Assembly (NCBI RefSeq): GCF_937616625.2 | Contig: NC_065573.1 | Coordinates: 12,973,001 to 13,037,000 of the forward strand | Source: Mercurialis annua | Lineage: Eukaryota > Streptophyta > Magnoliopsida > Malpighiales > Euphorbiaceae | Direction of reading: 5' to 3' | DNA: 64,000 nt | Shown here: positions 1-64,000 of the stretch, piece after piece | How the letters are laid out: every line of letters starts with the position of its first letter | Numbering within the stretch: position 1 is the stretch's first letter | The notes under the pieces: generated by a model | What the model saw: the letters and a program-made list of their open reading frames with translations, nothing else | The model's database searches: none | Told to the model about the DNA's origin: nothing | Translations under genes and position numbers: made by a program

Positions 1-1690
1 AGAGCTGCTTTATTGTCACAGTAAAGCATGATAGGAGAAGAAACTGAAATCTGCAAATCTTTAAGTAAGTAACTGAGCCAGAGAAGTTCACATGTGGTAG
101 AGGCCATGGAACGATATTCTGCTTCAGCAGAAGATCTAGAAACTGTAACCTTCTTCTTACTCTTCCATGATAAAAGAGAATTTCCCAAAAAAATGCAGAA
201 ACCAGTTACTGATTTTCTGGAATCAATACAGGAGGCCCAATTAGAATCACTGTATGCCAAAAGCTTGAGATCAGTGGCAGCAGGGTAGAACAGACCTAAG
301 TTGGGACAACCTTTCAAATACTTGAGAACATGTAAAGCAGATTGCCAATGAGATTCTCGAGGAGCACTCAGAAATTGACTAAGCACATTAACTGAGAAAC
401 TCACATCAGGTCTAGTGATATTCAAATAAAGCAACCTCCCAATTAACCTTCTGTACTTATTAGGATCAGTGAGCAATGGACCATCAGAACCAGAAAGTTT
501 GACATGAGAAGGTAAAGGAAAAAGAACTGGCTTAGCCCCAGTTAATCCTGAATCAGTTAAGATGTCTAGCACATATCTTTGCTGATTTAAAGTAATACCC
601 TGAGATGTCCTATGAACTTCAATTCCCAGAAAATAAGTCAAAGGACCTAAATCCTTGATTGTAAAGTCTTTGTCAAGGAACTGCTTAACAACATTGAGTT
701 CTTGAAGATTGTCTCCTGTAAGTAAAACATCATCAACATAGACAACCAAAGCCAAAAAATGACCTCCCTGGTGTCTTGTGAATAAACAATTATCATTCAC
801 AGATTGAGTGAAACCAATATGAAGTAATGACTCAGTAAATCTGATGTTCCATTGCCTAGAGGCTTGTTTCAGTCCATATATGGATTTGACCAATCTGCAT
901 ACTTCATTGGACTTTGCTTTTGTATACCCCTGTGGAGGTAACATGTACACCTCTTCTTCTAATGTACCATGTAAAAAAGCATTGTTAACATCCAGTTGTT
1001 CTAGAAACAACCCCTTGGATGCAGCCAAAGCAATTAAAAGTCTGACTGTAACCAGTTTAGCTACAGGAGAAAATCTTTCTTTGTAATCCAAACCTTCTAT
1101 TTGATTGTAACCTTTGGCTACTAAACGGGCCTTTAATCTATCAACAGTCCCATCAGCTTTGTGTTTCACTTTATACACCCATTTTGAACCAATAGCAATT
1201 TTATCAGCAGGTAAAGTAGTTAAAATCCAAGTGTTATTTTTATCTAAAGCATCCAATTCCAATTGCATAGCATTTATCCATCTAATATCTTTTTGAGCTT
1301 GATTATATGAAAAAGGTTCTTTAACAGTACTAGAGCATTCAGAGTCATGCAAAGTAGGTTTGGAATTGGACAGTAAAGAGTATTGAGGTAAAAGGTAAGG
1401 TTGACCAGAAATTGGCTTGACAGACTGAGCTGCATTTAAGTGATAGTCTTTGAACCAAGCAGGTTCTGTAGTTTGTCTAGTTGATCTTCTAAGAATTGGA
1501 ATAGAATTAGGTGTAGTGGGAATTGGACTAGAACAAATAACAGGAGACACAGATGTAGAAGAAGATTGATGAGGTAAGATTGTAACATCAGTAAAAGAGG
1601 AATGAGAAGTTTCAATTTCAGAGGTAGAAACTGCAGGAAGGACTGATGTTTCAGAATATTGTGGAATTGCAGAATAGGGAAATTTATCCT
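1..1690 (-). CDS. copia polyprotein C-terminal part: reverse transcriptase and RNase H (partial)
   Basis: Minus-strand translation gives the copia RT signature YVDDVLLTGD at about 762-720 and, near the window start, the RNase H motif LYCDNKAA. Upstream, at about 1290-880, is the start of the RT domain, reading ...KWVYKVK... and ...LDVNNAFLHG.... In this family the RT copies the element RNA and RNase H removes the template. The frame differs from the integrase frame; the shift lies near 1685-1700 in an A/T run. The RNase H domain is cut by the window edge, so the C-terminus cannot be judged. Confidence 0.88.
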
Positions 1691-4033
1691 CAAAAAAGTG
1701 ACATCTCTACTGACAAAGTATTTGTCAGTCATTAGATTCAGCAATTTGTATGCCTTTTGAGTAGAGCAATACCCTAAGAACACAGATTTAATACCTCTAG
1801 CATCAAACTTATCTTTAGAAGGTAATAAATTCAAAGCATAACACAGGCACCCAAAGACTCTAAGATTTGAATAATCTGGAGGTCTAGAATAGAATTGTTC
1901 ATATGGAGTTTTCCAATTTAAAATCTTCATAGGCATTCTATTGATCAAATAAGTTGCTGCTAACAGAAAATCACCCCAAAAATGTTTAGGCAAGTGTGCC
2001 TGAAGTCTCAGAGCCCTGGCTACCTCAAGTAGATGTCTGTGTTTTCTTTCTACCACACCATTCTGCTGTGGTGTATATGGACAGGTTATATGATGTATGA
2101 TTCCTTTATCTTCTAAATAAGATGATAAAGTGGTATTGAGGAATTCCAGACCATTGTCTGTTCTTATTACTTTAATTTGTGTCTGATGTTGATTGGAAAC
2201 CATTTTGAGAAAATTGATAAGAGTTTGGGTACATTCAAGTTTTTGTTTGAGCAGAAAAGTCCAAGTGACCCTAGTTCTGTCATCAACTATGGTTAAAAAA
2301 TAGTGGGATTTTTGTTTGGAAGGATATTTGTATGGTCCCCATAAATCAATGTGTAAAAGATCAAAAGGGAGTTTGGTTTTAATCTCTGAATTGGGAAAAA
2401 CAAGTCTGTGTTGTTTGGCTGCAGAACAGATTTCACAGGAAGTTTGAGATGGAAAATTATGAATCAAAGAAGGAAGATGAGAAAGAGTTGAAAAACTAGC
2501 ATGACCAAGTCTAGCATGCCATATGGAAAAGTTGGAATGAACACTAGAAGCATTAACAAGAGAGTAGTTAGAATCAATAACAACAGATCCTTTATTTATA
2601 TCAAATGCAGCAGAAAAATTATTCATATCACAAGTTTTGCTTACAAAACTATTAGAATCAAGTTTATACAACCCTCCAATTTGATTTCCTTGTGCTAGAA
2701 TGGCTTCAGTCTTCAGGTCCTGTATGAGGCAACATTTTGAAAAAAATGTCACCTTAAAAGGATTGGTTTGAACTAACTTGCTAACAGATAACAAATTGTA
2801 TTTGAAATCTGGCACAAATAAGGCATCTTTTAAAACAAGATCCTTATCAAGAACAACATTTCCTGTTTTGTTCACTGAATTAACTGAACCATTGGGTAGA
2901 CAGACTCTAATGGGTTGTGGAAGGGTATTTTTGGTTGAAAGTAGGTTAGGATTAAAAGTCATATGGTCTGAAGCTCCAGTGTCTACTATCCAAGAACATT
3001 TATCATATAATTCAAAGGCACTAAAAGCATAAGATGAATGCATACATGCATATGTCAATGGATCTCCATAAGTTCTTTCCACAGTACCAGCAAACTTTCC
3101 TGAACTGTTCCCTGCCTCCATGGATGATTTCCCTTTAATGAACTTTAGCATTCCTGCCAAAGTGTTCTCCATCTGTTCATAGTTGACAAAACTTTCTGGT
3201 GGTTCCCAAGTTTCTCCTCTGTTCTCATAGTTTCCATCATTAGCATTGTTGCTGTTACCAGAGTAACTTTGAGTTTGTGCTGCCACTCTATTATACTGAT
3301 GTTGTCCTTTTGGTTTATTACCTTTATACCAATCTGGATATCCAATAAGTTTGAAACATCCAGCTTTAATGTGTCCATCTTTGTTGCAATATTCACAATG
3401 TCCTTTCTCCTTATTATCTCTTTTGTATTCTTGACTGTATTTCTTCCTATTATCCCAGTTGTTCTTATTATGGCCTTGTGGATTTGCATAGAGTGCTGTG
3501 CTATCCACCAAAGGCATACTATTTCCACTGATCTGATTCTGCTTTTCTACTGACAATATCATTGAATATGCCCTGTTTTCATTAGGCATAGGATCCATCA
3601 ACAATATCTGATTTCTAGAGTGTTCATACTCCTCATTCAGTCCCATCAAGAACTGAATCAACTTATCCTGAGAATTATAATCTGCTATTGCTTTCCCTAA
3701 ACCACAAGTGCAATTCTTCATAACTCCACAAGTACAAGTAGGCATCACAGTCATACATCCAAGTTCATCCCACAAACTTTTCAATTTTGTGAAATAGACT
3801 GAAATTTCATCAGTTCCTTGGATCATCAGTGCTATATCTTTCTTTAACTGATAGAGCATTGGTCCATTACTCTGACCAAATCTTTGTTTCAAATCATTCC
3901 ATAAATCTTTTGCAGATGATGCACATAAAAAAGCAGCTGATAACTCACGAGACATTGAATTGAGTAACCAGGAAATCACCATACAATCTACCTTTATCCA
4001 TTGTTCATAACAATCTAATTCTTCATCAGGCAT
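1436..4033 (-). CDS. copia polyprotein: gag, zinc knuckle, protease, integrase (frameshifted)
   Basis: An 865-codon frame. The gag region fills about residues 1-210. A CCHC zinc knuckle (CEYCNKDGHIKAGC) is at 213-226, the aspartic protease motif DTGA at 351-354, and the HHCC pre-integrase finger uses H506, H511, C533 and C536. The integrase core has D563, D626 and E662, the D-D-35-E spacing of copia integrases. After about residue 780 the translation stops resembling the family and becomes leucine-rich, because the true frame continues elsewhere (near 1690). The start given here is internal: the real gag N-terminus is in the frame at 4269-4048. These proteins would form the virus-like particle and insert the cDNA. 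The copy is inactive as read. Confidence 0.93.
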   Translation of the reverse strand: MPDEELDCYEQWIKVDCMVISWLLNSMSRELSAAFLCASSAKDLWNDLKQRFGQSNGPMLYQLKKDIALMIQGTDEISVYFTKLKSLWDELGCMTVMPTCTCGVMKNCTCGLGKAIADYNSQDKLIQFLMGLNEEYEHSRNQILLMDPMPNENRAYSMILSVEKQNQISGNSMPLVDSTALYANPQGHNKNNWDNRKKYSQEYKRDNKEKGHCEYCNKDGHIKAGCFKLIGYPDWYKGNKPKGQHQYNRVAAQTQSYSGNSNNANDGNYENRGETWEPPESFVNYEQMENTLAGMLKFIKGKSSMEAGNSSGKFAGTVERTYGDPLTYACMHSSYAFSAFELYDKCSWIVDTGASDHMTFNPNLLSTKNTLPQPIRVCLPNGSVNSVNKTGNVVLDKDLVLKDALFVPDFKYNLLSVSKLVQTNPFKVTFFSKCCLIQDLKTEAILAQGNQIGGLYKLDSNSFVSKTCDMNNFSAAFDINKGSVVIDSNYSLVNASSVHSNFSIWHARLGHASFSTLSHLPSLIHNFPSQTSCEICSAAKQHRLVFPNSEIKTKLPFDLLHIDLWGPYKYPSKQKSHYFLTIVDDRTRVTWTFLLKQKLECTQTLINFLKMVSNQHQTQIKVIRTDNGLEFLNTTLSSYLEDKGIIHHITCPYTPQQNGVVERKHRHLLEVARALRLQAHLPKHFWGDFLLAATYLINRMPMKILNWKTPYEQFYSRPPDYSNLRVFGCLCYALNLLPSKDKFDARGIKSVFLGYCSTQKAYKLLNLMTDKYFVSRDVTFLRINFPILQFHNILKHQSFLQFLPLKLKLLIPLLLMLQSYLINLLLHLCLLLFVLVQFPLHLILFQFLEDQLDKLQNLLGSKTIT

Positions 4034-4047
4034 AACACATTTTCCAT

Positions 4048-4269
4048 TTATAAACCTAGTTTTGTCTTTGCTCCTAACGCAATTTTCATAGTTTTACTCC
4101 AGCTAAAATAATTGTTGACCGTTAAAGGAGTACTCACCAGAGTCAGGTTCGGATGATCCGATGATTGCAGCAAGAGTGGATCTCCATTATAGAGATTTGA
4201 GTTTCTCATTGCATTTCGATTACCTCCATTGCTGTTGTTACTGCTATTTCCAGTATTCTCCATGTTCAA
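4048..4269 (-). CDS. copia gag N-terminus
   Basis: A 73-codon frame beginning MNMENTGNSSNNSNGG and containing the copia gag motif NYFSWSKTMKIALGAK. It lies 75 bases inside the primer-binding site, the expected place for the element start codon. It stops at 4048, and the continuation of gag is in a neighbouring frame from about 4046. A small deletion in the T run at about 4050 would explain the break, so the two frames were probably one polyprotein. Confidence 0.85.
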   Translation of the reverse strand: MNMENTGNSSNNSNGGNRNAMRNSNLYNGDPLLLQSSDHPNLTLVSTPLTVNNYFSWSKTMKIALGAKTKLGL

Positions 4270-4343
4270 TCAAAGAAAATTTTCTTATATTCTCTGTAGT
4301 CGTCTTCTTCAAGTTTGAAACCCTAGGATCTTGATTTTCCTAG

Positions 4344-4356
4344 TGCTCTGATACCA
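4344..4356 (-). promoter_or_regulatory. primer-binding site (initiator tRNA-Met)
   Basis: The minus strand reads TGGTATCAGAGCA, the sequence complementary to the 3' end of plant initiator tRNA-Met used by most copia elements. It lies three bases inside the LTR end at 4360, as expected. Confidence 0.92.
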
Positions 4357-4359
4357 TCT

Positions 4360-4560
4360 TGAATGAGAGAATTTGAGAAAGAATTTTCTATTATTGATTG
4401 AATCAATGAAAATGATTTACAAGAAAGAGCTTTATACTACAGCTCTCTGAGAAGAACAAAATAACTGCCTCACACACATTAAGCATGTGGACTGCCAGCT
4501 AAGCTACAGCTAACTAACAGCTAATTAATCTGCCACGTCATCATAACAAACTAACTAACA
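4360..4560 (-). repeat. copia 5' LTR, about 201 bp
   Basis: On the minus strand it begins TGTTAGTTAG and ends ATTCA next to the PBS, giving TG...CA ends. It contains a TATA-like AGTATAAAG (about 4438-4427) and a downstream AATAATAGAAA that could serve as a polyadenylation signal. The other LTR is outside the window, so the length rests on the termini alone. Confidence 0.8.
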
Positions 4561-4564
4561 AATA

Positions 4565-4837
4565 CTCCCTCCGTCCCAATAGAGTTGTCCACTTTACCTT
4601 TATCACATAGTTTAAGAAAAGCAATCATTGTTTATAGTTTTTGTAAAATTTTTCTTACTTTTCTTGTCATACCCCTATTTAATGTAGGGTCCACTTACAA
4701 TTTACTTTTATTTGTGGACTTTAAATAGGGGTAATGTAGGAAAATTAAGTGTAAAGTTAGTTACTTTTTGAAAGTGGACAAGAGTTTTGGGACAAAAAAA
4801 ATTCTCAAAGTGGACAACTCTATTGGGACGGAGGGAG
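4565..4837. mobile_element. Stowaway MITE, copy 1
   Basis: The terminal inverted repeats begin CTCCCTCCGTCCCAATAGAG and extend about 32 bp. The element is flanked by TA at 4563-4564 and 4838-4839, the Tc1/mariner target duplication. It is 273 bp, non-coding and AT-rich inside, and is closely similar to the copy at 19904-20186. Confidence 0.95.
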
Positions 4838-4849
4838 TAACAGATATAA

Positions 4850-5455
4850 ATACATCAGTTAACAAAGAGCACTCATGGAGATGGAGATGCTAAGAAACCT
4901 CGACTTTGGAGTCAAGATGACGAGATTGTTGTCTTACAAGGTATTCTTCATTTTTCTAAAGACACTCAAACTGATCCTACCAGGGACATTGCTTCTTTTT
5001 TCCATTCTATTATCAAATCCCTTCATTTTCCTGCTACTCTCACTCAATTCAAAGATAAGCTCATGAGATTGAAAAGGAAGTTCAACCATCATGCTCACAA
5101 AGATATGGCCTTTTCTAACACTCACTCTCAAAAAACATTCAATTTGTCTAAACAAATTTGGGGTGCCCAAGGATGCATTATTAGTGTTAACCCAAAAAAG
5201 ATGTCTGCTTCTGAATTGGTTATGAATGTTGGCAACAAACCCGACTTCAAGACTCTTCCTTTCCTTAATATTGGTCTCACTCAAATGGGGGATTATGTGG
5301 TCATGAAGGCTCTCAAGATGCTCCACACACATGAAAAAGCCCACCTTCAAGCCAAGTTGAGGAAATTGCATGCGGCTGACTTGCAGCTATTTATTGATCG
5401 CCTTCAATTTCTCAAGGAACATGCGCAGCTGATCATCGCTTCCTATAACGACTGA
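4850..5455 (+). pseudogene. GeBP-family (DUF573) transcription regulator, 5'-truncated
   Basis: An open frame of 201 codons with no ATG before codon 72. It carries the GeBP/DUF573 pattern: LWSQDDEIVVLQGIL, then DPTRDIASFF, LTQFKDKLMRLKRKF, TFNLSKQIWG, and a C-terminal helix ending LKEHAQLIIASYND. Members of this plant family bind DNA through this domain. The usual acidic, low-complexity N-terminus and start codon are missing, and the frame opens 11 bp past the Stowaway MITE, so the gene is a fragment. The conserved part has no stop, so either loss was recent or a downstream start at 5063 is used. Confidence 0.8.
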
Positions 5456-5646
5456 CTAGCATTTCGCTTTTGGGGAGGTACGAGTCGTGTCCTTTTATGC
5501 TTTTTAACTTCATATTTGGTTTGGTGGTATTCATTTTTATAGCTAACTCTGTTTTTTGTCTGCATAGTCACCACTGCCACGTTTAAGTATCGCTTGAATA
5601 TGAAAATGATACATTGAGTCTCTTGTACACAGATTATATATGATTG

Positions 5647-6424
5647 AGCCATTGTGGTAGTTTAGTTAATGTGGTTGATTACCTTCTTATGAATCAATTG
5701 TAACTTTAATTTGCATATATGGTTTTAGGTGGATGGGAGATTTTTGCATATACGATGGTGGAAATAGCAGTAGCATCGTGCCAACCATCTTTGTGGATTT
5801 TTGGTGAATATTTTGCTTAAGTAGGAGATTTTGGCTTTTTGGGTTTATAATCAGCTAATATGACTGTTTATACATTGAATGGTTTGGATATGGGATGTTT
5901 TAATGTAAGTTAGCGCTCTAGTAAATGTTATCATGCTTTATATAGAAAGCTGTTACATGTTAAGTACAGCTACAGATTCAAAATTAATACAAGACTACTT
6001 TTTTGATCCCTAAAGAGGTTTTTTATTTTCTTTCATCTATGAAAAAGATGCAATTGCAGATATTTTGGTCAAGATGGGATGTTGTGTTGGGTGTTGCGAG
6101 GTTTATGTATTTCGCTTTTGCTCGTTTGTTTATTTAGAGTTTTATGTTCTTTGGCTGAGAGGTATTATTGGTGAATAAGTAGCTGCAAAAGTTTGTTTTT
6201 TGGTGTGAATTTGAAATCAAATGTTCAGCTTAAAGAAGTGTGCTTTTTGAGCAATAGATGGTAATTGGTTTGGTTGAATGATGTAAAAATTGGTATTGAT
6301 TGCAACAAAATAATCTTGTTATACATGTCTTCTTTTTTAGCTTTCTTGACCTGGAAATGCTTGTTTGTCTTAGTGAGAGGCATAAAATTATGATTGAAAT
6401 ATTGGTACTGTTGGTCACATTTCA
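5647..6424 (+). repeat. direct repeat copy 1 (intron plus terminal exon segment)
   Basis: About 780 bp closely similar, in the same orientation, to 8271-9098. Shared anchors include AGTTTAGTTAATGTGGTTGA, GGTGGATGGGAGATTTTTGC, TTTAATGTAAGTTAG and GTGAGAGGCATAAA. The two copies differ by many substitutions and small indels, so the duplication is not recent. Confidence 0.85.
5729..5820 (+). pseudogene. terminal exon of an unidentified gene, copy 1
   Basis: After a TTTTAG acceptor an open frame reads GGWEIFAYTMVEIAVASCQP, then SLWIFGEYFA and stop. The copy at 8359-8450 encodes the same peptide with three conservative-looking changes. That suggests the frame was once protein-coding. I do not recognise the family, and no upstream coding exon is evident. 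Confidence 0.45.
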
Positions 6425-6463
6425 TACAGCGAATGGCATGCCAACCAAGAAACCCCTCCTCCT

Positions 6464-6545
6464 ATTGGTGATGATTCCAGAAGCCAACGATATCTTCAAG
6501 AAGATGAAAGGAACGGGCCTCATCCCTGAAGCCATCGCCGTGCAA
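6464..6545 (+). pseudogene. PPR gene fragment (duplicate of part of the gene at 10008)
   Basis: The segment encoding EANDIFKKMKGTGLIPEA is nearly identical to EANDIFKKMKETGLIPNA, residues 101-118 of the intact PPR protein 3.7 kb downstream. The preceding bases also resemble its proline-rich stretch. The frame then runs into unrelated sequence, so this is a partial duplication with no functional product expected. Confidence 0.75.
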
Positions 6546-6719
6546 AGATGGAACTTGTTCACGAAACCATTCCTGAACACTACTACCCCCAGAAAACACA
6601 GTTACCACGCCGCTGGTTTCGTATTGATAAATATAGGGGCATTTTGTAGTGGCGCTTATTACAGAGGTTTAAGAAACCCTTATAAATCTACTGACTGTTC
6701 AAAAGATTAATCAACTAGG

Positions 6720-7411
6720 TTTTAGAAAACTGTTCAGAAATTGTTTTTCAGAGACATCTTTTCCTCTTTTCTCTCTTCGGAGACAACATCAATACTTAAT
6801 TGGTTAGACTATTGATCTACAAATCTAAGGTAATTTCAATTAGTTTTTTTTTTTTTTTTGTATGTTTTAGATTTAAATTCGTATTTTCAAATATCTATTT
6901 CAAGCTTTTTCCTTTTAAAGTTTTCATTGTTTTAGGTTTTGATAGATAGATTTGATTTTGAAATCACTTGTGAATTGCAGTTTAGATTCAAGATTTTTAG
7001 GTTGTCTTACTGAATTGCTAATTTATTAGTATTTGAAACTCTCTACAGTTTACTTTTTGTTCTCAATCAGTTAGTTCGAGTTTAATCTCTGTTAGTTGAT
7101 TGATTCTCTGTTTTTGTTATGATCCTTTGGTATGGGTTTTGATATTAGTTGATCAATTCAGGTTTAATCATATCTTAGTTGATCAGTAATTAAACCTACC
7201 TCTTCAATTATTGAATGAACATTGCCTATATATTGCATATGATTCAGTTTCAGATTGTAAAATTCATGTAAATATCTATGTTTTGTTATTTTAATCTGAA
7301 TCAGTAATGGATAATTGACATCCAGCAGAAACAAACATATAACTTTTGTATTGGTTTTTGATTCTTTTACCTCAAAAAGTTGCTTTAAAATAAGAGAAAA
7401 CCTGGTGGCTG
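6720..7411 (+). other. probable 5' leader/intron of the transporter fragment
   Basis: T-rich sequence with a CT-rich stretch at about 6765-6785, a possible splice donor AAGGTAATTT near 6828 and no coding frame. It looks like an untranslated leader with an intron leading into the start codon at 7412. This is inferred from position only. Confidence 0.35.
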
Positions 7412-7865
7412 ATGGGTATAACTGTTGATATGCAAAACAGTAGTAATAATAATGGTGGTGATTCTGCTAAGAGAAATTATTTATTGGGATTGAAATGCTT
7501 TATAAGGAGAAATTCTATTCTTGTCAAGAGAGAAGGTACTGAGCAGTTGGCCAAGAAGCTCTCTTTTATTGGCGTCATTGCCGTTAGTAATCTAATTTTA
7601 CTTCTCGACTACTAATTTCATTCTGAAATTTAAGTATTTTTTTTATTTTTTCCCTTGTTTGATGGTTGATTTGTATTATTATTATTTTTGTTTTCAGAAG
7701 TTGGAGCTGCAATTGGATCTGGAGCATATTTTCTTGTTGGAACTGTTGCTAGAGAGCAAACAGGACCAGCTCTTACTATGTCATTCCTTATTATGCACAA
7801 CTTGCTTGTCAGTGCCCTTCTGCTGGGAGTGCCTATCATTACACTTACATCTGCATTGGAGAAGG
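7412..7865 (+). pseudogene. cationic amino-acid transporter (CAT family), first exons only, broken
   Basis: Exon 1 (7412 to about 7582) encodes a CAT-type N-terminus with LGLKCFIRRNSILVKREGTE and QLAKKLS. After an intron, exon 2 (about 7698-7865) reads VGAAIGSGAYFLVGTVAREQ, then TGPALTMSFLI. The frame then jumps: about 11 conserved codons are missing at about 7793 and the next block, YAQLACQCPSAGSAYHYTYI then CIGEG, is in another frame, ending at a GTAAGA donor (7866). Intact family members have 11-14 membrane helices that import arginine, lysine and related amino acids. Here only the first two exons exist, the splice phase at the first intron does not resolve cleanly and the rest of the gene is absent. 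Confidence 0.8.
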
Positions 7866-8046
7866 GTAAGATATAAGTTTTTTGCTTATCGTGGAACTCA
7901 GTTGTTGTAATACCATTGCTTGATAGAAATGCAAGAATAATCTAATACTTTCTGTTCAGGGTAGAACAATTACCAAAGTTCACAACTTTGACCAGGTAGT
8001 TAATATCTAACAGGAGACTGTTGTCTGTCTATTCCTGTGAATAACT

Positions 8047-8184
8047 GGGGTCAAGAGATCATGATGGAGATAACCCAAGCTCTATGCAACTCCAAGAGCT
8101 ATCTGATGGCGAGTTGGCCAATCCAGTTGTTTCAAGCGCGTCCCGAAGGTTTTCGTTCGGCATGTACTCGTACACCAAAAGGCT
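8047..8184 (-). pseudogene. LRR receptor-like kinase fragment (kinase domain)
   Basis: Minus-strand translation gives SLLVYEYMPNENLRDALE and, after a small frame change, DWPTRHQIALGVA, a stop, then SLGYLHHDLL. This is the hinge to catalytic-loop approach of a plant receptor kinase. The wording is closest to what I recall of CEPR1/XIP1-type LRR kinases. It is under 50 codons, with a frameshift and a stop, and no flanking kinase sequence. Confidence 0.7.
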
Positions 8185-8270
8185 ATAATTCAAAGTCCAA
8201 GAGCTGTTTGTAGATTATATGCTGTTTACAGGAATTTGTCATGTAAGTCTGATTTCAAAATTATTTACAG

Positions 8271-9098
8271 CCATTGTGGTAGTTTAGTTAATGTGGTTGA
8301 TTACCTTACTATGAATCAATTGTAACTCGTTTCCTTTAATATGCATATATGTTTTCAGGTGGATGGGAGATTTTTGCACAGACGATGGTGGAAATAGCAG
8401 TAGCATCTTGCCAACCATCAATCTGGATTATTGGTGAATATTTTGCTTAAGTAGGAGATTTTGCTTTTTGGGTTTAAATAGTGCATTTAATGGTTTGGCT
8501 GTAGGATGTTTTAATGTAAGTTAGCTCTCTAGTAAATGTTATGATGATTTATATAGCACGCTGTTACATGTTAAGTGCAGCTAAATTCAAAATCAATACA
8601 AGAGCACTTTTTTGATCCACAAAGAGGTTTTGCATTTTCTTTCATCTATGAAAAAGATATGCAATTGCAGATATTTTGGTCAAGAATGGATGTTGAGGTT
8701 GAATCTGCAGACATGTAGCCAAATTTTGTATAAAGTTATGTTTATGCGTTTTTCTTTTACTTGTTTGTTTATTTAGAGTTTTATGTTGTTTGCGTATTCT
8801 AATGATTGTTGCGAGTAGAAAAGTATTATTGGTGAAAAAGTAGTTGTAGAAGTTTGTGTTTAGGTGTGAATTTGAAATCAATTTTTGAGCTCAAAGAAAG
8901 GTCCTTTTTGATTCAAGAGCAACATATGGTAATTGGTTTGGTGGAATGATGTAAAATTGGTACTGATTGCAACAAAATAATCTTGTCATGTGATGTGATG
9001 ACTTATATTTTACCTTCTTGACCTGCAAATGGCTTGTTTATCCCAGTGAGAGGCATAAACATATGTTTGGTACAGTGGAAACCAGTCGGCCACATTTT
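8271..9098 (+). repeat. direct repeat copy 2
   Basis: Second copy of the 5647-6424 segment, in the same orientation. Together the two copies bracket the PPR, transporter and kinase fragments. Confidence 0.85.
8359..8450 (+). pseudogene. terminal exon of an unidentified gene, copy 2
   Basis: Follows a TTTTCAG acceptor and encodes GGWEIFAQTMVEIAVASCQP, then SIWIIGEYFA and stop. It is in frame with, and nearly identical to, the copy at 5729-5820. The 50-bp spacer before it contains a donor/acceptor pair (GTAAGT at about 8242, TTACAG near 8269). Family unknown. Confidence 0.45.
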
Positions 9099-9961
9099 CG
9101 CGACATCACACATTTGGAAGAAATTCAGAGACCAGACTTACAGATAGGGTCATGAAGGCGGTGTAGATGGAAGAAGACAAAGTTTCAGGTTTGAAAGAAT
9201 GAACTTTTCTGTATATCAGTGTCGAGGCAATTATGGTTTTAGTAGTGAAAGAAAAAGAAAGATAAGGCATGTAATCTGTGTTTCAAAGGCGTGGGTAGTA
9301 TCGGATAGCTTTTTCCTTGGGCTGATAGAAACATTTCTATGTAAATTAGTGCTAATAAATGTGAGGGAAGTTGGTTATAGCAGAAGCAACTTCAGATAGT
9401 AGAGTGATGTAAGGTGAGAATGCAGAGGGAGATATGAGATGGGTACTGCCGGCCAAAGGTGTCGATGTGGATACTGGTTTCAATAGTCGGAATTATAAAT
9501 TTGGCACTAGTGTGGTGACCCGTGACTGGAAATGACTGGGAGTAGAGGTCGGTGAAACATGTGCTACTAGAGATGAAATCAATCTAATTCCTTTTGAAAT
9601 CATGTTTTTGCTTGTAATGATGTTGGTGTTTTAGCTCAGGATTGTTGTTTGGGTTTTCATTGTCAAAACTCTCTCTCCCATTAATTTCTTCATGCATCAA
9701 AGATTTTGTTTTTTCACAATGCCATTACAACAATTCCAACCAAAGCCCAGCCATTCAAGTAATCAAAAACCCCCATTTTATATGTTTTTAAATAATTTTT
9801 TTAGAATTTAAAAAATTTCGGACACTTGTGGTGCAATTTTTCCAAATCATTATTTTTCTTTCAATAAGAAAATAGTTTTTTTTTTTTTAAAAAGAAGAAC
9901 ATAAAAAATAGCGGATACAACAGAGTTTCTTTCTTTCTACAATTATTTATTTTCCTGTTCC
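9099..9961. other. intergenic, upstream of the PPR gene
   Basis: No recognisable coding sequence. A short open stretch at 9199-9399 has no family resemblance. Sequence from about 9780 is AT-rich with T and A homopolymers, consistent with promoter-proximal DNA of the PPR gene. Confidence 0.5.
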
Positions 9962-9962
9962 A

Positions 9963-9971
9963 AAACCCTAA
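9963..9971 (+). promoter_or_regulatory. telo-box in PPR gene promoter/leader
   Basis: AAACCCTAA lies 37 bp before the PPR start codon. This interstitial telomere motif is common in leaders of plant genes for translation and organelle biogenesis. Function here is inferred from position. Confidence 0.45.
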
Positions 9972-10007
9972 ATTTCAATTCAACCTGTGCTGTGTTGTAA
10001 AACTAGA

Positions 10008-10868
10008 ATGGGTTCAATGTCAAAGCTGAGTAATTTTGCAGTGAAACGCAATTCCCTGTCACAAGCCTTACGGCGTTTCAGCTCAACACCCAGGTTCAAT
10101 GTCAGTGATGATGATGATGATGAACAGCCACCTCAACCCATTCCAAACAGACCTTTACGAGGCCAACCACCCAAATCTCACTCTCAATCCGATCATGATT
10201 TTCTCCACAAATTCAAACTCCGCCCCCACACTCACACTACCACTGCCAACCCTCCGCCTCCTCCTCCTCCTCCTGTTGCTGATAATGATTCCAATTCCCC
10301 ACCTCCAGAAGCCAATGATATCTTCAAGAAGATGAAAGAAACGGGCCTCATCCCTAATGCCGTCGCCATGCTCGACGGCCTCTGCAAAGATGGCCTTGTC
10401 CAAGAAGCCATGAAACTGTTTGCTTTAATGCGTGACAGAGCTACCATTCCTGAGGTGGTTGTTTACACTGCTGTTATTGATGGCTTTTTCAAAGCACATC
10501 AACCCCATGACGCCAAACGCATTTTCGCCAAAATGATGGATAATTCTATCGTTCCTAATGCTTTTACTTATACCGTGTTGATTCAAGGTTTGTGCAAATG
10601 TAATTTGGTTGATGACGCCGTTCATTTCTGTCTGCGAATGTTGGATGCTGCTCATTCCCCAAATGTTGCTACTTTTGTTGGTTTGGTTGACGCCTTATGT
10701 AGAGCAAATGGCGTCCAAGCAGCGCAGGGCGTTGTCCATGATTTGAGGAAAAAAGGGTTCTATGTTAATGATAAAGCTGTGAGAGAATTCTTGGATAAGA
10801 ATGCTCCTTTATCGTCGGATCTTGCTCAAGCCATATTTGGCAACAAACCTTCACCTACACCTTTTTGA
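10008..10868 (+). CDS. small organelle-type pentatricopeptide repeat protein
   Basis: An intact single exon of 286 codons, starting at the ATG at 10008 (the open frame extends seven codons upstream without an ATG). Residues 1-30 are Arg/Ser-rich and lack acids, ending LRRFSSTPRF, like a mitochondrial targeting peptide. A low-complexity linker follows, with DDDDDE at 35-39 and a run of eight prolines (82-89). P-class PPR motifs of about 35 residues lie at roughly 117-149, 150-184, 185-219 and 220-255, with typical VVYTAVIDGF and FTYTVLIQGLCK helices. The family binds organellar RNA. Size and layout recall the Arabidopsis At4g38150-type protein, but orthology is not proven. A telo-box precedes it, and a partial duplicate lies at 6464-6545. 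This is the only clearly intact cellular gene in the window. Confidence 0.92.
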   Translation: MGSMSKLSNFAVKRNSLSQALRRFSSTPRFNVSDDDDDEQPPQPIPNRPLRGQPPKSHSQSDHDFLHKFKLRPHTHTTTANPPPPPPPPVADNDSNSPPPEANDIFKKMKETGLIPNAVAMLDGLCKDGLVQEAMKLFALMRDRATIPEVVVYTAVIDGFFKAHQPHDAKRIFAKMMDNSIVPNAFTYTVLIQGLCKCNLVDDAVHFCLRMLDAAHSPNVATFVGLVDALCRANGVQAAQGVVHDLRKKGFYVNDKAVREFLDKNAPLSSDLAQAIFGNKPSPTPF

Positions 10869-11817
10869 ATCTTAGTTGCACATTGTAAGTCTGCTTCACA
10901 TTCATGCCTCTTGTACTTTGATCTTTATCAATGGAATTGTCTTGCTCGTTTTGTTCTTCGTTTTAAGTACTATTAATTAAGGACTTGCGTAGTTACTTTA
11001 CGATTTACACAAAGTTCCTTTTCGTAATCTATCTTTGCGCTAAATTGGATTTCTAGGCTTACTATCTTATAGGTATATAGCTGCAGTTGGATTTAAAGTA
11101 AAATAATTTGTTTGAGAGGCGCAGCTTAGTGATTGGAGGATCGTAATGAGGTTAAGTAATTAGAATAGAAGGACCGAATACATTAATTACCATCACAAGA
11201 AGTTGGTTTCATAGTTACCCGTAGCTGAACAATCTCCGAGTCTTCCTTCCATGTCAAATATTTAGTAGTCAGCGCCATGAAATACTCTAGAAACTGCTAC
11301 AAGTTGTTGTCTAGTTTTGACCGCTATATTTCTGCAAATTATCTTTTTAACTTTCCTTGAAAATCCAAAACCAATTTTGGTCTAGGCTAGCGACCAGCAA
11401 GCGAACTCTAGATAATCCACTTTGATTGTGAACTGGATATAGCTCTCCAGCCTGTCCAGAAAAGAAGACATTAATGGAGAGAGGTTTAAGTTATTTTGTA
11501 TTGATTAGTGTGAAGGATTGTATGCTAATGAGATAACTATTAGAGAGTTCATTTGAATCGTTCGCAAGCTACATCTGGTTAGAACCTTGTACAAGGCTTT
11601 TTGAAGTGATACATCGCCTGTTATGTAATGCTTCAGCGCATCGTAAGTGTTCATAACTTTGGATCCTGTTAGGGGCCATTGCGGCGTCTCTTTATGTTTT
11701 ACAAGCGACTTCCTTGTAGCACTCAACTAAAACGAGTAGATTTCATATTTACAAAGCAAAATATAGCTAATTAGTGAGTGTGAAATAAATCAATCAAAGT
11801 AGAAATAAAGGAGTGCA
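10869..11817. other. PPR 3' flank and unassigned sequence
   Basis: The first about 150 bp are probably the PPR 3' untranslated region. The rest has moderate base composition, and a minus-strand open stretch at 11505-11726 matches no family I know. It could be the 3' flank of the fragment at 11818-11940. Confidence 0.4.
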
Positions 11818-11940
11818 CTAATTTGGAGCTCCATGTGCTAAGTTTTTGGGTGTAGTTTGTGAGATATTTGATTGCAAGGCTTCAACTAAAGCATCAGTAA
11901 GCATAGTTGCAGGTGGGTAACTGTAGCCAACTGCAATCAC
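11818..11940 (-). pseudogene. possible C-terminal exon of a bHLH-like protein
   Basis: Minus-strand frame reading VIAVGYSYPPATMLTDALVE, then ALQSNISQTTPKNLAHGAPN and stop. ATMLTDALVEALQS resembles the C-terminal tail of BIM-type bHLH regulators (TLLPLLTNALQS-like). No helix-loop-helix region is seen in the window, so the identification is weak and the piece may be a chance open frame. Confidence 0.22.
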
Positions 11941-12436
11941 CTCATTATTTTGAAATCAAATTGATTTTGAAGCTATACCACTGTTCTGTTTCAAAAACAA
12001 ACCAGGCAGCTAGTTTAGTTTCATTTGTTTTTAAGCCAAAATTACTGCCAAACTGGTAATAAATTGTTTTGGCTGGCCGGCTTTGGATAAAGTTTCACTC
12101 AATCCGGCCAGTTTAACATGCTACACATATATAATTTTGATAATTATTATAAACATCCTAGCTTTAGGTTATAATTATTGTCTATACAGCCACTTCTAAA
12201 AGTGGATTGTTTTACTGTCTTTTAAATTATTTAATTGTTTCTCCCTTCTGTGATGTTATTAAAGAAATAGATTATAAATATAAAATTTTAATTTAGTCTC
12301 TTGACTTGCTTTTGGTGTAAACCAGTTTAAAGTTTTCTAGAAATAGAATATGTAATTAGAATTTTCTTTTAATAAACTAACGGATAGTAAATAATTTACA
12401 TCTTTTACTGAAATCAAATTTAACATCAATAAAAAA
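11941..12436. other. AT-rich spacer
   Basis: No gene or structured repeat recognised. It contains a short imperfect inverted repeat around TTTGGCTGGCCGGC (about 12067-12110) and otherwise AT-rich sequence. Confidence 0.4.
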
Positions 12437-13298
12437 GGATGCAAATACTTAAAAAACCCACACCTTGTAACATTTTTTCGTTTATACCCCGACCTAGGAA
12501 AAAATTCATTTGTACCCTTTTTTTGATTTTTCGTTTTCAACTGTACCCCAAAATTTAATTTTTTGCCAATTTAATTAATTAAAGGATGCAAATATTAAAA
12601 CCAATTAAATAGAAGGGTTATATTAAACTTTTTTTCTATTGGTAAATATACAAACAAATCCTTAAACTTTAAAATTATTCAAATTAATCCTAAAAATTAA
12701 TCGTTTTAAAATTTTTTATTTAAAAAACTTCCGATCCACCATTGCATTCCTTCGAATTACGAATCCACTACCAAAACACGAGAAATATTTTTTTTTTAAT
12801 TTTTTTCGGAGGAGCTCCTCCTTCACGAGAGGAGGAGCAGCGATATGCTCCTCCACCATGGAGGAGGAGTAGGTCGCTGCTGCTCCTCCTCCATCCTCCT
12901 CCATGGAGGAGGAGCAGCGGGCTCCGTCCGGAGGAGGAGCAGTGGGCTCCTCCTTCGGACGGAGAGTCGGATTTTTTTTATTTAGAATTACTCATTTTTA
13001 CGGTTTTATATTTAATAAATTATTGATAATTAATATAAATTAAATAATAATTAAAAGTTTAATTTTTTGAGAAGAAGGTATTTTTGTACCATTAATAACA
13101 TTAAAGTTTAATTAGAATATAGGTTAAAAAATGAAGGACTATTTTAAACTTCGTTCTAAATGAAAAATGTTCAATTTAATACTATAGGGTACAGTTGAAA
13201 ACAAAAAATCAAAAAAATGGTACAAATGATTTTTTTCCAAGGTCGGGGTATAAACGAAAAAATATTACAAGGTGGGGTTTTTTTTAAGTAATTAGGCC
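12437..13298. mobile_element. Mutator-type foldback MITE D
   Basis: Inverted ends of about 110 bp face each other. The left arm contains TACTTAAAAAACCC and TTTTTTCGTTTATACCCCGA; the right arm repeats these inverted and ends GTAATTAGGCC. Non-coding, 862 bp. The TIR family is the same as the nested MITE at 13603-13944. The flanking A-rich sequence makes the 9-bp target duplication ambiguous (ATAAAAAAG versus ATAAAAAAA). Confidence 0.8.
12808..12965. repeat. GC-rich palindrome cluster inside MITE D
   Basis: An island made from GGAGGAG/CTCCTCC blocks inside an otherwise very AT-rich element. It contains perfect palindromes GGAGGAGCTCCTCC (12808-12821) and an 18-base one centred on CCATGG (12895-12912), plus further facing copies. 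It could fold into several alternative cruciforms. Confidence 0.85.
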
Positions 13299-13602
13299 AT
13301 AAAAAAATAGTTTGTCTTAAATATTAGATTAAAGTTTTTTTTGACTTAAATGCACCGAAAATCACCAACTTTTGCGTGTTTTTAATATTTAACATAATCT
13401 TTTAATTTTTGCATATTTAACATGAATTTTCAAATTTTTTGTAATTAAGACCAACAGTTGCATTTCCTTTTGGAAAATGGTGCTATTTTATACCCAAACG
13501 GTGCTGTTTTACATCCAAAACGGTCTCATGATCTTAATTACAAAATTTTGAAAAGTTTATGTTAAATATTGCCAAAATTAATAAATTATGTTAAATATTA
13601 AA

Positions 13603-13944
13603 GGCTTAATTACTTAAAAAAAAACCCACCTTCTAACATTTTTTCGTTTATACCCTGACGTAGGAAAAAGTTCATTTGTACCCTTTTTTGATTTTTCATT
13701 TCCGTCTCTACCCTAAAGAATATTTAAAATGATCCTTTATATTTAGCTTATATTCTAATTAGACATTAGTATTAATAATCATTTATAATGTTTTCATCCT
13801 TTAGTTAATTAATTGTCAAAAATTTAAATTTTAGGGTAGAGATGAAAACGAAAAATCAAAAAAAGGGTACAAATGAACTTTTTCCTAAGTGAGGGTATAA
13901 ATAAAAAAATGTTATAAGGTGAGGGCTTTTTAAGTAATTAGGCC
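13603..13944. mobile_element. nested Mutator-type MITE B
   Basis: 342 bp with ends GGCTTAATTACTTAAAAA and the inverted TTTTTAAGTAATTAGGCC. It is flanked by a perfect 9-bp duplication AATATTAAA (13594-13602 and 13945-13953), diagnostic of the Mutator superfamily. The TIR is shared with MITE D. Confidence 0.92.
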
Positions 13945-13953
13945 AATATTAAA

Positions 13954-14108
13954 GGGTTCTTTTCATAAATACCTCACTTTTTGAAAATTTTGAAAAAATA
14001 CTCTTTTTTAGTAGTTTATTAGTAGATTATAATAATCTACTAATAAACTACCAAAAAGGAGTATTTTTGCAAAATTTTCAAAAAGTTATGTATAGAGGTA
14101 ATTTTTCC
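13954..14108. mobile_element. nested hairpin MITE C
   Basis: 155 bp, almost one perfect foldback centred on AGATTATAATAATCT near 14033. Its ends are GGGTTCTTTTCATAAATACC and GAGGTAATTTTTCC. It is flanked by AATATTAAA at 13945-13953 and 14109-14117, the same 9-bp target as MITE B. Confidence 0.88.
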
Positions 14109-14341
14109 AATATTAAAAACACGTGAAAGTTGGTGGTTTTTGGTGCATTTAAGCCACGTTTTTTTATGAAATAAAAGCATAAAAAAAAATCAGTTAATTA
14201 AAGCATAAAAATTTAAAAATATTGGTATAGAATAAATTTGTAATAAATAGGATAATCATAAACAAGATAGAAAACTAATTTAAAAATTAATTTTAATTGT
14301 TTTTAAAAATTATCACAGTATTAGTTTGATTGATTTAAAAT

Positions 14342-15490
14342 GAAAAAAAAGATCAATTCACACCCTCAAATTGGCACGAAATATCAAAAAGTCATTTTCG
14401 AAACTTTTGGATCAAACAGACCCACAACTATGCACTTTAGCATCAAAAAGGCCCTCTCCCACTCTCAGCACCTCGAGTGAAATACACTCTCCATTTAAAA
14501 AATGTAAAAAGGTTTGAAATGATTCCTAATTTTTATTCTATTCTTTCTATTGGTATATAATGATTTTCAAATTTCAATTATAACTTTTATTTTTAAAATT
14601 TCAGAAGTCAAATTTACTTTTATAATAAAATTGAAGTATCTTTCTACACCTTTTTTATTATTTAATTTAAATCAATTCATATTAAAAAAACCTTAACCTA
14701 ACCTAATTTTTATGAACACAGGTTTTTATTTAACCCACCATCGCTGGCTCTTCAATCTTCTTCTTATTTCAACCCCGTCTTCTTTGCCAGCACCGCCGTT
14801 CCTCCGAGCAGAAACCAGTGGTCGTCTTCTAGCTGACGTCTATTTCTTTGAATTAGCATCGCTTGTTCGTCTACTGTTCCTCATCGTTAGTTGTCGTTCC
14901 TCCTCGCTTCTGGTACTCTTCCCTTTGTTATTTTTCTTTGGAAACGACGGTGGTGATGGTGGTAAGTTGTAGGAGAAGGAAGGCTGGTTCAATTTGTTTG
15001 AGTTATGTTTTTAATTTTGTTGATTTTGTTGCTTGTGGTTTGTTGCTCTTAATTTTGAGTTGTTGCTTTTGATTTTTGTTGTTGCTGAGATTCATGGTGA
15101 CGGAGGTGGCATGGTTGTTGCTGGAATTGACGATGCAGCTGGTGCTGAAACGACGAACGAGTTGCTTGTTGCTATAATTGAAGAACAGAGATATTGACGA
15201 GATAAAGAAGGTGATTGGTGTGATGATGACAGTGAACCAATGGAGAAGAAGTTAATTAGATTAGGGTTAATCAGATTTTATTAAGTTTCTTTAAATTCAA
15301 TTAAGATAAATTAGGGTTAATTAAAATTTTAATTAAGCTTATAATTAGGGTTAATTAGGCTTAATCAGTGTTTGTTTAGGATTAAAATGTGTAATTAGAG
15401 ATTCCCACTATCTTCTTTGTGTGTTTTTGTGTCAGACGGGTGATTTTGATATTTCGTGCCAAGTTGAGGGGGTTAGTTGATCCTTTATTC
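14342..15490. mobile_element. Mutator-type MITE E
   Basis: 1149 bp with inverted ends (left AATTGGCACGAAATATCAAA, right TTTGATATTTCGTGCCAAGT and then GATCCTTTATTC). It is flanked by a perfect 10-bp repeat GATTTAAAAT (14332-14341 and 15491-15500). Its ends are related to the element at 49430-50265. The middle (14740-15240) is less AT-rich with no recognisable frame, and could be captured host DNA. Confidence 0.9.
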
Positions 15491-15500
15491 GATTTAAAAT

Positions 15501-16640
15501 GGGATTATTTTAAAATACATGCTTTTGAAATTTAGTTACAACAATTTTGTCCTACTTTTGCAATCTTCACTCGGTGCCCTGTTTTTTAAAACTAATTTCA
15601 AAAATGACCTAACTAACGGGATGGCAGTTAATGACGTTAGCCATAATTCATCAAAATAGAAAAAATGAAAATGGAAGAACAAATTGCAATTTTGAAAGCT
15701 ATCAAATTCAATCCCTAATCCAAATCAGATTCAATCCTAAATTCAAATTAAGATTCAAGCCCATGTTGTCGCTGATTCCGTCGTAGTCGACGGTTCTGCT
15801 GTCATCTTCCAATGCTGATGTCGATGGCGTCCCTGTTTTCAGCGCTTCTGTTGTAGTTGTCCTTGTAGCCGTCAGTTCTGTTGTCATCTGCCGTTTCTGC
15901 TATCGATCACTGTCGACGACCAAAATCAGTGAAATTAATGATGACCATTTCATTAGCAATTGCAGAAATTTGCCAGTATTAATTGGAAAATATGAGGTTA
16001 TCAACAAATCTATCTGAAGAAGATACATTAGCAGCTGCATAAGTTCGTTCTAAAGTTGTGCAAGCTACTCAAATTTGATTGAAACTAGTTTGGAAATCAA
16101 TTTTGTTTTGTAAGTTTCGAAACGTTGAGCTGGTTAGAGTAGTTTGTGTGAATAATTTTAATTTAATTTCGATATACTTTCGGTTTAATTTTGTGGTGGT
16201 CGGTTTCATCACGTAATGAAAGAAGCATAGTGTAGAGGAGTAAGTCTTTCTTTTGATATGGTAGAGGCTGCTAAGAGTGTATGGATTTGTGAGCTTATCC
16301 TTCTTAGATATTTGGCGGTGATTGCGGTGGTTGTGGTGGTTGCTGTTCCGATGGAGGCCGAAGAAAAGAGTAGGCGGTTTTTCTAAATCAGTGTTAAGAA
16401 GAATTTGCGTCTTCTACATGCTCTACCTGTTTATTTATGCTTTTTGCTTGTCCTTTTTCAACTATTGCTACTCAACAGATTCTATTCCAGTTCATGGATA
16501 AGTAGAATGATCAACCTATGCTAGTTTATACCAAAATTTCTTCATTAGTGTACTTTTGAACATTTAGAATATTGTTATCAAATTGTTAAGGAGCTAAATA
16601 GAGTTCGATTGAACAAGTTTTCTTTGCATAATCCTATAGA
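15501..16640. other. unassigned sequence
   Basis: No gene recognised. It contains TC- and GTTG-rich stretches (15760-15910) and a possible exon leading into the MZT1-like frame downstream, but nothing I can support. Confidence 0.4.
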
Positions 16641-16781
16641 AGTGCTTCTGTTTCAACTCTCAAGAGGGAGCTCAATCCTGAAGCATTAGCTGCTATTATT
16701 GAAGAACTCCGAAAAGAAGCGGAAGCCTCCTCCTCTCCGTCGTCAATCTCTACTCACAACTCTTCAATAAGCGCAGGTTAA
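16641..16781 (+). pseudogene. MZT1/GIP-like (gamma-tubulin complex-associated) C-terminal fragment
   Basis: A 46-codon frame reading STLKRELNPEALAAIIEELR, then KEAEASSSPSSIST and stop after SSISAG. NPEALAAxxxELRxE is the conserved C-terminal helix of mitotic-spindle organising protein 1 (plant GIP), a roughly 70-residue protein that recruits gamma-tubulin complexes. The N-terminal helices are not found upstream, so this is a fragment or the last exon of a degraded copy. Confidence 0.5.
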
Positions 16782-17866
16782 TATATGTCAATTTTTCTGT
16801 TTCTTTTTTTACTGGCTGTATGTATAATGAGTTTGATGCCACCTATGAAAAATGTCATAGGAAATTGGGAATTAGTTTTGGTTTGTTGTATGGAAGGATG
16901 TAAAATTGCAAACTTTATGTAAATTGTGTGTAGAGTGCTCAGTGTAAACTCATATATGCATGTGATTTATTGGAGAAGAAAACAAATTGCATTTTATTGT
17001 TTGTTTATATGTAATGCTCTCTATCTGTTTGTGTCAATGCCTAAAAGAATTCGTAACATGCTTTATATAATTTGCCTTATTATTAATACCTTACTTGTTA
17101 GCAGCATAGCGTTTTCTAACTTGTTTGAATCATGGTACTTTGGTTGTAGTTTAAAATGGTAACTTGTTTGAACCAATGTACCTTGGTTGTAGTTTTCTAA
17201 CTTGTTTAATTCTTCTCTGCTATATTTGATAACTGCTTGGTTCAAATCCCAAAAAATTTAACCGAAAATAAACCCCAATTTTTTGTCTAATTTTGGTTTA
17301 ATTTGCTTGTGTTGTTTGTCTATTTTTGGATTTTTAGTTTTCTTTTTAGTATTCTACTTGTTGAATTTGCAAGGCTGTAGGGCTACGTATTGCTGTTTAT
17401 GGTTAGTAATTAAAGGATATTTATATGGCTGTCTATAGTTGGTATCTCAAAATCTTTTGAATTCTAAAAGTGCTGTTGAGAGTACATCGATAGCTTAGGA
17501 AATTATACCAATGTGATCATCGAGAATTAGAAATCTGCTGGTAAAAAGAAGAAAGAAATCAAATTTGCTAATGGCCTTCAACGAGCAGAATGAACTCATG
17601 CTAACTTGATTTGATAAACCAAAAATAAACTAAATCGATCCATGTGATTGTAATTGCTTCAATTAGGTGTTATTTTCTCTATTCGATCTACTGCTGCTGG
17701 TTCTCTGCTTCCTACAATTGCTGTTTCTTTTTTACGACCTGTTGTGGTTGCTAATCGAGCTGTTTCTGTTGCAAATATCAGATCTGGTGTTGGAAACTTG
17801 ACAGGGCTGGATGCTTCCTAGAATTTTAGGTCTGCTACTATAGGAGTTGACGGAACAGTTGTTGAT
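16782..17866. other. unassigned AT-rich sequence
   Basis: No coding evidence. A local direct repeat of TAACTTGTTTGAA...GGTTGTAGTTT occurs at about 17119-17200. An open stretch at 17662-17820, after a possible TTAG acceptor, has no recognised family. Confidence 0.4.
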
Positions 17867-18145
17867 TTGAATTTAAATATAATGGTAGATTCAACTAATG
17901 CGAAAAATGGGGGTTTTAATCAGGTGTGGAAATCTCATGTGCCCCCCGTATTAAAGTTCTTTCTTTATACTGCTCTGCATAATATTTTGCCTACACTTGA
18001 TTTCTTGGCTCATCATTTAATTATCATCGTTGATAATTCGGTTTGTTCAATTAATAATCCTTTTTTTACTTATTCAATAATGATTATGGAACTTGTATTA
18101 TCTGAGCTTAATGCAAAGATCAAGAGGAAAAAAGAGAATGGTTAA
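17867..18145 (+). pseudogene. LINE-derived zf-RVT remnant
   Basis: The frame contains QVWKSHVPPVLKFFLYTALH, then NILPTLDFLAHH and later VCSINNP. This follows the zf-RVT region found after the reverse transcriptase of plant LINEs (W-K...PPK.K.FLWRA.HNILPT...C..C). Only the end of the element is present. The upstream RT domain is not seen. Confidence 0.45.
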
Positions 18146-19606
18146 TTTCAGTTTAGTTTTGGTTTTTTTAAGTGTAATTAGGTGTATTATAAGTGTTTTT
18201 TAGATATTTTTAGTGTTTTACTATTATGTATTGCAGGGCTGTAATTTTTGGTTTAATTTCAGTTTACTGAATGTATAAACCGAAAATAAAGTAACTAATA
18301 TTTTTTTACCAAAAGTAAACTAAAGACTATGTTAATAGATAGCTAATGACCTTTGTTGTAGCTTGCTAATGCTAGTAATGATAAATATTGACCTTTGCTA
18401 CTTGAAATGACGTTTTATTATTTTGTTTTCATACATGTTAATAACCATTTATTTAGTTTTGTGGGTGTTGACGGTTACAATTTCAACAATACTGATTACA
18501 TGCTCCATAATTTCATCTTATTTTTGATTAGTTATACTATGTGTTATAACATCCATCTTCTTTTATACCTTTGTCATAACAAAGCATATTGTTGATTTTA
18601 TAGCTGATATTTTGTTCATTTATTTTTTTTCACATGGAGTTTATGAGTATCAGCTTTGTAGGAATAAAGCATTTCTTGTTTGAGTACAAACACAGTGGAT
18701 GATGGTTCGATTAGAAATATGATAAATTTTGTATTGTGAATTCATTTGACTATTTTTTTATATTTTCCTGCTACTTCAGCGCCTACTTTTTCATGAGCAA
18801 CATATATATGGAAAGGAGATATTATACTCGTGATTCAACTAAAAAGATAGTTTGTAATAGCAATTTTGATTTGTATAGCACACTGGCAGCTAATTAGGTA
18901 AGCACTGTTTGGTTGTTGTTTTCTTTTAATGTTCTCTTAATGTTATGCACATCTGATATCCCTCGTAGACCTTACTTATGTTAGAAAGCGTACACTGTAG
19001 TAACAAATTGATTTGCTTTTAATGTTTTAGGGCATTCAGTCATTTAATTTCTTGTCTTACCTATTGGTATACTATTTACGTTGACAGTCATTTAGAATGC
19101 ATCAAAGGATATGTTTTCTTTATTAGTTTATATACTAGATGATCAAACCAACATTTGTTTTTGTCTTAGTTTAGGCAACCACAAGGCCAAATGATACTCC
19201 ACATTAGTAACGCCAGAACTTCAAAGAGGAATTTGAATAGCAGAGCACGAGATGAGTTCAGATGCTGATTCTGCTGCTTCTTAGGTTTATTCTAATGTTA
19301 CTACTTGGTTGTAATGGATTCAATATCAACTTGAATATATGTTTTTCTTTTATTATAACCATTTTTATTTTCTTGAATTCTTGAAGGATTTTTGTTCTAA
19401 TCATAAATTTTCTGTTTGGTGTCATTTTCCTGCATTTTCTTGTGTGTTAGACTGAGTGAGTTTGTTTCTTTTTATTTACTAATTAGAAAGCATGACGCAT
19501 TTGGGCTGTGCTGTCTGAACTTTTTTTTATCAATTGGATTGTTAAGGTTATTTAATTTCAAGTTTTAACAGTTGAAAAGGGTATATGACCTAAAATGTTC
19601 CTATAG
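18146..19606. other. unassigned sequence between transposon remnants
   Basis: AT-rich, with no supported gene. It could include introns of the degraded CACTA-like gene whose exon follows. Confidence 0.35.
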
Positions 19607-19700
19607 ATACGTTGTGCTAAGAATAAGGGCAATCGTACAAAGCAGAAGAGTGCTCATGCTGCAGGTTCAAAGAGCTTTGTCAGGATACAAGAGGAAGAGG
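19607..19700 (+). pseudogene. CACTA/En-Spm plant transposase exon (Ptta-type)
   Basis: Bounded by an AG acceptor (19605-19606) and a GT donor (19701), this 94-base stretch reads KNKGNRTKQKSAHAAGSKSF, then VRIQEEE. That matches the plant En/Spm accessory transposase signature KNKxNRxKxxxxHxxGSKSF. No neighbouring exons or CACTA termini are visible, so it is a remnant. Confidence 0.6.
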
Positions 19701-19903
19701 GTAATTTGCACTTCTGGATCTTATATCTGTATTTGGTGTATATTATAACATGCAATTAAAGTCCCTTAAATTTGTATTTTTCATGTGATGATAGCTAGCT
19801 AAGAGGCCTAATAGGAAGGAACTTACTAGAGGAGAGCTATATATTCTGACCTGCTCATGCAAGAAGGGATAATCTGTTGATGAAACAAATGCATAATATG
19901 ATA

Positions 19904-20186
19904 CTCCCTCCGTCCCAATAGAGTTGTCCACTTTACCTTTATCACACAGTTTAAGAAAAGCAATTATTGTTTGTGAGTTTTGTGAATTTTTACTTACTTT
20001 TCTTGTCATACCCCTATTTAATATAGGGCCCACTTACAATTTACTTTTAATTTACTCATTAGTGGATTTTAAATAGGGGTAATATAGAAAAATTAAGTGT
20101 AAAAGTTAGTTACTTTTTGAAAGTGGACAAGTATTTTGGGACAAAAAAATTTCTCAAAGTGGACAACTCTATTGGGACGGAGGGAG
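19904..20186. mobile_element. Stowaway MITE, copy 2
   Basis: 283 bp. Ends CTCCCTCCGTCCCAATAGAG and its inverse, TA duplications at 19902-19903 and 20187-20188. Interior matches copy 1 at 4565-4837 along its length. Confidence 0.95.
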
Positions 20187-20654
20187 TAGTATGTTTGTGA
20201 GCGGAGCGGGGTACGGGGGCTGCTTGCCCAATGCTTATGGATAACTTCTCGATTTCGAAATGGTTTAAAAATGGAGTCGCCACCTAGTTCAACTAGGAAA
20301 TGCCTTTTAACCGACTAGATAACCTTATTCGCCTCTGGTAAGAATATCGTGTATCAGACCAAAGACTAGGGTTCGTGGACCTCCCCGAGACTCTTGTGCT
20401 TGGCTTATCTGTTACCGGCTTTATTTACTGGACATATTCGTATTTATTTCATCTCAACAGTATATGCAGTTCACGGGATATGAAAGCTATAAATAAACAT
20501 GTATGAAAAGCAGTAAACACGTTTGACGCGCATATGACTCGATCTGGACTGACATTTGAGGCAAGTAGCAGGTACTGTTAAGCATACATCTAACCTTAGA
20601 GGTTTCTAGCAAATAATTATAAGTCTGACTGGTCTGGATAATTTACATGCACAA

Positions 20655-21685
20655 TGTTAGTGATATGCACTATGTCAATCATGTTTGACCATGTATTGAC
20701 TTCATCGTTTTGTTATTATTGATTGGTTGTTATTATCATTTTATATTATGATTAAAATACTTGAATGATTAATTTTTTCTAAGGTAATCAAACATGTGAC
20801 TTTGTAGAACCCTTAGCTTTAATAAAGAATTATATTCCATCTATTCCTAGTCTTAATAGAACATTGAGACTAGTATAATGTTGACTGATGATTATATTTT
20901 ACTAATCATGTATATGAGATATTAAGTCAAATCATATGTGCTATTTGAGAATTAAGGCACTGGATGACAACCCACAGGGTCGCACACTAAGAACAGACCC
21001 AAAACAGTTATGGGTTGTACAAGCCCAATGGAATTAAGTGATTAATAGATTATTATATATATATATTCGTAATATATATAATAATAAATATATATATATA
21101 TATATTAACTGAAATTTAAAATATAAGGATAAGTGTTTTCCTTAAGGTATTATCTTTTGAAGATAATACTAATAATAATTAATATATATGTGTAATTATC
21201 AAAAAGGAGTTTTTGATATACATAAACTCAAAAGAGTTATCCAAAAACGTAGTGTTTGCATATGATTGCAAAACATGTCTTTGAGTAAACCCTAGATGTC
21301 TTATTTTCCTATAAATAGACTATTAAGCCTAGGGTTTTCAATTATGTGTTTTTTTTCTTCAAAATAAACACAAGACACACAATCACTAAATAATTTGAAA
21401 TTGCTTTGTGAAGCAATAATGTTAGCACACAAGCACTAGTTTTGGCTAAGGTCTGATCGTGTGGATACTCGTAGAGGGCGCGTTCTTTTGGAGGCGTTTC
21501 TGATCCGAGGACAGGTATCACCAAAGTGAACCACCTCCTTCCTTCCTACATTGCTGTTGGAATTCGACATACAAGTAAGTATTAATTATGTTATTAATCT
21601 ATTTATTCGAATTACATGGATCTTGTTTTGGGTTTTTAATAAATTTTTGAAATTTTGCTGCGTTATGAACCTAAAAAACCCAACA
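20655..21685 (+). mobile_element. copia-type solo LTR nested in the Tat-like LTR
   Basis: A 1031-bp insertion relative to the sister LTR. It begins TGTTAGTGATATG and ends AAAACCCAACA, with a TATA box and an AT-rich 3' part ending GCTGCGTTATGAACC, a layout typical of plant copia LTRs. Flanks read GCACAA before and CAAAGCC after, so the duplication is three bases, or five if the terminal CA is counted with the target. Confidence 0.8.
21309..21318 (+). promoter_or_regulatory. TATA box of the copia solo LTR
   Basis: CTATAAATAG about 650 bp into the LTR, followed by an AAATAAACACAAG stretch that could act in 3' processing. Confidence 0.5.
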
Positions 21686-23960
21686 CAAAGCCTAAACCGG
21701 ATGTAAACGTTTGATTGATTGATTTTATTAGGTGATCTTGAAAAATCTATAAAACTGTTACTACGTTTTCGTATTAGTCCTAAGATGTCTAAGTGATGTG
21801 CTGTAATTGCATTAATGGGCCAATTTTAGGTGATTAGTCCTTTAACCGGCTATTATTTGATTTGGAATGCTTTTGGAAAGCGTAAACAATGCTGGCATGC
21901 TCAGGGGCAGCTTGATATACATATAAGGTTAGAAATACTCGTTAACCTCGTTGACTTTGAGTGCCTGGCACTAGCGCGGGTTTTAACCATTGGTCAGTTC
22001 AGAATTGATTTTCGGTCATATCACGAGAGTTGTGCGTCTCGTCGATCCGGTTTTACTGGTTTGATTTGGAGTCAATTCCAAGTTTGGGTTAGCATGGAAT
22101 CGGCTCCAAAAGCTGCTGGTTTGCTTGGCCTCGGGCTTGTGGGCCTAGTTTATACACTATGTTACATATTTAGAATTTTGGGTCTGTTTTACATCAGGTC
22201 TGGCCCGTAACATTACAGAATAATAATCTATTCTAAATTATCTACGTCCGGGTTCAAACCGGGCCTGATTCAGAGTTGGATGAGTTCAAAAACACGTTTG
22301 GAAGTTTGGATCGAAGTCTGGAAGATCTGGGAGATGTTTATGGAGATGCTGATGAACGAAGAACACGACGCCGGTGTGATTGCCGGCGCCGGAAGTATGC
22401 TGTGGTGGCACCGCCACTTTATTTTGGTGTCGCTGCTGGTTCCAGGGGCGGCGGCAGTTCGAGACAATAGTTTCGAGATTTTTGTTTTGCTTCGTTTTCA
22501 CTCGTTTCAACTCCATTGTTCATGTAAGAGTAGTCAAAACCGCATACAATCGAACAAGAAATTCAAATATGACATTTATAGAGTGTTCAAAGCTGATTTG
22601 AAGAAAAAGTTATTGATTGGCAGCAACCATTTTTAGGTCTTTATTCATGACAAAAAAGCTAAAAACACCTAGAGACATGCATTTTAAGGGCTTTAAATCA
22701 ATTGGGTTACTGGATTTGAGAATAAACATGATTAATTACAACAATTAACATGCCTATCAACAATTGTATGATAATTTGGCAATCAAAATATGAAGTCTAG
22801 CATGATAATGATTATGGCATAAATCAACAATAAGCTAAACATACATCCTAATTCACATAATCACATCAATTATGACAATTATGACATACAAATTCATGGA
22901 AAATCAAAGGGATTAATTAAGAGGGTCCTCAGAATTACCGGTTTGAGTCCTTGACTTGTTTTCTGGCAAAGTGGATGCGGAATCCAGCTTCGAGTCTGTG
23001 CAGGGCTGTGTTCTTGGAGAATCAAAGCGTTCTTACGTGTTTTAAAGACTGGAATTGAGTGATTTGTGTGTGTTGTGCTAGGGGAATTCGGCCAACTTAG
23101 GGTTTTTTTCTAGGGGGATCGAATATTTGCTCTATGATTTTTACCTTTCTGGTCCGACCCTTGACTTAGCCGACTTAAAGCTGAATATATTGTGGTTAAT
23201 TAGGTCTAGGGTTTAGCTAGAGTCTTCTAGGTTTTAAACTGTTTAAGTGATAAGTTTTTAGGTATTAGGATTAGTTAAAAACACTTATTATTTTATTAAA
23301 TTCGGATTTAAGCTTGATGGCTAAGTAAAATAGTGCTAAAAGTGAATTTTGGTGCCTGAAAGTGTTAAAAAAGGCTACTAATGTCACGACCCAAAATCGA
23401 GGGCCGCGACCGGCGCTAGGGAATGGGAATTATAGTTCCGAATCCCGTAGCAAGCCTGAAATTCACTATAAATTTTTCGCAATTATGTTATTATACGGAA
23501 GCATTTAATTATGGAAACATTACTAGCCATTTTATAAACACTGACTATGTATATCTAACATTGTTATAATATTCATTTTATATACAACAGCAATTATAAA
23601 CATTTTCCAACACTATAATATTATCCTAGGTCATGACTGGTCACACAATGTACTACTGCAGCGGTCACGGAAGTCGGACTATATATGGCAAGACAGACTC
23701 CCGGCAAAACAATGGACTTCTAGTCACTCCAAGTCTAGGTACCTGAAATGTTTAAAAACCACGGGGTCAGCTTAAGCTGAGTGAGATATACCTTACTAAC
23801 GGTATTATCACAAAATAACATCGCAAGTGAAAATCATTTATTCAGACAAACATAATATCATTATATTTCAAACAAAGAATTGATCCGATAGAAACCTTAA
23901 TCTTAAACTCCTAACCTTTCCTAACATGTATCGTATTCATATCAAATCATTGTAATCCAA

Positions 23961-24143
23961 GTGGTACGGTCCCGAGATAGTTCAACCGAGTTACTCGTTA
24001 CCACGTGGCATAGTCCCGAGATAGTTCAACCGAGTTACATCATGCCACTGCTTAATCCCAATGTGTGAGTCCCGAGATAGTTCAACCGAGTTACTCACCA
24101 GATACGGGTCCCGAGATAGTTCGATCGAGTTACCTCGTATCTG
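23961..24143 (-). repeat. four stem-loop modules in the LTR
   Basis: The core CCCGAGATAGTTCAACCGAG occurs four times (starts near 23971, 24015, 24071, 24111). Each is flanked by its own inverted pair: GTGGTACG/CGTTACCAC (one bulge), GTGGCAT/ATGCCAC, GTGAGT/ACTCAC and CAGATACG/CGTATCTG. Stem sequences differ but pair, while the core is constant. The second LTR carries the same array at about 29025-29207 with a few substitutions. Confidence 0.85.
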
Positions 24144-24281
24144 CCAAAATTATAATCCTTCTTTCCGATACCCAAACATATTCCATTTCATAATCATAAT
24201 TATGATCAACATTTAATGAGCTCATATCAAACATTTCTATATACACGTATCTAGACTCTTATAGACACCGGTGATCACACG

Positions 24282-24302
24282 ACCTATTGACGCCCAATAG
24301 GT
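24282..24302 (-). repeat. conserved hairpin in the LTR
   Basis: ACCTATTG and CAATAGGT are separated by ACGCC. The same hairpin, with one loop base changed, is present in the otherwise diverged LTR at 59122-59140. Confidence 0.75.
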
Positions 24303-25461
24303 AGCTTGTTTCTTCGGATCACACACCAATTTCAAACATAGAACAAACAACAACAAAATACTACAATTTGATCCAACACCAAATATATAATTCATACTCC
24401 GTGTATCTCACGGTAGAATAACCATTTAGTTCATACAATCTCAAATCACAATAGTTATTATATAATGCGATGTATTTTTATAACTTATAAATAAAATATT
24501 TTATAATATACTAATTGCGTAATAATACGCGAGAGTAAAGTATACTCACTCCTTGCTTTCCAATCCAAATCATTTACACGCATTAGTCTTGGCCGAATAC
24601 TCCTAGGCCAAAACCGTCGATCCCGTCGCCTCTCGGTTTGTCTGTCACAAACGAGGTTCAAAAATGCATTTAAATTAAATTGGCATTATAAAATCAAAAC
24701 TACTAAAATTAATATCTTAAGTTAAGTTCCCTTAACTTCAACCTATCTATAACGCTCAATTTATCCCTTAGAATCCTCTCAAACGTCCAAATTCACTTCG
24801 TCGCGTTTTTACGTCAATTTCGCCTTTTCGTTTTTAAATCTCAAAATGCTTAACCTTAATATATTTTTCCTTAGTATTTTGAGTTTAAAACAGCAAATAC
24901 AATCCTTCGTGTCCTTACTTTAGGTTCACCCCTTTGACCTTAGTCGAAACGCACTTAATTCGCTAAACGTTATCTATTGATTCTTACTCGGTTTAAACAC
25001 GATACTAAAGCAACATTTGAAATTCGTTTAGCATAAATATTACACTAAGTCATTAACATTATTATCAACTTAGGACATCCCTATTACACCTTCTACAACC
25101 ATTTTACTTATTTATTTTGATATCACATTTTTAACATAAGTTTCGTCATTTACGTTCTATGTTTAAAACGTCAATTTTATGGTTATTCTTTTAACGTTTT
25201 AATCGATTTAAATCAGCCTATAACTCAATATAATTACCTATATATCAACTTCTAATAATGTCATAATACCTAGCCAATTCCAACTACAAATCATTAACAT
25301 ATTACCCTAAAAATTGCTTTTACGTCAAGTTTGATTCCTAGTTTCGTAACTCCGTTAACTATCGAAACAATTATGCATTCGAACACGAACGGAGGGTGGC
25401 ATCAGCCCCCTCCCCCTCAACTCAGCCCTCCCCTGTTTTGACAAGGGAGGGGCCGGCCAAT

Positions 25462-25520
25462 GCCCTGGTGCGTCGCACCAGGGCTGCTGCTCACGGCAGC
25501 AACTCACCGTGCACGGTGAG
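25462..25520 (-). repeat. GC-rich palindrome cluster in the LTR
   Basis: A 23-base palindrome with arms GCCCTGGTGCG and CGCACCAGGGC around one T (25462-25484) is followed by GCTGC/GCAGC and by the perfect palindrome CTCACCGTGCACGGTGAG (25503-25520). The neighbouring CCCTCCCCT/AAGGGAGGG pair adds another possible stem. The cluster is repeated in the second LTR at 30526-30584. Confidence 0.85.
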
Positions 25521-26559
25521 AAATCCGGCCACCATGGCTGGAAAACAGCCACCAAACACCCTTTAATCTCACCAAATCATCAACCCAAACACAACTCTCA
25601 CAACCTCACTCAACCACCCTTAATTTTAGTTTAAACTTAACCAAAATCATGCCAAAACTATTAATTATAAGCTTATAAACATCATTTTCAACCATTATCA
25701 CCAAAACAGAAAATTACAGCAGCAACCCTAACCTTAAGATGAGATTTATACCTTGATTTATTGGGCTCAATCAGTAGGTATGGTTCTCCTCTTTCCGTTG
25801 CCGCAAGAATCGACCAAAACCGAGCTAAAACGGATAAGTTATGGTGAATTAAAGTTTGGTTCCCATATGGAATTGAGATGATGAAGATGGTGAGGGTTTG
25901 AGCTGAGAATTGGGGTGTATATTCTGATCTTAATCATGTAATTGACTATATATATATATTTATGGTAAAAATTCACTTCAACCCTTAATGAAGCCACCTC
26001 CTCAACATTTAGTCCCAAGCTTTTCTTTTGCTCAATTTAGTCCAAAAATCACTCAATCGTTAAATCTCGATAAATTTCGTATTATTTATGTCCAAATAAA
26101 TAATACTCTTCCGCCAACTCACTATTTAGACTCCGCTAATCGATTTTGCCAAATTTTGGCTAAAATGATCAATTTTCCAATTTGAGCGAAAACGACGATT
26201 TCCGTCACTTTTTCATCCTTATTTTTCTTTTATGAATATTGACATCCAAATTATCAATATTACTTTCTTAATTACCGATTCCCGTCAATAATTTATTTAT
26301 TTAATATTTTTCGGACAATAAAATTCCATTTTCTAATTTTTCGGGGACTTAATCTTACTTTTAATTCCAACTTTTCCTTCGTCCCGTTTAATTAATTCAG
26401 GCATTACAAATATTGAAATTCCTTCTTTAAATTTCAATATCGACCTATCCTCGTTCTTAATTACTTAATTCCTTCGCTAACTCCTTTTTCTAGTCGCTCT
26501 GACTATTAATTTAAATTGCGTTGCTCACTTCGGCAACGTCAAACGTACGGGTTATTACA

Positions 26560-26574
26560 TTCTTCCCCCCTTAT
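26560..26574 (-). promoter_or_regulatory. polypurine tract
   Basis: Minus strand reads ATAAGGGGGGAAGAA directly before the 3' LTR TGTAATAA. It is preceded by AAATTCGAGGACGAATTTTT, a sequence seen near the PPT of many plant chromovirus-type gypsy elements. Confidence 0.9.
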
Positions 26575-28423
26575 AAAAATTCGTCCTCGAATTTTTTTCC
26601 AATACTTTAAGTACCTTCTTAGGTAAACTTCCTACTATTTTCTTATACGTTTTTCTTCGTGATTTCTGTCACGCGTAGACTTGTCGCTCCTCCGCGGTAC
26701 TTCAGTCGTCATATTTCTTTTGTATCGTACTTGATACAACTTTTAAACGTCCTCATATTGTCCTTTATTTATTAATCAAAATCTTAATTTGATTAATTTA
26801 AAACAATTTAATTGAATAACTTAATGTCTTAAGTTATTTTTAACTTATCCAAAATTGCTCTTCTGGTCAACTTTGACCCTTAAAATTGCTTTTGTCGAGT
26901 AGCTCGTTTGTTAAACAAAGTTGACAGTCTTATAGTCCTCAATGCCATCTTCAACTTTCATTTGAACATCGAGTACAAAATAATCCTCTTATATTTTCAC
27001 TTTAATCTTCATGTAATGTATCTTTCTGATAGCCTATTGTCCCACATTTTACTCCCTTTCTTCGTTTACTCTAATCGAGTATTAAGCGTTAAACGCGCGT
27101 ATTATCCAATTCTTCTCAATACTACTCGTGTCACGCATTCTTTTCGGGTTTTTACGTTTTATTCTTTTCATTTTACGCTTCTTACTTTCTCTCCGTCTTA
27201 CCCTTTTGTAAGTATAATCATAAGTATCTCATCGACACCTCTTATTACTTATCTCGATCGATTCCATAACGTTTTATTATTATTTAGGCTCAATTCTTTT
27301 GTTGGGGTACATTTTATCACATATGTTCATATTTTTATTATTGTCGCAGGGCTTTACATCGGAGTTCTCTTACACAACAAAACAAAATTTCCAATCATCT
27401 TTGATTGGTTTGGCCGGCCATTTCAAACTTTTCATTTGATTTCAAATCACTTTGAAAACTCTAATACAATTGTGGCTCAGAGTGATGACATCTCTCATCA
27501 CTAAAGAGTTGCTCGATAAAATCACGTTTTCTTTCAACGTTGTACAAATATGATGCATGACCTATATTTTGAAAAACTATTTTTTTTTGTACAAAAATTG
27601 TATGCATTGCTAACGTGATTATGATTGGCCATATGCAATGTCTGAGCATAATTGCACCGTTAAAAACATAAGATTTTCATATCTTTTACAAAACCGTAAG
27701 TCCCTCCAGATTACACACTCTGCGACATTATTGGCTTTTTTTTTTATTGGAGTTTATTATTATTTTGATATTGAAAGTTTTGTCGTCTGCGAACACTTGC
27801 CTAAGTGTTTCGCAGCCAAAACTATTCCTCTCCAACACTTCAAATCAAACATCCCGCTCGATACCTTCTAATGTCCATCTATCTTTACGATCCACCTTCT
27901 CGACCACATACTTGTATCTCGTAACCCTTAGGCATACATGTCGATTCTTCACAACAATCTTTATTCACTAATCGCTTACCATCCTTCGTGATAGATAAAA
28001 CGTAATATTAGGAATTACGTTTGACGATATATGTATTTTGTGTGTTTTATGTGTTTTTCTTTCAATTGTTATACCATAACCTATACATAGGATAAAGCCT
28101 AATAAACATAGTTTATCACAATCTATTTCTATAGGCAATGCCTACACGATATACTATTTATTATATGCACACCATATCGATCAAACACAATTACGATCAA
28201 TCATATAGCAAAACAAAGCAATTAACCATATGAAATATGCAGCACACAACTTATACTATTCACGTGAACACGTGAATCAAATCAATCGCATATTAAAGCA
28301 AAACGACACAAACATTTCAATCAAACACATATAGTCAATAAGGCTCGACTCTATACGCTGCAGTAGTTCCTAGGTACTTAAGGTCAAACAGACACTTTTC
28401 ATAGACTGGCAGTGGTAACTGGA

Positions 28424-28441
28424 CCAACTGCTCTGATACCA
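28424..28441 (-). promoter_or_regulatory. primer-binding site (initiator tRNA-Met)
   Basis: TGGTATCAGAGCAGTTGG on the minus strand, four bases inside the 5' LTR end. It fixes the orientation of the element. Confidence 0.93.
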
Positions 28442-28445
28442 ACTT

Positions 28446-31400
28446 TGTCACGACCCAAAATCGAGGGCCGCGAACGGTGCTAGGGAATGGGAATTATAGT
28501 TCTGAATCCCGTAGCAAGCCTGAAATTCACTATAAATTTTTCGCAATTATGTTATTATACGGAAGCATTTAATTATGGAAACATTACTAGCCATTTTATA
28601 AACACTGACTATGTATATCTAACATTGTTATAATATTCATTTTATATACAACAACAATTATAAACATTTTCCAACACTATAATATTATCCTAGGTCATGA
28701 CTGGTCACACAATGTACTACTGCAGCGGTCACGGAAGTCGGACTATATATGGCAAGACAGACTCCCGGCAAAACAATGGACTTCTAGTCACTCCAAGTCT
28801 AGGTAACTGAAATGTTTAAAAACCACGGGGTCAGCTTAAGCTGAGTGAGATATACCTTACTAACGGTATTATCACAAAATAACATCGCAAGTGAAAATCA
28901 TTTATTCAGACAAACATAATATCATTATATTTCAAACAAAGAATTGATCCGATAGAAACCTTAATCTTAAACTCCTAACCTTTCCTAACATGTATCGTAT
29001 TCATATCAAATCATTGTAATCCAAGTGGTACGGTCCCGAGATAGTTCAACCGAGTTACTCGTTACCACGTGGAATAGTCTCGAGATAGTTCAACCGAGTT
29101 ACATCATGCCACTGCTTAATCCCAATGTGTGAGTCCCGAGATAGTTCAACCGAGTTACTCACCAGATACGGGTCCCGAGATAGTTCGACCGAGTTACCTC
29201 GTATCTGCCAAAATTATAATCCTTCTTTCCGATACCCAAACATATTCCATTTCATAATCATAATTATGATCAACATTTAATGAGCTCATATCAAACATTT
29301 CTATATACACGTATCTAGAGTCTTATAGACACCGGTGATCACACGGCCTATTGACGCCCAATAGGTAGCTTGTTTCTTCGGATCACACACCAATTTCAAA
29401 CATAGAACAAACAACAACAAAATACTACAATTTGATCCAACACCAAATATATAATTCATACTCCGTGTATCTCACGGTAGAATAACCATTTAGTTCATAC
29501 AATCTCAAATCACAATAGTTATTATATAATGCGATGTATTTTTATAACTTATAAATAAAATATTTTATAATATACTAATTGCGTAATAATACGCGAGAGT
29601 AAAGTATACTCACTCCTTGCTTTCCAATCCAAATCATTTACACGCATTAGTCTTGGCCGAATACTCCTAGGCCAAAACCGTCGATCCCGTCGCCTCTCGG
29701 TTTGTCTGTCACAAACGAGGTTCAAAAATGCATTTAAATTAAATTGGCATTATAAAATCAAAACTACTAAAATTAATATCTTAAGTTAAGTTCCCTTAAC
29801 TTCAACCTATCTATAACGCTCAATTTATCCCTTAGAATCCTCTCAAACGTCCAAATTCACTTCGTCGCGTTTTTACGTCAATTTCGCCTTTTCGTTTTTA
29901 AATCTCAAAATGCTTAACCTTAATATATTTTTCCTTAGCATTTTGAGTTTAAAACAGCAAATACAATCCTTCGTGTCCTTACTTTAGGTTCACCCCTTTG
30001 ACCTTAGTCGAAACGCACTTAATTCGCTAAACGTTATCTATTGATTCTTGCTCGGTTTAAACACGATACTAAAGCAACATTTGAAATTCGTTTAGCATAA
30101 ATATTACACTAAGTCATTAACATTATTATCAACTTAGGACATCCCTATTACACCTTCTACAACCATTTTACTTATTTATTTTGATATCACATTTTTAACA
30201 TAAGTTTCGTCATTTACGTTCTATGTTTAAAACGTCAATTTTATGGTTATTCTTTTAACGTTTTAATCGATTTAAATCAGCCTATAACTCAATATAATTA
30301 CCTATATATCAACTTCTAATAATGTCATAATACCTAGCCAATTCCAACTACAAATCATTAACATATTACCCTAAAAATTGCTTTTACGTCAAGTTTGATT
30401 CCTAGTTTCGTAACTCCGTTAACTATCGAAACAATTATGCATTCGAACACGAACGGAGGGTGGCATCAGCCCCCTCCCCCTCAACTCAGCCCTCCCCTGT
30501 TTTGACAAGGGAGGGGCCGGCCAATGCCCTGGTGCGTCGCACCAGGGCTGCTGCTCACGGCAGCAACTCACCGTGCACGGTGAGAAATCCGGCCACCATG
30601 GCTGGAAAACAGCCACCAAACACCCTTTAATCTCACCAAATCATCAACCCAAACACAACTCTCACAACCTCACTCAACCACTCTTAATTTTAGTTTAAAC
30701 TTAACCAAAATCATGCCAAAACTATTAATTATAAGCTTATAAACATCATTTTCAACCATTATCACCAAAACAGAAAATTTCAGCAGCAACCCTAACCTTA
30801 AGATGAGATTTATACCTTGATTTATTGGGCTCAATCAGTAGGTATGGTTCTCCTCTTTCCGTTGCCGAAAGAATCGACCAAAACCGAGCTAAAACGAATA
30901 AGTTATGGTGAATTAAAGTTTGGTTCCCATATGGAATTGAGATGATGAAGATGGTGAGGTTTGAGCTGAGAATTGGGGTATATATTCTGTTCTTAATCAT
31001 GTAATTGACTATATATATTTATGGTAAAAATTCACTTCAACCCTTAATGAAGCCACCTCCTCAACATTTAGTCCCAAACTTTTCTTTTGCTCAATTTAGT
31101 CCAAAAATCACTCAATCGTTAAATCTCGATAAATTTCGTATTATTTATGTCCAAATAAATAATACTCTTCCGCCAACTCACTATTTAGACTCCGCTAATC
31201 GATTTTGCCAAATTTTGGCTAAAATGATCAATTTTCCAATTTGAGCGAAAACGACGATTTCCGTCACTTTTTCATCCTTATTTTTCTTTTATGAATATTG
31301 ACATCCAAATTATCAATATTACTTTCTTAATTACTGATTCCCGTCAATAATTTATTTATTTAATATTTTTCGGACAATAAAATTCCATTTTCTAATTTTT

Positions 31401-31618
31401 CGGGGACTTAATCTTACTTTTAATTCCAACTTTTCCTTCGTCCCGTTTAATTAATTCAGGCATTACAAATATTGAAATTCCTTCTTTAAATTTCAATATC
31501 GACCTATCCTCGTTCTTAATTACTTAATTCCTTCGCTAACTCCTTTTTCTAGTCGCTCTGACTATTAATTTAAATTGCGTTGCTCACTTCGGCAACGTCA
31601 AACGTACGGGTTATTACA
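28446..31618 (-). repeat. 5' LTR of the non-coding gypsy element
   Basis: 3173 bp, the near-identical partner of 23382-26559 at an offset of 5064 bases over most of its length. Differences include a shorter TA tract and a substitution that weakens the second stem (GTGGAAT). Confidence 0.95.
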
Positions 31619-31929
31619 ACTAAGACCCTATAGGTTTGGTTATGGTCAATTTCAGTCCTTCAAACTTGCAAATTGGCCCATAAACTTCTAAGACATTGCA
31701 ATTAGTCCAATATATGGATTTAGATTACAATCTCTTTGGATTTTTATAGGTTATTTACGCCTAATTGCATTTTAATCCTCCAAGTTTGCAGTTATGCACA
31801 AACTAAGCCTGCTTAGATTCCAACAAACAAATCAATAGCTCGTCACCCGGACAGATTTCTCTGAAAATCATCATTGGATGCTTTAGTCTCTTATTATTTT
31901 TTACTTGTCCAAAAAATAGCTGTCTAATA

Positions 31930-33168
31930 TTTAATAAAATGGACTAAAAATGCTTTACTCATCTTTAGAAAGGTCAATTTTTATGCTAACTATAAACTAA
32001 TCCCTAGTTGAGTCGCCAAAAGATGGTTACACGAAAATAAATCCTTACTCGAACCTTTGAATTTAAAATTGGATATGTTTAGGTTTGATGATTTAACCGA
32101 ACTGATATGCAGAGTCACATAGGGCTTTCAAATTAACAAAGTTAACAATAACTACTACAAGGATTAGTCTGGAGGTTAAAAAACCCAAGCGAGATTAATA
32201 TCAAAACTACTCCTAAATTAACAAAATATCTGGAGATTGCGGGATACAAAGCACATTACTTTGGTTTTTGTTTGATTGATTGAAATGATAAAAAATACAA
32301 ATAAACTTCGCAGCTATTTATAAAGAAAAATCCTACATAGATTTCTAATCTAAGTCTAAGTCTCATTCCTAATAAGAAAAACAGCCTAATGAGATTAGAT
32401 ATCTTACACACTACTAGAAATAGCTTCTTTATGGGACTTAATACAAGGATAAACCCATTTACACTTTATTGGAACCTTACTGTCTTTTGGGCTGGTATAA
32501 ACAACTTCTGAATGTGGATGAAAAAGAATAAGAGAAAATTACATGAAATACTCGCCACGATTTACTTCGTTTTTGAATTCTCCTCCCTAATATCTCACCA
32601 AACGTCAATTTGTCGAGTAAAATTGATCTCCATCTTCATCAAATATTGAACTGCTTATCAGTTTTTCATTTTTTTTCTCCATCATTGTTTGTACGGATCC
32701 GCTTCCTCTACCATTACCTATGATGCACGAAAACCTCATTTAGGGTGAGTTTCTCCGTGCCGGAAACATTTTCGTTTTGAAAACTCTCAGAAACTCTTCA
32801 GAAATGTTTCGGGGCCGTTTTCATAAATACTAAAAGTTGAAAACTCGTTTCCTAAATAAAAAAACTTAAATAGTTAAAAAACCCTAAAAAAGTTGCCTAA
32901 AAATAAAGGGACCTAATCAGTATCCATAATGTGGGATTTTGGTGGCGATGAATTTGGAAATATGGAAGAAGCAGGTGTTCTTGAGTTTTCTAATCTTACT
33001 TTGGATGAACCGGAATTAAATCCGTATTTTTTGTTGACAATGACAATTAGTTAATAGAGATAGCAATGCTAGTTTAGAAAAATGCAACAAATTTATCTTT
33101 CTAGTGCTGTTAAATTTTATTATAATTATAAAATTTTCAAACTACTACTTAAATTACAAACTTTATAG
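31930..33168. other. unassigned spacer
   Basis: No coding frame or complete element recognised. 32740-32880 is rich in GAAAC/GTTTC words resembling the region at about 39320-39400 on the other side of the MULE, which may mean the MULE lies inside an older repeat. Confidence 0.35.
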
Positions 33169-33177
33169 TTATGAAAT

Positions 33178-33510
33178 GGCTTAAATGCATGAATAATCAT
33201 GAACTTTCGCGTATTTTGGGTATATGACACGAACTTTTAATTTTGCGTATTAATACATGATCTATCGAATTTTTGCAAGAATGACATCGTTCGAGATTCC
33301 GGCTTCAAGCAGCTTGTGTGGCACCGGACTATGCCACGCTGTCCCAACCCATGCCAGATACGTTGCGCACTGTTTCATTACTCAGCAAAACGGGTGTAGT
33401 TTTATTTCTTTTCTTTTTGTATCCAAAAACGGTTCGTTTTGTTCCTCATTTTTTCCCTCTCATCGAATTAGGGCACTTCATTTCTTCTTCTCACAACATC
33501 GTTCCTTAAC
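33178..33510 (+). repeat. MULE left TIR
   Basis: Pairs inverted with 38508-38838 over about 330 bp, for example CGAGATTCCGGCTTCAAGCA and TCGAATTAGGGCACTTCATT. The inner end is followed by a second TTCTTCTCACAACA, a small internal tandem repeat. Confidence 0.92.
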
Positions 33511-33761
33511 CAATTTTTTCTTCTCACAACAGCGATTAGCGATGAAATTAGGTCACAGTTTTCCAGCTCCGTTCAATGACTTCTGGTTCTTTTCGTTTTT
33601 CTTCTAAACACTAACCTAAACACAAACCATTAATCAGAAATCAAAACGTGAACTGATTGTTTTCCTCCAGCTTCTTTAAATTATGGCTTATTTTAGCGTA
33701 TTTAATTTGAAGCACTCTCCTGCGTCAACTTGCTGAAATTAGTTGTTCGTTCAGGTAACTT

Positions 33762-36700
33762 ATGGATCCGCCCACTTTCGCTTTGTATTACAATTATAAT
33801 GGCAGTTTTATTTCTTTTGGGGATGAAAATCTGTATTTTAAGGGTGATATTATGTACCGGCCTGGGTTTAGTAGCGTTAATCTTGAATATTCTAGGTTTG
33901 AACTTGATATTTTGAAGTTAGGATATTCTAAGTTCAAACTGTATTATGTTGTACCTGGTGAACCATTAATTTCTGGTTTAAGACCTCTGGAGAATGATCG
34001 TGATATGGATGATATGTTGCAGTTTATAGTGTTAGAGGGTTGGATAGGTTTTTTTTGGTTGTATATTGAAGGGGAAAAGATAGTAGAAAAATCTCAAAGC
34101 TGTGTTGTTGAAACTGAAAGGGAAGGGAAAAAATCAAAAGGGTAAGGGTAAAAGCGTTGCAGTTACTGATGAAACCCTTGAAAATATTCATGAATGGACT
34201 GTTAGTGAAAATGAACCCCTTGCAGGTGATGATGAACCCCTTACATTTGATGATGAAATCCATGAAGTTGTTCATGAAACCCCTGTATGTGAAAATCAAT
34301 CCCAAGTAGTTGATGGGGATTTGGGGGATGCTAATGTTATTGATGTTAACATTCAAGAGATGGAGGATTTTCAGTCTGACAGTGAGACTGATTCTGACTA
34401 CCTTCCAGTTGTCGAAAGTGATACCGACGATGGTCTTGATGACGGTGAGCTTTCCGACGATGAAGAATACATTAGGGCCATACGAGATATGGCCAAGTAC
34501 AAGAGAGCAAGAGGTTTGGTTTTCAGAGGAATTAGTTCCCAACCTGTTGAGGGCACACCGATGCCTAACCCAGCTGGAATCCATGGTGCTGCACAGAGTA
34601 CCGATAAAGGAGGATATTTAAGCGACTACGATGAATTTGACTGTGATGTGAACTCGATAGCGAGTGAGGATGCGCTTGATTAGGAGGGAAATATTATGAC
34701 CCAAAGGAAGATTTTATATGATCCTAAGTGTGATCACATGCAATTTCAGTTGGTTTTGGGCATGAGGTTTGAAAGTGCAATTCAGTGTAAAGAGGCTATG
34801 CAGAAATGGGCCATATACTAAATAGGTTGAGTCTTAAAACTGCGAGGACTAACAAGTATCAACTTGGGATGATGCTCAGTTGGTTGCCCTTGGTATTTGT
34901 TTGGAAGTACAGACAAACAAGAGGCAACATTTAAAATCAAAAGACTTAACAGTGACCACTCATGTGCTCGGAGCGTTGACAATAGGCAAGCTACTTATTT
35001 CTGGATTGCGGATGAATTTAAGAGCAGGATCAAGAGGAATTCTAACTTTCAGCCTATATAGATGCAAGCAGAGTTGCTTGAAAAGTACTGTTTGAAAGTA
35101 AGCAAATGGAAGTGTTATCGAGCAAAAGATCATGCTCTGGAGCTTCTTCGTGGCTCGGTGGTTGAACACTATGCATCTTTAAGGTCTTATGCAGCTAAGT
35201 TGATGAGGGTTGATTCATAAGGGAGATTTGAATTCATTTTAGGAGAAGGTGCTGTTTTTTCAAGTATTTTATATAGGCCTTAGTGCCTTGAAAAAAGGAT
35301 TTTTGTCTGGCTGCCGGCCAATAATTGGTTTTGATGGATGCTTTCTGAAGATATTCTTAGGAGGGGCTTCATTGACTGCTGTTTCCAAAGATGGAAATAG
35401 TCAAATGTACCCTATTTGCTGGGCTGTGGTTGAGACTGAGAACGAGCAGCACTGGACTTGGTTTCTGAAACTATTGTGTGAAGAGTTAGGGATCAGAGAA
35501 GGATATGGCTGGAGTTTTATGAGTGACCAGCAGAAGGTAAAATAGTATTATCTCTTTAGAATCTATTTTGTTTTGGTATGATATTGGGTTAACTGTTTGT
35601 GGTATGCTGCTTTAAATATAATTTGTTTTGGTAAGCTGCTTTGAATATATTTTGTATTGGTTAGGTGCTTTGAATATATTCTGCATTTTGCAAGTGGTTT
35701 AATGTTTTGGTTCTATTTTGCAAGTGGTATGCTATTTTGGTATGATTTTGCAAGTGCTGTGCTGTTTTGGTTCTATTTTACAAGAGGCATGCTGTTTTTG
35801 TATGATTTTGCAAGTGCTATGCTGTTTTGGTTCTATTTTACAAGTGGTATGTTGGTATGATTGTATGCTGAGTTGGTTCTATTTTACAAGTGCTATGCTG
35901 TTTTTGGTATGATTTTACAAGTGGTATGCTGTTTTGTTAATATTTTTGCAAGTGGTAGGCTAACTTGATGTATCTTGTTTTGTTTATATTTATGCAAGTG
36001 GTAGGCTAAGTGTTAACATATGTATTCTGTTTTTTAGTATGCTGAGTTGTTGCTAACTTGTTTAATTTTACTGTGTTTTTCAATGACACAGGGTCTGATC
36101 AATGCCATATCAAACCTCACTCCTCATGCCGAGCATAGAAATTGTGCTAGGCATGTCTATTACAACTGGAAAAAAGAATTTAAAGGCCAAGCCCTCAAGA
36201 ACTTATTCTGGAGAGCAGCTAGGAGCACATATGAGGCAGAATTAACAGAATCCCTGAAGCTACTAAAGGCAGAAAATCCAGCTACTTGGGATGACTTTTT
36301 GCATCGAGAATATAAGAAATTCTGCAAGGTACACTTGAGCCACACTCCTAGGAGTGATATGAACGATAATAATGTATGTGAGACATTCAATGGGTATATA
36401 CTTAGGGGTAGGTCACTGCATATTATTGACATGTTAGAGGAGATACGATGCTCACTAATGCAGAGAATGGTGACTAAGCTGAATGAAATGAGTGGAGTTT
36501 CTGATAGAATATGCCCTATGATTAGGAAGAAACTGGAGAAAAATAGGTACCTTAGTAGATTTTGCACAAGTCAGGCTGTAGTAGGAGATAAGTTTCAGGT
36601 GACCATTGGTGACGATCAATTTACAGTTTACTTGGTTAACATGACATGCGCGTGCAATAGTTGGCAGCAAACATGAATACCCTGCATTCATGCCTGTTCA

Positions 36701-37229
36701 AGCATTCACTGGTCTAAAAAGGACCCTGCTGAGTTTGTCCATGCATACTACTCAGTTGATCACTTCATAGAAACTTACAAGTTTGGAATTGAGTCACTAA
36801 ATGGGAAGAAAATGTGGCCAGCAACTGAACGGTACCCAATTACACCTCCTGCATTCAAGAAGATGCCTGGTAGACCTAAGAAGAAGAGAAAGAGAGCACC
36901 AGAGGAGGAGTTAAGGGGCAAGCTGACAAAGCATGGGGTAGATATGACATGTACAATTTGTGGAAATGTGGGCCATAACAAAAGGACCTGCAAGGATAAG
37001 TATAAAGTAGCAGCTCATTTACCGGTTAAACCACCTGTAAGTTATTTTCATTTTCAAGTTAATTATTAGATTATGCAATCTGTTTGAAAGTTTATGAGTG
37101 TTAGTTATTTGCAGTTTTTGAAGTTAATTATTAGTTATTTGCATTCTCTAGGGTAAAAGAGGTAGGCCTAGAAAGGTTCCTACTTCAAATGCTTCTTCTG
37201 TTACGATATTTACTTTCATGTTGCTGTAG
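33762..37229 (+). pseudogene. MURA-type MULE transposase, degraded
   Basis: It starts at ATG 33762 with a Mu N-terminal domain (FISFGDENLYFKGDIMYRPG), then a Lys-rich to acidic linker in another frame (34102-34683) that ends at a TAG. The DUF4371-less plant Mu DNA-binding part (34700-35220) has several stops. The MULE catalytic domain follows with IGFDGCFLK and FMSDQQK. After an intron at 35537-36091 it continues GLINAI...AEHRNCARHVYYNWKK. The SWIM finger CACNSWQQT-x-IPCIHAC has TGA at the conserved Gly. A CCHC knuckle CTICGNVGHNKRTC and a last exon with the AT-hook GKRGRPRK (37152-37229) follow. The protein would bind the TIRs and cut the element out. It cannot be made from this copy. Confidence 0.9.
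35680..36010 (+). repeat. 30-bp minisatellite inside the transposase intron
   Basis: About ten imperfect tandem copies of a 30-base unit resembling GTTTTGGTTCTATTTTACAA followed by GTGGTATGCT, with alternate units reading TATGATTTTGCAAGTG. It fills over half of the 555-bp intron. Open frames across it are artefacts of the repeat. Confidence 0.85.
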
Positions 37230-37545
37230 TTAATTATGCCTATTAATTGCAGTACAGAAGTTCAATTGCAGTACAGAAGTTCATTCAACCATTCAATTGC
37301 AGTATAATGCAACCATTCAAAACACTAAACTTAATACAATTGCAGTATAATGCAACCATTGAAAACACAAAAGTTCAATTGCAGTACATAAATTCATATC
37401 AGAGAAGCTCAATACCAAAATATTACATTCAAGCTTGCTTACCAAATACTACAACAATTCATCAACACCAAATACCAAATACTAAATAATTTCATCAAAG
37501 TACATTCAAAGTCAATTGTTAAAACTTAATCATTACATAGATTTG

Positions 37546-38385
37546 TTAAAACACAATCATTGCTGCTGCGATAGCCACGAACCCACCGAGCATGATGCAA
37601 ATAACCCAACATGTGTTTCTCAATTGCTTAACTTGGGACCTTAACTTTTTATTTTCGACTAGTAACTCTGCCTTTGCTTCACTCAAGTTCTCCACCTTCC
37701 TGTCAAGTAGCGTATTCATCTCAACGAGCTCAACTTTTGTTCTCTGCAAATCATCATTCATTTTCTCAACAGTTTTAATCTGCACCAACATGGTACTCAC
37801 AATGTCCCTTGCCGCTCTAGCAACAGAGGAACCAACTTCAACTTTGTAAACCAAATCCCTCTCGTTCTGCTTCGATGTTGTCAATTCCTCTTCCAGCTCC
37901 TTCTTATTATCCATTAACTTCACAAGAAGCTTATGCAAATGCTTTGGAGTTTCTGGGTCAACCCACTCCATATAGTCGCAATTGTCAAACTGAGATCAAA
38001 AAAATTGTGATTAACCACCATAACACAAATAATTCAAGCGATATTCTGAATTCTACCTCTATTACCAAAGGCGTTCAAAATCAAACACAGTAATGATATA
38101 ATTTTAAAATCCAACATACAACACTGAAAACCTAATTTCAAACAAGAAAGATTCAACAATAGTACATACCCTTCTGTAATGGCATCTCAGAAATCTTCTA
38201 CCGGGTTTTTCATCTGCATAGGAAACATAACATTTCAGTCCCCCGTGCTGGCATTCCTTTTTAGGAACTGAGCTGCACGAAGAAGCATAAGAGAACGTTT
38301 CGTTTGTGCCTCTTGAAAAAGGAGGCAAGTCTCGCAGTACCAAACAATCTTTTTCGTTCCTCAATAAACGTCGACATTGCAACAA
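37546..38385 (-). CDS. GRF zinc finger, coiled coil and C-terminal membrane anchor protein of the MULE
   Basis: Two exons, 38385-38170 and 37989-37546, joined in phase across a 180-bp intron (donor GTATGTAC, acceptor ATCTCAG), about 219 codons. Residues 45-81 form a GRF-type finger with C45, C52, C68 and C76 around PGRRFLRCHYRR and DYMEWVD. About 90-190 is a heptad-rich coiled coil (LVEMNTLLDRKVENLSEAKA). The last 23 residues are hydrophobic (CWVICIMLGGFVAIAAAMIV), a tail anchor. No in-frame ATG precedes the finger; the ATG at 38377 is in another frame, suggesting one N-terminal frameshift. Such proteins occur widely in plants, but their role is unknown to me. The gene lies antisense to the transposase, inside the TIRs, so it belongs to the element. 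Confidence 0.75.
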
Positions 38386-38507
38386 AATAAACGGGGAGCT
38401 GAGAGCTGAGAAGCCCTAATTTGAGTTGAGGAAGAAGGAGGCTGAGAACTGATAAGCCCTAATTTGAGTAGAAATGGAGGTTGGAAGAACTGAGAAGCCT
38501 TAATTTG

Positions 38508-38838
38508 GTTAAGGAACGATGCTGTGAGAAGAAGAAATGAAGTGCCCTAATTCGATGAGAGGGAAAAAAATTGAGGAACAAAACGAACCGTTTTGGGATA
38601 CAAAAAGAAAAGAAATAAAACGACACCGTTTTGCTGAGTAATGAAACGGTGCGCAACGTATCTGGCATGGGTTGGGACATTGTGGCACCGGTACCACACA
38701 AGCTGCTTGAAGTCGGAATCTCAAACGATGTCATTATTGCAAAAATTCGATAGATCATGTATTAATACGCCAAAATTAAAAGTTCGTGTTATATACCCAA
38801 AACACGTGAAAGTTCATGATTTTTCATGCATTTAAGCT
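38508..38838 (-). repeat. MULE right TIR
   Basis: Inverted partner of 33178-33510. It probably contains the promoter and start of the minus-strand GRF gene. Confidence 0.92.
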
Positions 38839-38904
38839 TTACGGAATTTATTGATATGTTATACTTATTATATATTCAAATAATTTATTTTATTATTTTT
38901 TATA

Positions 38905-39198
38905 GGCTTAGATGCACAAACAAATCACCAACTTTCGCGTGTTTTTCGTATTTGACACGAACTTTTAATTTTGGCATATAAATACACGAACTATCAATTT
39001 TTTGCATATATGACCAAGTTTTCGTTTTAGGTGAAAAACGGTGCCGTTTTAGGTGAAAAACAGTGTAGTTTTATGTCAAAAATGGTGCCCGTGTATATGC
39101 AAAAAATTGATAATTCGTGTATTTATATGCCAAAATTAAAAGTTCGTGTCAAATACAAAAAACACGCGAAAGTTGGTGATTTTTGGAGCAATTAAGCC
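38905..39198. mobile_element. Mutator-type MITE with perfect 9-bp duplication
   Basis: 294-bp foldback with ends GGCTTAGATGCACAAA and GGAGCAATTAAGCC and long arms sharing ATCACCAACTTTCGCGTG. Flanked by TTTTTTATA at 38896-38904 and 39199-39207. The ends are related to those of the neighbouring MULE, so it may be a MITE mobilised by that transposase type. Confidence 0.93.
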
Positions 39199-39207
39199 TT
39201 TTTTATA

Positions 39208-40107
39208 ATAGGTTATATATATGAAAATAATTTATTTTTATAGTTTTTATATATATATATATATATATATTTTATAACTTTTAATATTTATAAATATATT
39301 CCTATATTTTTACTATTTACACGTTTCTCCCACCTTTCCGTTTCCTATCATTTGAAACAATTCGTTTCGCCGTTTCCGTTTCCGTGCAACATAGGCCATT
39401 ACTGTTGCTACAGCCTGTCAGGTAAACAGTTATTCTTCCTCACTTGATTTTTCTTTAACAATTATTTTGATTTTCTGAGCTAACCTCTTTGGAGCGGATT
39501 TGGATTTTAGAATTGGGCATTGTTGGGGCTGAATTAATGGTTGTTTTTGAGGATCCAACGTGATTTTTTTAATTTTTTTACAACTTCCTTTTCTTTCTTT
39601 TTGACAAAGTGATGACGATGGTGTAGCGATGGTTTTGCACCGGAGATTCGATAAACGTGGCTAAGCTGATTCTTGGGCTATGAGTAGTAGTGGTGTTGAC
39701 GCTGCTGTTGGGTGATTGTTTCTATTGAAGCTTTTGTAATTGATATTTTTGTTGTCGCTGGAGAAATATCTAGTATGTGATGGTTTTGCTGTTTTTTCAG
39801 ATTTTTTTCTGCTCTTTTTGGGTAAGATAAAGCTACAAAACAATTAAGAAAAGGTTAAGTTAAATGAAGCTTATGTGAAATTTGAGAGGTGTCATAGATG
39901 TGTCATATTTTTTTTTTCTTTTGAAGAAAATTAAAATTTGTAGCTGTTTGTTGATTAATTGTATGCTCAGTTCAGTTGTGGTAGATATACTAGTAACTGG
40001 AAGTGATATTGACTTATGTGAGAATATGCAACTTGGAGTTATGGATGTTGTGCTCTTCTTTGCCTTTTCATTTTCCCCAAATTGATCACCAATTGTTATG
40101 TTATCTA
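39208..40107. other. unassigned spacer with TA microsatellite
   Basis: A (TA)n tract at about 39249-39270. The remainder is T-rich without a supported gene. Confidence 0.4.
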
Positions 40108-40387
40108 CTCCATCCGTTCCAAATTGATTGACAATTTAAAACAAACACAAGTATTAAGAAATTTAGTAAATCTATGCAATGAGTAATTTTTTATAAAAAC
40201 ATACCACATTTGTCCTTATTTAATGCAGTGTTGACTTTATTTTTAATGAGTTTTGCTCTCTTTTTAATATAATATATTGTAATTAATGAGGATATATATG
40301 TAATTCAAGCATTTAAGCAATAAATTACTGCTTATAATTTGGGACAAAGAAATTAAAAATAGGCATATTAATTTGGGACGGAGAAAG
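40108..40387. mobile_element. Stowaway-like MITE, copy 3 (diverged)
   Basis: Ends CTCCATCCGTTCCAAATTG and the inverse AATTTGGGACGGAGAAAG, TA duplications at 40106-40107 and 40388-40389, 280 bp. Same general family as copies 1 and 2 but a different subfamily. Confidence 0.85.
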
Positions 40388-41513
40388 TATATGATAACTT
40401 ATATACTGTTAACTTTCATTAATAGGGTTTAGATAATAAGTTCAATTTTGATCTAGTAAAAAAGGTCAAAATAAAAATGTTTAGAATCCAATAGTGACCT
40501 AAACATTGTATACTGCAAGAAATCCGATAGTAAACTAATAGTAAACCGATAGAAAATTAATAGTCAAATTTATATTTTAGTAAATTAAAATTAAACAAAT
40601 CGTATTTTTTAAAATTTATAATACATTTATTCTAGTATACCGTGAGTAAACTGTTGGTAAATTTGTAAAAAAATTAATTTTTACTATGTTATTAATAAAT
40701 CGTTAGTAAATCATTGGTAAAATTAAATGTTGCATTTAAACAAACTGTATTTTTAAAAATTTATAATAAATTTATTTTTAATATACTGTTAGTAAACCAT
40801 AAATAAATCATTGATAAACTTATAATAAATTTATGTTGAGTATGTAGTTAGCAAAACTGTCAGTAAATGTAAACTATACTTTTGAAGAAAAAAAATATTT
40901 TTGCAAAAATAAATTCAAACCGTATTTTTGCATAAAAGACATTTTTCAAAAAAAAAAACTTTACCCATATTTTTAAAATATTTTATCTTTTTGTGAATAT
41001 TAGTAAAAAAAAAATGCAAAAAATAATAATAAACAAATTCTGCATGGTCTAATGAAGACATTCAAATAAAATAACACCTATCTTATAAAACAACACAACC
41101 TAATTGGTAGCGGCAAAATTCTTCTAAGATAAAATTACCTTGTTAAACAAGATTTCATATTCAAGTACTACTAGCAATGACGGAGGGAGGGGGAGGCACG
41201 GGAGTGTCATGACCCCCTCTAAATTTTTAAAATTGTCAAAATTAGCACCAATTTTTTTTAACATTTTACAATTTAACCCTCCCTAATTTCTAAAATTACC
41301 TACTTCGTATATTATATATTGTAATTTGGCCCTCCCTATGTTGAAATCATAGCTCCGTAAATTAGCAAATAATTACTAGAATGCTCTCCAGAACACAAAT
41401 ACGGAAAATTGCTAATTCGAGAAAATAGAAGATTAACATAAGCAAACCATGCAAAATAATGGAGAGATCATAAGTAGTAGGACAATTCTTAAAGCCTAAC
41501 TAATAAAAGAGAG
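40388..41513. other. AT-rich spacer with degenerate short repeats
   Basis: 40500-40870 carries many loose copies of GTAAACCGTTAGTAAAT-like words. 41180-41340 is a short segment beginning GACGGAGGGAGGGGGAGG with T- and C-rich words. No gene recognised. Confidence 0.4.
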
Positions 41514-41522
41514 ATAATTATA

Positions 41523-43551
41523 GGGCTTTTTACACAAACAACCTACTTTTTCTAATATATTACTTTTATACAGTGTTTATTTTGACATATTAAAACTACT
41601 GTACACGCTACAAATAATTACTTTTATACGGTTCCTATATAAGCTACCCTAATAAAAAAATCACAATTTCATTATTTTCTCTCTCCTCTTTCTCTCAGCT
41701 CTCGTTCTCTCTCCTCATATACAAGCGCTCAATTTCACGATCAACGGCTCATCGTTCTTATCATCGTCTTCGTCGTCATCTTCGCCAACGCTATCATCTT
41801 CTTTGCTCGTCGTCGTCATCTAGTTGATTTCAGATCTGCAGTTTATTCATTCTTCTTCTTCATCTTCTTCTTCTTCTTTTTTTTTGATTTTCGGATCTAC
41901 AATATTTTTTACTGTTTTTTCACCATTAAACATGTATAAAGATTATATTTAAAGAATATAATGCTAATTTCATGTTATGTAAAATAAATTTATGGTTATA
42001 TGGAATAATTTTTTGTTATTTCTGCATTTTTTTGTGTTTGGTTGTATTTCTGTGTGTTTTTTATTCTACAGCTCGATTTGTTGATGATGGTTGATTGCTG
42101 AATTATTATAATGTTACAGTGCTGTTGATTTTATGTTGATTTTGTGTTGATAATCAGTTGGTATTACCTTGATTTTAACTTTGGAAGATTTCATTTTAAA
42201 AAAACATTGGCAAATTAGATAAATTTGTTTGTGAATTAAACTAAATAAAATAAAATTTAACTGAGACTAGATAATGATATGTTAGAATTATCATGTTGAC
42301 ATGTTGTTGATTTCGTGTTGATATTTTATTGATTGTCACAGTTTTTCAAAAAAAAAATTATTTTATTCTTTATGTTGATTCGTTGTTGATTTATTGTTGA
42401 CATTATGTTGATAAGTATTTCAAGTCTTTTTGATTTTCAATTTTATGTTGACATGTTGTTGATATATTGTTGATAACATGTTGATTTTTCAATCATTAAA
42501 CAAAAATAAAGTTAGTCTTATATTGCTGAATTAATGAGCTATTAACATGTTTTTGATAATATGTTCATTGTTTTTGACTTAAATCAATCATTGTTCTCAT
42601 TTTACAAATATCTGACTAAATTAACATTAATTGTTGATATCATGTTGACATTATGTTGATAACTTGTTAATATGAACACAATATCAATACTGTAACATTA
42701 TAATAATTCAACATCTTTATTTGTCTTATTTCTCAATACTAACATATCATTATCTAGTCTCACTTAAATTTTTATTTTTTTAGTTTCTTTCACGGACATC
42801 ATTATTTTATTTGTCAATGTTAAAATCAATAAAATATCAACATAAAATCAACATAAAATCAACAACACTGAAACATTATAATAATTCATCAACTAACCAT
42901 CATCAATAAATCATGTTGCAGAATAAAAAACGCAGAAAAACATCCAAACACAGTAAAACTATAGAAATAACAGATTTTCATTACATAAAATCATAAAATT
43001 ATTTTATGTACATGAAAATTAGTATTACATTCCTTAAAGATAATCTTTACACATGTTTAATAAAAAAATTACTGTTAATTAAAAACAGTTAACAAAAAAA
43101 ATTCTAGATCTGAAAATAAAAAAGAAAAAGAAGAAAAACGATGAATCATTTTGCCTCGAAATCTGATCATATGCCTTTAAAAAACTTTTAAAGTCGTTAA
43201 AAACTTCCGATATTTATTCTTCATTCCGACAAAAACTCCGATTCAGATCTGAAAAAGAAAACACGGAAACAGGAAAACGGCGGGGGCGCAACGAGGATAA
43301 AGGCGGCAGCGGAGCGGCGCTGAAACTTGATGAAGGGCGGCGACCATGAAAAAGAATAAAGAGCAGAGGATGGAAGAATATGGAGGAAATAACTGTTAAT
43401 TTGAAAGACAAGAGGAAATATCGTATAAAAGACATAATTATAAGATGTTAGGTTATGTTTATAAAATAAGATGGTGGAAAAAGTAAAAAAATGAAATGGG
43501 ATGTATAAAAGTAAAGTCTAGTCCAATTCCGGTATTTTATATAAAAAGCCC
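41523..43551. mobile_element. non-autonomous Mutator-type foldback element G
   Basis: 2029 bp. Ends GGGCTTTTTACAC and TATAAAAAGCCC, with a perfect 9-bp duplication ATAATTATA (41514-41522 and 43552-43560). The two halves pair loosely over most of their length (for example GCTGAATTATTATAATGTTA and its inverse near 42870). The inner part is packed with GTTGAT/ATCAAC words. No transposase frame. Confidence 0.9.
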
Positions 43552-43560
43552 ATAATTATA

Positions 43561-43818
43561 CTCCCTCCGTCCCACTTTAGAAGTCCCATTTGACTTTACA
43601 CATAGATTAAGAAATATTAATCATCTTTATTTTTTCATGTTTTTTCATGTTTTACCCCTATTAATGATAGTGAAATTTTCCATAGAGCTTTTTAAGATAA
43701 CTAAAAGAATGGTAAAATAGGGTATTCAATGGAAAAACATTTCAAAAATAATAATGAGACTTTTTACATGGGATATTCCAAAATAGAATATAGGACTTGT
43801 TAAACGGGACGAAGGAAG
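43561..43818. mobile_element. Stowaway MITE, copy 4
   Basis: Begins CTCCCTCCGTCCCACTTTAG and ends GGGACGAAGGAAG, TA at 43559-43560 and 43819-43820. Its left TA is the last two bases of element G's target duplication. Confidence 0.88.
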
Positions 43819-43820
43819 TA

Positions 43821-45240
43821 ATTTATATGAATAACAATCATGGTACTTTTATAAGTCTTAATAAATAAATACTCTTAACTTTTTTTTATTAAAACTCGTA
43901 TCAAACACATTCATTTTTTGTTATTGTCATGTGCACTATCAAATGAAAGAAACAAATTTCAACATCCATGAGCTTTTTTTCCCGAGTTAATTAGAAGTAA
44001 CAATATCATAAATGCAATTAACAAGGGAAGCAAGCATATATGAAGGTGGAGGATTTGAAGGCTCAAAACAACAATAATGGTGTGGTCCTAAAATAGAAGA
44101 AAACAAGCAGACGAAGTAGAAATCTCATTTCCGAAAAAGACAACAAATATAAATTTTGATGGCGAAGTTTTATCTCTAAAATTATGCCACATCGAAACTT
44201 TGCAGCCTCATAATCTTTCGCTTCAACAAAGTTCCATTTTCATATCCATGAATCCAAAAACATTCATTTATATTTATTCGTAAACTATTTAATTTTAAAA
44301 AATAAATAATGTTATATAACCCTCTTTTTTAAAACACCTTCTTTAAGCCACCCGATGTGTCAATAAATTAGTGGATTCATTTGAAATTGTTTTTTGATGT
44401 ACATAAATTGTACGAATTAAATGCTGCCACGTAAAGAGAAACAATGAAGGTGACATAAAATGGTGAGTTAAATAGCATTTTTTTTTTAAAAAAATCGATT
44501 TAAATAATCTGCAATTTTGAATGCGGATTGAATTGAGTAACAAATAATTGAAATAAGTACTCAATTATGAAAAATGAGAATCAAGAGTTGCTCTATATGA
44601 TTGTTTGAGAAACCAAGAAGTATCATTATTGTGAAAATATCTTTCTCAGTTTTCCCATATCTTTGCCAAGTGGCCGTGTGGAGAAGAAACGAGATAATGT
44701 TTTAAAAAGGAAATTTGTTATTTTCTTTGGTTTTTTTGATAGAGGTCTCTACTTATGAAAATTTTGGAGTTTGATTAACAGTTCGGTTTGGGAGGTTGTA
44801 AAATCAACACAACCAAAAAACCGGCCGAACTAAATTTTTCAAAAAAAATTAAGGACTTTTTTAATTTTTAATCTAAATTTTTGGATTTTTTTTGTTATTT
44901 TATCAAAAAAATTAAGATTTTTATTTAATTTTTAAAATAATCCAAACTAATGAGACCGAACCGAACTGACCAAAAATTTCAATCAAAGAAAGGTTCGGTG
45001 TTTGGTGAAAACGACTGGTTCGGTGTAAGATTTGGGAAAACCCGACATCTTTGGTTTTGGTCGATTGGAAACCGAATCGAATCGAACCAAACCGATCGGT
45101 GCTCTCCTAATTTAATCCATGTAATGGTCCTATCACGTTATTATTATAATAAGACAATGAGCATTTGCGATAGAAAACTGTGAATTTTTTTTTATTAAAT
45201 ATTTCAACATGACAAACGTCTCATTGATTTGTTGTAAGAA
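43821..45240. other. unassigned AT-rich spacer
   Basis: No supported gene. 44770-45110 is rich in AACCGAACC/GGTTCGGT words, a local low-complexity or foldback-like stretch. Confidence 0.35.
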
Positions 45241-45254
45241 TTACATGATACAAC

Positions 45255-45353
45255 CGTTGCATTGTATAAGCGCCGGGCAGCAAATGCCAAGGTCGTGGGT
45301 TCAAATTCTCCCACAAGCGCCCCCCCTCCCCAATTATCAAAAAAAAAAAAAAC
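45255..45353 (+). mobile_element. possible tRNA-derived SINE fragment
   Basis: GGTCGTGGGTTCAAATTCTC resembles a tRNA B box (GGTTCAAATCC), is preceded by a GGGCAGCAAATGCC stretch and is followed within 45 bp by an A tract. The A box is not convincing, so only a 3' fragment can be suggested. Confidence 0.35.
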
Positions 45354-46143
45354 AATTTATCGAAAGAAAATTATTCTTAAAAATTATTATATTGTTCACT
45401 TTTGTTTTCTTATATTATTTCTTTGGTCAAAACGGGAGGAGACCCAATTTATTTTGTACAACTGCTAAAAAAGTAAAAATTAAATTATTGTTTTTAAATT
45501 TTCAATATTATCCATAATTTAATTATTTATATATTCTATGTATCATTAATTAGATATTTTAAAAACATCAATTACTTGAATAAATTCTAAAAACTAAAAT
45601 TTATTATTATATCTCATATTTCATATTAATAGGTAACATTTTTACATTTTTCTAGTCTCAAACTATAAGACAATCTTTTGTATTTAAATGATTGATTCTT
45701 AAATATTCTTCATTAATTATAATAGAAAACATTAAAAAAAATTAAATAAAAGATACCAAAAAACACAAAACATTAATTAAATAGAGATATTGTAATACTA
45801 TTTATAAATATCTAAATAGACTAACAAGAATAATATACGATCACACCACATAATTTTATTTACAAGTCTCGTCGAAAACGGAAAAATATTATGGTAAAAA
45901 GGTAAAGAGATCACAAGTGTGATTGAAAAAACGTCTCCTATTATAAAACATTCAAGCAAATAAAAAACTCTCTCTCTAAAAATTGCTCTCCCTTCTCTTT
46001 AAAAATACTCTTCTTCATTTTTATATTTTGCAGGGTGGGATAAGGTGGTTTTTCCGATCCTAATTGGAGATCACCTCTTCTCCGTCTATAAATAATAAGT
46101 AATATATAGTTTAATCTTCTTTTCAATAAGATTTCTTCGATAT
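45354..46143. other. unassigned AT-rich spacer
   Basis: No gene recognised. CTCTATAAATAAT-like sequence at about 46084 could be a promoter relic cut off by the downstream LTR insertion. Confidence 0.35.
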
Positions 46144-46148
46144 GACGC

Positions 46149-48116
46149 TGTAGACACATATTTTTCGGACAGGTAAAAAGTGATAAGGAACTGAAGCGTC
46201 CAATGACGATTTTCAGAGAAATCTGTCCGGGTGACGAGCTTTTGATTTGCTTGCTGGAATCTAAGCAGGCCTAATCTGTGCACAGCTGTAAACTTGGAGG
46301 ATTAAAACGTAATTTGGCGTGAATAGCCCATAATAATCCAAAGAGATTGTAATCTAAGTTTAGAAATTGGACTAATTGTCATATCTTAGAAGTTTATGGG
46401 CGAATTTGCAAGTTTGACGGACTGAAATTGACCTTAACCAAACCCATATGACCTTAGTAGCCTTTTTTTAGCACTTTTAGGCACCAAAATAGATTTTTAG
46501 CAATCTTTTACTTAGCTAGCAAGTAAAAATACGAATTTAATTAATTAAATAGAGTTTCATGCTAATCTTAACACCTAATAACTTATCCCTTAACAGTTTA
46601 AACCCTAGAAGACTCTAACAAAACTCTAGGTCACCCCTGATCCCTATAAATACAGCCTTAAGCCAGCTTGGCTAAAGGTGGCACACAAACCCTAAAAATA
46701 GACAGTAGAATTCGGACACTTCACACACACACACACACTAAATCCAGTCCTGAAAACACTAAACACGTGTTGATTCTCCAAGAACGCGAACCCTGCACAG
46801 ATTCGAAGCTGGATTCCGCGTCCACTTCGCCAATAAACGAGCCAAGGACCCACAACGCTAAAATGAGCGAGAACGAAGCAAAACAAAAACGACCCAGAAA
46901 TTGCCGACGAACCGCTGCCGCCGCTGCAGAAGCCGGCGGCGTCACGTCATCCTGCCGGCGCTGGGACTATAAACCGGCGTTGTGTTCTTCCTTCGCCAGA
47001 CTCCCAGACTTGCCTCCCAGATCTTCCAAACTTCGATCCGAACTTCAAAACGTGTTTCCGAGCCCTTCCGAACTCCAAATCAGGCCCAGTTTGAACCCAG
47101 ACGTAGATAATTTAGTGTAGTTTAATATTCTGTAATGTAACGGGACAGACCCGATTTAAAACGGACCCAGAAGTCCAAATATGTAACATAGTGTATAAAC
47201 CGGGCCCACGAGACCGAGGCCCAGCAAACCAGCAACTTCCAGAGCCGATTCCAGGCTAACCCGAACTCGGAATCAACTTCGGATCAAACCAGTAGAACCG
47301 TATGGACGAGACGCACAACTCCCGTGATCTGACCGAAAGCCCATTCTGACTAGACCGATGGTCAAAACCCGCGCGAGTGCCAGGCACTCAAAGTCAACGA
47401 GGTTTAAAAGTATCTCTAACCTTGTATGTATATCCAACTGCCCCTGAGCATGCTGACACTGTTTACTGCTTTCCAAAAGCATCCAAATCCAATAATGAAC
47501 CGGTTAAAGGAGTAATCACTCAAAATTGGCCCATTAATGCAAATCCAGCCCATTACTTAGACATCGTAGGACTAACATGAAAAAGTAGTAACGGTTGTAT
47601 AGGTTTTTCAAGACTCATCTAATAAAATTAATCAATCACATTTATACATCCGGTTTAGGCTTTGTGCATGTAATCAATCCAGTCCGGCCAGAATTATGCT
47701 ATTTGCTAGAAACTTCTAAGGTTAGATGTATGCTTAGGAGTACCTGCTACTTGCCTCAAATGCCAGTCCAGATCAAGTCATATGCACGTCAAACGTGTTT
47801 ACTGCTTTCATACTTGTTTATTTACAGCTTTCATATCCGGTGAACTGCATATACTGTTGAGATGAGATATAAAACGAATATGTCCAGAAAATAAAGCCGG
47901 TAACAGATAAGCCAAGCACATGAGATTCGGGGAGGTCCACGAACCCTTGTCTTTGGTCCGATGCACGATAGTCTTACCGGAGGCGAGTAAGGATATCCAG
48001 TCGGTTAAAAGGCATTTCCTAGTTGAACTAGGTGGCGACTCCATTTTTCAAACCATTTCCAAATCGAGAAGTCAACCATAAGCCTTGGGCGAGCGGCCCC
48101 CCGAACCCCGCTCACA
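46149..48116 (+). mobile_element. Tat-like Ty3/gypsy solo LTR, plus strand
   Basis: 1968 bp, TGTAGACACATA...CCGCTCACA, with a perfect 5-bp duplication GACGC (46144-46148 and 48117-48121) and no internal region on either side, so a solo LTR left by recombination. Its 3' part has AGGTGGCGACTCCA, typical of Tat/Ogre-type LTRs. It is the inverted relative of the LTR pieces at 20196-31926. Short open frames inside have no domain support. Confidence 0.92.
46645..46652 (+). promoter_or_regulatory. TATA box of the Tat-like LTR
   Basis: CTATAAATAC about 495 bp into the LTR, followed by a short (CA)n tract (46724-46738). Confidence 0.55.
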
Positions 48117-48121
48117 GACGC

Positions 48122-49419
48122 CTATCTATCCGGTATGGATTATTTCTTTTTCTTCCAAGGATTCCAATTTAGTTTGTAGGTTTTTTGTGGTTTCTTTCTT
48201 AGATCGTTCAAGAATTTTTTTAGTGTGGTCGGTCTAACTTTTAAAAATTTCATTGACAAAGATGATCGGAAATACAAACCTTCATTGGATCAAGCGGGTC
48301 GTGTGTGTGGCCAATCTATCGGAGTAAAAGGCATATCCAAGTCCCGCTCCAACGTAAGCCTTGCTTCTCGTTCGGTCAAAATTTAATGCGGAAGCTATGA
48401 CTAAATTTGCCACTCCTTCGATTTACTTATCTTGTATGTTAGGTTTATTAATATTTTCTAGATCAACAATTGAAAGATCATATGTTACTTTTGTAATATG
48501 ACTTTCTTTTTGGAATTTTATCTTTATCAATAGATTCTATTTTTGGTGGGGAAAGAATCCCCCGAAAAGAAATAAAATGAAGGAAAAAAAAACTAGACTA
48601 GTACATGTTCAATATTATACATGAAAAAAAACAATATTCTACATAATAGTCATACAAATAGAAGTAGGTACAAATAAAAAGCCCTAGCCTCTCTTCTCTT
48701 TTTTTTTTCTAGCCGTCCATAGGTCTTTTTTCAATTTTTCTTCAGTTACCATCAATGATTTAGGTTATGCCATTAACGTTAGCCATCTTTTATTTTATGT
48801 TATTTTAATTTTATATAGTATAATAAGTAGCCAAATTTTTTCATTTTTTTCTTTATGAATTAACATTTATCAACGAAGCGCAAATCCAATTCAAGTTTTC
48901 ATAAATCAAGAATCAAAGATATATTGGAGATCTTTCAACAACAATGACGAAATCGTTCATGGGCTATAGTAGTTTTTTTATTTTTTTAATATTGTATTTT
49001 ATTTGTTTATTTTGAGAATTTTGTTTTGTCCTTTTTATATGAAAGGTTTATTGTCCTTTCTATGTGAAAAGTTGTTGTCCCTTTTTTATGAAGGGTTTTT
49101 ATGTGTTGGTTGTATCGAATGTCATGGCTGTAGTTTTTGATTTCATAAATCAGTTTGCAGGTGATGGTGAAGATTGAGCGCAAATGGCACTTTATTGGCG
49201 AAACAATTAGATAATTTTTTTTATTTTCGTAAGTAGATCTGTGAATTAAGCAGCATGTTATCTGTTCCATGCCAGGTCATCGATTTTACTTTTCGAATTT
49301 CCTGAATTTTTTTATAAATATAACTGTTTCATATTCGATTAATGAAATTTGATGAATCCTAAAAAAAAAATAGAAATAGGCTAGTGTGCCTAGCAAAAAA
49401 ACATCAATAGAAAATAAAT
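48122..49419. other. unassigned spacer
   Basis: Sequence that resumes after the LTR insertion. I see no supportable gene. 48240-48390 is less AT-rich and might be a degraded exon. Confidence 0.35.
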
Positions 49420-49429
49420 GAGATTTTAT

Positions 49430-50265
49430 GAATGAAGGATCACTTTACCCCTTCAACTTGGCACAAAGTATCAAAAACGTCCAAATTAGCAAAACGAGAT
49501 CACTTTTATCCTGAACTTGTCCAAAATGGTACAAAACCACCCCTCCCCACTCTCACCCAAGAGAGTGAGATACACTCTCCGGTTTAATGGTTTTCCAAGG
49601 TGGTTTTTGATGGAAAAAGGATTAAAATGGTCCTAATTTTTTTAAAACATTATAAATTAATACCGAATAATTTTCAAAATAAAAATTGATCCCTTTAATT
49701 TAAAATTTTATATAACAAATTAACTCCCAAATTTCATATATACAACAAATTAACCCCAAAATTTTATATTTTTAATAAAAAAAATTAATTTTTTTTGTAA
49801 TCTCTTTTTAAAAACTGAACAGGTCCGTGGGTCGTGAGCCACAAGTCTGTTCTTCTTCCTCAAGAACAGACCCCGGTCTGTTCTTGAAGAACAGACCCGC
49901 GTCTGTTTTTTAAGAACACGGCGGCGCCGTGTTCTTGAGAGAATAAATCGCTGTTTTCTCAAGAACAGATCTCCGACAAGGAGGAGCTCCTCCTCGCCGG
50001 AGATTGGAATTTTTTTTGTGAAAAAAGTCTAAAAGGATCCCTAGATTAATTAGGGTTAAATTATAATTAATTATTATTTAAATATAATTTATTAAAGTAA
50101 ATTATGATTAATTAGAAACCCACTCTCCAATTAAGGTGCCACGTCAGCATAGGTGTGTTTTTGTACCGGTTTTGACAAGTTCAGGGTAAAAGTGATCCGG
50201 TTTCGCTAATTTGGACGTTTTTGATACTTTGTGTCAAGTTGAGGAGGTCACGTGATCCTTTGTTC
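49430..50265. mobile_element. Mutator-type MITE F
   Basis: 836 bp with TIRs of about 110 bp (shared CAAAGTATCAAAAACGTCCA and AACTTG blocks). The 10-bp flanks GAGATTTTAT (49420-49429) and GAAATTTTAT (50266-50275) match 9/10. TIRs are related to MITE E at 14342-15490. Confidence 0.9.
49861..49994. repeat. palindrome cluster inside MITE F
   Basis: Perfect palindrome with arms CAAGAACAGACC and GGTCTGTTCTTG (49861-49886), another with arms AAGAACACGGC and GCCGTGTTCTT (about 49912-49936), and AGGAGGAGCTCCTCCT (49979-49994). The last shares its core with the cluster in MITE D. Confidence 0.85.
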
Positions 50266-50581
50266 GAAATTTTATATACGAAATATTGTTTCTTCTCCAA
50301 AATCTACTTTTTCACTATCCTTTTAAAAAAATTACATTTCATACAAACGTTTTTTATATTACTTTTTAAAACACTTTACTCTCTCATCATTCTCCTAATC
50401 CTGGTGTCGACAGTCGCTCCTAACCCGTAGAGAAACGTTCGTCCAAATATTAGGTCATATGGGAGTTTTCTCTTCACTATCTAAAACGTGGAGGTAATCT
50501 TCCTTTCCCGCCCTTCTAAATCTTTGAAGACCAAACGGATCTCCGCCGTTCATATCGTCGGGAGCCGTCCCCCACCTATCC

Positions 50582-50881
50582 TCATAGGTCTTTGGGCTTC
50601 CTCTTTATCCGGATCAGGCTCCCTCTTATAGTCTGGTAAGCCTTCTCCGTGATTATATTGGCGTGGGCTTCTGGATTTACCGATACTCTCCAGACCTTGA
50701 GTCCTCCAACTTCTGTCGCTACTACAAGGGGTCCTTCCCGTTTCTCTCGATTGCGGTTTGGAGATATATTGCATTCAACTGTTGATATGACGATCCTACT
50801 CCGCTTGTAACATTGTCTAAGGTCGTCCGTACGCATTACTCTCTTCCTTTTAATAGCTTGGTGGTTTTCTAGCGCATCCAT
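50582..50881 (-). pseudogene. Ty3/gypsy gag-protease remnant
   Basis: The frame reads EGPLVVATEVGGLKVWRVSV, then NPEAHANIITEKAY. This is the layout of a plant gypsy (Tat/Athila-type) retropepsin: GPLVV...GG..V.R.LVD.GS..NI.....Y. The catalytic Asp-Ser/Thr-Gly is replaced by Asn-Pro-Glu, so it would be inactive. Upstream basic residues fit the end of gag. No RT is present. Confidence 0.55.
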
Positions 50882-51599
50882 CTTGGCTAGGCTACATGCA
50901 ATATTTATGGGTTTGTTTGGTTCTCTCCGTTTATCCCCGTATCTACAAATAGAATTTGTTTTTTAGAACTGAGTTTTCACAGACAGCGCTAAATGATAGA
51001 TGTATGGATTTTACAAGAGGTTTCTGATATAGATTTAGATCAAAGGTATGAACTTCGGATCCTTCCTAAGTTATCGTGATCCGTCTGACGGTTTGATATT
51101 GTTCTATTAATAGGCGAGCGTGTGTTTTTTGTTTCTTCTGGGTAATGTGGGATTTGTGTGCTCCGTGGGATTTGTGGTTTTATTCCATCAGACCTCAAAG
51201 GAGCTGGTGCTTGACCTATTTTAACATTCTAAAGATCAAAAATATTGAGAGTAGTTTTCATCTTTACCTCTCAAATATGGAAGTTTTCTCCATTAAAGAT
51301 GGGTGGCGGTGGTGCAGTGGGTTTTCCGAAAGCCATTAGAACAGAGGAGGAATGTGGGTTTTTAATTTTTTGACAAAGAATTGTTTTGGTTCTTGGAGAT
51401 CTGTAAGCTTTTATACCAGATTGTTGAATTTTCTAATAGAAAATAAAAAGAGAACAAAGTTTTTGTGAGGACTAAAAAGCTTGATATGCTGTATTTCTAA
51501 TACTATTTATATTTAGTACAAATTATTTGAATTTTCTAGATTTTACATATAATCTAAACTAATATAGAATTTGTATCATTGGGCAATAGAAAAACAAAA
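50882..51599. other. probable LTR/leader remnant of the gag-protease fragment
   Basis: TTTTCACAGACAGCGCTAAA at about 50976 resembles the CAGACGGCGCC-type sequence at gypsy LTR ends on the minus strand. Neither edge can be fixed. No gene seen. Confidence 0.3.
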
Positions 51600-53080
51600 C
51601 AAATCAGCCCGGATGTCAAAGGAAAAATTAGGAAAAATACCCCACTTTTAAAAATATAATAATTTTCTATTTTAATAAATTAAAAATAAAAAAAATATCT
51701 CACTTTTTTAATACTTTTATTTTTTTACTTTAAAACATGTTTATATTATAATTATATATGTTTTCTTATTATTGTTTTACTCTAACTATATGTTTTTTTA
51801 TTCTCAAGTGACAACTTGTTTATTTTTCTCGTTTTCTTTCTCTCTCGCTCTCTCTTTCTTCTCCATTTCTTCTTTTTCCTTTTCGTTTCTTTTTTTTTCT
51901 TCGCCTTCTTCTTTTTCTTTATTTCTTGTTTTCTTCTCCATTTTTGTTTCTCATCGTCGTCGTTCTTTCATCGCTTAGCCATTGTTTTTCCGTCACTCTG
52001 CTGTTCTTTCATATTTGATTTTAACGATTTTTTTCTTTAACTCGTGGTGATTATTATAATTTATTTTTACTTTTAAATTTAAATAAATTACTCTTGAATT
52101 TTTTCAATTTTTGATCTAAAAATCTACATAAAAATAATTTATTATGGAAAAAATAATTTTCTACACAAAAAATAATTTTCTAAAAAAAACAGCGTCTGAT
52201 TATCATATTAGTATCACTACATTATCATATTAGTATCATAACACTGCAAAGAAAAAAACGATTTTCTACAAAAAAACAGCAACTGATTCATATGAGTGTC
52301 GCTGCATTATCATATCGGTATCATAACACTATAGAGAAAAACAATCTTTTTAGAGGAACAATGCTTGATTATCATATCGGTATTATACGATTATGATAAT
52401 AGTTTGATAAAGATATAATAATAGTATTATACGGTAATGATAATAGTATGATAATTTTATTATAATTGACAGATAATAGTATAATAAGGATTTTATGATA
52501 ATAAAATGATAAGGTTATGATAATAGTATGATAATATGATATTTGCATGGAAAAAAAATACAGAAAAATTACGCTAACGAGATGATAATGTGATGATAAT
52601 GTGATGAGTAACTAAGAGTAAAAAAATAAATCTGAAAAAACATGAAGTATTTTTTAAAATTTTTTCTATTTTGAGGTAGAAAAATTATTATTTTCATTAT
52701 TTTAGTAAATACGTACAAAGCCTTATATCAAAAGCAAAACATGTATATCGACAACAATAATGTTATTTTTCTATCAGTCTAGCTTGAAAAAATTATCTAG
52801 AAGGTTTTTCACCTTTAAGATCTTTCTTACCAATCTTTATACTAAGGTTGAGCCGTAAAATTTTATTATGATTTTGAAAGAATGTATTAGGTACGTGTGA
52901 AACAGAGGAGATCTATTTTGTTATAGAATATGTATGGTCCCCTCAAGCTTCTTACTCTGGTTTAGTCCGAGTTGGGTATAGATTGGGTGCAAGCTTCGCT
53001 CTATGTAGGTTATATTTGTGTTTACACCGGCCTTAAAAAGAGCTCATATGGGCTAATTTGGGGCTTTGAGCTCAAGAGCC
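51600..53080. other. low-complexity region: CT tract and GATAAT repeats
   Basis: 51820-51935 is almost pure pyrimidine (CTTT/CTCT). 52375-52560 holds dozens of degenerate GATAAT/ATAGTATGAT words. 52800-53085 is less AT-rich and may be the 5' part of the Tat/Ogre-type LTR that continues after 55980. Confidence 0.5.
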
Positions 53081-53595
53081 ATTTATGTAATACCTCAAAT
53101 ATTTTAAGATAATTAAGTCGTGCCACGTGTCGTGAATTCCGATAAATTAAGTTAAGAAGAATTTAATTTAATTATATCGGAAATTGGAATAATTTTATTT
53201 AGCTAATTAGCGGGATTAAGGAAATAACTTCGGAAATTAAAATAAAATAAATTATAAATCCTATAACAGAATTTATTTGATTTATAGTATTTATGGTAAA
53301 AGTCTCGAATCAATCGGAGAACTTTTAAAATTTGGACGCGGATACGTTTTGGGCTAAATTGCAACTTTTGGAAAAGTTCAAGGACCAAAATGTAAATTAG
53401 CTAATTAAGCCCCGAGGATATGATTAAAGGATCATTGATGGAAAACGATAATTTTGGAATCGTATTATTTATTTGGATATAAATAATACGTACGCAAGTG
53501 AGTGAAAGTAAATAAATAATCGCTAAGTTAAAATAGATTGTTTTAATGAGAATTGGTTAAAGTTAAAGAGATGAAGGATTGAAATAGAACATTAG

Positions 53596-53599
<4 letters not shown>

Positions 53600-53634
<35 letters not shown>
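53600..53634 (+). repeat. (TA)n tract, possible LTR promoter
   Basis: About 17 TA units, 0.5 kb from the LTR start. The element at 58167 has (TA)n at the same place after GAGAATTGGTT...TTAGCCAA, so the tract may serve as the TATA region. Confidence 0.6.
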
Positions 53635-53636
<2 letters not shown>

Positions 53637-53992
53637 CCTTCAGATGAAGGAATGAAACCTCCAGAACCAAAACCTTCCTCTCTTTTCCATTTTCGACGCT
53701 GAGTTACGGTTCGTCGCTCGATCTCCGTTTCTCGTCCGTTTCTGACGTTCTATAACTCGAAACGATCGTATTTCAATGGCGGATCACGGTAAGCTTGACG
53801 TTTTATCGTTTGGATGGATTAATTTCATTATATATCGAGTTAAAGTTTTAGGCCACGAAACGATTTTATCGTTTTATCGATTATAGGATTGAATTTGGAT
53901 GTTTTGAATAGAGATTAAGCATTTTGGATGTGTTAGGAGCGTTTTTACGCCTATAGCACGTCGGAATGCCCCGGGAAACAATTCCGGGGATC

Positions 53993-54117
53993 GTGCACGT
54001 GCACACAAGGTGCACGAACGTGCACCATCAATGGTGCACGAACGTGCACCTAGGTATGGTGCACGACCGTGCACCACTAGCAAGTGCACGATCGTGCACC
54101 ACAAGGCACGAACGTGC
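53993..54117 (+). repeat. six-fold array of GTGCAC palindromes in the LTR
   Basis: Palindromes start at 53993 (GTGCACGTGCAC), 54009, 54033 and 54058 (GGTGCACGAACGTGCACC and one-base variants), 54084 (GTGCACGATCGTGCAC) and 54106 (GCACGAACGTGC). Spacing is about 22-26 bases after the first. Spacers differ while the palindromes are kept. Confidence 0.92.
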
Positions 54118-55162
54118 ACTCAGTCTTTTTACCTATTTGCTCCAATGTGAGAACCCGATCCGTATACGCGTATCGAGATTGAAATCGATCGATTATCGAT
54201 TGATTGAATCGTTAACCTAATGAGGTTAAACGTGAGATAACTTGGAAATGATATTCGATTCGTAAACGAATTAGATATCGTTTATCGGGATAAATACGTG
54301 AGAAGCACGACGGTTAAAGAGTGTGGCGTGTCGTGTCTCAAGTATATAATTAATCCTAGAATCGGATTCTGATATGAATCAAACGTTTTGAAATTATTTT
54401 AGATCCGGCGAGACAAGAGGCAGCTGGACAAAGAGCTCGGGAAGCTTGATGTTTCTAAGGCCCTGAAGTGTTTTTGGATAAGCGTTTTCTGTGAGTACAT
54501 TTTAATTACTCGTTAATATTCATAAAGCCGCGTATTTTCATATACGGACGACTATATGAATACTTATATGTTTAATAATATGTTTGAACAAATATATGTA
54601 TGTATGCTTTGAAAATGATTTACTTTCCGTACTGTGTTATTTTAATAATAACATAAATAGATGAAGAGAACATACATGATTAAAATACTGGGAAAGGGTT
54701 AAGCAATATAAATCGTAACCAAATATCGAATAATATACGAGTATCGAACCAAATATGCACGAGAAAAGTATAGTACATTCCTATATGTACTATTATTCAT
54801 ATGTTTATAAAGAAACATAGTACGTTCCCATACGTACTTTTAATTATAACGAATACCCATGTGTGCGTGTGATATAGATGTATGATTGTAGATTTTAATG
54901 TGCATGTCATGGTCCATAAAAGATCAATACAACAGAACGGAAAATATAGAATTAAGTAATGAACGTAAAATGAGAATTGTACGATGGTACAGTCAAACAT
55001 AAGAACTGAGATACAAGGTTGATCTTGGTAGAGGTATCCCGAGACATGTATCTTACCCATTCTCGATAATAGTCCTCGGGACTAATATGAGGATAAAATC
55101 AAGCATCATATATCAAGAATTAATGTGAGATAAGAGTAACAATTAAGATATAATAATAAGAC

Positions 55163-55309
55163 ACATCGGTTGGCACGGCTATCGATGTCAGGTGATTAAA
55201 AACACATCGGTTGGCTTTGCTATCGATGTCAGTTATGCGTAACGCATCGGTTGGCTTTGCTATCGATGTCAGACAGGTGAAACACATCGGTTGGCTTTGC
55301 TATCGATAT
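55163..55309 (+). repeat. four stem-loop modules in the solo LTR
   Basis: The core GGTTGGCTTTGCTAT (first copy varied) lies between ACATCG and CGATGT arms four times (55163, 55204, 55244, 55284). Copy 3 has GCATCG, a possible G-U pair; copy 4 has one mismatch. It occupies the place of the 23961-24143 array and shares TCGGTTG...CTATC with the complement of that core. Confidence 0.82.
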
Positions 55310-56673
55310 CAGAAAGATGAAGTTAGAGAAGCTTAACGAGAAAAATAAAGACAATCAAAACTATAACAGTAAACCAAACATGACAAGTATGTACGTAGTA
55401 TAAACGTACATGAGATATAGGAATGAGGCAAGGATATCAGGTACGTCTATAACATAAACGTTTAGTTTATGACACGTACGTGACTATGGAAATATGAATG
55501 CACATACGAAGTATGTTTGGAAGTAATATCGTATGAAGTATGATCCAAAAAGAATATTTTTCTACATAAAGATGTTTTCAAACGTTTTCACCCTTTATGT
55601 AATATTACTTGTAATTATGTGTATCACTCAGTTTTATACTGACCCCGTTGTTACTCCAATTTTTACAGGTTGAGTTAGGTACGATTTGGAGAATGAAGCT
55701 TCCGAAGTTTTAATTCTCGGAAGTATTACGAGTCATGAGACCAGGTTCTCATTCTAGCAAGTTCGCAGTAGTTTAGAGTAGACAGACTCTATTTTGTAAA
55801 ACGCTTTAACTCTGATGTATATTTCAAACAGGGGTCGTGCGTATTTTGATATTATTGTGATATATAAAACATGATTTAATTTGCGAAAAATTTATAGTCG
55901 TTTTAGGCTTGCTACGGGTTTTGGAGCTACCACTCCCATTCCCTAGCGCCGGTTGCGACTCATGATTTTGGTTCGTGACAGTTTATCTATTTTTTCATTA
56001 GTTAGTTTTTAGGATAAGCAAAAAAATAAAGCCTTTGTGTCTCACTAGAATAGGTTTTCTTTAGTTGTTGAGTATTAGTCTGTTTTCGTTTCCCTATTTT
56101 GTAGGGGTTTGTCTCTATAAATCGTTATTTTTTCAAATTAATAAAGTCTACACAAATCAATCAACAAAAACCAATTCAAAGCCCTATGCTTTTCTATCCC
56201 CAAGCGATTGGTTAACTTAGGAGTAGATGGACATCAATCCCGCTTAGGTTTTTTAACCTCCGGATCGATACTGTTAGATTTAGTATAGTTTGGTTACTTT
56301 TGTTCCTTTTGCGGAACAAGTTCGCAGATCAAGTTCGCGGAACACGTTTGCTGAACACGTTTGTGGAACAAGTTTGCTTGCGGAACAAGTTCGTGAGACA
56401 AGTTTGTAAGACTTGTTTACGAGATAAGTTTGTGAGAGTTGTTTACGAGACATCTTTTGTTCCACCAGTAAAACATGATCGATTCGTTTCGATTAGGGAA
56501 ACATCTTTTGATTCACCAGTGAGACCAAATCGATTCGTTCCGCTCACGCAAACATCTTTTGTTCCACCAGTGAGACTTGAACGATTCATTCTGATTAGAG
56601 CATCAAACCGAGACAAAACCCAATCATAAATTCAAAGATTCGAGTGGCATATTATTTTCACGCGAACATCTTT

Positions 56674-56691
56674 TGGCGACTCCACTGGGGA
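56674..56691 (+). promoter_or_regulatory. Tat/Ogre-type primer-binding site
   Basis: TGGCGACTCCACTGGGGA, the sequence found just inside the 5' LTR of many plant Tat/Ogre elements and attributed to an arginine tRNA primer. Confidence 0.8.
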
Positions 56692-56698
56692 TGTGTTT

Positions 56699-57169
56699 AT
56701 GGTTAGCACAAAAATCGGTACTAAGGGAGCTAAAAGATATACACGCTCAATGAGTCCAGCAAGCTTATTCGAAGGAAGCGAGACGTCAGGAGATTCAGAC
56801 TCAGATTTGGAAGAGATCATGACCAAGGGAGACAAGAACCAACTGCCGCACGAGGAAACTACTGTGCCTCCCACAGAAGGGAAACCGGTCGATCTCAGAG
56901 TCAAAAAATTTAACCAATTCGAAGATGATTCGAGTGATCATAATCGTGCCCTATCCCCAAATCCTTCAGCATTATCAATGGCCAATTCCATAACCATGAG
57001 GAATAAGATCAAGCCTGAAAATTGGCTTGGATATTATGGAGGAGACCAATTGGCGAGAGCCATGAAGACCGTACTTGACGAACAAAAGACTATTCAAAGA
57101 GAGATCGGGTCGGACATAAGAAGAAGCCTATTACGCATAAACAATATCATGTCAAAAATCATGGCTTGA
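56699..57169 (+). CDS. gag-like leader protein of the Tat/Ogre element
   Basis: 156 codons from the ATG at 56699, eight bases after the PBS. Ser-rich and acidic (SETSGDSDSDLEE), with no matrix, capsid or zinc-knuckle motif. The C-terminal part (NWLGYYGGDQLARAMKTVLD) looks helical. Position right after the PBS and low-complexity composition fit the first reading frame of Tat/Ogre elements. Function is not established. The frame ends at TGA, and repeat-derived sequence continues after it. Confidence 0.55.
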   Translation: MVSTKIGTKGAKRYTRSMSPASLFEGSETSGDSDSDLEEIMTKGDKNQLPHEETTVPPTEGKPVDLRVKKFNQFEDDSSDHNRALSPNPSALSMANSITMRNKIKPENWLGYYGGDQLARAMKTVLDEQKTIQREIGSDIRRSLLRINNIMSKIMA

Positions 57170-57405
57170 CAAAACATCGCCGAGACTACCATCAAGATGG
57201 TTGATCTTGGCTACACACCAGCACAGATCAGCTCGCAAAGAGGGAATGCCGATCAGACGCAACCGATCAATCGATCTGGTATGGAGTACGGTGTTGCAGA
57301 TCACAATAATAATGTGAGACGCATGGAGTATTGTGTGTCCAATTACAATAATAATTTAAGTATATACATTACGGTGCAATTGATCACAATAATGCTTCAA
57401 AACAT

Positions 57406-58148
57406 ATGAAGTACGGCGAGACTGATCTCTATAAACCTTTGAGACACATGAAATATAGTGTGACCAATCATTTGGCGGATCAAATCCAAACGCCGGAGGA
57501 GATCACCTTGTCGAGTCATTTGGCGGATCAAATCCAGACACTAGAGGAGATAAGCTCATTGAGCCATTTGGCCGATCTGATTAAAATGTCGGAGATCACC
57601 TCGCGAGTCATTTGGTGAATCAAATCCAAACACCAAAGGAGATCAGCTCATCGAGCCATTTGGCCGATCTGATCAAAACGTCAGAGATCACCTCATCGAG
57701 TCATTTGGTTGATCTAATCCAAACGTCGGAGGAGATCACCTCGTCGAATCAATTGGTCGATATGGTCCAAAAGTCGGAGATCACCTCGTTGAGTCATTTG
57801 GCGGATCATATCCAAACGTCGGAGGAGATCACCTCTCATAATCATTTGGTCGATCTAATCCAAAACGGTGGAGGAGATCACCTCATCGAGTTGATTGGCC
57901 GATCCGATCTAAACACCGGAGAAGATCAGAATTTGAGTCCACTAGCGGATCAGATCCAAACACCGAAGGAAATCAACATGATACATCTATGGGTGAATGA
58001 AATCCACATACCGAACAAGTTTGACTTCACTTATTTTTTGCACGAACAACCCAAAATTGTGGAGACAAGGCCAAACCAAGAAAATAATAAGGGTTGCAAC
58101 AACATCAACAAAGGGAGACCTTTGTTCTCTCATAAAAAAGAAAACTAG
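57406..58148 (+). pseudogene. repeat-encoded gag region, frameshifted
   Basis: Two overlapping frames (57406-57618 and 57612-58148) encode about 12 copies of a 15-18 residue unit such as SSSHLADLIKTSEEIT, from a minisatellite of about 48-54 bases at about 57464-57960. The C-terminal 60 residues are unique, ending GRPLFSHKKEN. The repeat unit is helical in character. One indel separates the frames. No enzyme motif is present. Confidence 0.6.
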
Positions 58149-58873
58149 GTCAAGAGGTTAGCAATCTGTCACGACCCAAATTATTGAGCCAAGACCGGCG
58201 CTAGGGAATGGGAGTGGTAGCTCTAAATCCCGTAGCAATCCTAAAACTACAATAACTTTTTCACAAATTAATTATATTATTATGTATAAAATGTTTCCAG
58301 AAAATTCATTTAAACATTGTGATTAAAATATCAAAATCTCATACTCCCTTTCTGAAAACTTATACGAAAAAAACCAGGGTCTTACAAAGCGATATCCCAT
58401 ATCCAGCACTGCCATGTTTCTAGTCATAAATACGACCAATTCCATTCATGGCAATTGGTGTAGAATTCAAACGGATAAAAACGCATCTTTATTACTAAAT
58501 ATCAGAGTTTACATCTAAAATACCGTTTAAAATCAAAATTTTATTCATATACTGACACCTACAGACTACTGCAGCTCTAGGGACTTATACTTTGTGTAAG
58601 TCAAAAGACTTCCAACATAAAGGAGATGGTCTGTCTGATCCGACTCCAATCACCTGAAAGACATCAAAAGTGAGGGGTCAGTATTTAGGAAAATACTGAG
58701 TAAGTTTGCATATTACTAACGGTATTATATAAAAGAAAACACAATATTGCATGCTCAAAACATATGAAAATAATATAATGTTCTCAAGCGATAGATCCGA
58801 TCGAAACCCTGAACTTGAACTCCTAACCTTTTGTACTCCAATCATTTCCATATCAAATCATTTCACATCCAAC

Positions 58874-59014
58874 GGTCCGGCTCCGTGATAACTCAACTGC
58901 GTTAGCCGCGACCAACCTTTTAATCCCAAGCTATGGATCCCGGGATACTTCAACCGAGTTCAACCCACTAGATACGAGTCTCGGGATACCTCAGCCGAGT
59001 TCGCTCTCGTATCT
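58874..59014 (-). repeat. three stem-loop modules in the LTR
   Basis: Diverged copies of the CTCAACCGAG-type core are flanked by GGTCCGGC/GCCGCGACC (one bulge), CTATGG/CCACTAG (one bulge) and the perfect 9-bp pair AGATACGAG (58970-58978)/CTCGTATCT (59006-59014). Confidence 0.78.
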
Positions 59015-59121
59015 ACATTCATATTCCAACTTCCATATTTATCACTTATCACATATCGTTTTCATATTATCGACAAAAATTTAGGCAAACTAGACTGACT
59101 CAAATACTGGTGATCACACAG

Positions 59122-59140
59122 CCTATTGACACCCAATAGG
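59122..59140 (-). repeat. conserved hairpin
   Basis: CCTATTG/CAATAGG around ACACC; counterpart of 24282-24302. Confidence 0.75.
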
Positions 59141-59730
59141 TAGTTGGTTCCTTCAGATCGTACACCAGATTCATATATTCAAAACAATCAATAAAATAAT
59201 ATATTATACATTCGAATAATATAAATGCGAGGTATTTGATACTAACATTCATAATATATGAAAATAGCTTTTATAAATAATACGTGAAAGTAAAATGCAA
59301 CTCACAGTGACCGCTATCCAAATAATAATATTATTCTCCAATCACGTAAGTTCCCCGCGTTATTCGATCCTTTAGCTATCCCAACTCGTCGACTTGGTAG
59401 CTCGTCGACATGTCAGTTACTTATCCAAATTACCTCTACGTTTAATTCATAAACGTAGACTTAGTGCTAAAACTCTAAGTTATGAACTTAGGTTAACACG
59501 ATCTTATTCCAAATACGACTCTTAACTTTGATAACCTCTTAATTGTATTCTTTTACTTAGTCGAGATACTTATTATATTCCTCTTTTTGATTCCCAACTA
59601 TTGGTTCTATATTCAAATTTCACCTTTTCGAGGTCTGTGATTCATTTTTAATGTCCGACGTACTTGAAGTCGGAAAACTAGGTCAAAACAGGGCGGAAAT
59701 GCTCAAACTGATAAGTTCGTTGGCTGACCC

Positions 59731-59788
59731 TGTGCGTCCGCACACTCTGGTGTGCGCCCGCATACTTTGGTGTGCGATCTTTCGCACA
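59731..59788 (-). repeat. GTGCG palindrome cluster in the LTR
   Basis: TGTGCG/CGCACA around TC (59731-59744), GTGTGCG/CGCATAC with one mismatch (59750-59765), and TGTGCGA/TCGCACA around TCTT (59771-59788). Confidence 0.82.
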
Positions 59789-60157
59789 GCCCGGAATCCG
59801 TTACCAGTCACTCCGACGTGCTCCAACTCAATTCTGTCATACTCCCATATCATTTTAACACAAATCCAAATTCAAATTTCATCAAAAACGACAATAGAAA
59901 CGTGATTTAAGAACGTTCGATTCAATTGCAACGTTATAACTTCAAAACAGCCGTTATTCAGAAATTCTTGCAACAAAAACGTCGAGCTTATGTTGCTTTG
60001 AAACTCAAAGATGGTAGAGGATTGAATTCCGAGCAAATCGATATAAAGAACGCGCGATTTCGACGAGAAACGGCGAAACGACGTTGAACCGAAATGGATA
60101 GCCACTTTTCTGCCTTTTCTGGATTCTTCTTGCTTCTCCATCATCTGATTTATATGA

Positions 60158-60158
<1 letters not shown>

Positions 60159-60217
<59 letters not shown>
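60159..60217 (-). repeat. (TA)n tract in the LTR
   Basis: About 29 TA units, 0.52 kb from the LTR start; counterpart of 53600-53634. Confidence 0.9.
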
Positions 60218-60220
<3 letters not shown>

Positions 60221-60741
60221 CTAATATACTCTTTTAATCTTTCATTTCTTTAACTTAAACCAATTCTCTTTTAAACTTTCTATTTTAACTTAACGGTTAA
60301 TCATTCACTTTAACTCAATTACGTACGTATTATTTATATTCAAATAAATAATACGATTCCAAAGTTATTATTTTCTGTCAAAAATCTATCAATTGCTATT
60401 CTCGAGGCTTAATTGGCTAATTTAAACTTTGGCCCTTGAACTTTTCAAAAGTTACAATTTAGTCCAAAACTTATCCGCGTCCAAATTTAAACAGTCTCCC
60501 ATTGACTCAAAACTTCCACCATAGATACTACAAAATATTTCGCAGACCTTGGCAAAATAATTATCAACTCGGGATTTATATTTTATTTTATATTAGTTTC
60601 TCTCGATTATCTCTTAATCCCGACAATTCTGTTTAATGGAAATTATTCCAAATTTCCTGCATTATTATATTAAATCCACTTTTATCGGAAATTATAACAC
60701 GTAACACGATATAATTTAATTTAAATATTCGGGGTATTACA

Positions 60742-63602
60742 TTCTTCCCCTTTATAAAATTTCGTCCTCGAATTTTCATATATTCTTCTTACTTATTTTA
60801 ATCCTTTGACATTTTTACCTTGATTCTCATTAATGAGTACTCCGTATTTATTTTACGAGGCTTGTCGGCACGTGGAATTATCATTTCAGTTCTGTACTTC
60901 TTGTACATTAACGTGAACTGTCATTGACGACCTTCATGTCATTATCTTCTTCTATAGTGGCTTCAGTGGTATTCTTATATACTATAACTTGTCGTGTCTG
61001 AACTCTTCTCTTTTATCTTGTATACCCAATTCTTTGTCTGTCCTATGTCTGATATTCAATATTATGAACTCTTGTCCTTATAACTGAACTTTCAGTTAAT
61101 TACTAACATCCAATAATAGTTCGTTCTAGTGATATTTTATCACTAGAAATAATACTCCTCGTTCTTAGGCTTTCCTTATTCGTTGTCAAAGGATGCTGAC
61201 TATCCACTAGCTTTTACCTCTTAATCTTCTTTGTTTGGATGTTATTACGACTTAATCGTAATCTGAAATATCTTCCTTTATGACAATATCTGTCGCATCC
61301 ACATGTACTTATGATTCTCCGTTCTTGATTCTTTTTCTTTGTCCAATACGTCTAATCCTATCATCATTCCTTATTGAGTTATGTGGACATTCAATTAGCT
61401 CATGCTTCACTACTTACACAGTCTCTTTCATATCACTATTGTCGTCGTCTGATTATTATTCATCGTAGTGCTAGGAACTTATCCCACTATCCGCTATTCT
61501 CTTTTGTCTCGTTACTTCACTTTTCGTACGAAGATTCTTTCGCTATCGTCGCTTATCATGGTTATCCATGTGGTGAATTCTCATGACGTATCCTTATGAG
61601 GTCTTTGCTTTCCTTGGAGGGGCTTACTTGATTTTCTTCTTGCGTCTTTACATCTCGTATACTTCTTTATTCGTTTGTATATCCATTGATCTAATTCCTT
61701 TTCTTAAGCGTGGCGCACTATTCTTGAAACTTCTTGTCTCTTCTTACTTCACATCGATTTGTTTCGTCAATCTGGTTTACAACCAGATAGGGTCGCTATA
61801 TTGGTCGTTAAATTCTTATCTTAATAAGACAACGTGTGATCAATATTCTGGTAAGCTTATTATGCTTATAATCCTCAAGTGAGGGTCTTAATCCTCTTCC
61901 AATTATATATATACACCAGAATATCCTCTGGTGACGTCGTTACTTGCTCCATGCTTAATCTTCTTATTCACATTCCACATGTTTTCTGCTCTATTCGATG
62001 CACTCTGTTTACTCATTCTTCAGGAGGGTCCTTGATTCTTTCGACTATTGTCGTCGTGTGTTTCTTTTGGCAGTGTCGTCACTGTCACCATCATCGCGCA
62101 TCACATATACTTTTATTGATCTTTAAATTCGTTAATCCATTATCTTGTCTATCCAAATGCGGCCCCGTGTTCTTATGGAGATCTTTGTCTATCCTTATCG
62201 CAAGCGTAACCATTCTTTACGACATTTAAGACATGTTGATCCTTGTAAGCACTATTATACTCAAATCTTGTTGCCATATTTGGCACTTATCGTCTATCCA
62301 TAACAACCTCCTTTCGATACCAATTTCTCATTTTAGTGAGTTTCTCACTACTTGCCTCGTCGTGATCCATCTTTTAGAACTTCAATATTTGACTTTAGTA
62401 TTAACCCTTAGGTTATACTTGGCGTTTATCTCTTATTTACCTTTATCTTGTCTGATCTATATCCATCTTGTTCCTTTAGCATCTTGTTAACATCGTTCAT
62501 TTTTCAGTCATCAATATGCTTTTAGCGTCTATCGTTATGATCCGTTATCCTCCATCTATTTCCTATCTTCAATACTCAATCTTAGTTTGGTTACTAATTT
62601 CCAAACTATTTCTCTTTTCTATCTCGTGGTTTGTGGTTTACCCTTCCTTCTTATCCACAATCTTGTTATTTCCACTCGATACTTCTTTATTTTATCCATA
62701 CCGTATACGTGTTCTCCATAATCCTTCTTCAATTTTTTGTTCTTAATTAATTATTTGGACTAGTAGCTTTGGTGCTATTGTTTTATGAAGCTCTCTTTCT
62801 GTATTCAATGTCTTTATTCTTATCATATTTTTCATTCATCGTCTATTATGTTTCTTGTATTTATCTTCATCGTAGCTCGCCTCTCTGATATTTCTTGTTT
62901 TAGCACTCTGAACGTCAATCATTGATTAAATAGTGGTCGCAGTCTATTTTGCCTGAATTTCCGACGCAGTGCGTTCTCGATTACTTACATATCGTCCTAT
63001 CGTAGCCTTACGGACATCTTAACTGTCAGTGGATCCGATCCTATGTCTCTGTCATCTTTATCCCTCTTTGTTTCTATGCGTTCACGACTACATAGAATTT
63101 GATCCATCTGATTCTCTCGCCATCTTTCCATGTGACTTTCTCTTTTTTGTTTCTCAATAACTCTTATCGAGTCCCTTGCGACATATGCAAGTTATTCGTA
63201 CTTCCTCAATTCTTATTATTTTAACTGATCTCTTAGTGTCCTTAATCTATCTTTGAATTCTTATACCTTATCATACATGTCATATACCTTTGGCATACCT
63301 TTATCTCTTATCTTCTATCTCGATCTATCTAATATCACTTTCTTTAGTATAGCTCAGTTCTGATATTGAGTCTCTTCTTCACATCCTTTCACGTATCTCG
63401 ATACATGAATTTCTAGTCATATGTCAAACGAGCTCGACTCTATATAATACATCTTAAATATTCCCATATAGTGTCTACGTCTTCATTCAAGGGTTATTAC
63501 TAATATTCCATGTCAATCGTATCATGCTTTTATTCTTTATAAGTCGAATTCTGTAACTTGAGATTTTATACTCCACACACATTCATTACTTTTATACCTT
63601 TC
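60742..63602 (-). other. internal region of the second non-coding gypsy element
   Basis: 2861 bp with no recognisable gag or pol motif. Numerous plus-strand open frames are a by-product of pyrimidine-rich, AT-rich sequence. Next to the right LTR, AGGTATAAAAG on the minus strand (63598-63588) resembles a degraded tRNA-Met PBS (8/11). Confidence 0.75.
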
Positions 63603-64000
63603 TGTCACGACCCAAATTATTGAGCCGAGACCGGCGCTAGGGAATGGGAGTGGTAGCTCCAAAACCCGTAGCAAGCCTAAAACCACTAATAATTTTTTGC
63701 ATTTAAAAGTATAATATTGTATATAAAACATTTTCAGAAAACTCTTTTAAATAATATAATTATAGATATTAAAATATCATATCAGAGTTTACATTAAAAT
63801 CAATCATTTGAAGTCAATTCACAAATCTGCTACTGACTCCTATTGACTACTACAGCTCTAGGACCTCATACTTGTGCAAGTCTAACGACTTTTGGCACAA
63901 TGAATATAGTTTGTCTGATCGGACTTCTACTACCTACAAACATCAGAGTGAGGGGTCAGTATTTGAAAAAATACTGAGTGAGTATGCAAATTATTAACGG
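63603..64000 (-). repeat. 5' LTR of the second non-coding gypsy element (partial)
   Basis: The first 398 bp match the beginning of 58167-60741 with several indels. It continues beyond the window. Confidence 0.9.

Follow-up and report, generated by a model that had tools for sequence, protein, structure and literature searches.

LTR retrotransposons of the region

The window, a stretch of 64,000 nucleotides of the Mercurialis annua genome (contig NC_065573.1, positions 12,973,001 to 13,037,000), contains a GeBP-like gene (4850-5452), 100% identical to a M. annua protein, and several LTR retrotransposon sequences. An 885-codon frame of the Copia gag/integrase type is located at 1436-4093, for which a reverse-transcriptase match was not found. 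Repeats of other kinds comprise about ten tandem copies of a 48-bp unit (57468-57928) and the tandem inverted unit AAGAACAGACCCCCGTCTGTTCTTG (49862-49918).

A complete non-autonomous LTR element (element 1), with the target duplication ACTAA, occupies positions 23382-31618 on the minus strand. Its 3' LTR (LTR1, 23382-26559) and 5' LTR (28446-31618) are 99.2% identical. The PBS TGGTATCAGAGC is found just inside position 28446 and a purine tract (PPT) adjoins position 26559, which makes the minus strand the sense strand of element 1; the strand assumed for the LTR at 23382-26559 in an earlier note on this DNA was therefore wrong. The copy at 28446-31618, which was absent from that note, bears the same four stem-loop modules as LTR1. 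The 1,886-bp interior of the element contains no sense frame longer than 71 aa. An open frame of 206 codons (26884-27504), antisense to element 1, has no Pfam match.

The window also contains the 3' LTR of a second element (58167-60741, minus strand), a solo LTR (53086-55980, plus strand) with the target duplication ATTTA/GTTTA, matching at four of five positions, and a fifth LTR on the minus strand, truncated at position 64000, where the window ends. The hallmarks of Ty3/gypsy LTRs are present, namely, TG...CA ends, a tRNA PBS, a PPT and a 5-bp target duplication. The family may belong to the Tekay lineage, a name based on the LTR end and the PPT sequence only. A Ty3-type Gag was identified in two related elements only, L042 and L028, the window element being without a coding frame. 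The Gag of L042 (cluster 2) matches the profiles Retrotrans_gag (2e-17) and Ty3_capsid (1.3e-07) and starts 263 nt past the LTR, and the frames from L030 and L085 gave no match.

A TATA-like stretch (25940-25960, minus strand), located by alignment and a motif list, is the presumed promoter of LTR1, and the alignment places it at a similar position in three LTRs. A palindrome, GTATTATTTAT...ATAAATAATAC, at 60327-60354, is conserved in the three LTRs, with counterparts in the solo LTR and in LTR1, and sits upstream of the TATA-like stretch.

Stem-loop modules in the LTRs

The earlier note described four modules at 23961-24143 with differing but pairing flanks, and these are present, with stems that are partly bulged. 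All are read on the minus strand: module A (CAGATACG pairing with CGTATCTG, 24099-24143), module B (GTGAGT with ACTCAC, 24065-24098), module C (GTGGCAT with ATGCCAC, 24005-24048) and module D (GTGGTAACG with CGTACCAC, bulged, 23961-24004). The 20-nt core, CTCGGTTGAACTATCTCGGG in the sense direction, is exact in three of the four LTR1 modules and differs at two positions in the fourth; the loop sequence of the array is UUGAACUAUC. Core matches with up to three mismatches occur nine times in the window and not once in 100 shuffles. The 5' LTR of element 1 carries the same four-module array at 29025-29207 on the minus strand, one module having a broken stem pair.

The three modules with pairing stems that had been reported at 58874-59014 were found as well, in the LTR at 58167-60741 (58874-59015, minus strand): A at 58969-59015, B at 58935-58970 and D at 58874-58913. 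The stem of the middle module has 6 bp, including two G-U pairs. Taken together, the seven modules of the two minus-strand LTRs pair with their own partners at -68.6 kcal/mol, compared with a mean of -35.4 kcal/mol for swapped partners, and two of 20,000 permutations pair as well. In a comparison of LTR1 with the LTR at 58167-60741, for which the arms were placed by hand and bulges were left out, 23 of 24 homologous outer pairs are kept; nine of the 24 varied, three of these on both sides, and all three are still paired (Monte Carlo p 0.017).

The claim that the solo LTR has the same architecture held in part. Its four repeats are present (55161-55312, plus strand), and three of them share the inner hairpin CAUCG/CGAUG, the fourth having CGAUA for CGAUG; specific outer stems are lacking, as 11,644 of 20,000 permutations of the four modules pair as well at the outer flanks.

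A search of the window for Rfam families yielded none at the gathering score, and three matches below threshold within 23382-24600, the best with an E of 0.62, were rejected as evidence of a known RNA family. A kissing contact between the loop and other parts of the element was rejected, no 8-nt complement being present. Searches of several viral and prokaryote collections gave no relatives; others of these searches gave three matches without LTR context and one match in Streptomyces. The core part UCUCGGGA is self-complementary as RNA when G-U pairs are counted, and the form UCCCGGGA, found in some relatives, is fully so; judging from these letters, it could pair between two RNA molecules.

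Covariation of the outer stems across the family

The M. annua genome (451 Mb) was searched with the pattern ACTCAG-N3-16-CTGACCCC, which describes the hairpin immediately downstream of the array; it gave 6,279 matches compared with three for the reversed control. The family set comprised 64 distinct related LTR sites forming 22 clusters at 85% identity; most of the sites lie within the initial 10 Mb of a single contig or are among the best LTR1 matches, so that they are not a random sample, and in two clusters (L056 and L057) the upstream sequence is not LTR-like. They yielded 48 distinct loop-bearing modules, reduced to 28 non-redundant ones, from which three hand-added window modules were left out as duplicates. 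The loop is repeated two to five times per array.

Own-partner pairing of the 28 modules amounts to -209.3 kcal/mol, and that of swapped partners to -117.1 kcal/mol (sd 13.5), with none of 20,000 shuffles as good. Two of the 28 look spurious (L013 -580 and L027 -147); they are included in this test and excluded from the next, in which 26 modules were shuffled only within homologous slots and none of 50,000 shuffles was as good. Within single slots, which were assigned by hand, shuffles as good numbered 77 per 50,000 for A, 1,375 for B and 446 for C and D pooled. The claim of covarying stems around a conserved loop is thereby upheld family-wide, in partner shuffles that leave shared ancestry in place and with loop positions 3 and 7-9 invariant by construction, being fixed by the loop pattern. 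The RNAalifold check proposed in the earlier note misaligned the three window arrays and gave no covariation support. A covarying stem-loop structure is, on the comparison of these sequences, well supported.

In several clusters slot B is occupied by a short hairpin without the core. Such hairpins were located by the anchor CC(Y)GTATCT(A/G), present in 44 of the 64 sites, and not by pairing. All 11 distinct core-less sequences (18 sites) form perfect 5- or 6-bp hairpins with one of five stems (GTGGC, GTGGGC, GTGGGT, GTGAGT or GTAGGT, with their complements) and a loop of TGG or TAG. In another set, seven short hairpins of this kind have 42 of 42 cells paired and three of six pairs with double changes, these seven being the fully paired rows of 14 that had been preselected for 5/6 pairs.

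Strand preference and origin of the palindromes

The outer stems comprise 317 Watson-Crick, 10 G-U and 11 A-C positions, a count that includes many near-identical copies from one cluster. The antisense strand also passes the 28-module partner test (0 of 20,000), and this, together with the lack of a G-U bias, means that the outer stems bear no sign of selection on the RNA strand. The energy of the own stem is lower in sense than in antisense in 19 of the 28 modules, higher in eight and equal in one. The inner 5-bp stem forms 111 of 130 pairs in sense and 83 in antisense, its covariation being weak (399 of 20,000 shuffles as good). In each of the four arrays of the window, the sense strand gives the better fold. 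Compared with shuffled sequences, array folding gave z values of -0.59, -2.82 and -0.14, so that two of three are no better than shuffled, and the folding energy of single modules is ordinary. Bulk folding energy was accordingly dropped as evidence for structure. The lack of an outer-stem G-U bias and the mostly ordinary folding leave room for an origin of the palindromes at the DNA level or by mutation.

At the DNA level, the modules could be enhancer repeats like those in the LTRs of Tnt1 and Tto1, in which case the palindromes would be incidental. The core contains words that we presume to be MYB-like (CNGTTR) and GATA-like (CTATC), it is conserved as sequence and tandemly repeated, and the outer stems pair equally on both strands. 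However, enhancer repeats do not predict position-specific compensatory changes in the stems, nor a stem without the core at the same place in some relatives, nor the better pairing of the inner stem in sense RNA, and this explanation is considered unlikely.

Alternatively, template switching during reverse transcription may perfect palindromes and thereby give covariation without selection. The mostly Watson-Crick stems are what such repair would leave behind. However, LTR1 and the LTR at 58167-60741 have the bulge of module D in the same position, although the neighbouring pair has changed from A-T to C-G, and arrays persist across clusters that are less than 85% identical, making a mutational artefact decidedly improbable. 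It is more improbable still, and by far, that the hairpins feed small-RNA silencing or serve as decoys: hairpin arrays in transcribed repeats are in general plausible Dicer substrates, but at about 6 to 11 bp these stems are short for the purpose.

A predicted intron inside the LTR

The array is located close to the 3' end of the LTRs. In the three kinds of LTR present in the window it is flanked by GTGAGT on one side and by CTGACCCC...YAG/GT on the other (the slash in YAG/GT and similar motifs marks the predicted splice point). In LTR1 the predicted intron begins at position 24549 (GTGAGT), where the GC content falls from 0.40 to 0.25, and ends at position 23743 (TTTCAG/GT) on the minus strand. 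The corresponding predicted introns run from 29613 down to 28807 in the 5' LTR of element 1 (minus strand; the base after AG is T), from 59305 down to 58654 in the LTR at 58167-60741 (minus strand) and from 54491 to 55668 in the solo LTR (plus strand), with a branch hairpin at 55626-55646. At the donors of the window LTRs the GC content drops from 0.39-0.40 to 0.23-0.27, and the distances from the predicted branch A to the end of the AG are 24, 24, 24 and 26 nt. The fifth, cut-off LTR has an acceptor of the same kind (branch hairpin and TTTGTAG/GT at 63934-63979, minus strand).

In each of the three LTR comparisons donor aligns with donor, the alignment score of the LTR1 and solo LTR donors (35) lying below the shuffled maximum of 43. 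The acceptors map in two of the three, being offset by 10 in the pair of LTR1 and the solo LTR. Across the family, YAG/G is found at the predicted acceptor in 21 of 22 clusters, one representative each, in a search that passed over the first 8 nt after the motif (5 nt in a further acceptor search), including AGs beside the branch point. A strict test of the 3' splice site, with no skipping, was passed by 16 of 22 clusters compared with 31 of 213 other YTRAC words, and in five of the six clusters that failed, another AG lies 11-13 nt downstream. On visual inspection the largest GC drop coincides with a GTGAG word in the same context in 15 of 22 clusters; in clusters 0, 13 and 15 the candidate donor words lie outside the scanned range, and in clusters 18-21 no GTGAG word was seen in the donor context.

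A 5' splice site, branch point, pyrimidine tract and AG are thus all present at the level of motifs, and from these it is likely that the array lies within a spliceosomal intron wholly inside the LTR. Exon-exon junction patterns from two families, one of uncounted size, had no matches in the genome, which fits spliced RNA that is not copied and equally RNA that is never spliced. Nor did protein P0002 yield any sign of splicing. The suggestion that the array is located downstream of the presumed promoter agrees with the upstream position of the TATA-like stretch; a plain leader location does not stand, as the array falls inside the predicted intron.

The branch hairpin and other conserved helices

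The predicted branch point A (23767) forms part of ACTCAG-hairpin-CTGACCCC at 23763-23782 on the minus strand. Among 13 distinct branch hairpins of a single length (13 of 25 types, with only three different inner stems), 104 of 104 cells are paired, none of 500 shuffles is as good, and four of eight pairs show double changes; the CAG/CTG end pairs are set by the search pattern and were not counted as evidence. The full set of 25 types comprises 15 with 8-9 bp, six with 4 bp and four with the three pattern-fixed pairs only.

A possible closing helix was noticed by eye between ACAUCGCA (24466-24473) as the 5' strand and UGCGAUGU (23818-23825) as the 3' strand, both on the minus strand; the two are complementary and about 650 nt apart. 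A script found it in eight of 22 clusters, with A-U, G-C or G-U as the end pair, and made no call for the LTR1 cluster, where the donor had been placed elsewhere. An element of about 60 nt with the hairpin CCUAUUG/CAAUAGG (24268-24328, minus strand; counterpart at 59106-59201) lies between the donor and the array and is conserved in many LTR clusters. In the L055 version, CUCGAUG/CAUCGGG, three pairs are altered on both sides, as judged by eye.

These helices may serve the control of splicing alone: the array and the branch hairpin would give the intron its fold, conceal the branch point and restrain splicing, with no part in packaging. The predicted branch A abuts a covarying hairpin, and the possible closing helix would join the donor side to the branch side in the eight clusters in which it occurs. 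However, splicing control leaves the conserved loop and its two to five repeats unexplained, and the core-less relatives L032 and L055 retain the splice signals. As the whole explanation it is rather unlikely, though of some weight.

A possible mark of unspliced genomic RNA

The explanation that we favour, with a probability of about 0.4, is that the structured array in the predicted LTR intron is a cis signal marking unspliced genomic RNA for packaging or dimerisation by Gag; this function of the array is inferred. Transcription is predicted to start at the TATA-like stretch, which lies some 600 nt inside the LTR, and the array would then belong to the RNA leader. Part of the RNA would then be spliced, with the array and the branch hairpin removed together. 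Only unspliced RNA could regenerate the full LTR, so that a signal in the intron would separate genome from messenger, and the hairpin at the branch point may keep splicing incomplete.

The reasoning behind this proposal is that a spliced template gives an LTR without the intron; the genome copy must therefore retain the intron, and a signal inside it would be a natural mark of genome RNA. Given its position inside the predicted intron, the array is likely to act as a signal in the RNA by which the full-length transcript of the element is singled out for copying. Both the array and the splice signals persist in the non-coding element at 23382-31618, and this is easier to reconcile with a function in cis during RNA replication than with a part in Gag production. 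The best-scored 40 array copies of this non-coding element are 97-100% alike over 301 nt, which likewise speaks for such a function in cis.

A wider proposal, possible but doubtful, is that the LTR intron, in thousands of copies, is an RNA machine that sorts the transcript into messenger and packaged genome, on which non-coding parasites hitch-hike. Its parts would be the closing helix, the conserved hairpin element, the hairpins with the same loop and the branch point clamped by a hairpin.

Comparison with known systems

The LTRs of Tnt1 and Tto1 carry tandem enhancer motifs, and resemble the array in having tandem motifs within an LTR; we know of no covarying stems in these repeats. In retroviruses, packaging signals located downstream of the splice donor tell the unspliced genome from the spliced messenger. 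The separation of genome and messenger RNA is largely an open question in plant LTR retrotransposons, for which BARE, a Copia element, is the worked case that we found. It provides the precedent for the separate RNA pools and the parasitic partner of the mechanism proposed here. According to passages of the BARE paper, a single element keeps the RNA to be translated in a pool distinct from the RNA to be packaged, and a parasitic partner without Gag retains the packaging signals (PMC3735527). The same passages describe a BARE LTR with two TATA boxes, to which LTR1 and the solo LTR, with TATATAAAA near the 3' end, may be compared (PMC3735527). They also describe an alternatively spliced intron that frameshifts pol and, as far as they show, is not internal to the LTR, unlike the predicted intron containing the array; the word 'stem-loop' is absent from the text of the paper (PMC3735527).

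The packaging and dimerisation leaders of retroviruses such as MMTV are structured RNAs close to the 5' terminus of the genome, as the array would be (PMC8096270). The array differs from these leaders in being a tandem one, with a single repeated loop, inside a predicted LTR intron, and its binding by Gag is putative. Plant LTR elements are generally without introns, the notable exceptions being Ogre and EVADE; these have functional introns, as the present family is predicted to have, and the review passages on them mention no intron internal to an LTR (PMC12786077). Among titles and the opening parts of abstracts in open-licence PubMed Central, none was found that describes an array of stem-loops, or an intron, within the LTR of a plant element, and the M. 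annua literature covered there contained nothing on an LTR array or intron.

The covarying array in a predicted LTR intron offers a concrete, testable candidate for a cis signal, present in many copies. If the array is such a signal, it would account for the mobilisation of non-coding elements by relatives that do code for proteins. The array also provides a sequence handle for the annotation of such LTRs. Beyond what the earlier note described, the array proves to be enclosed by a conserved GTGAGT and the covarying hairpin at CTGACCCC, within a predicted intron internal to the LTR.
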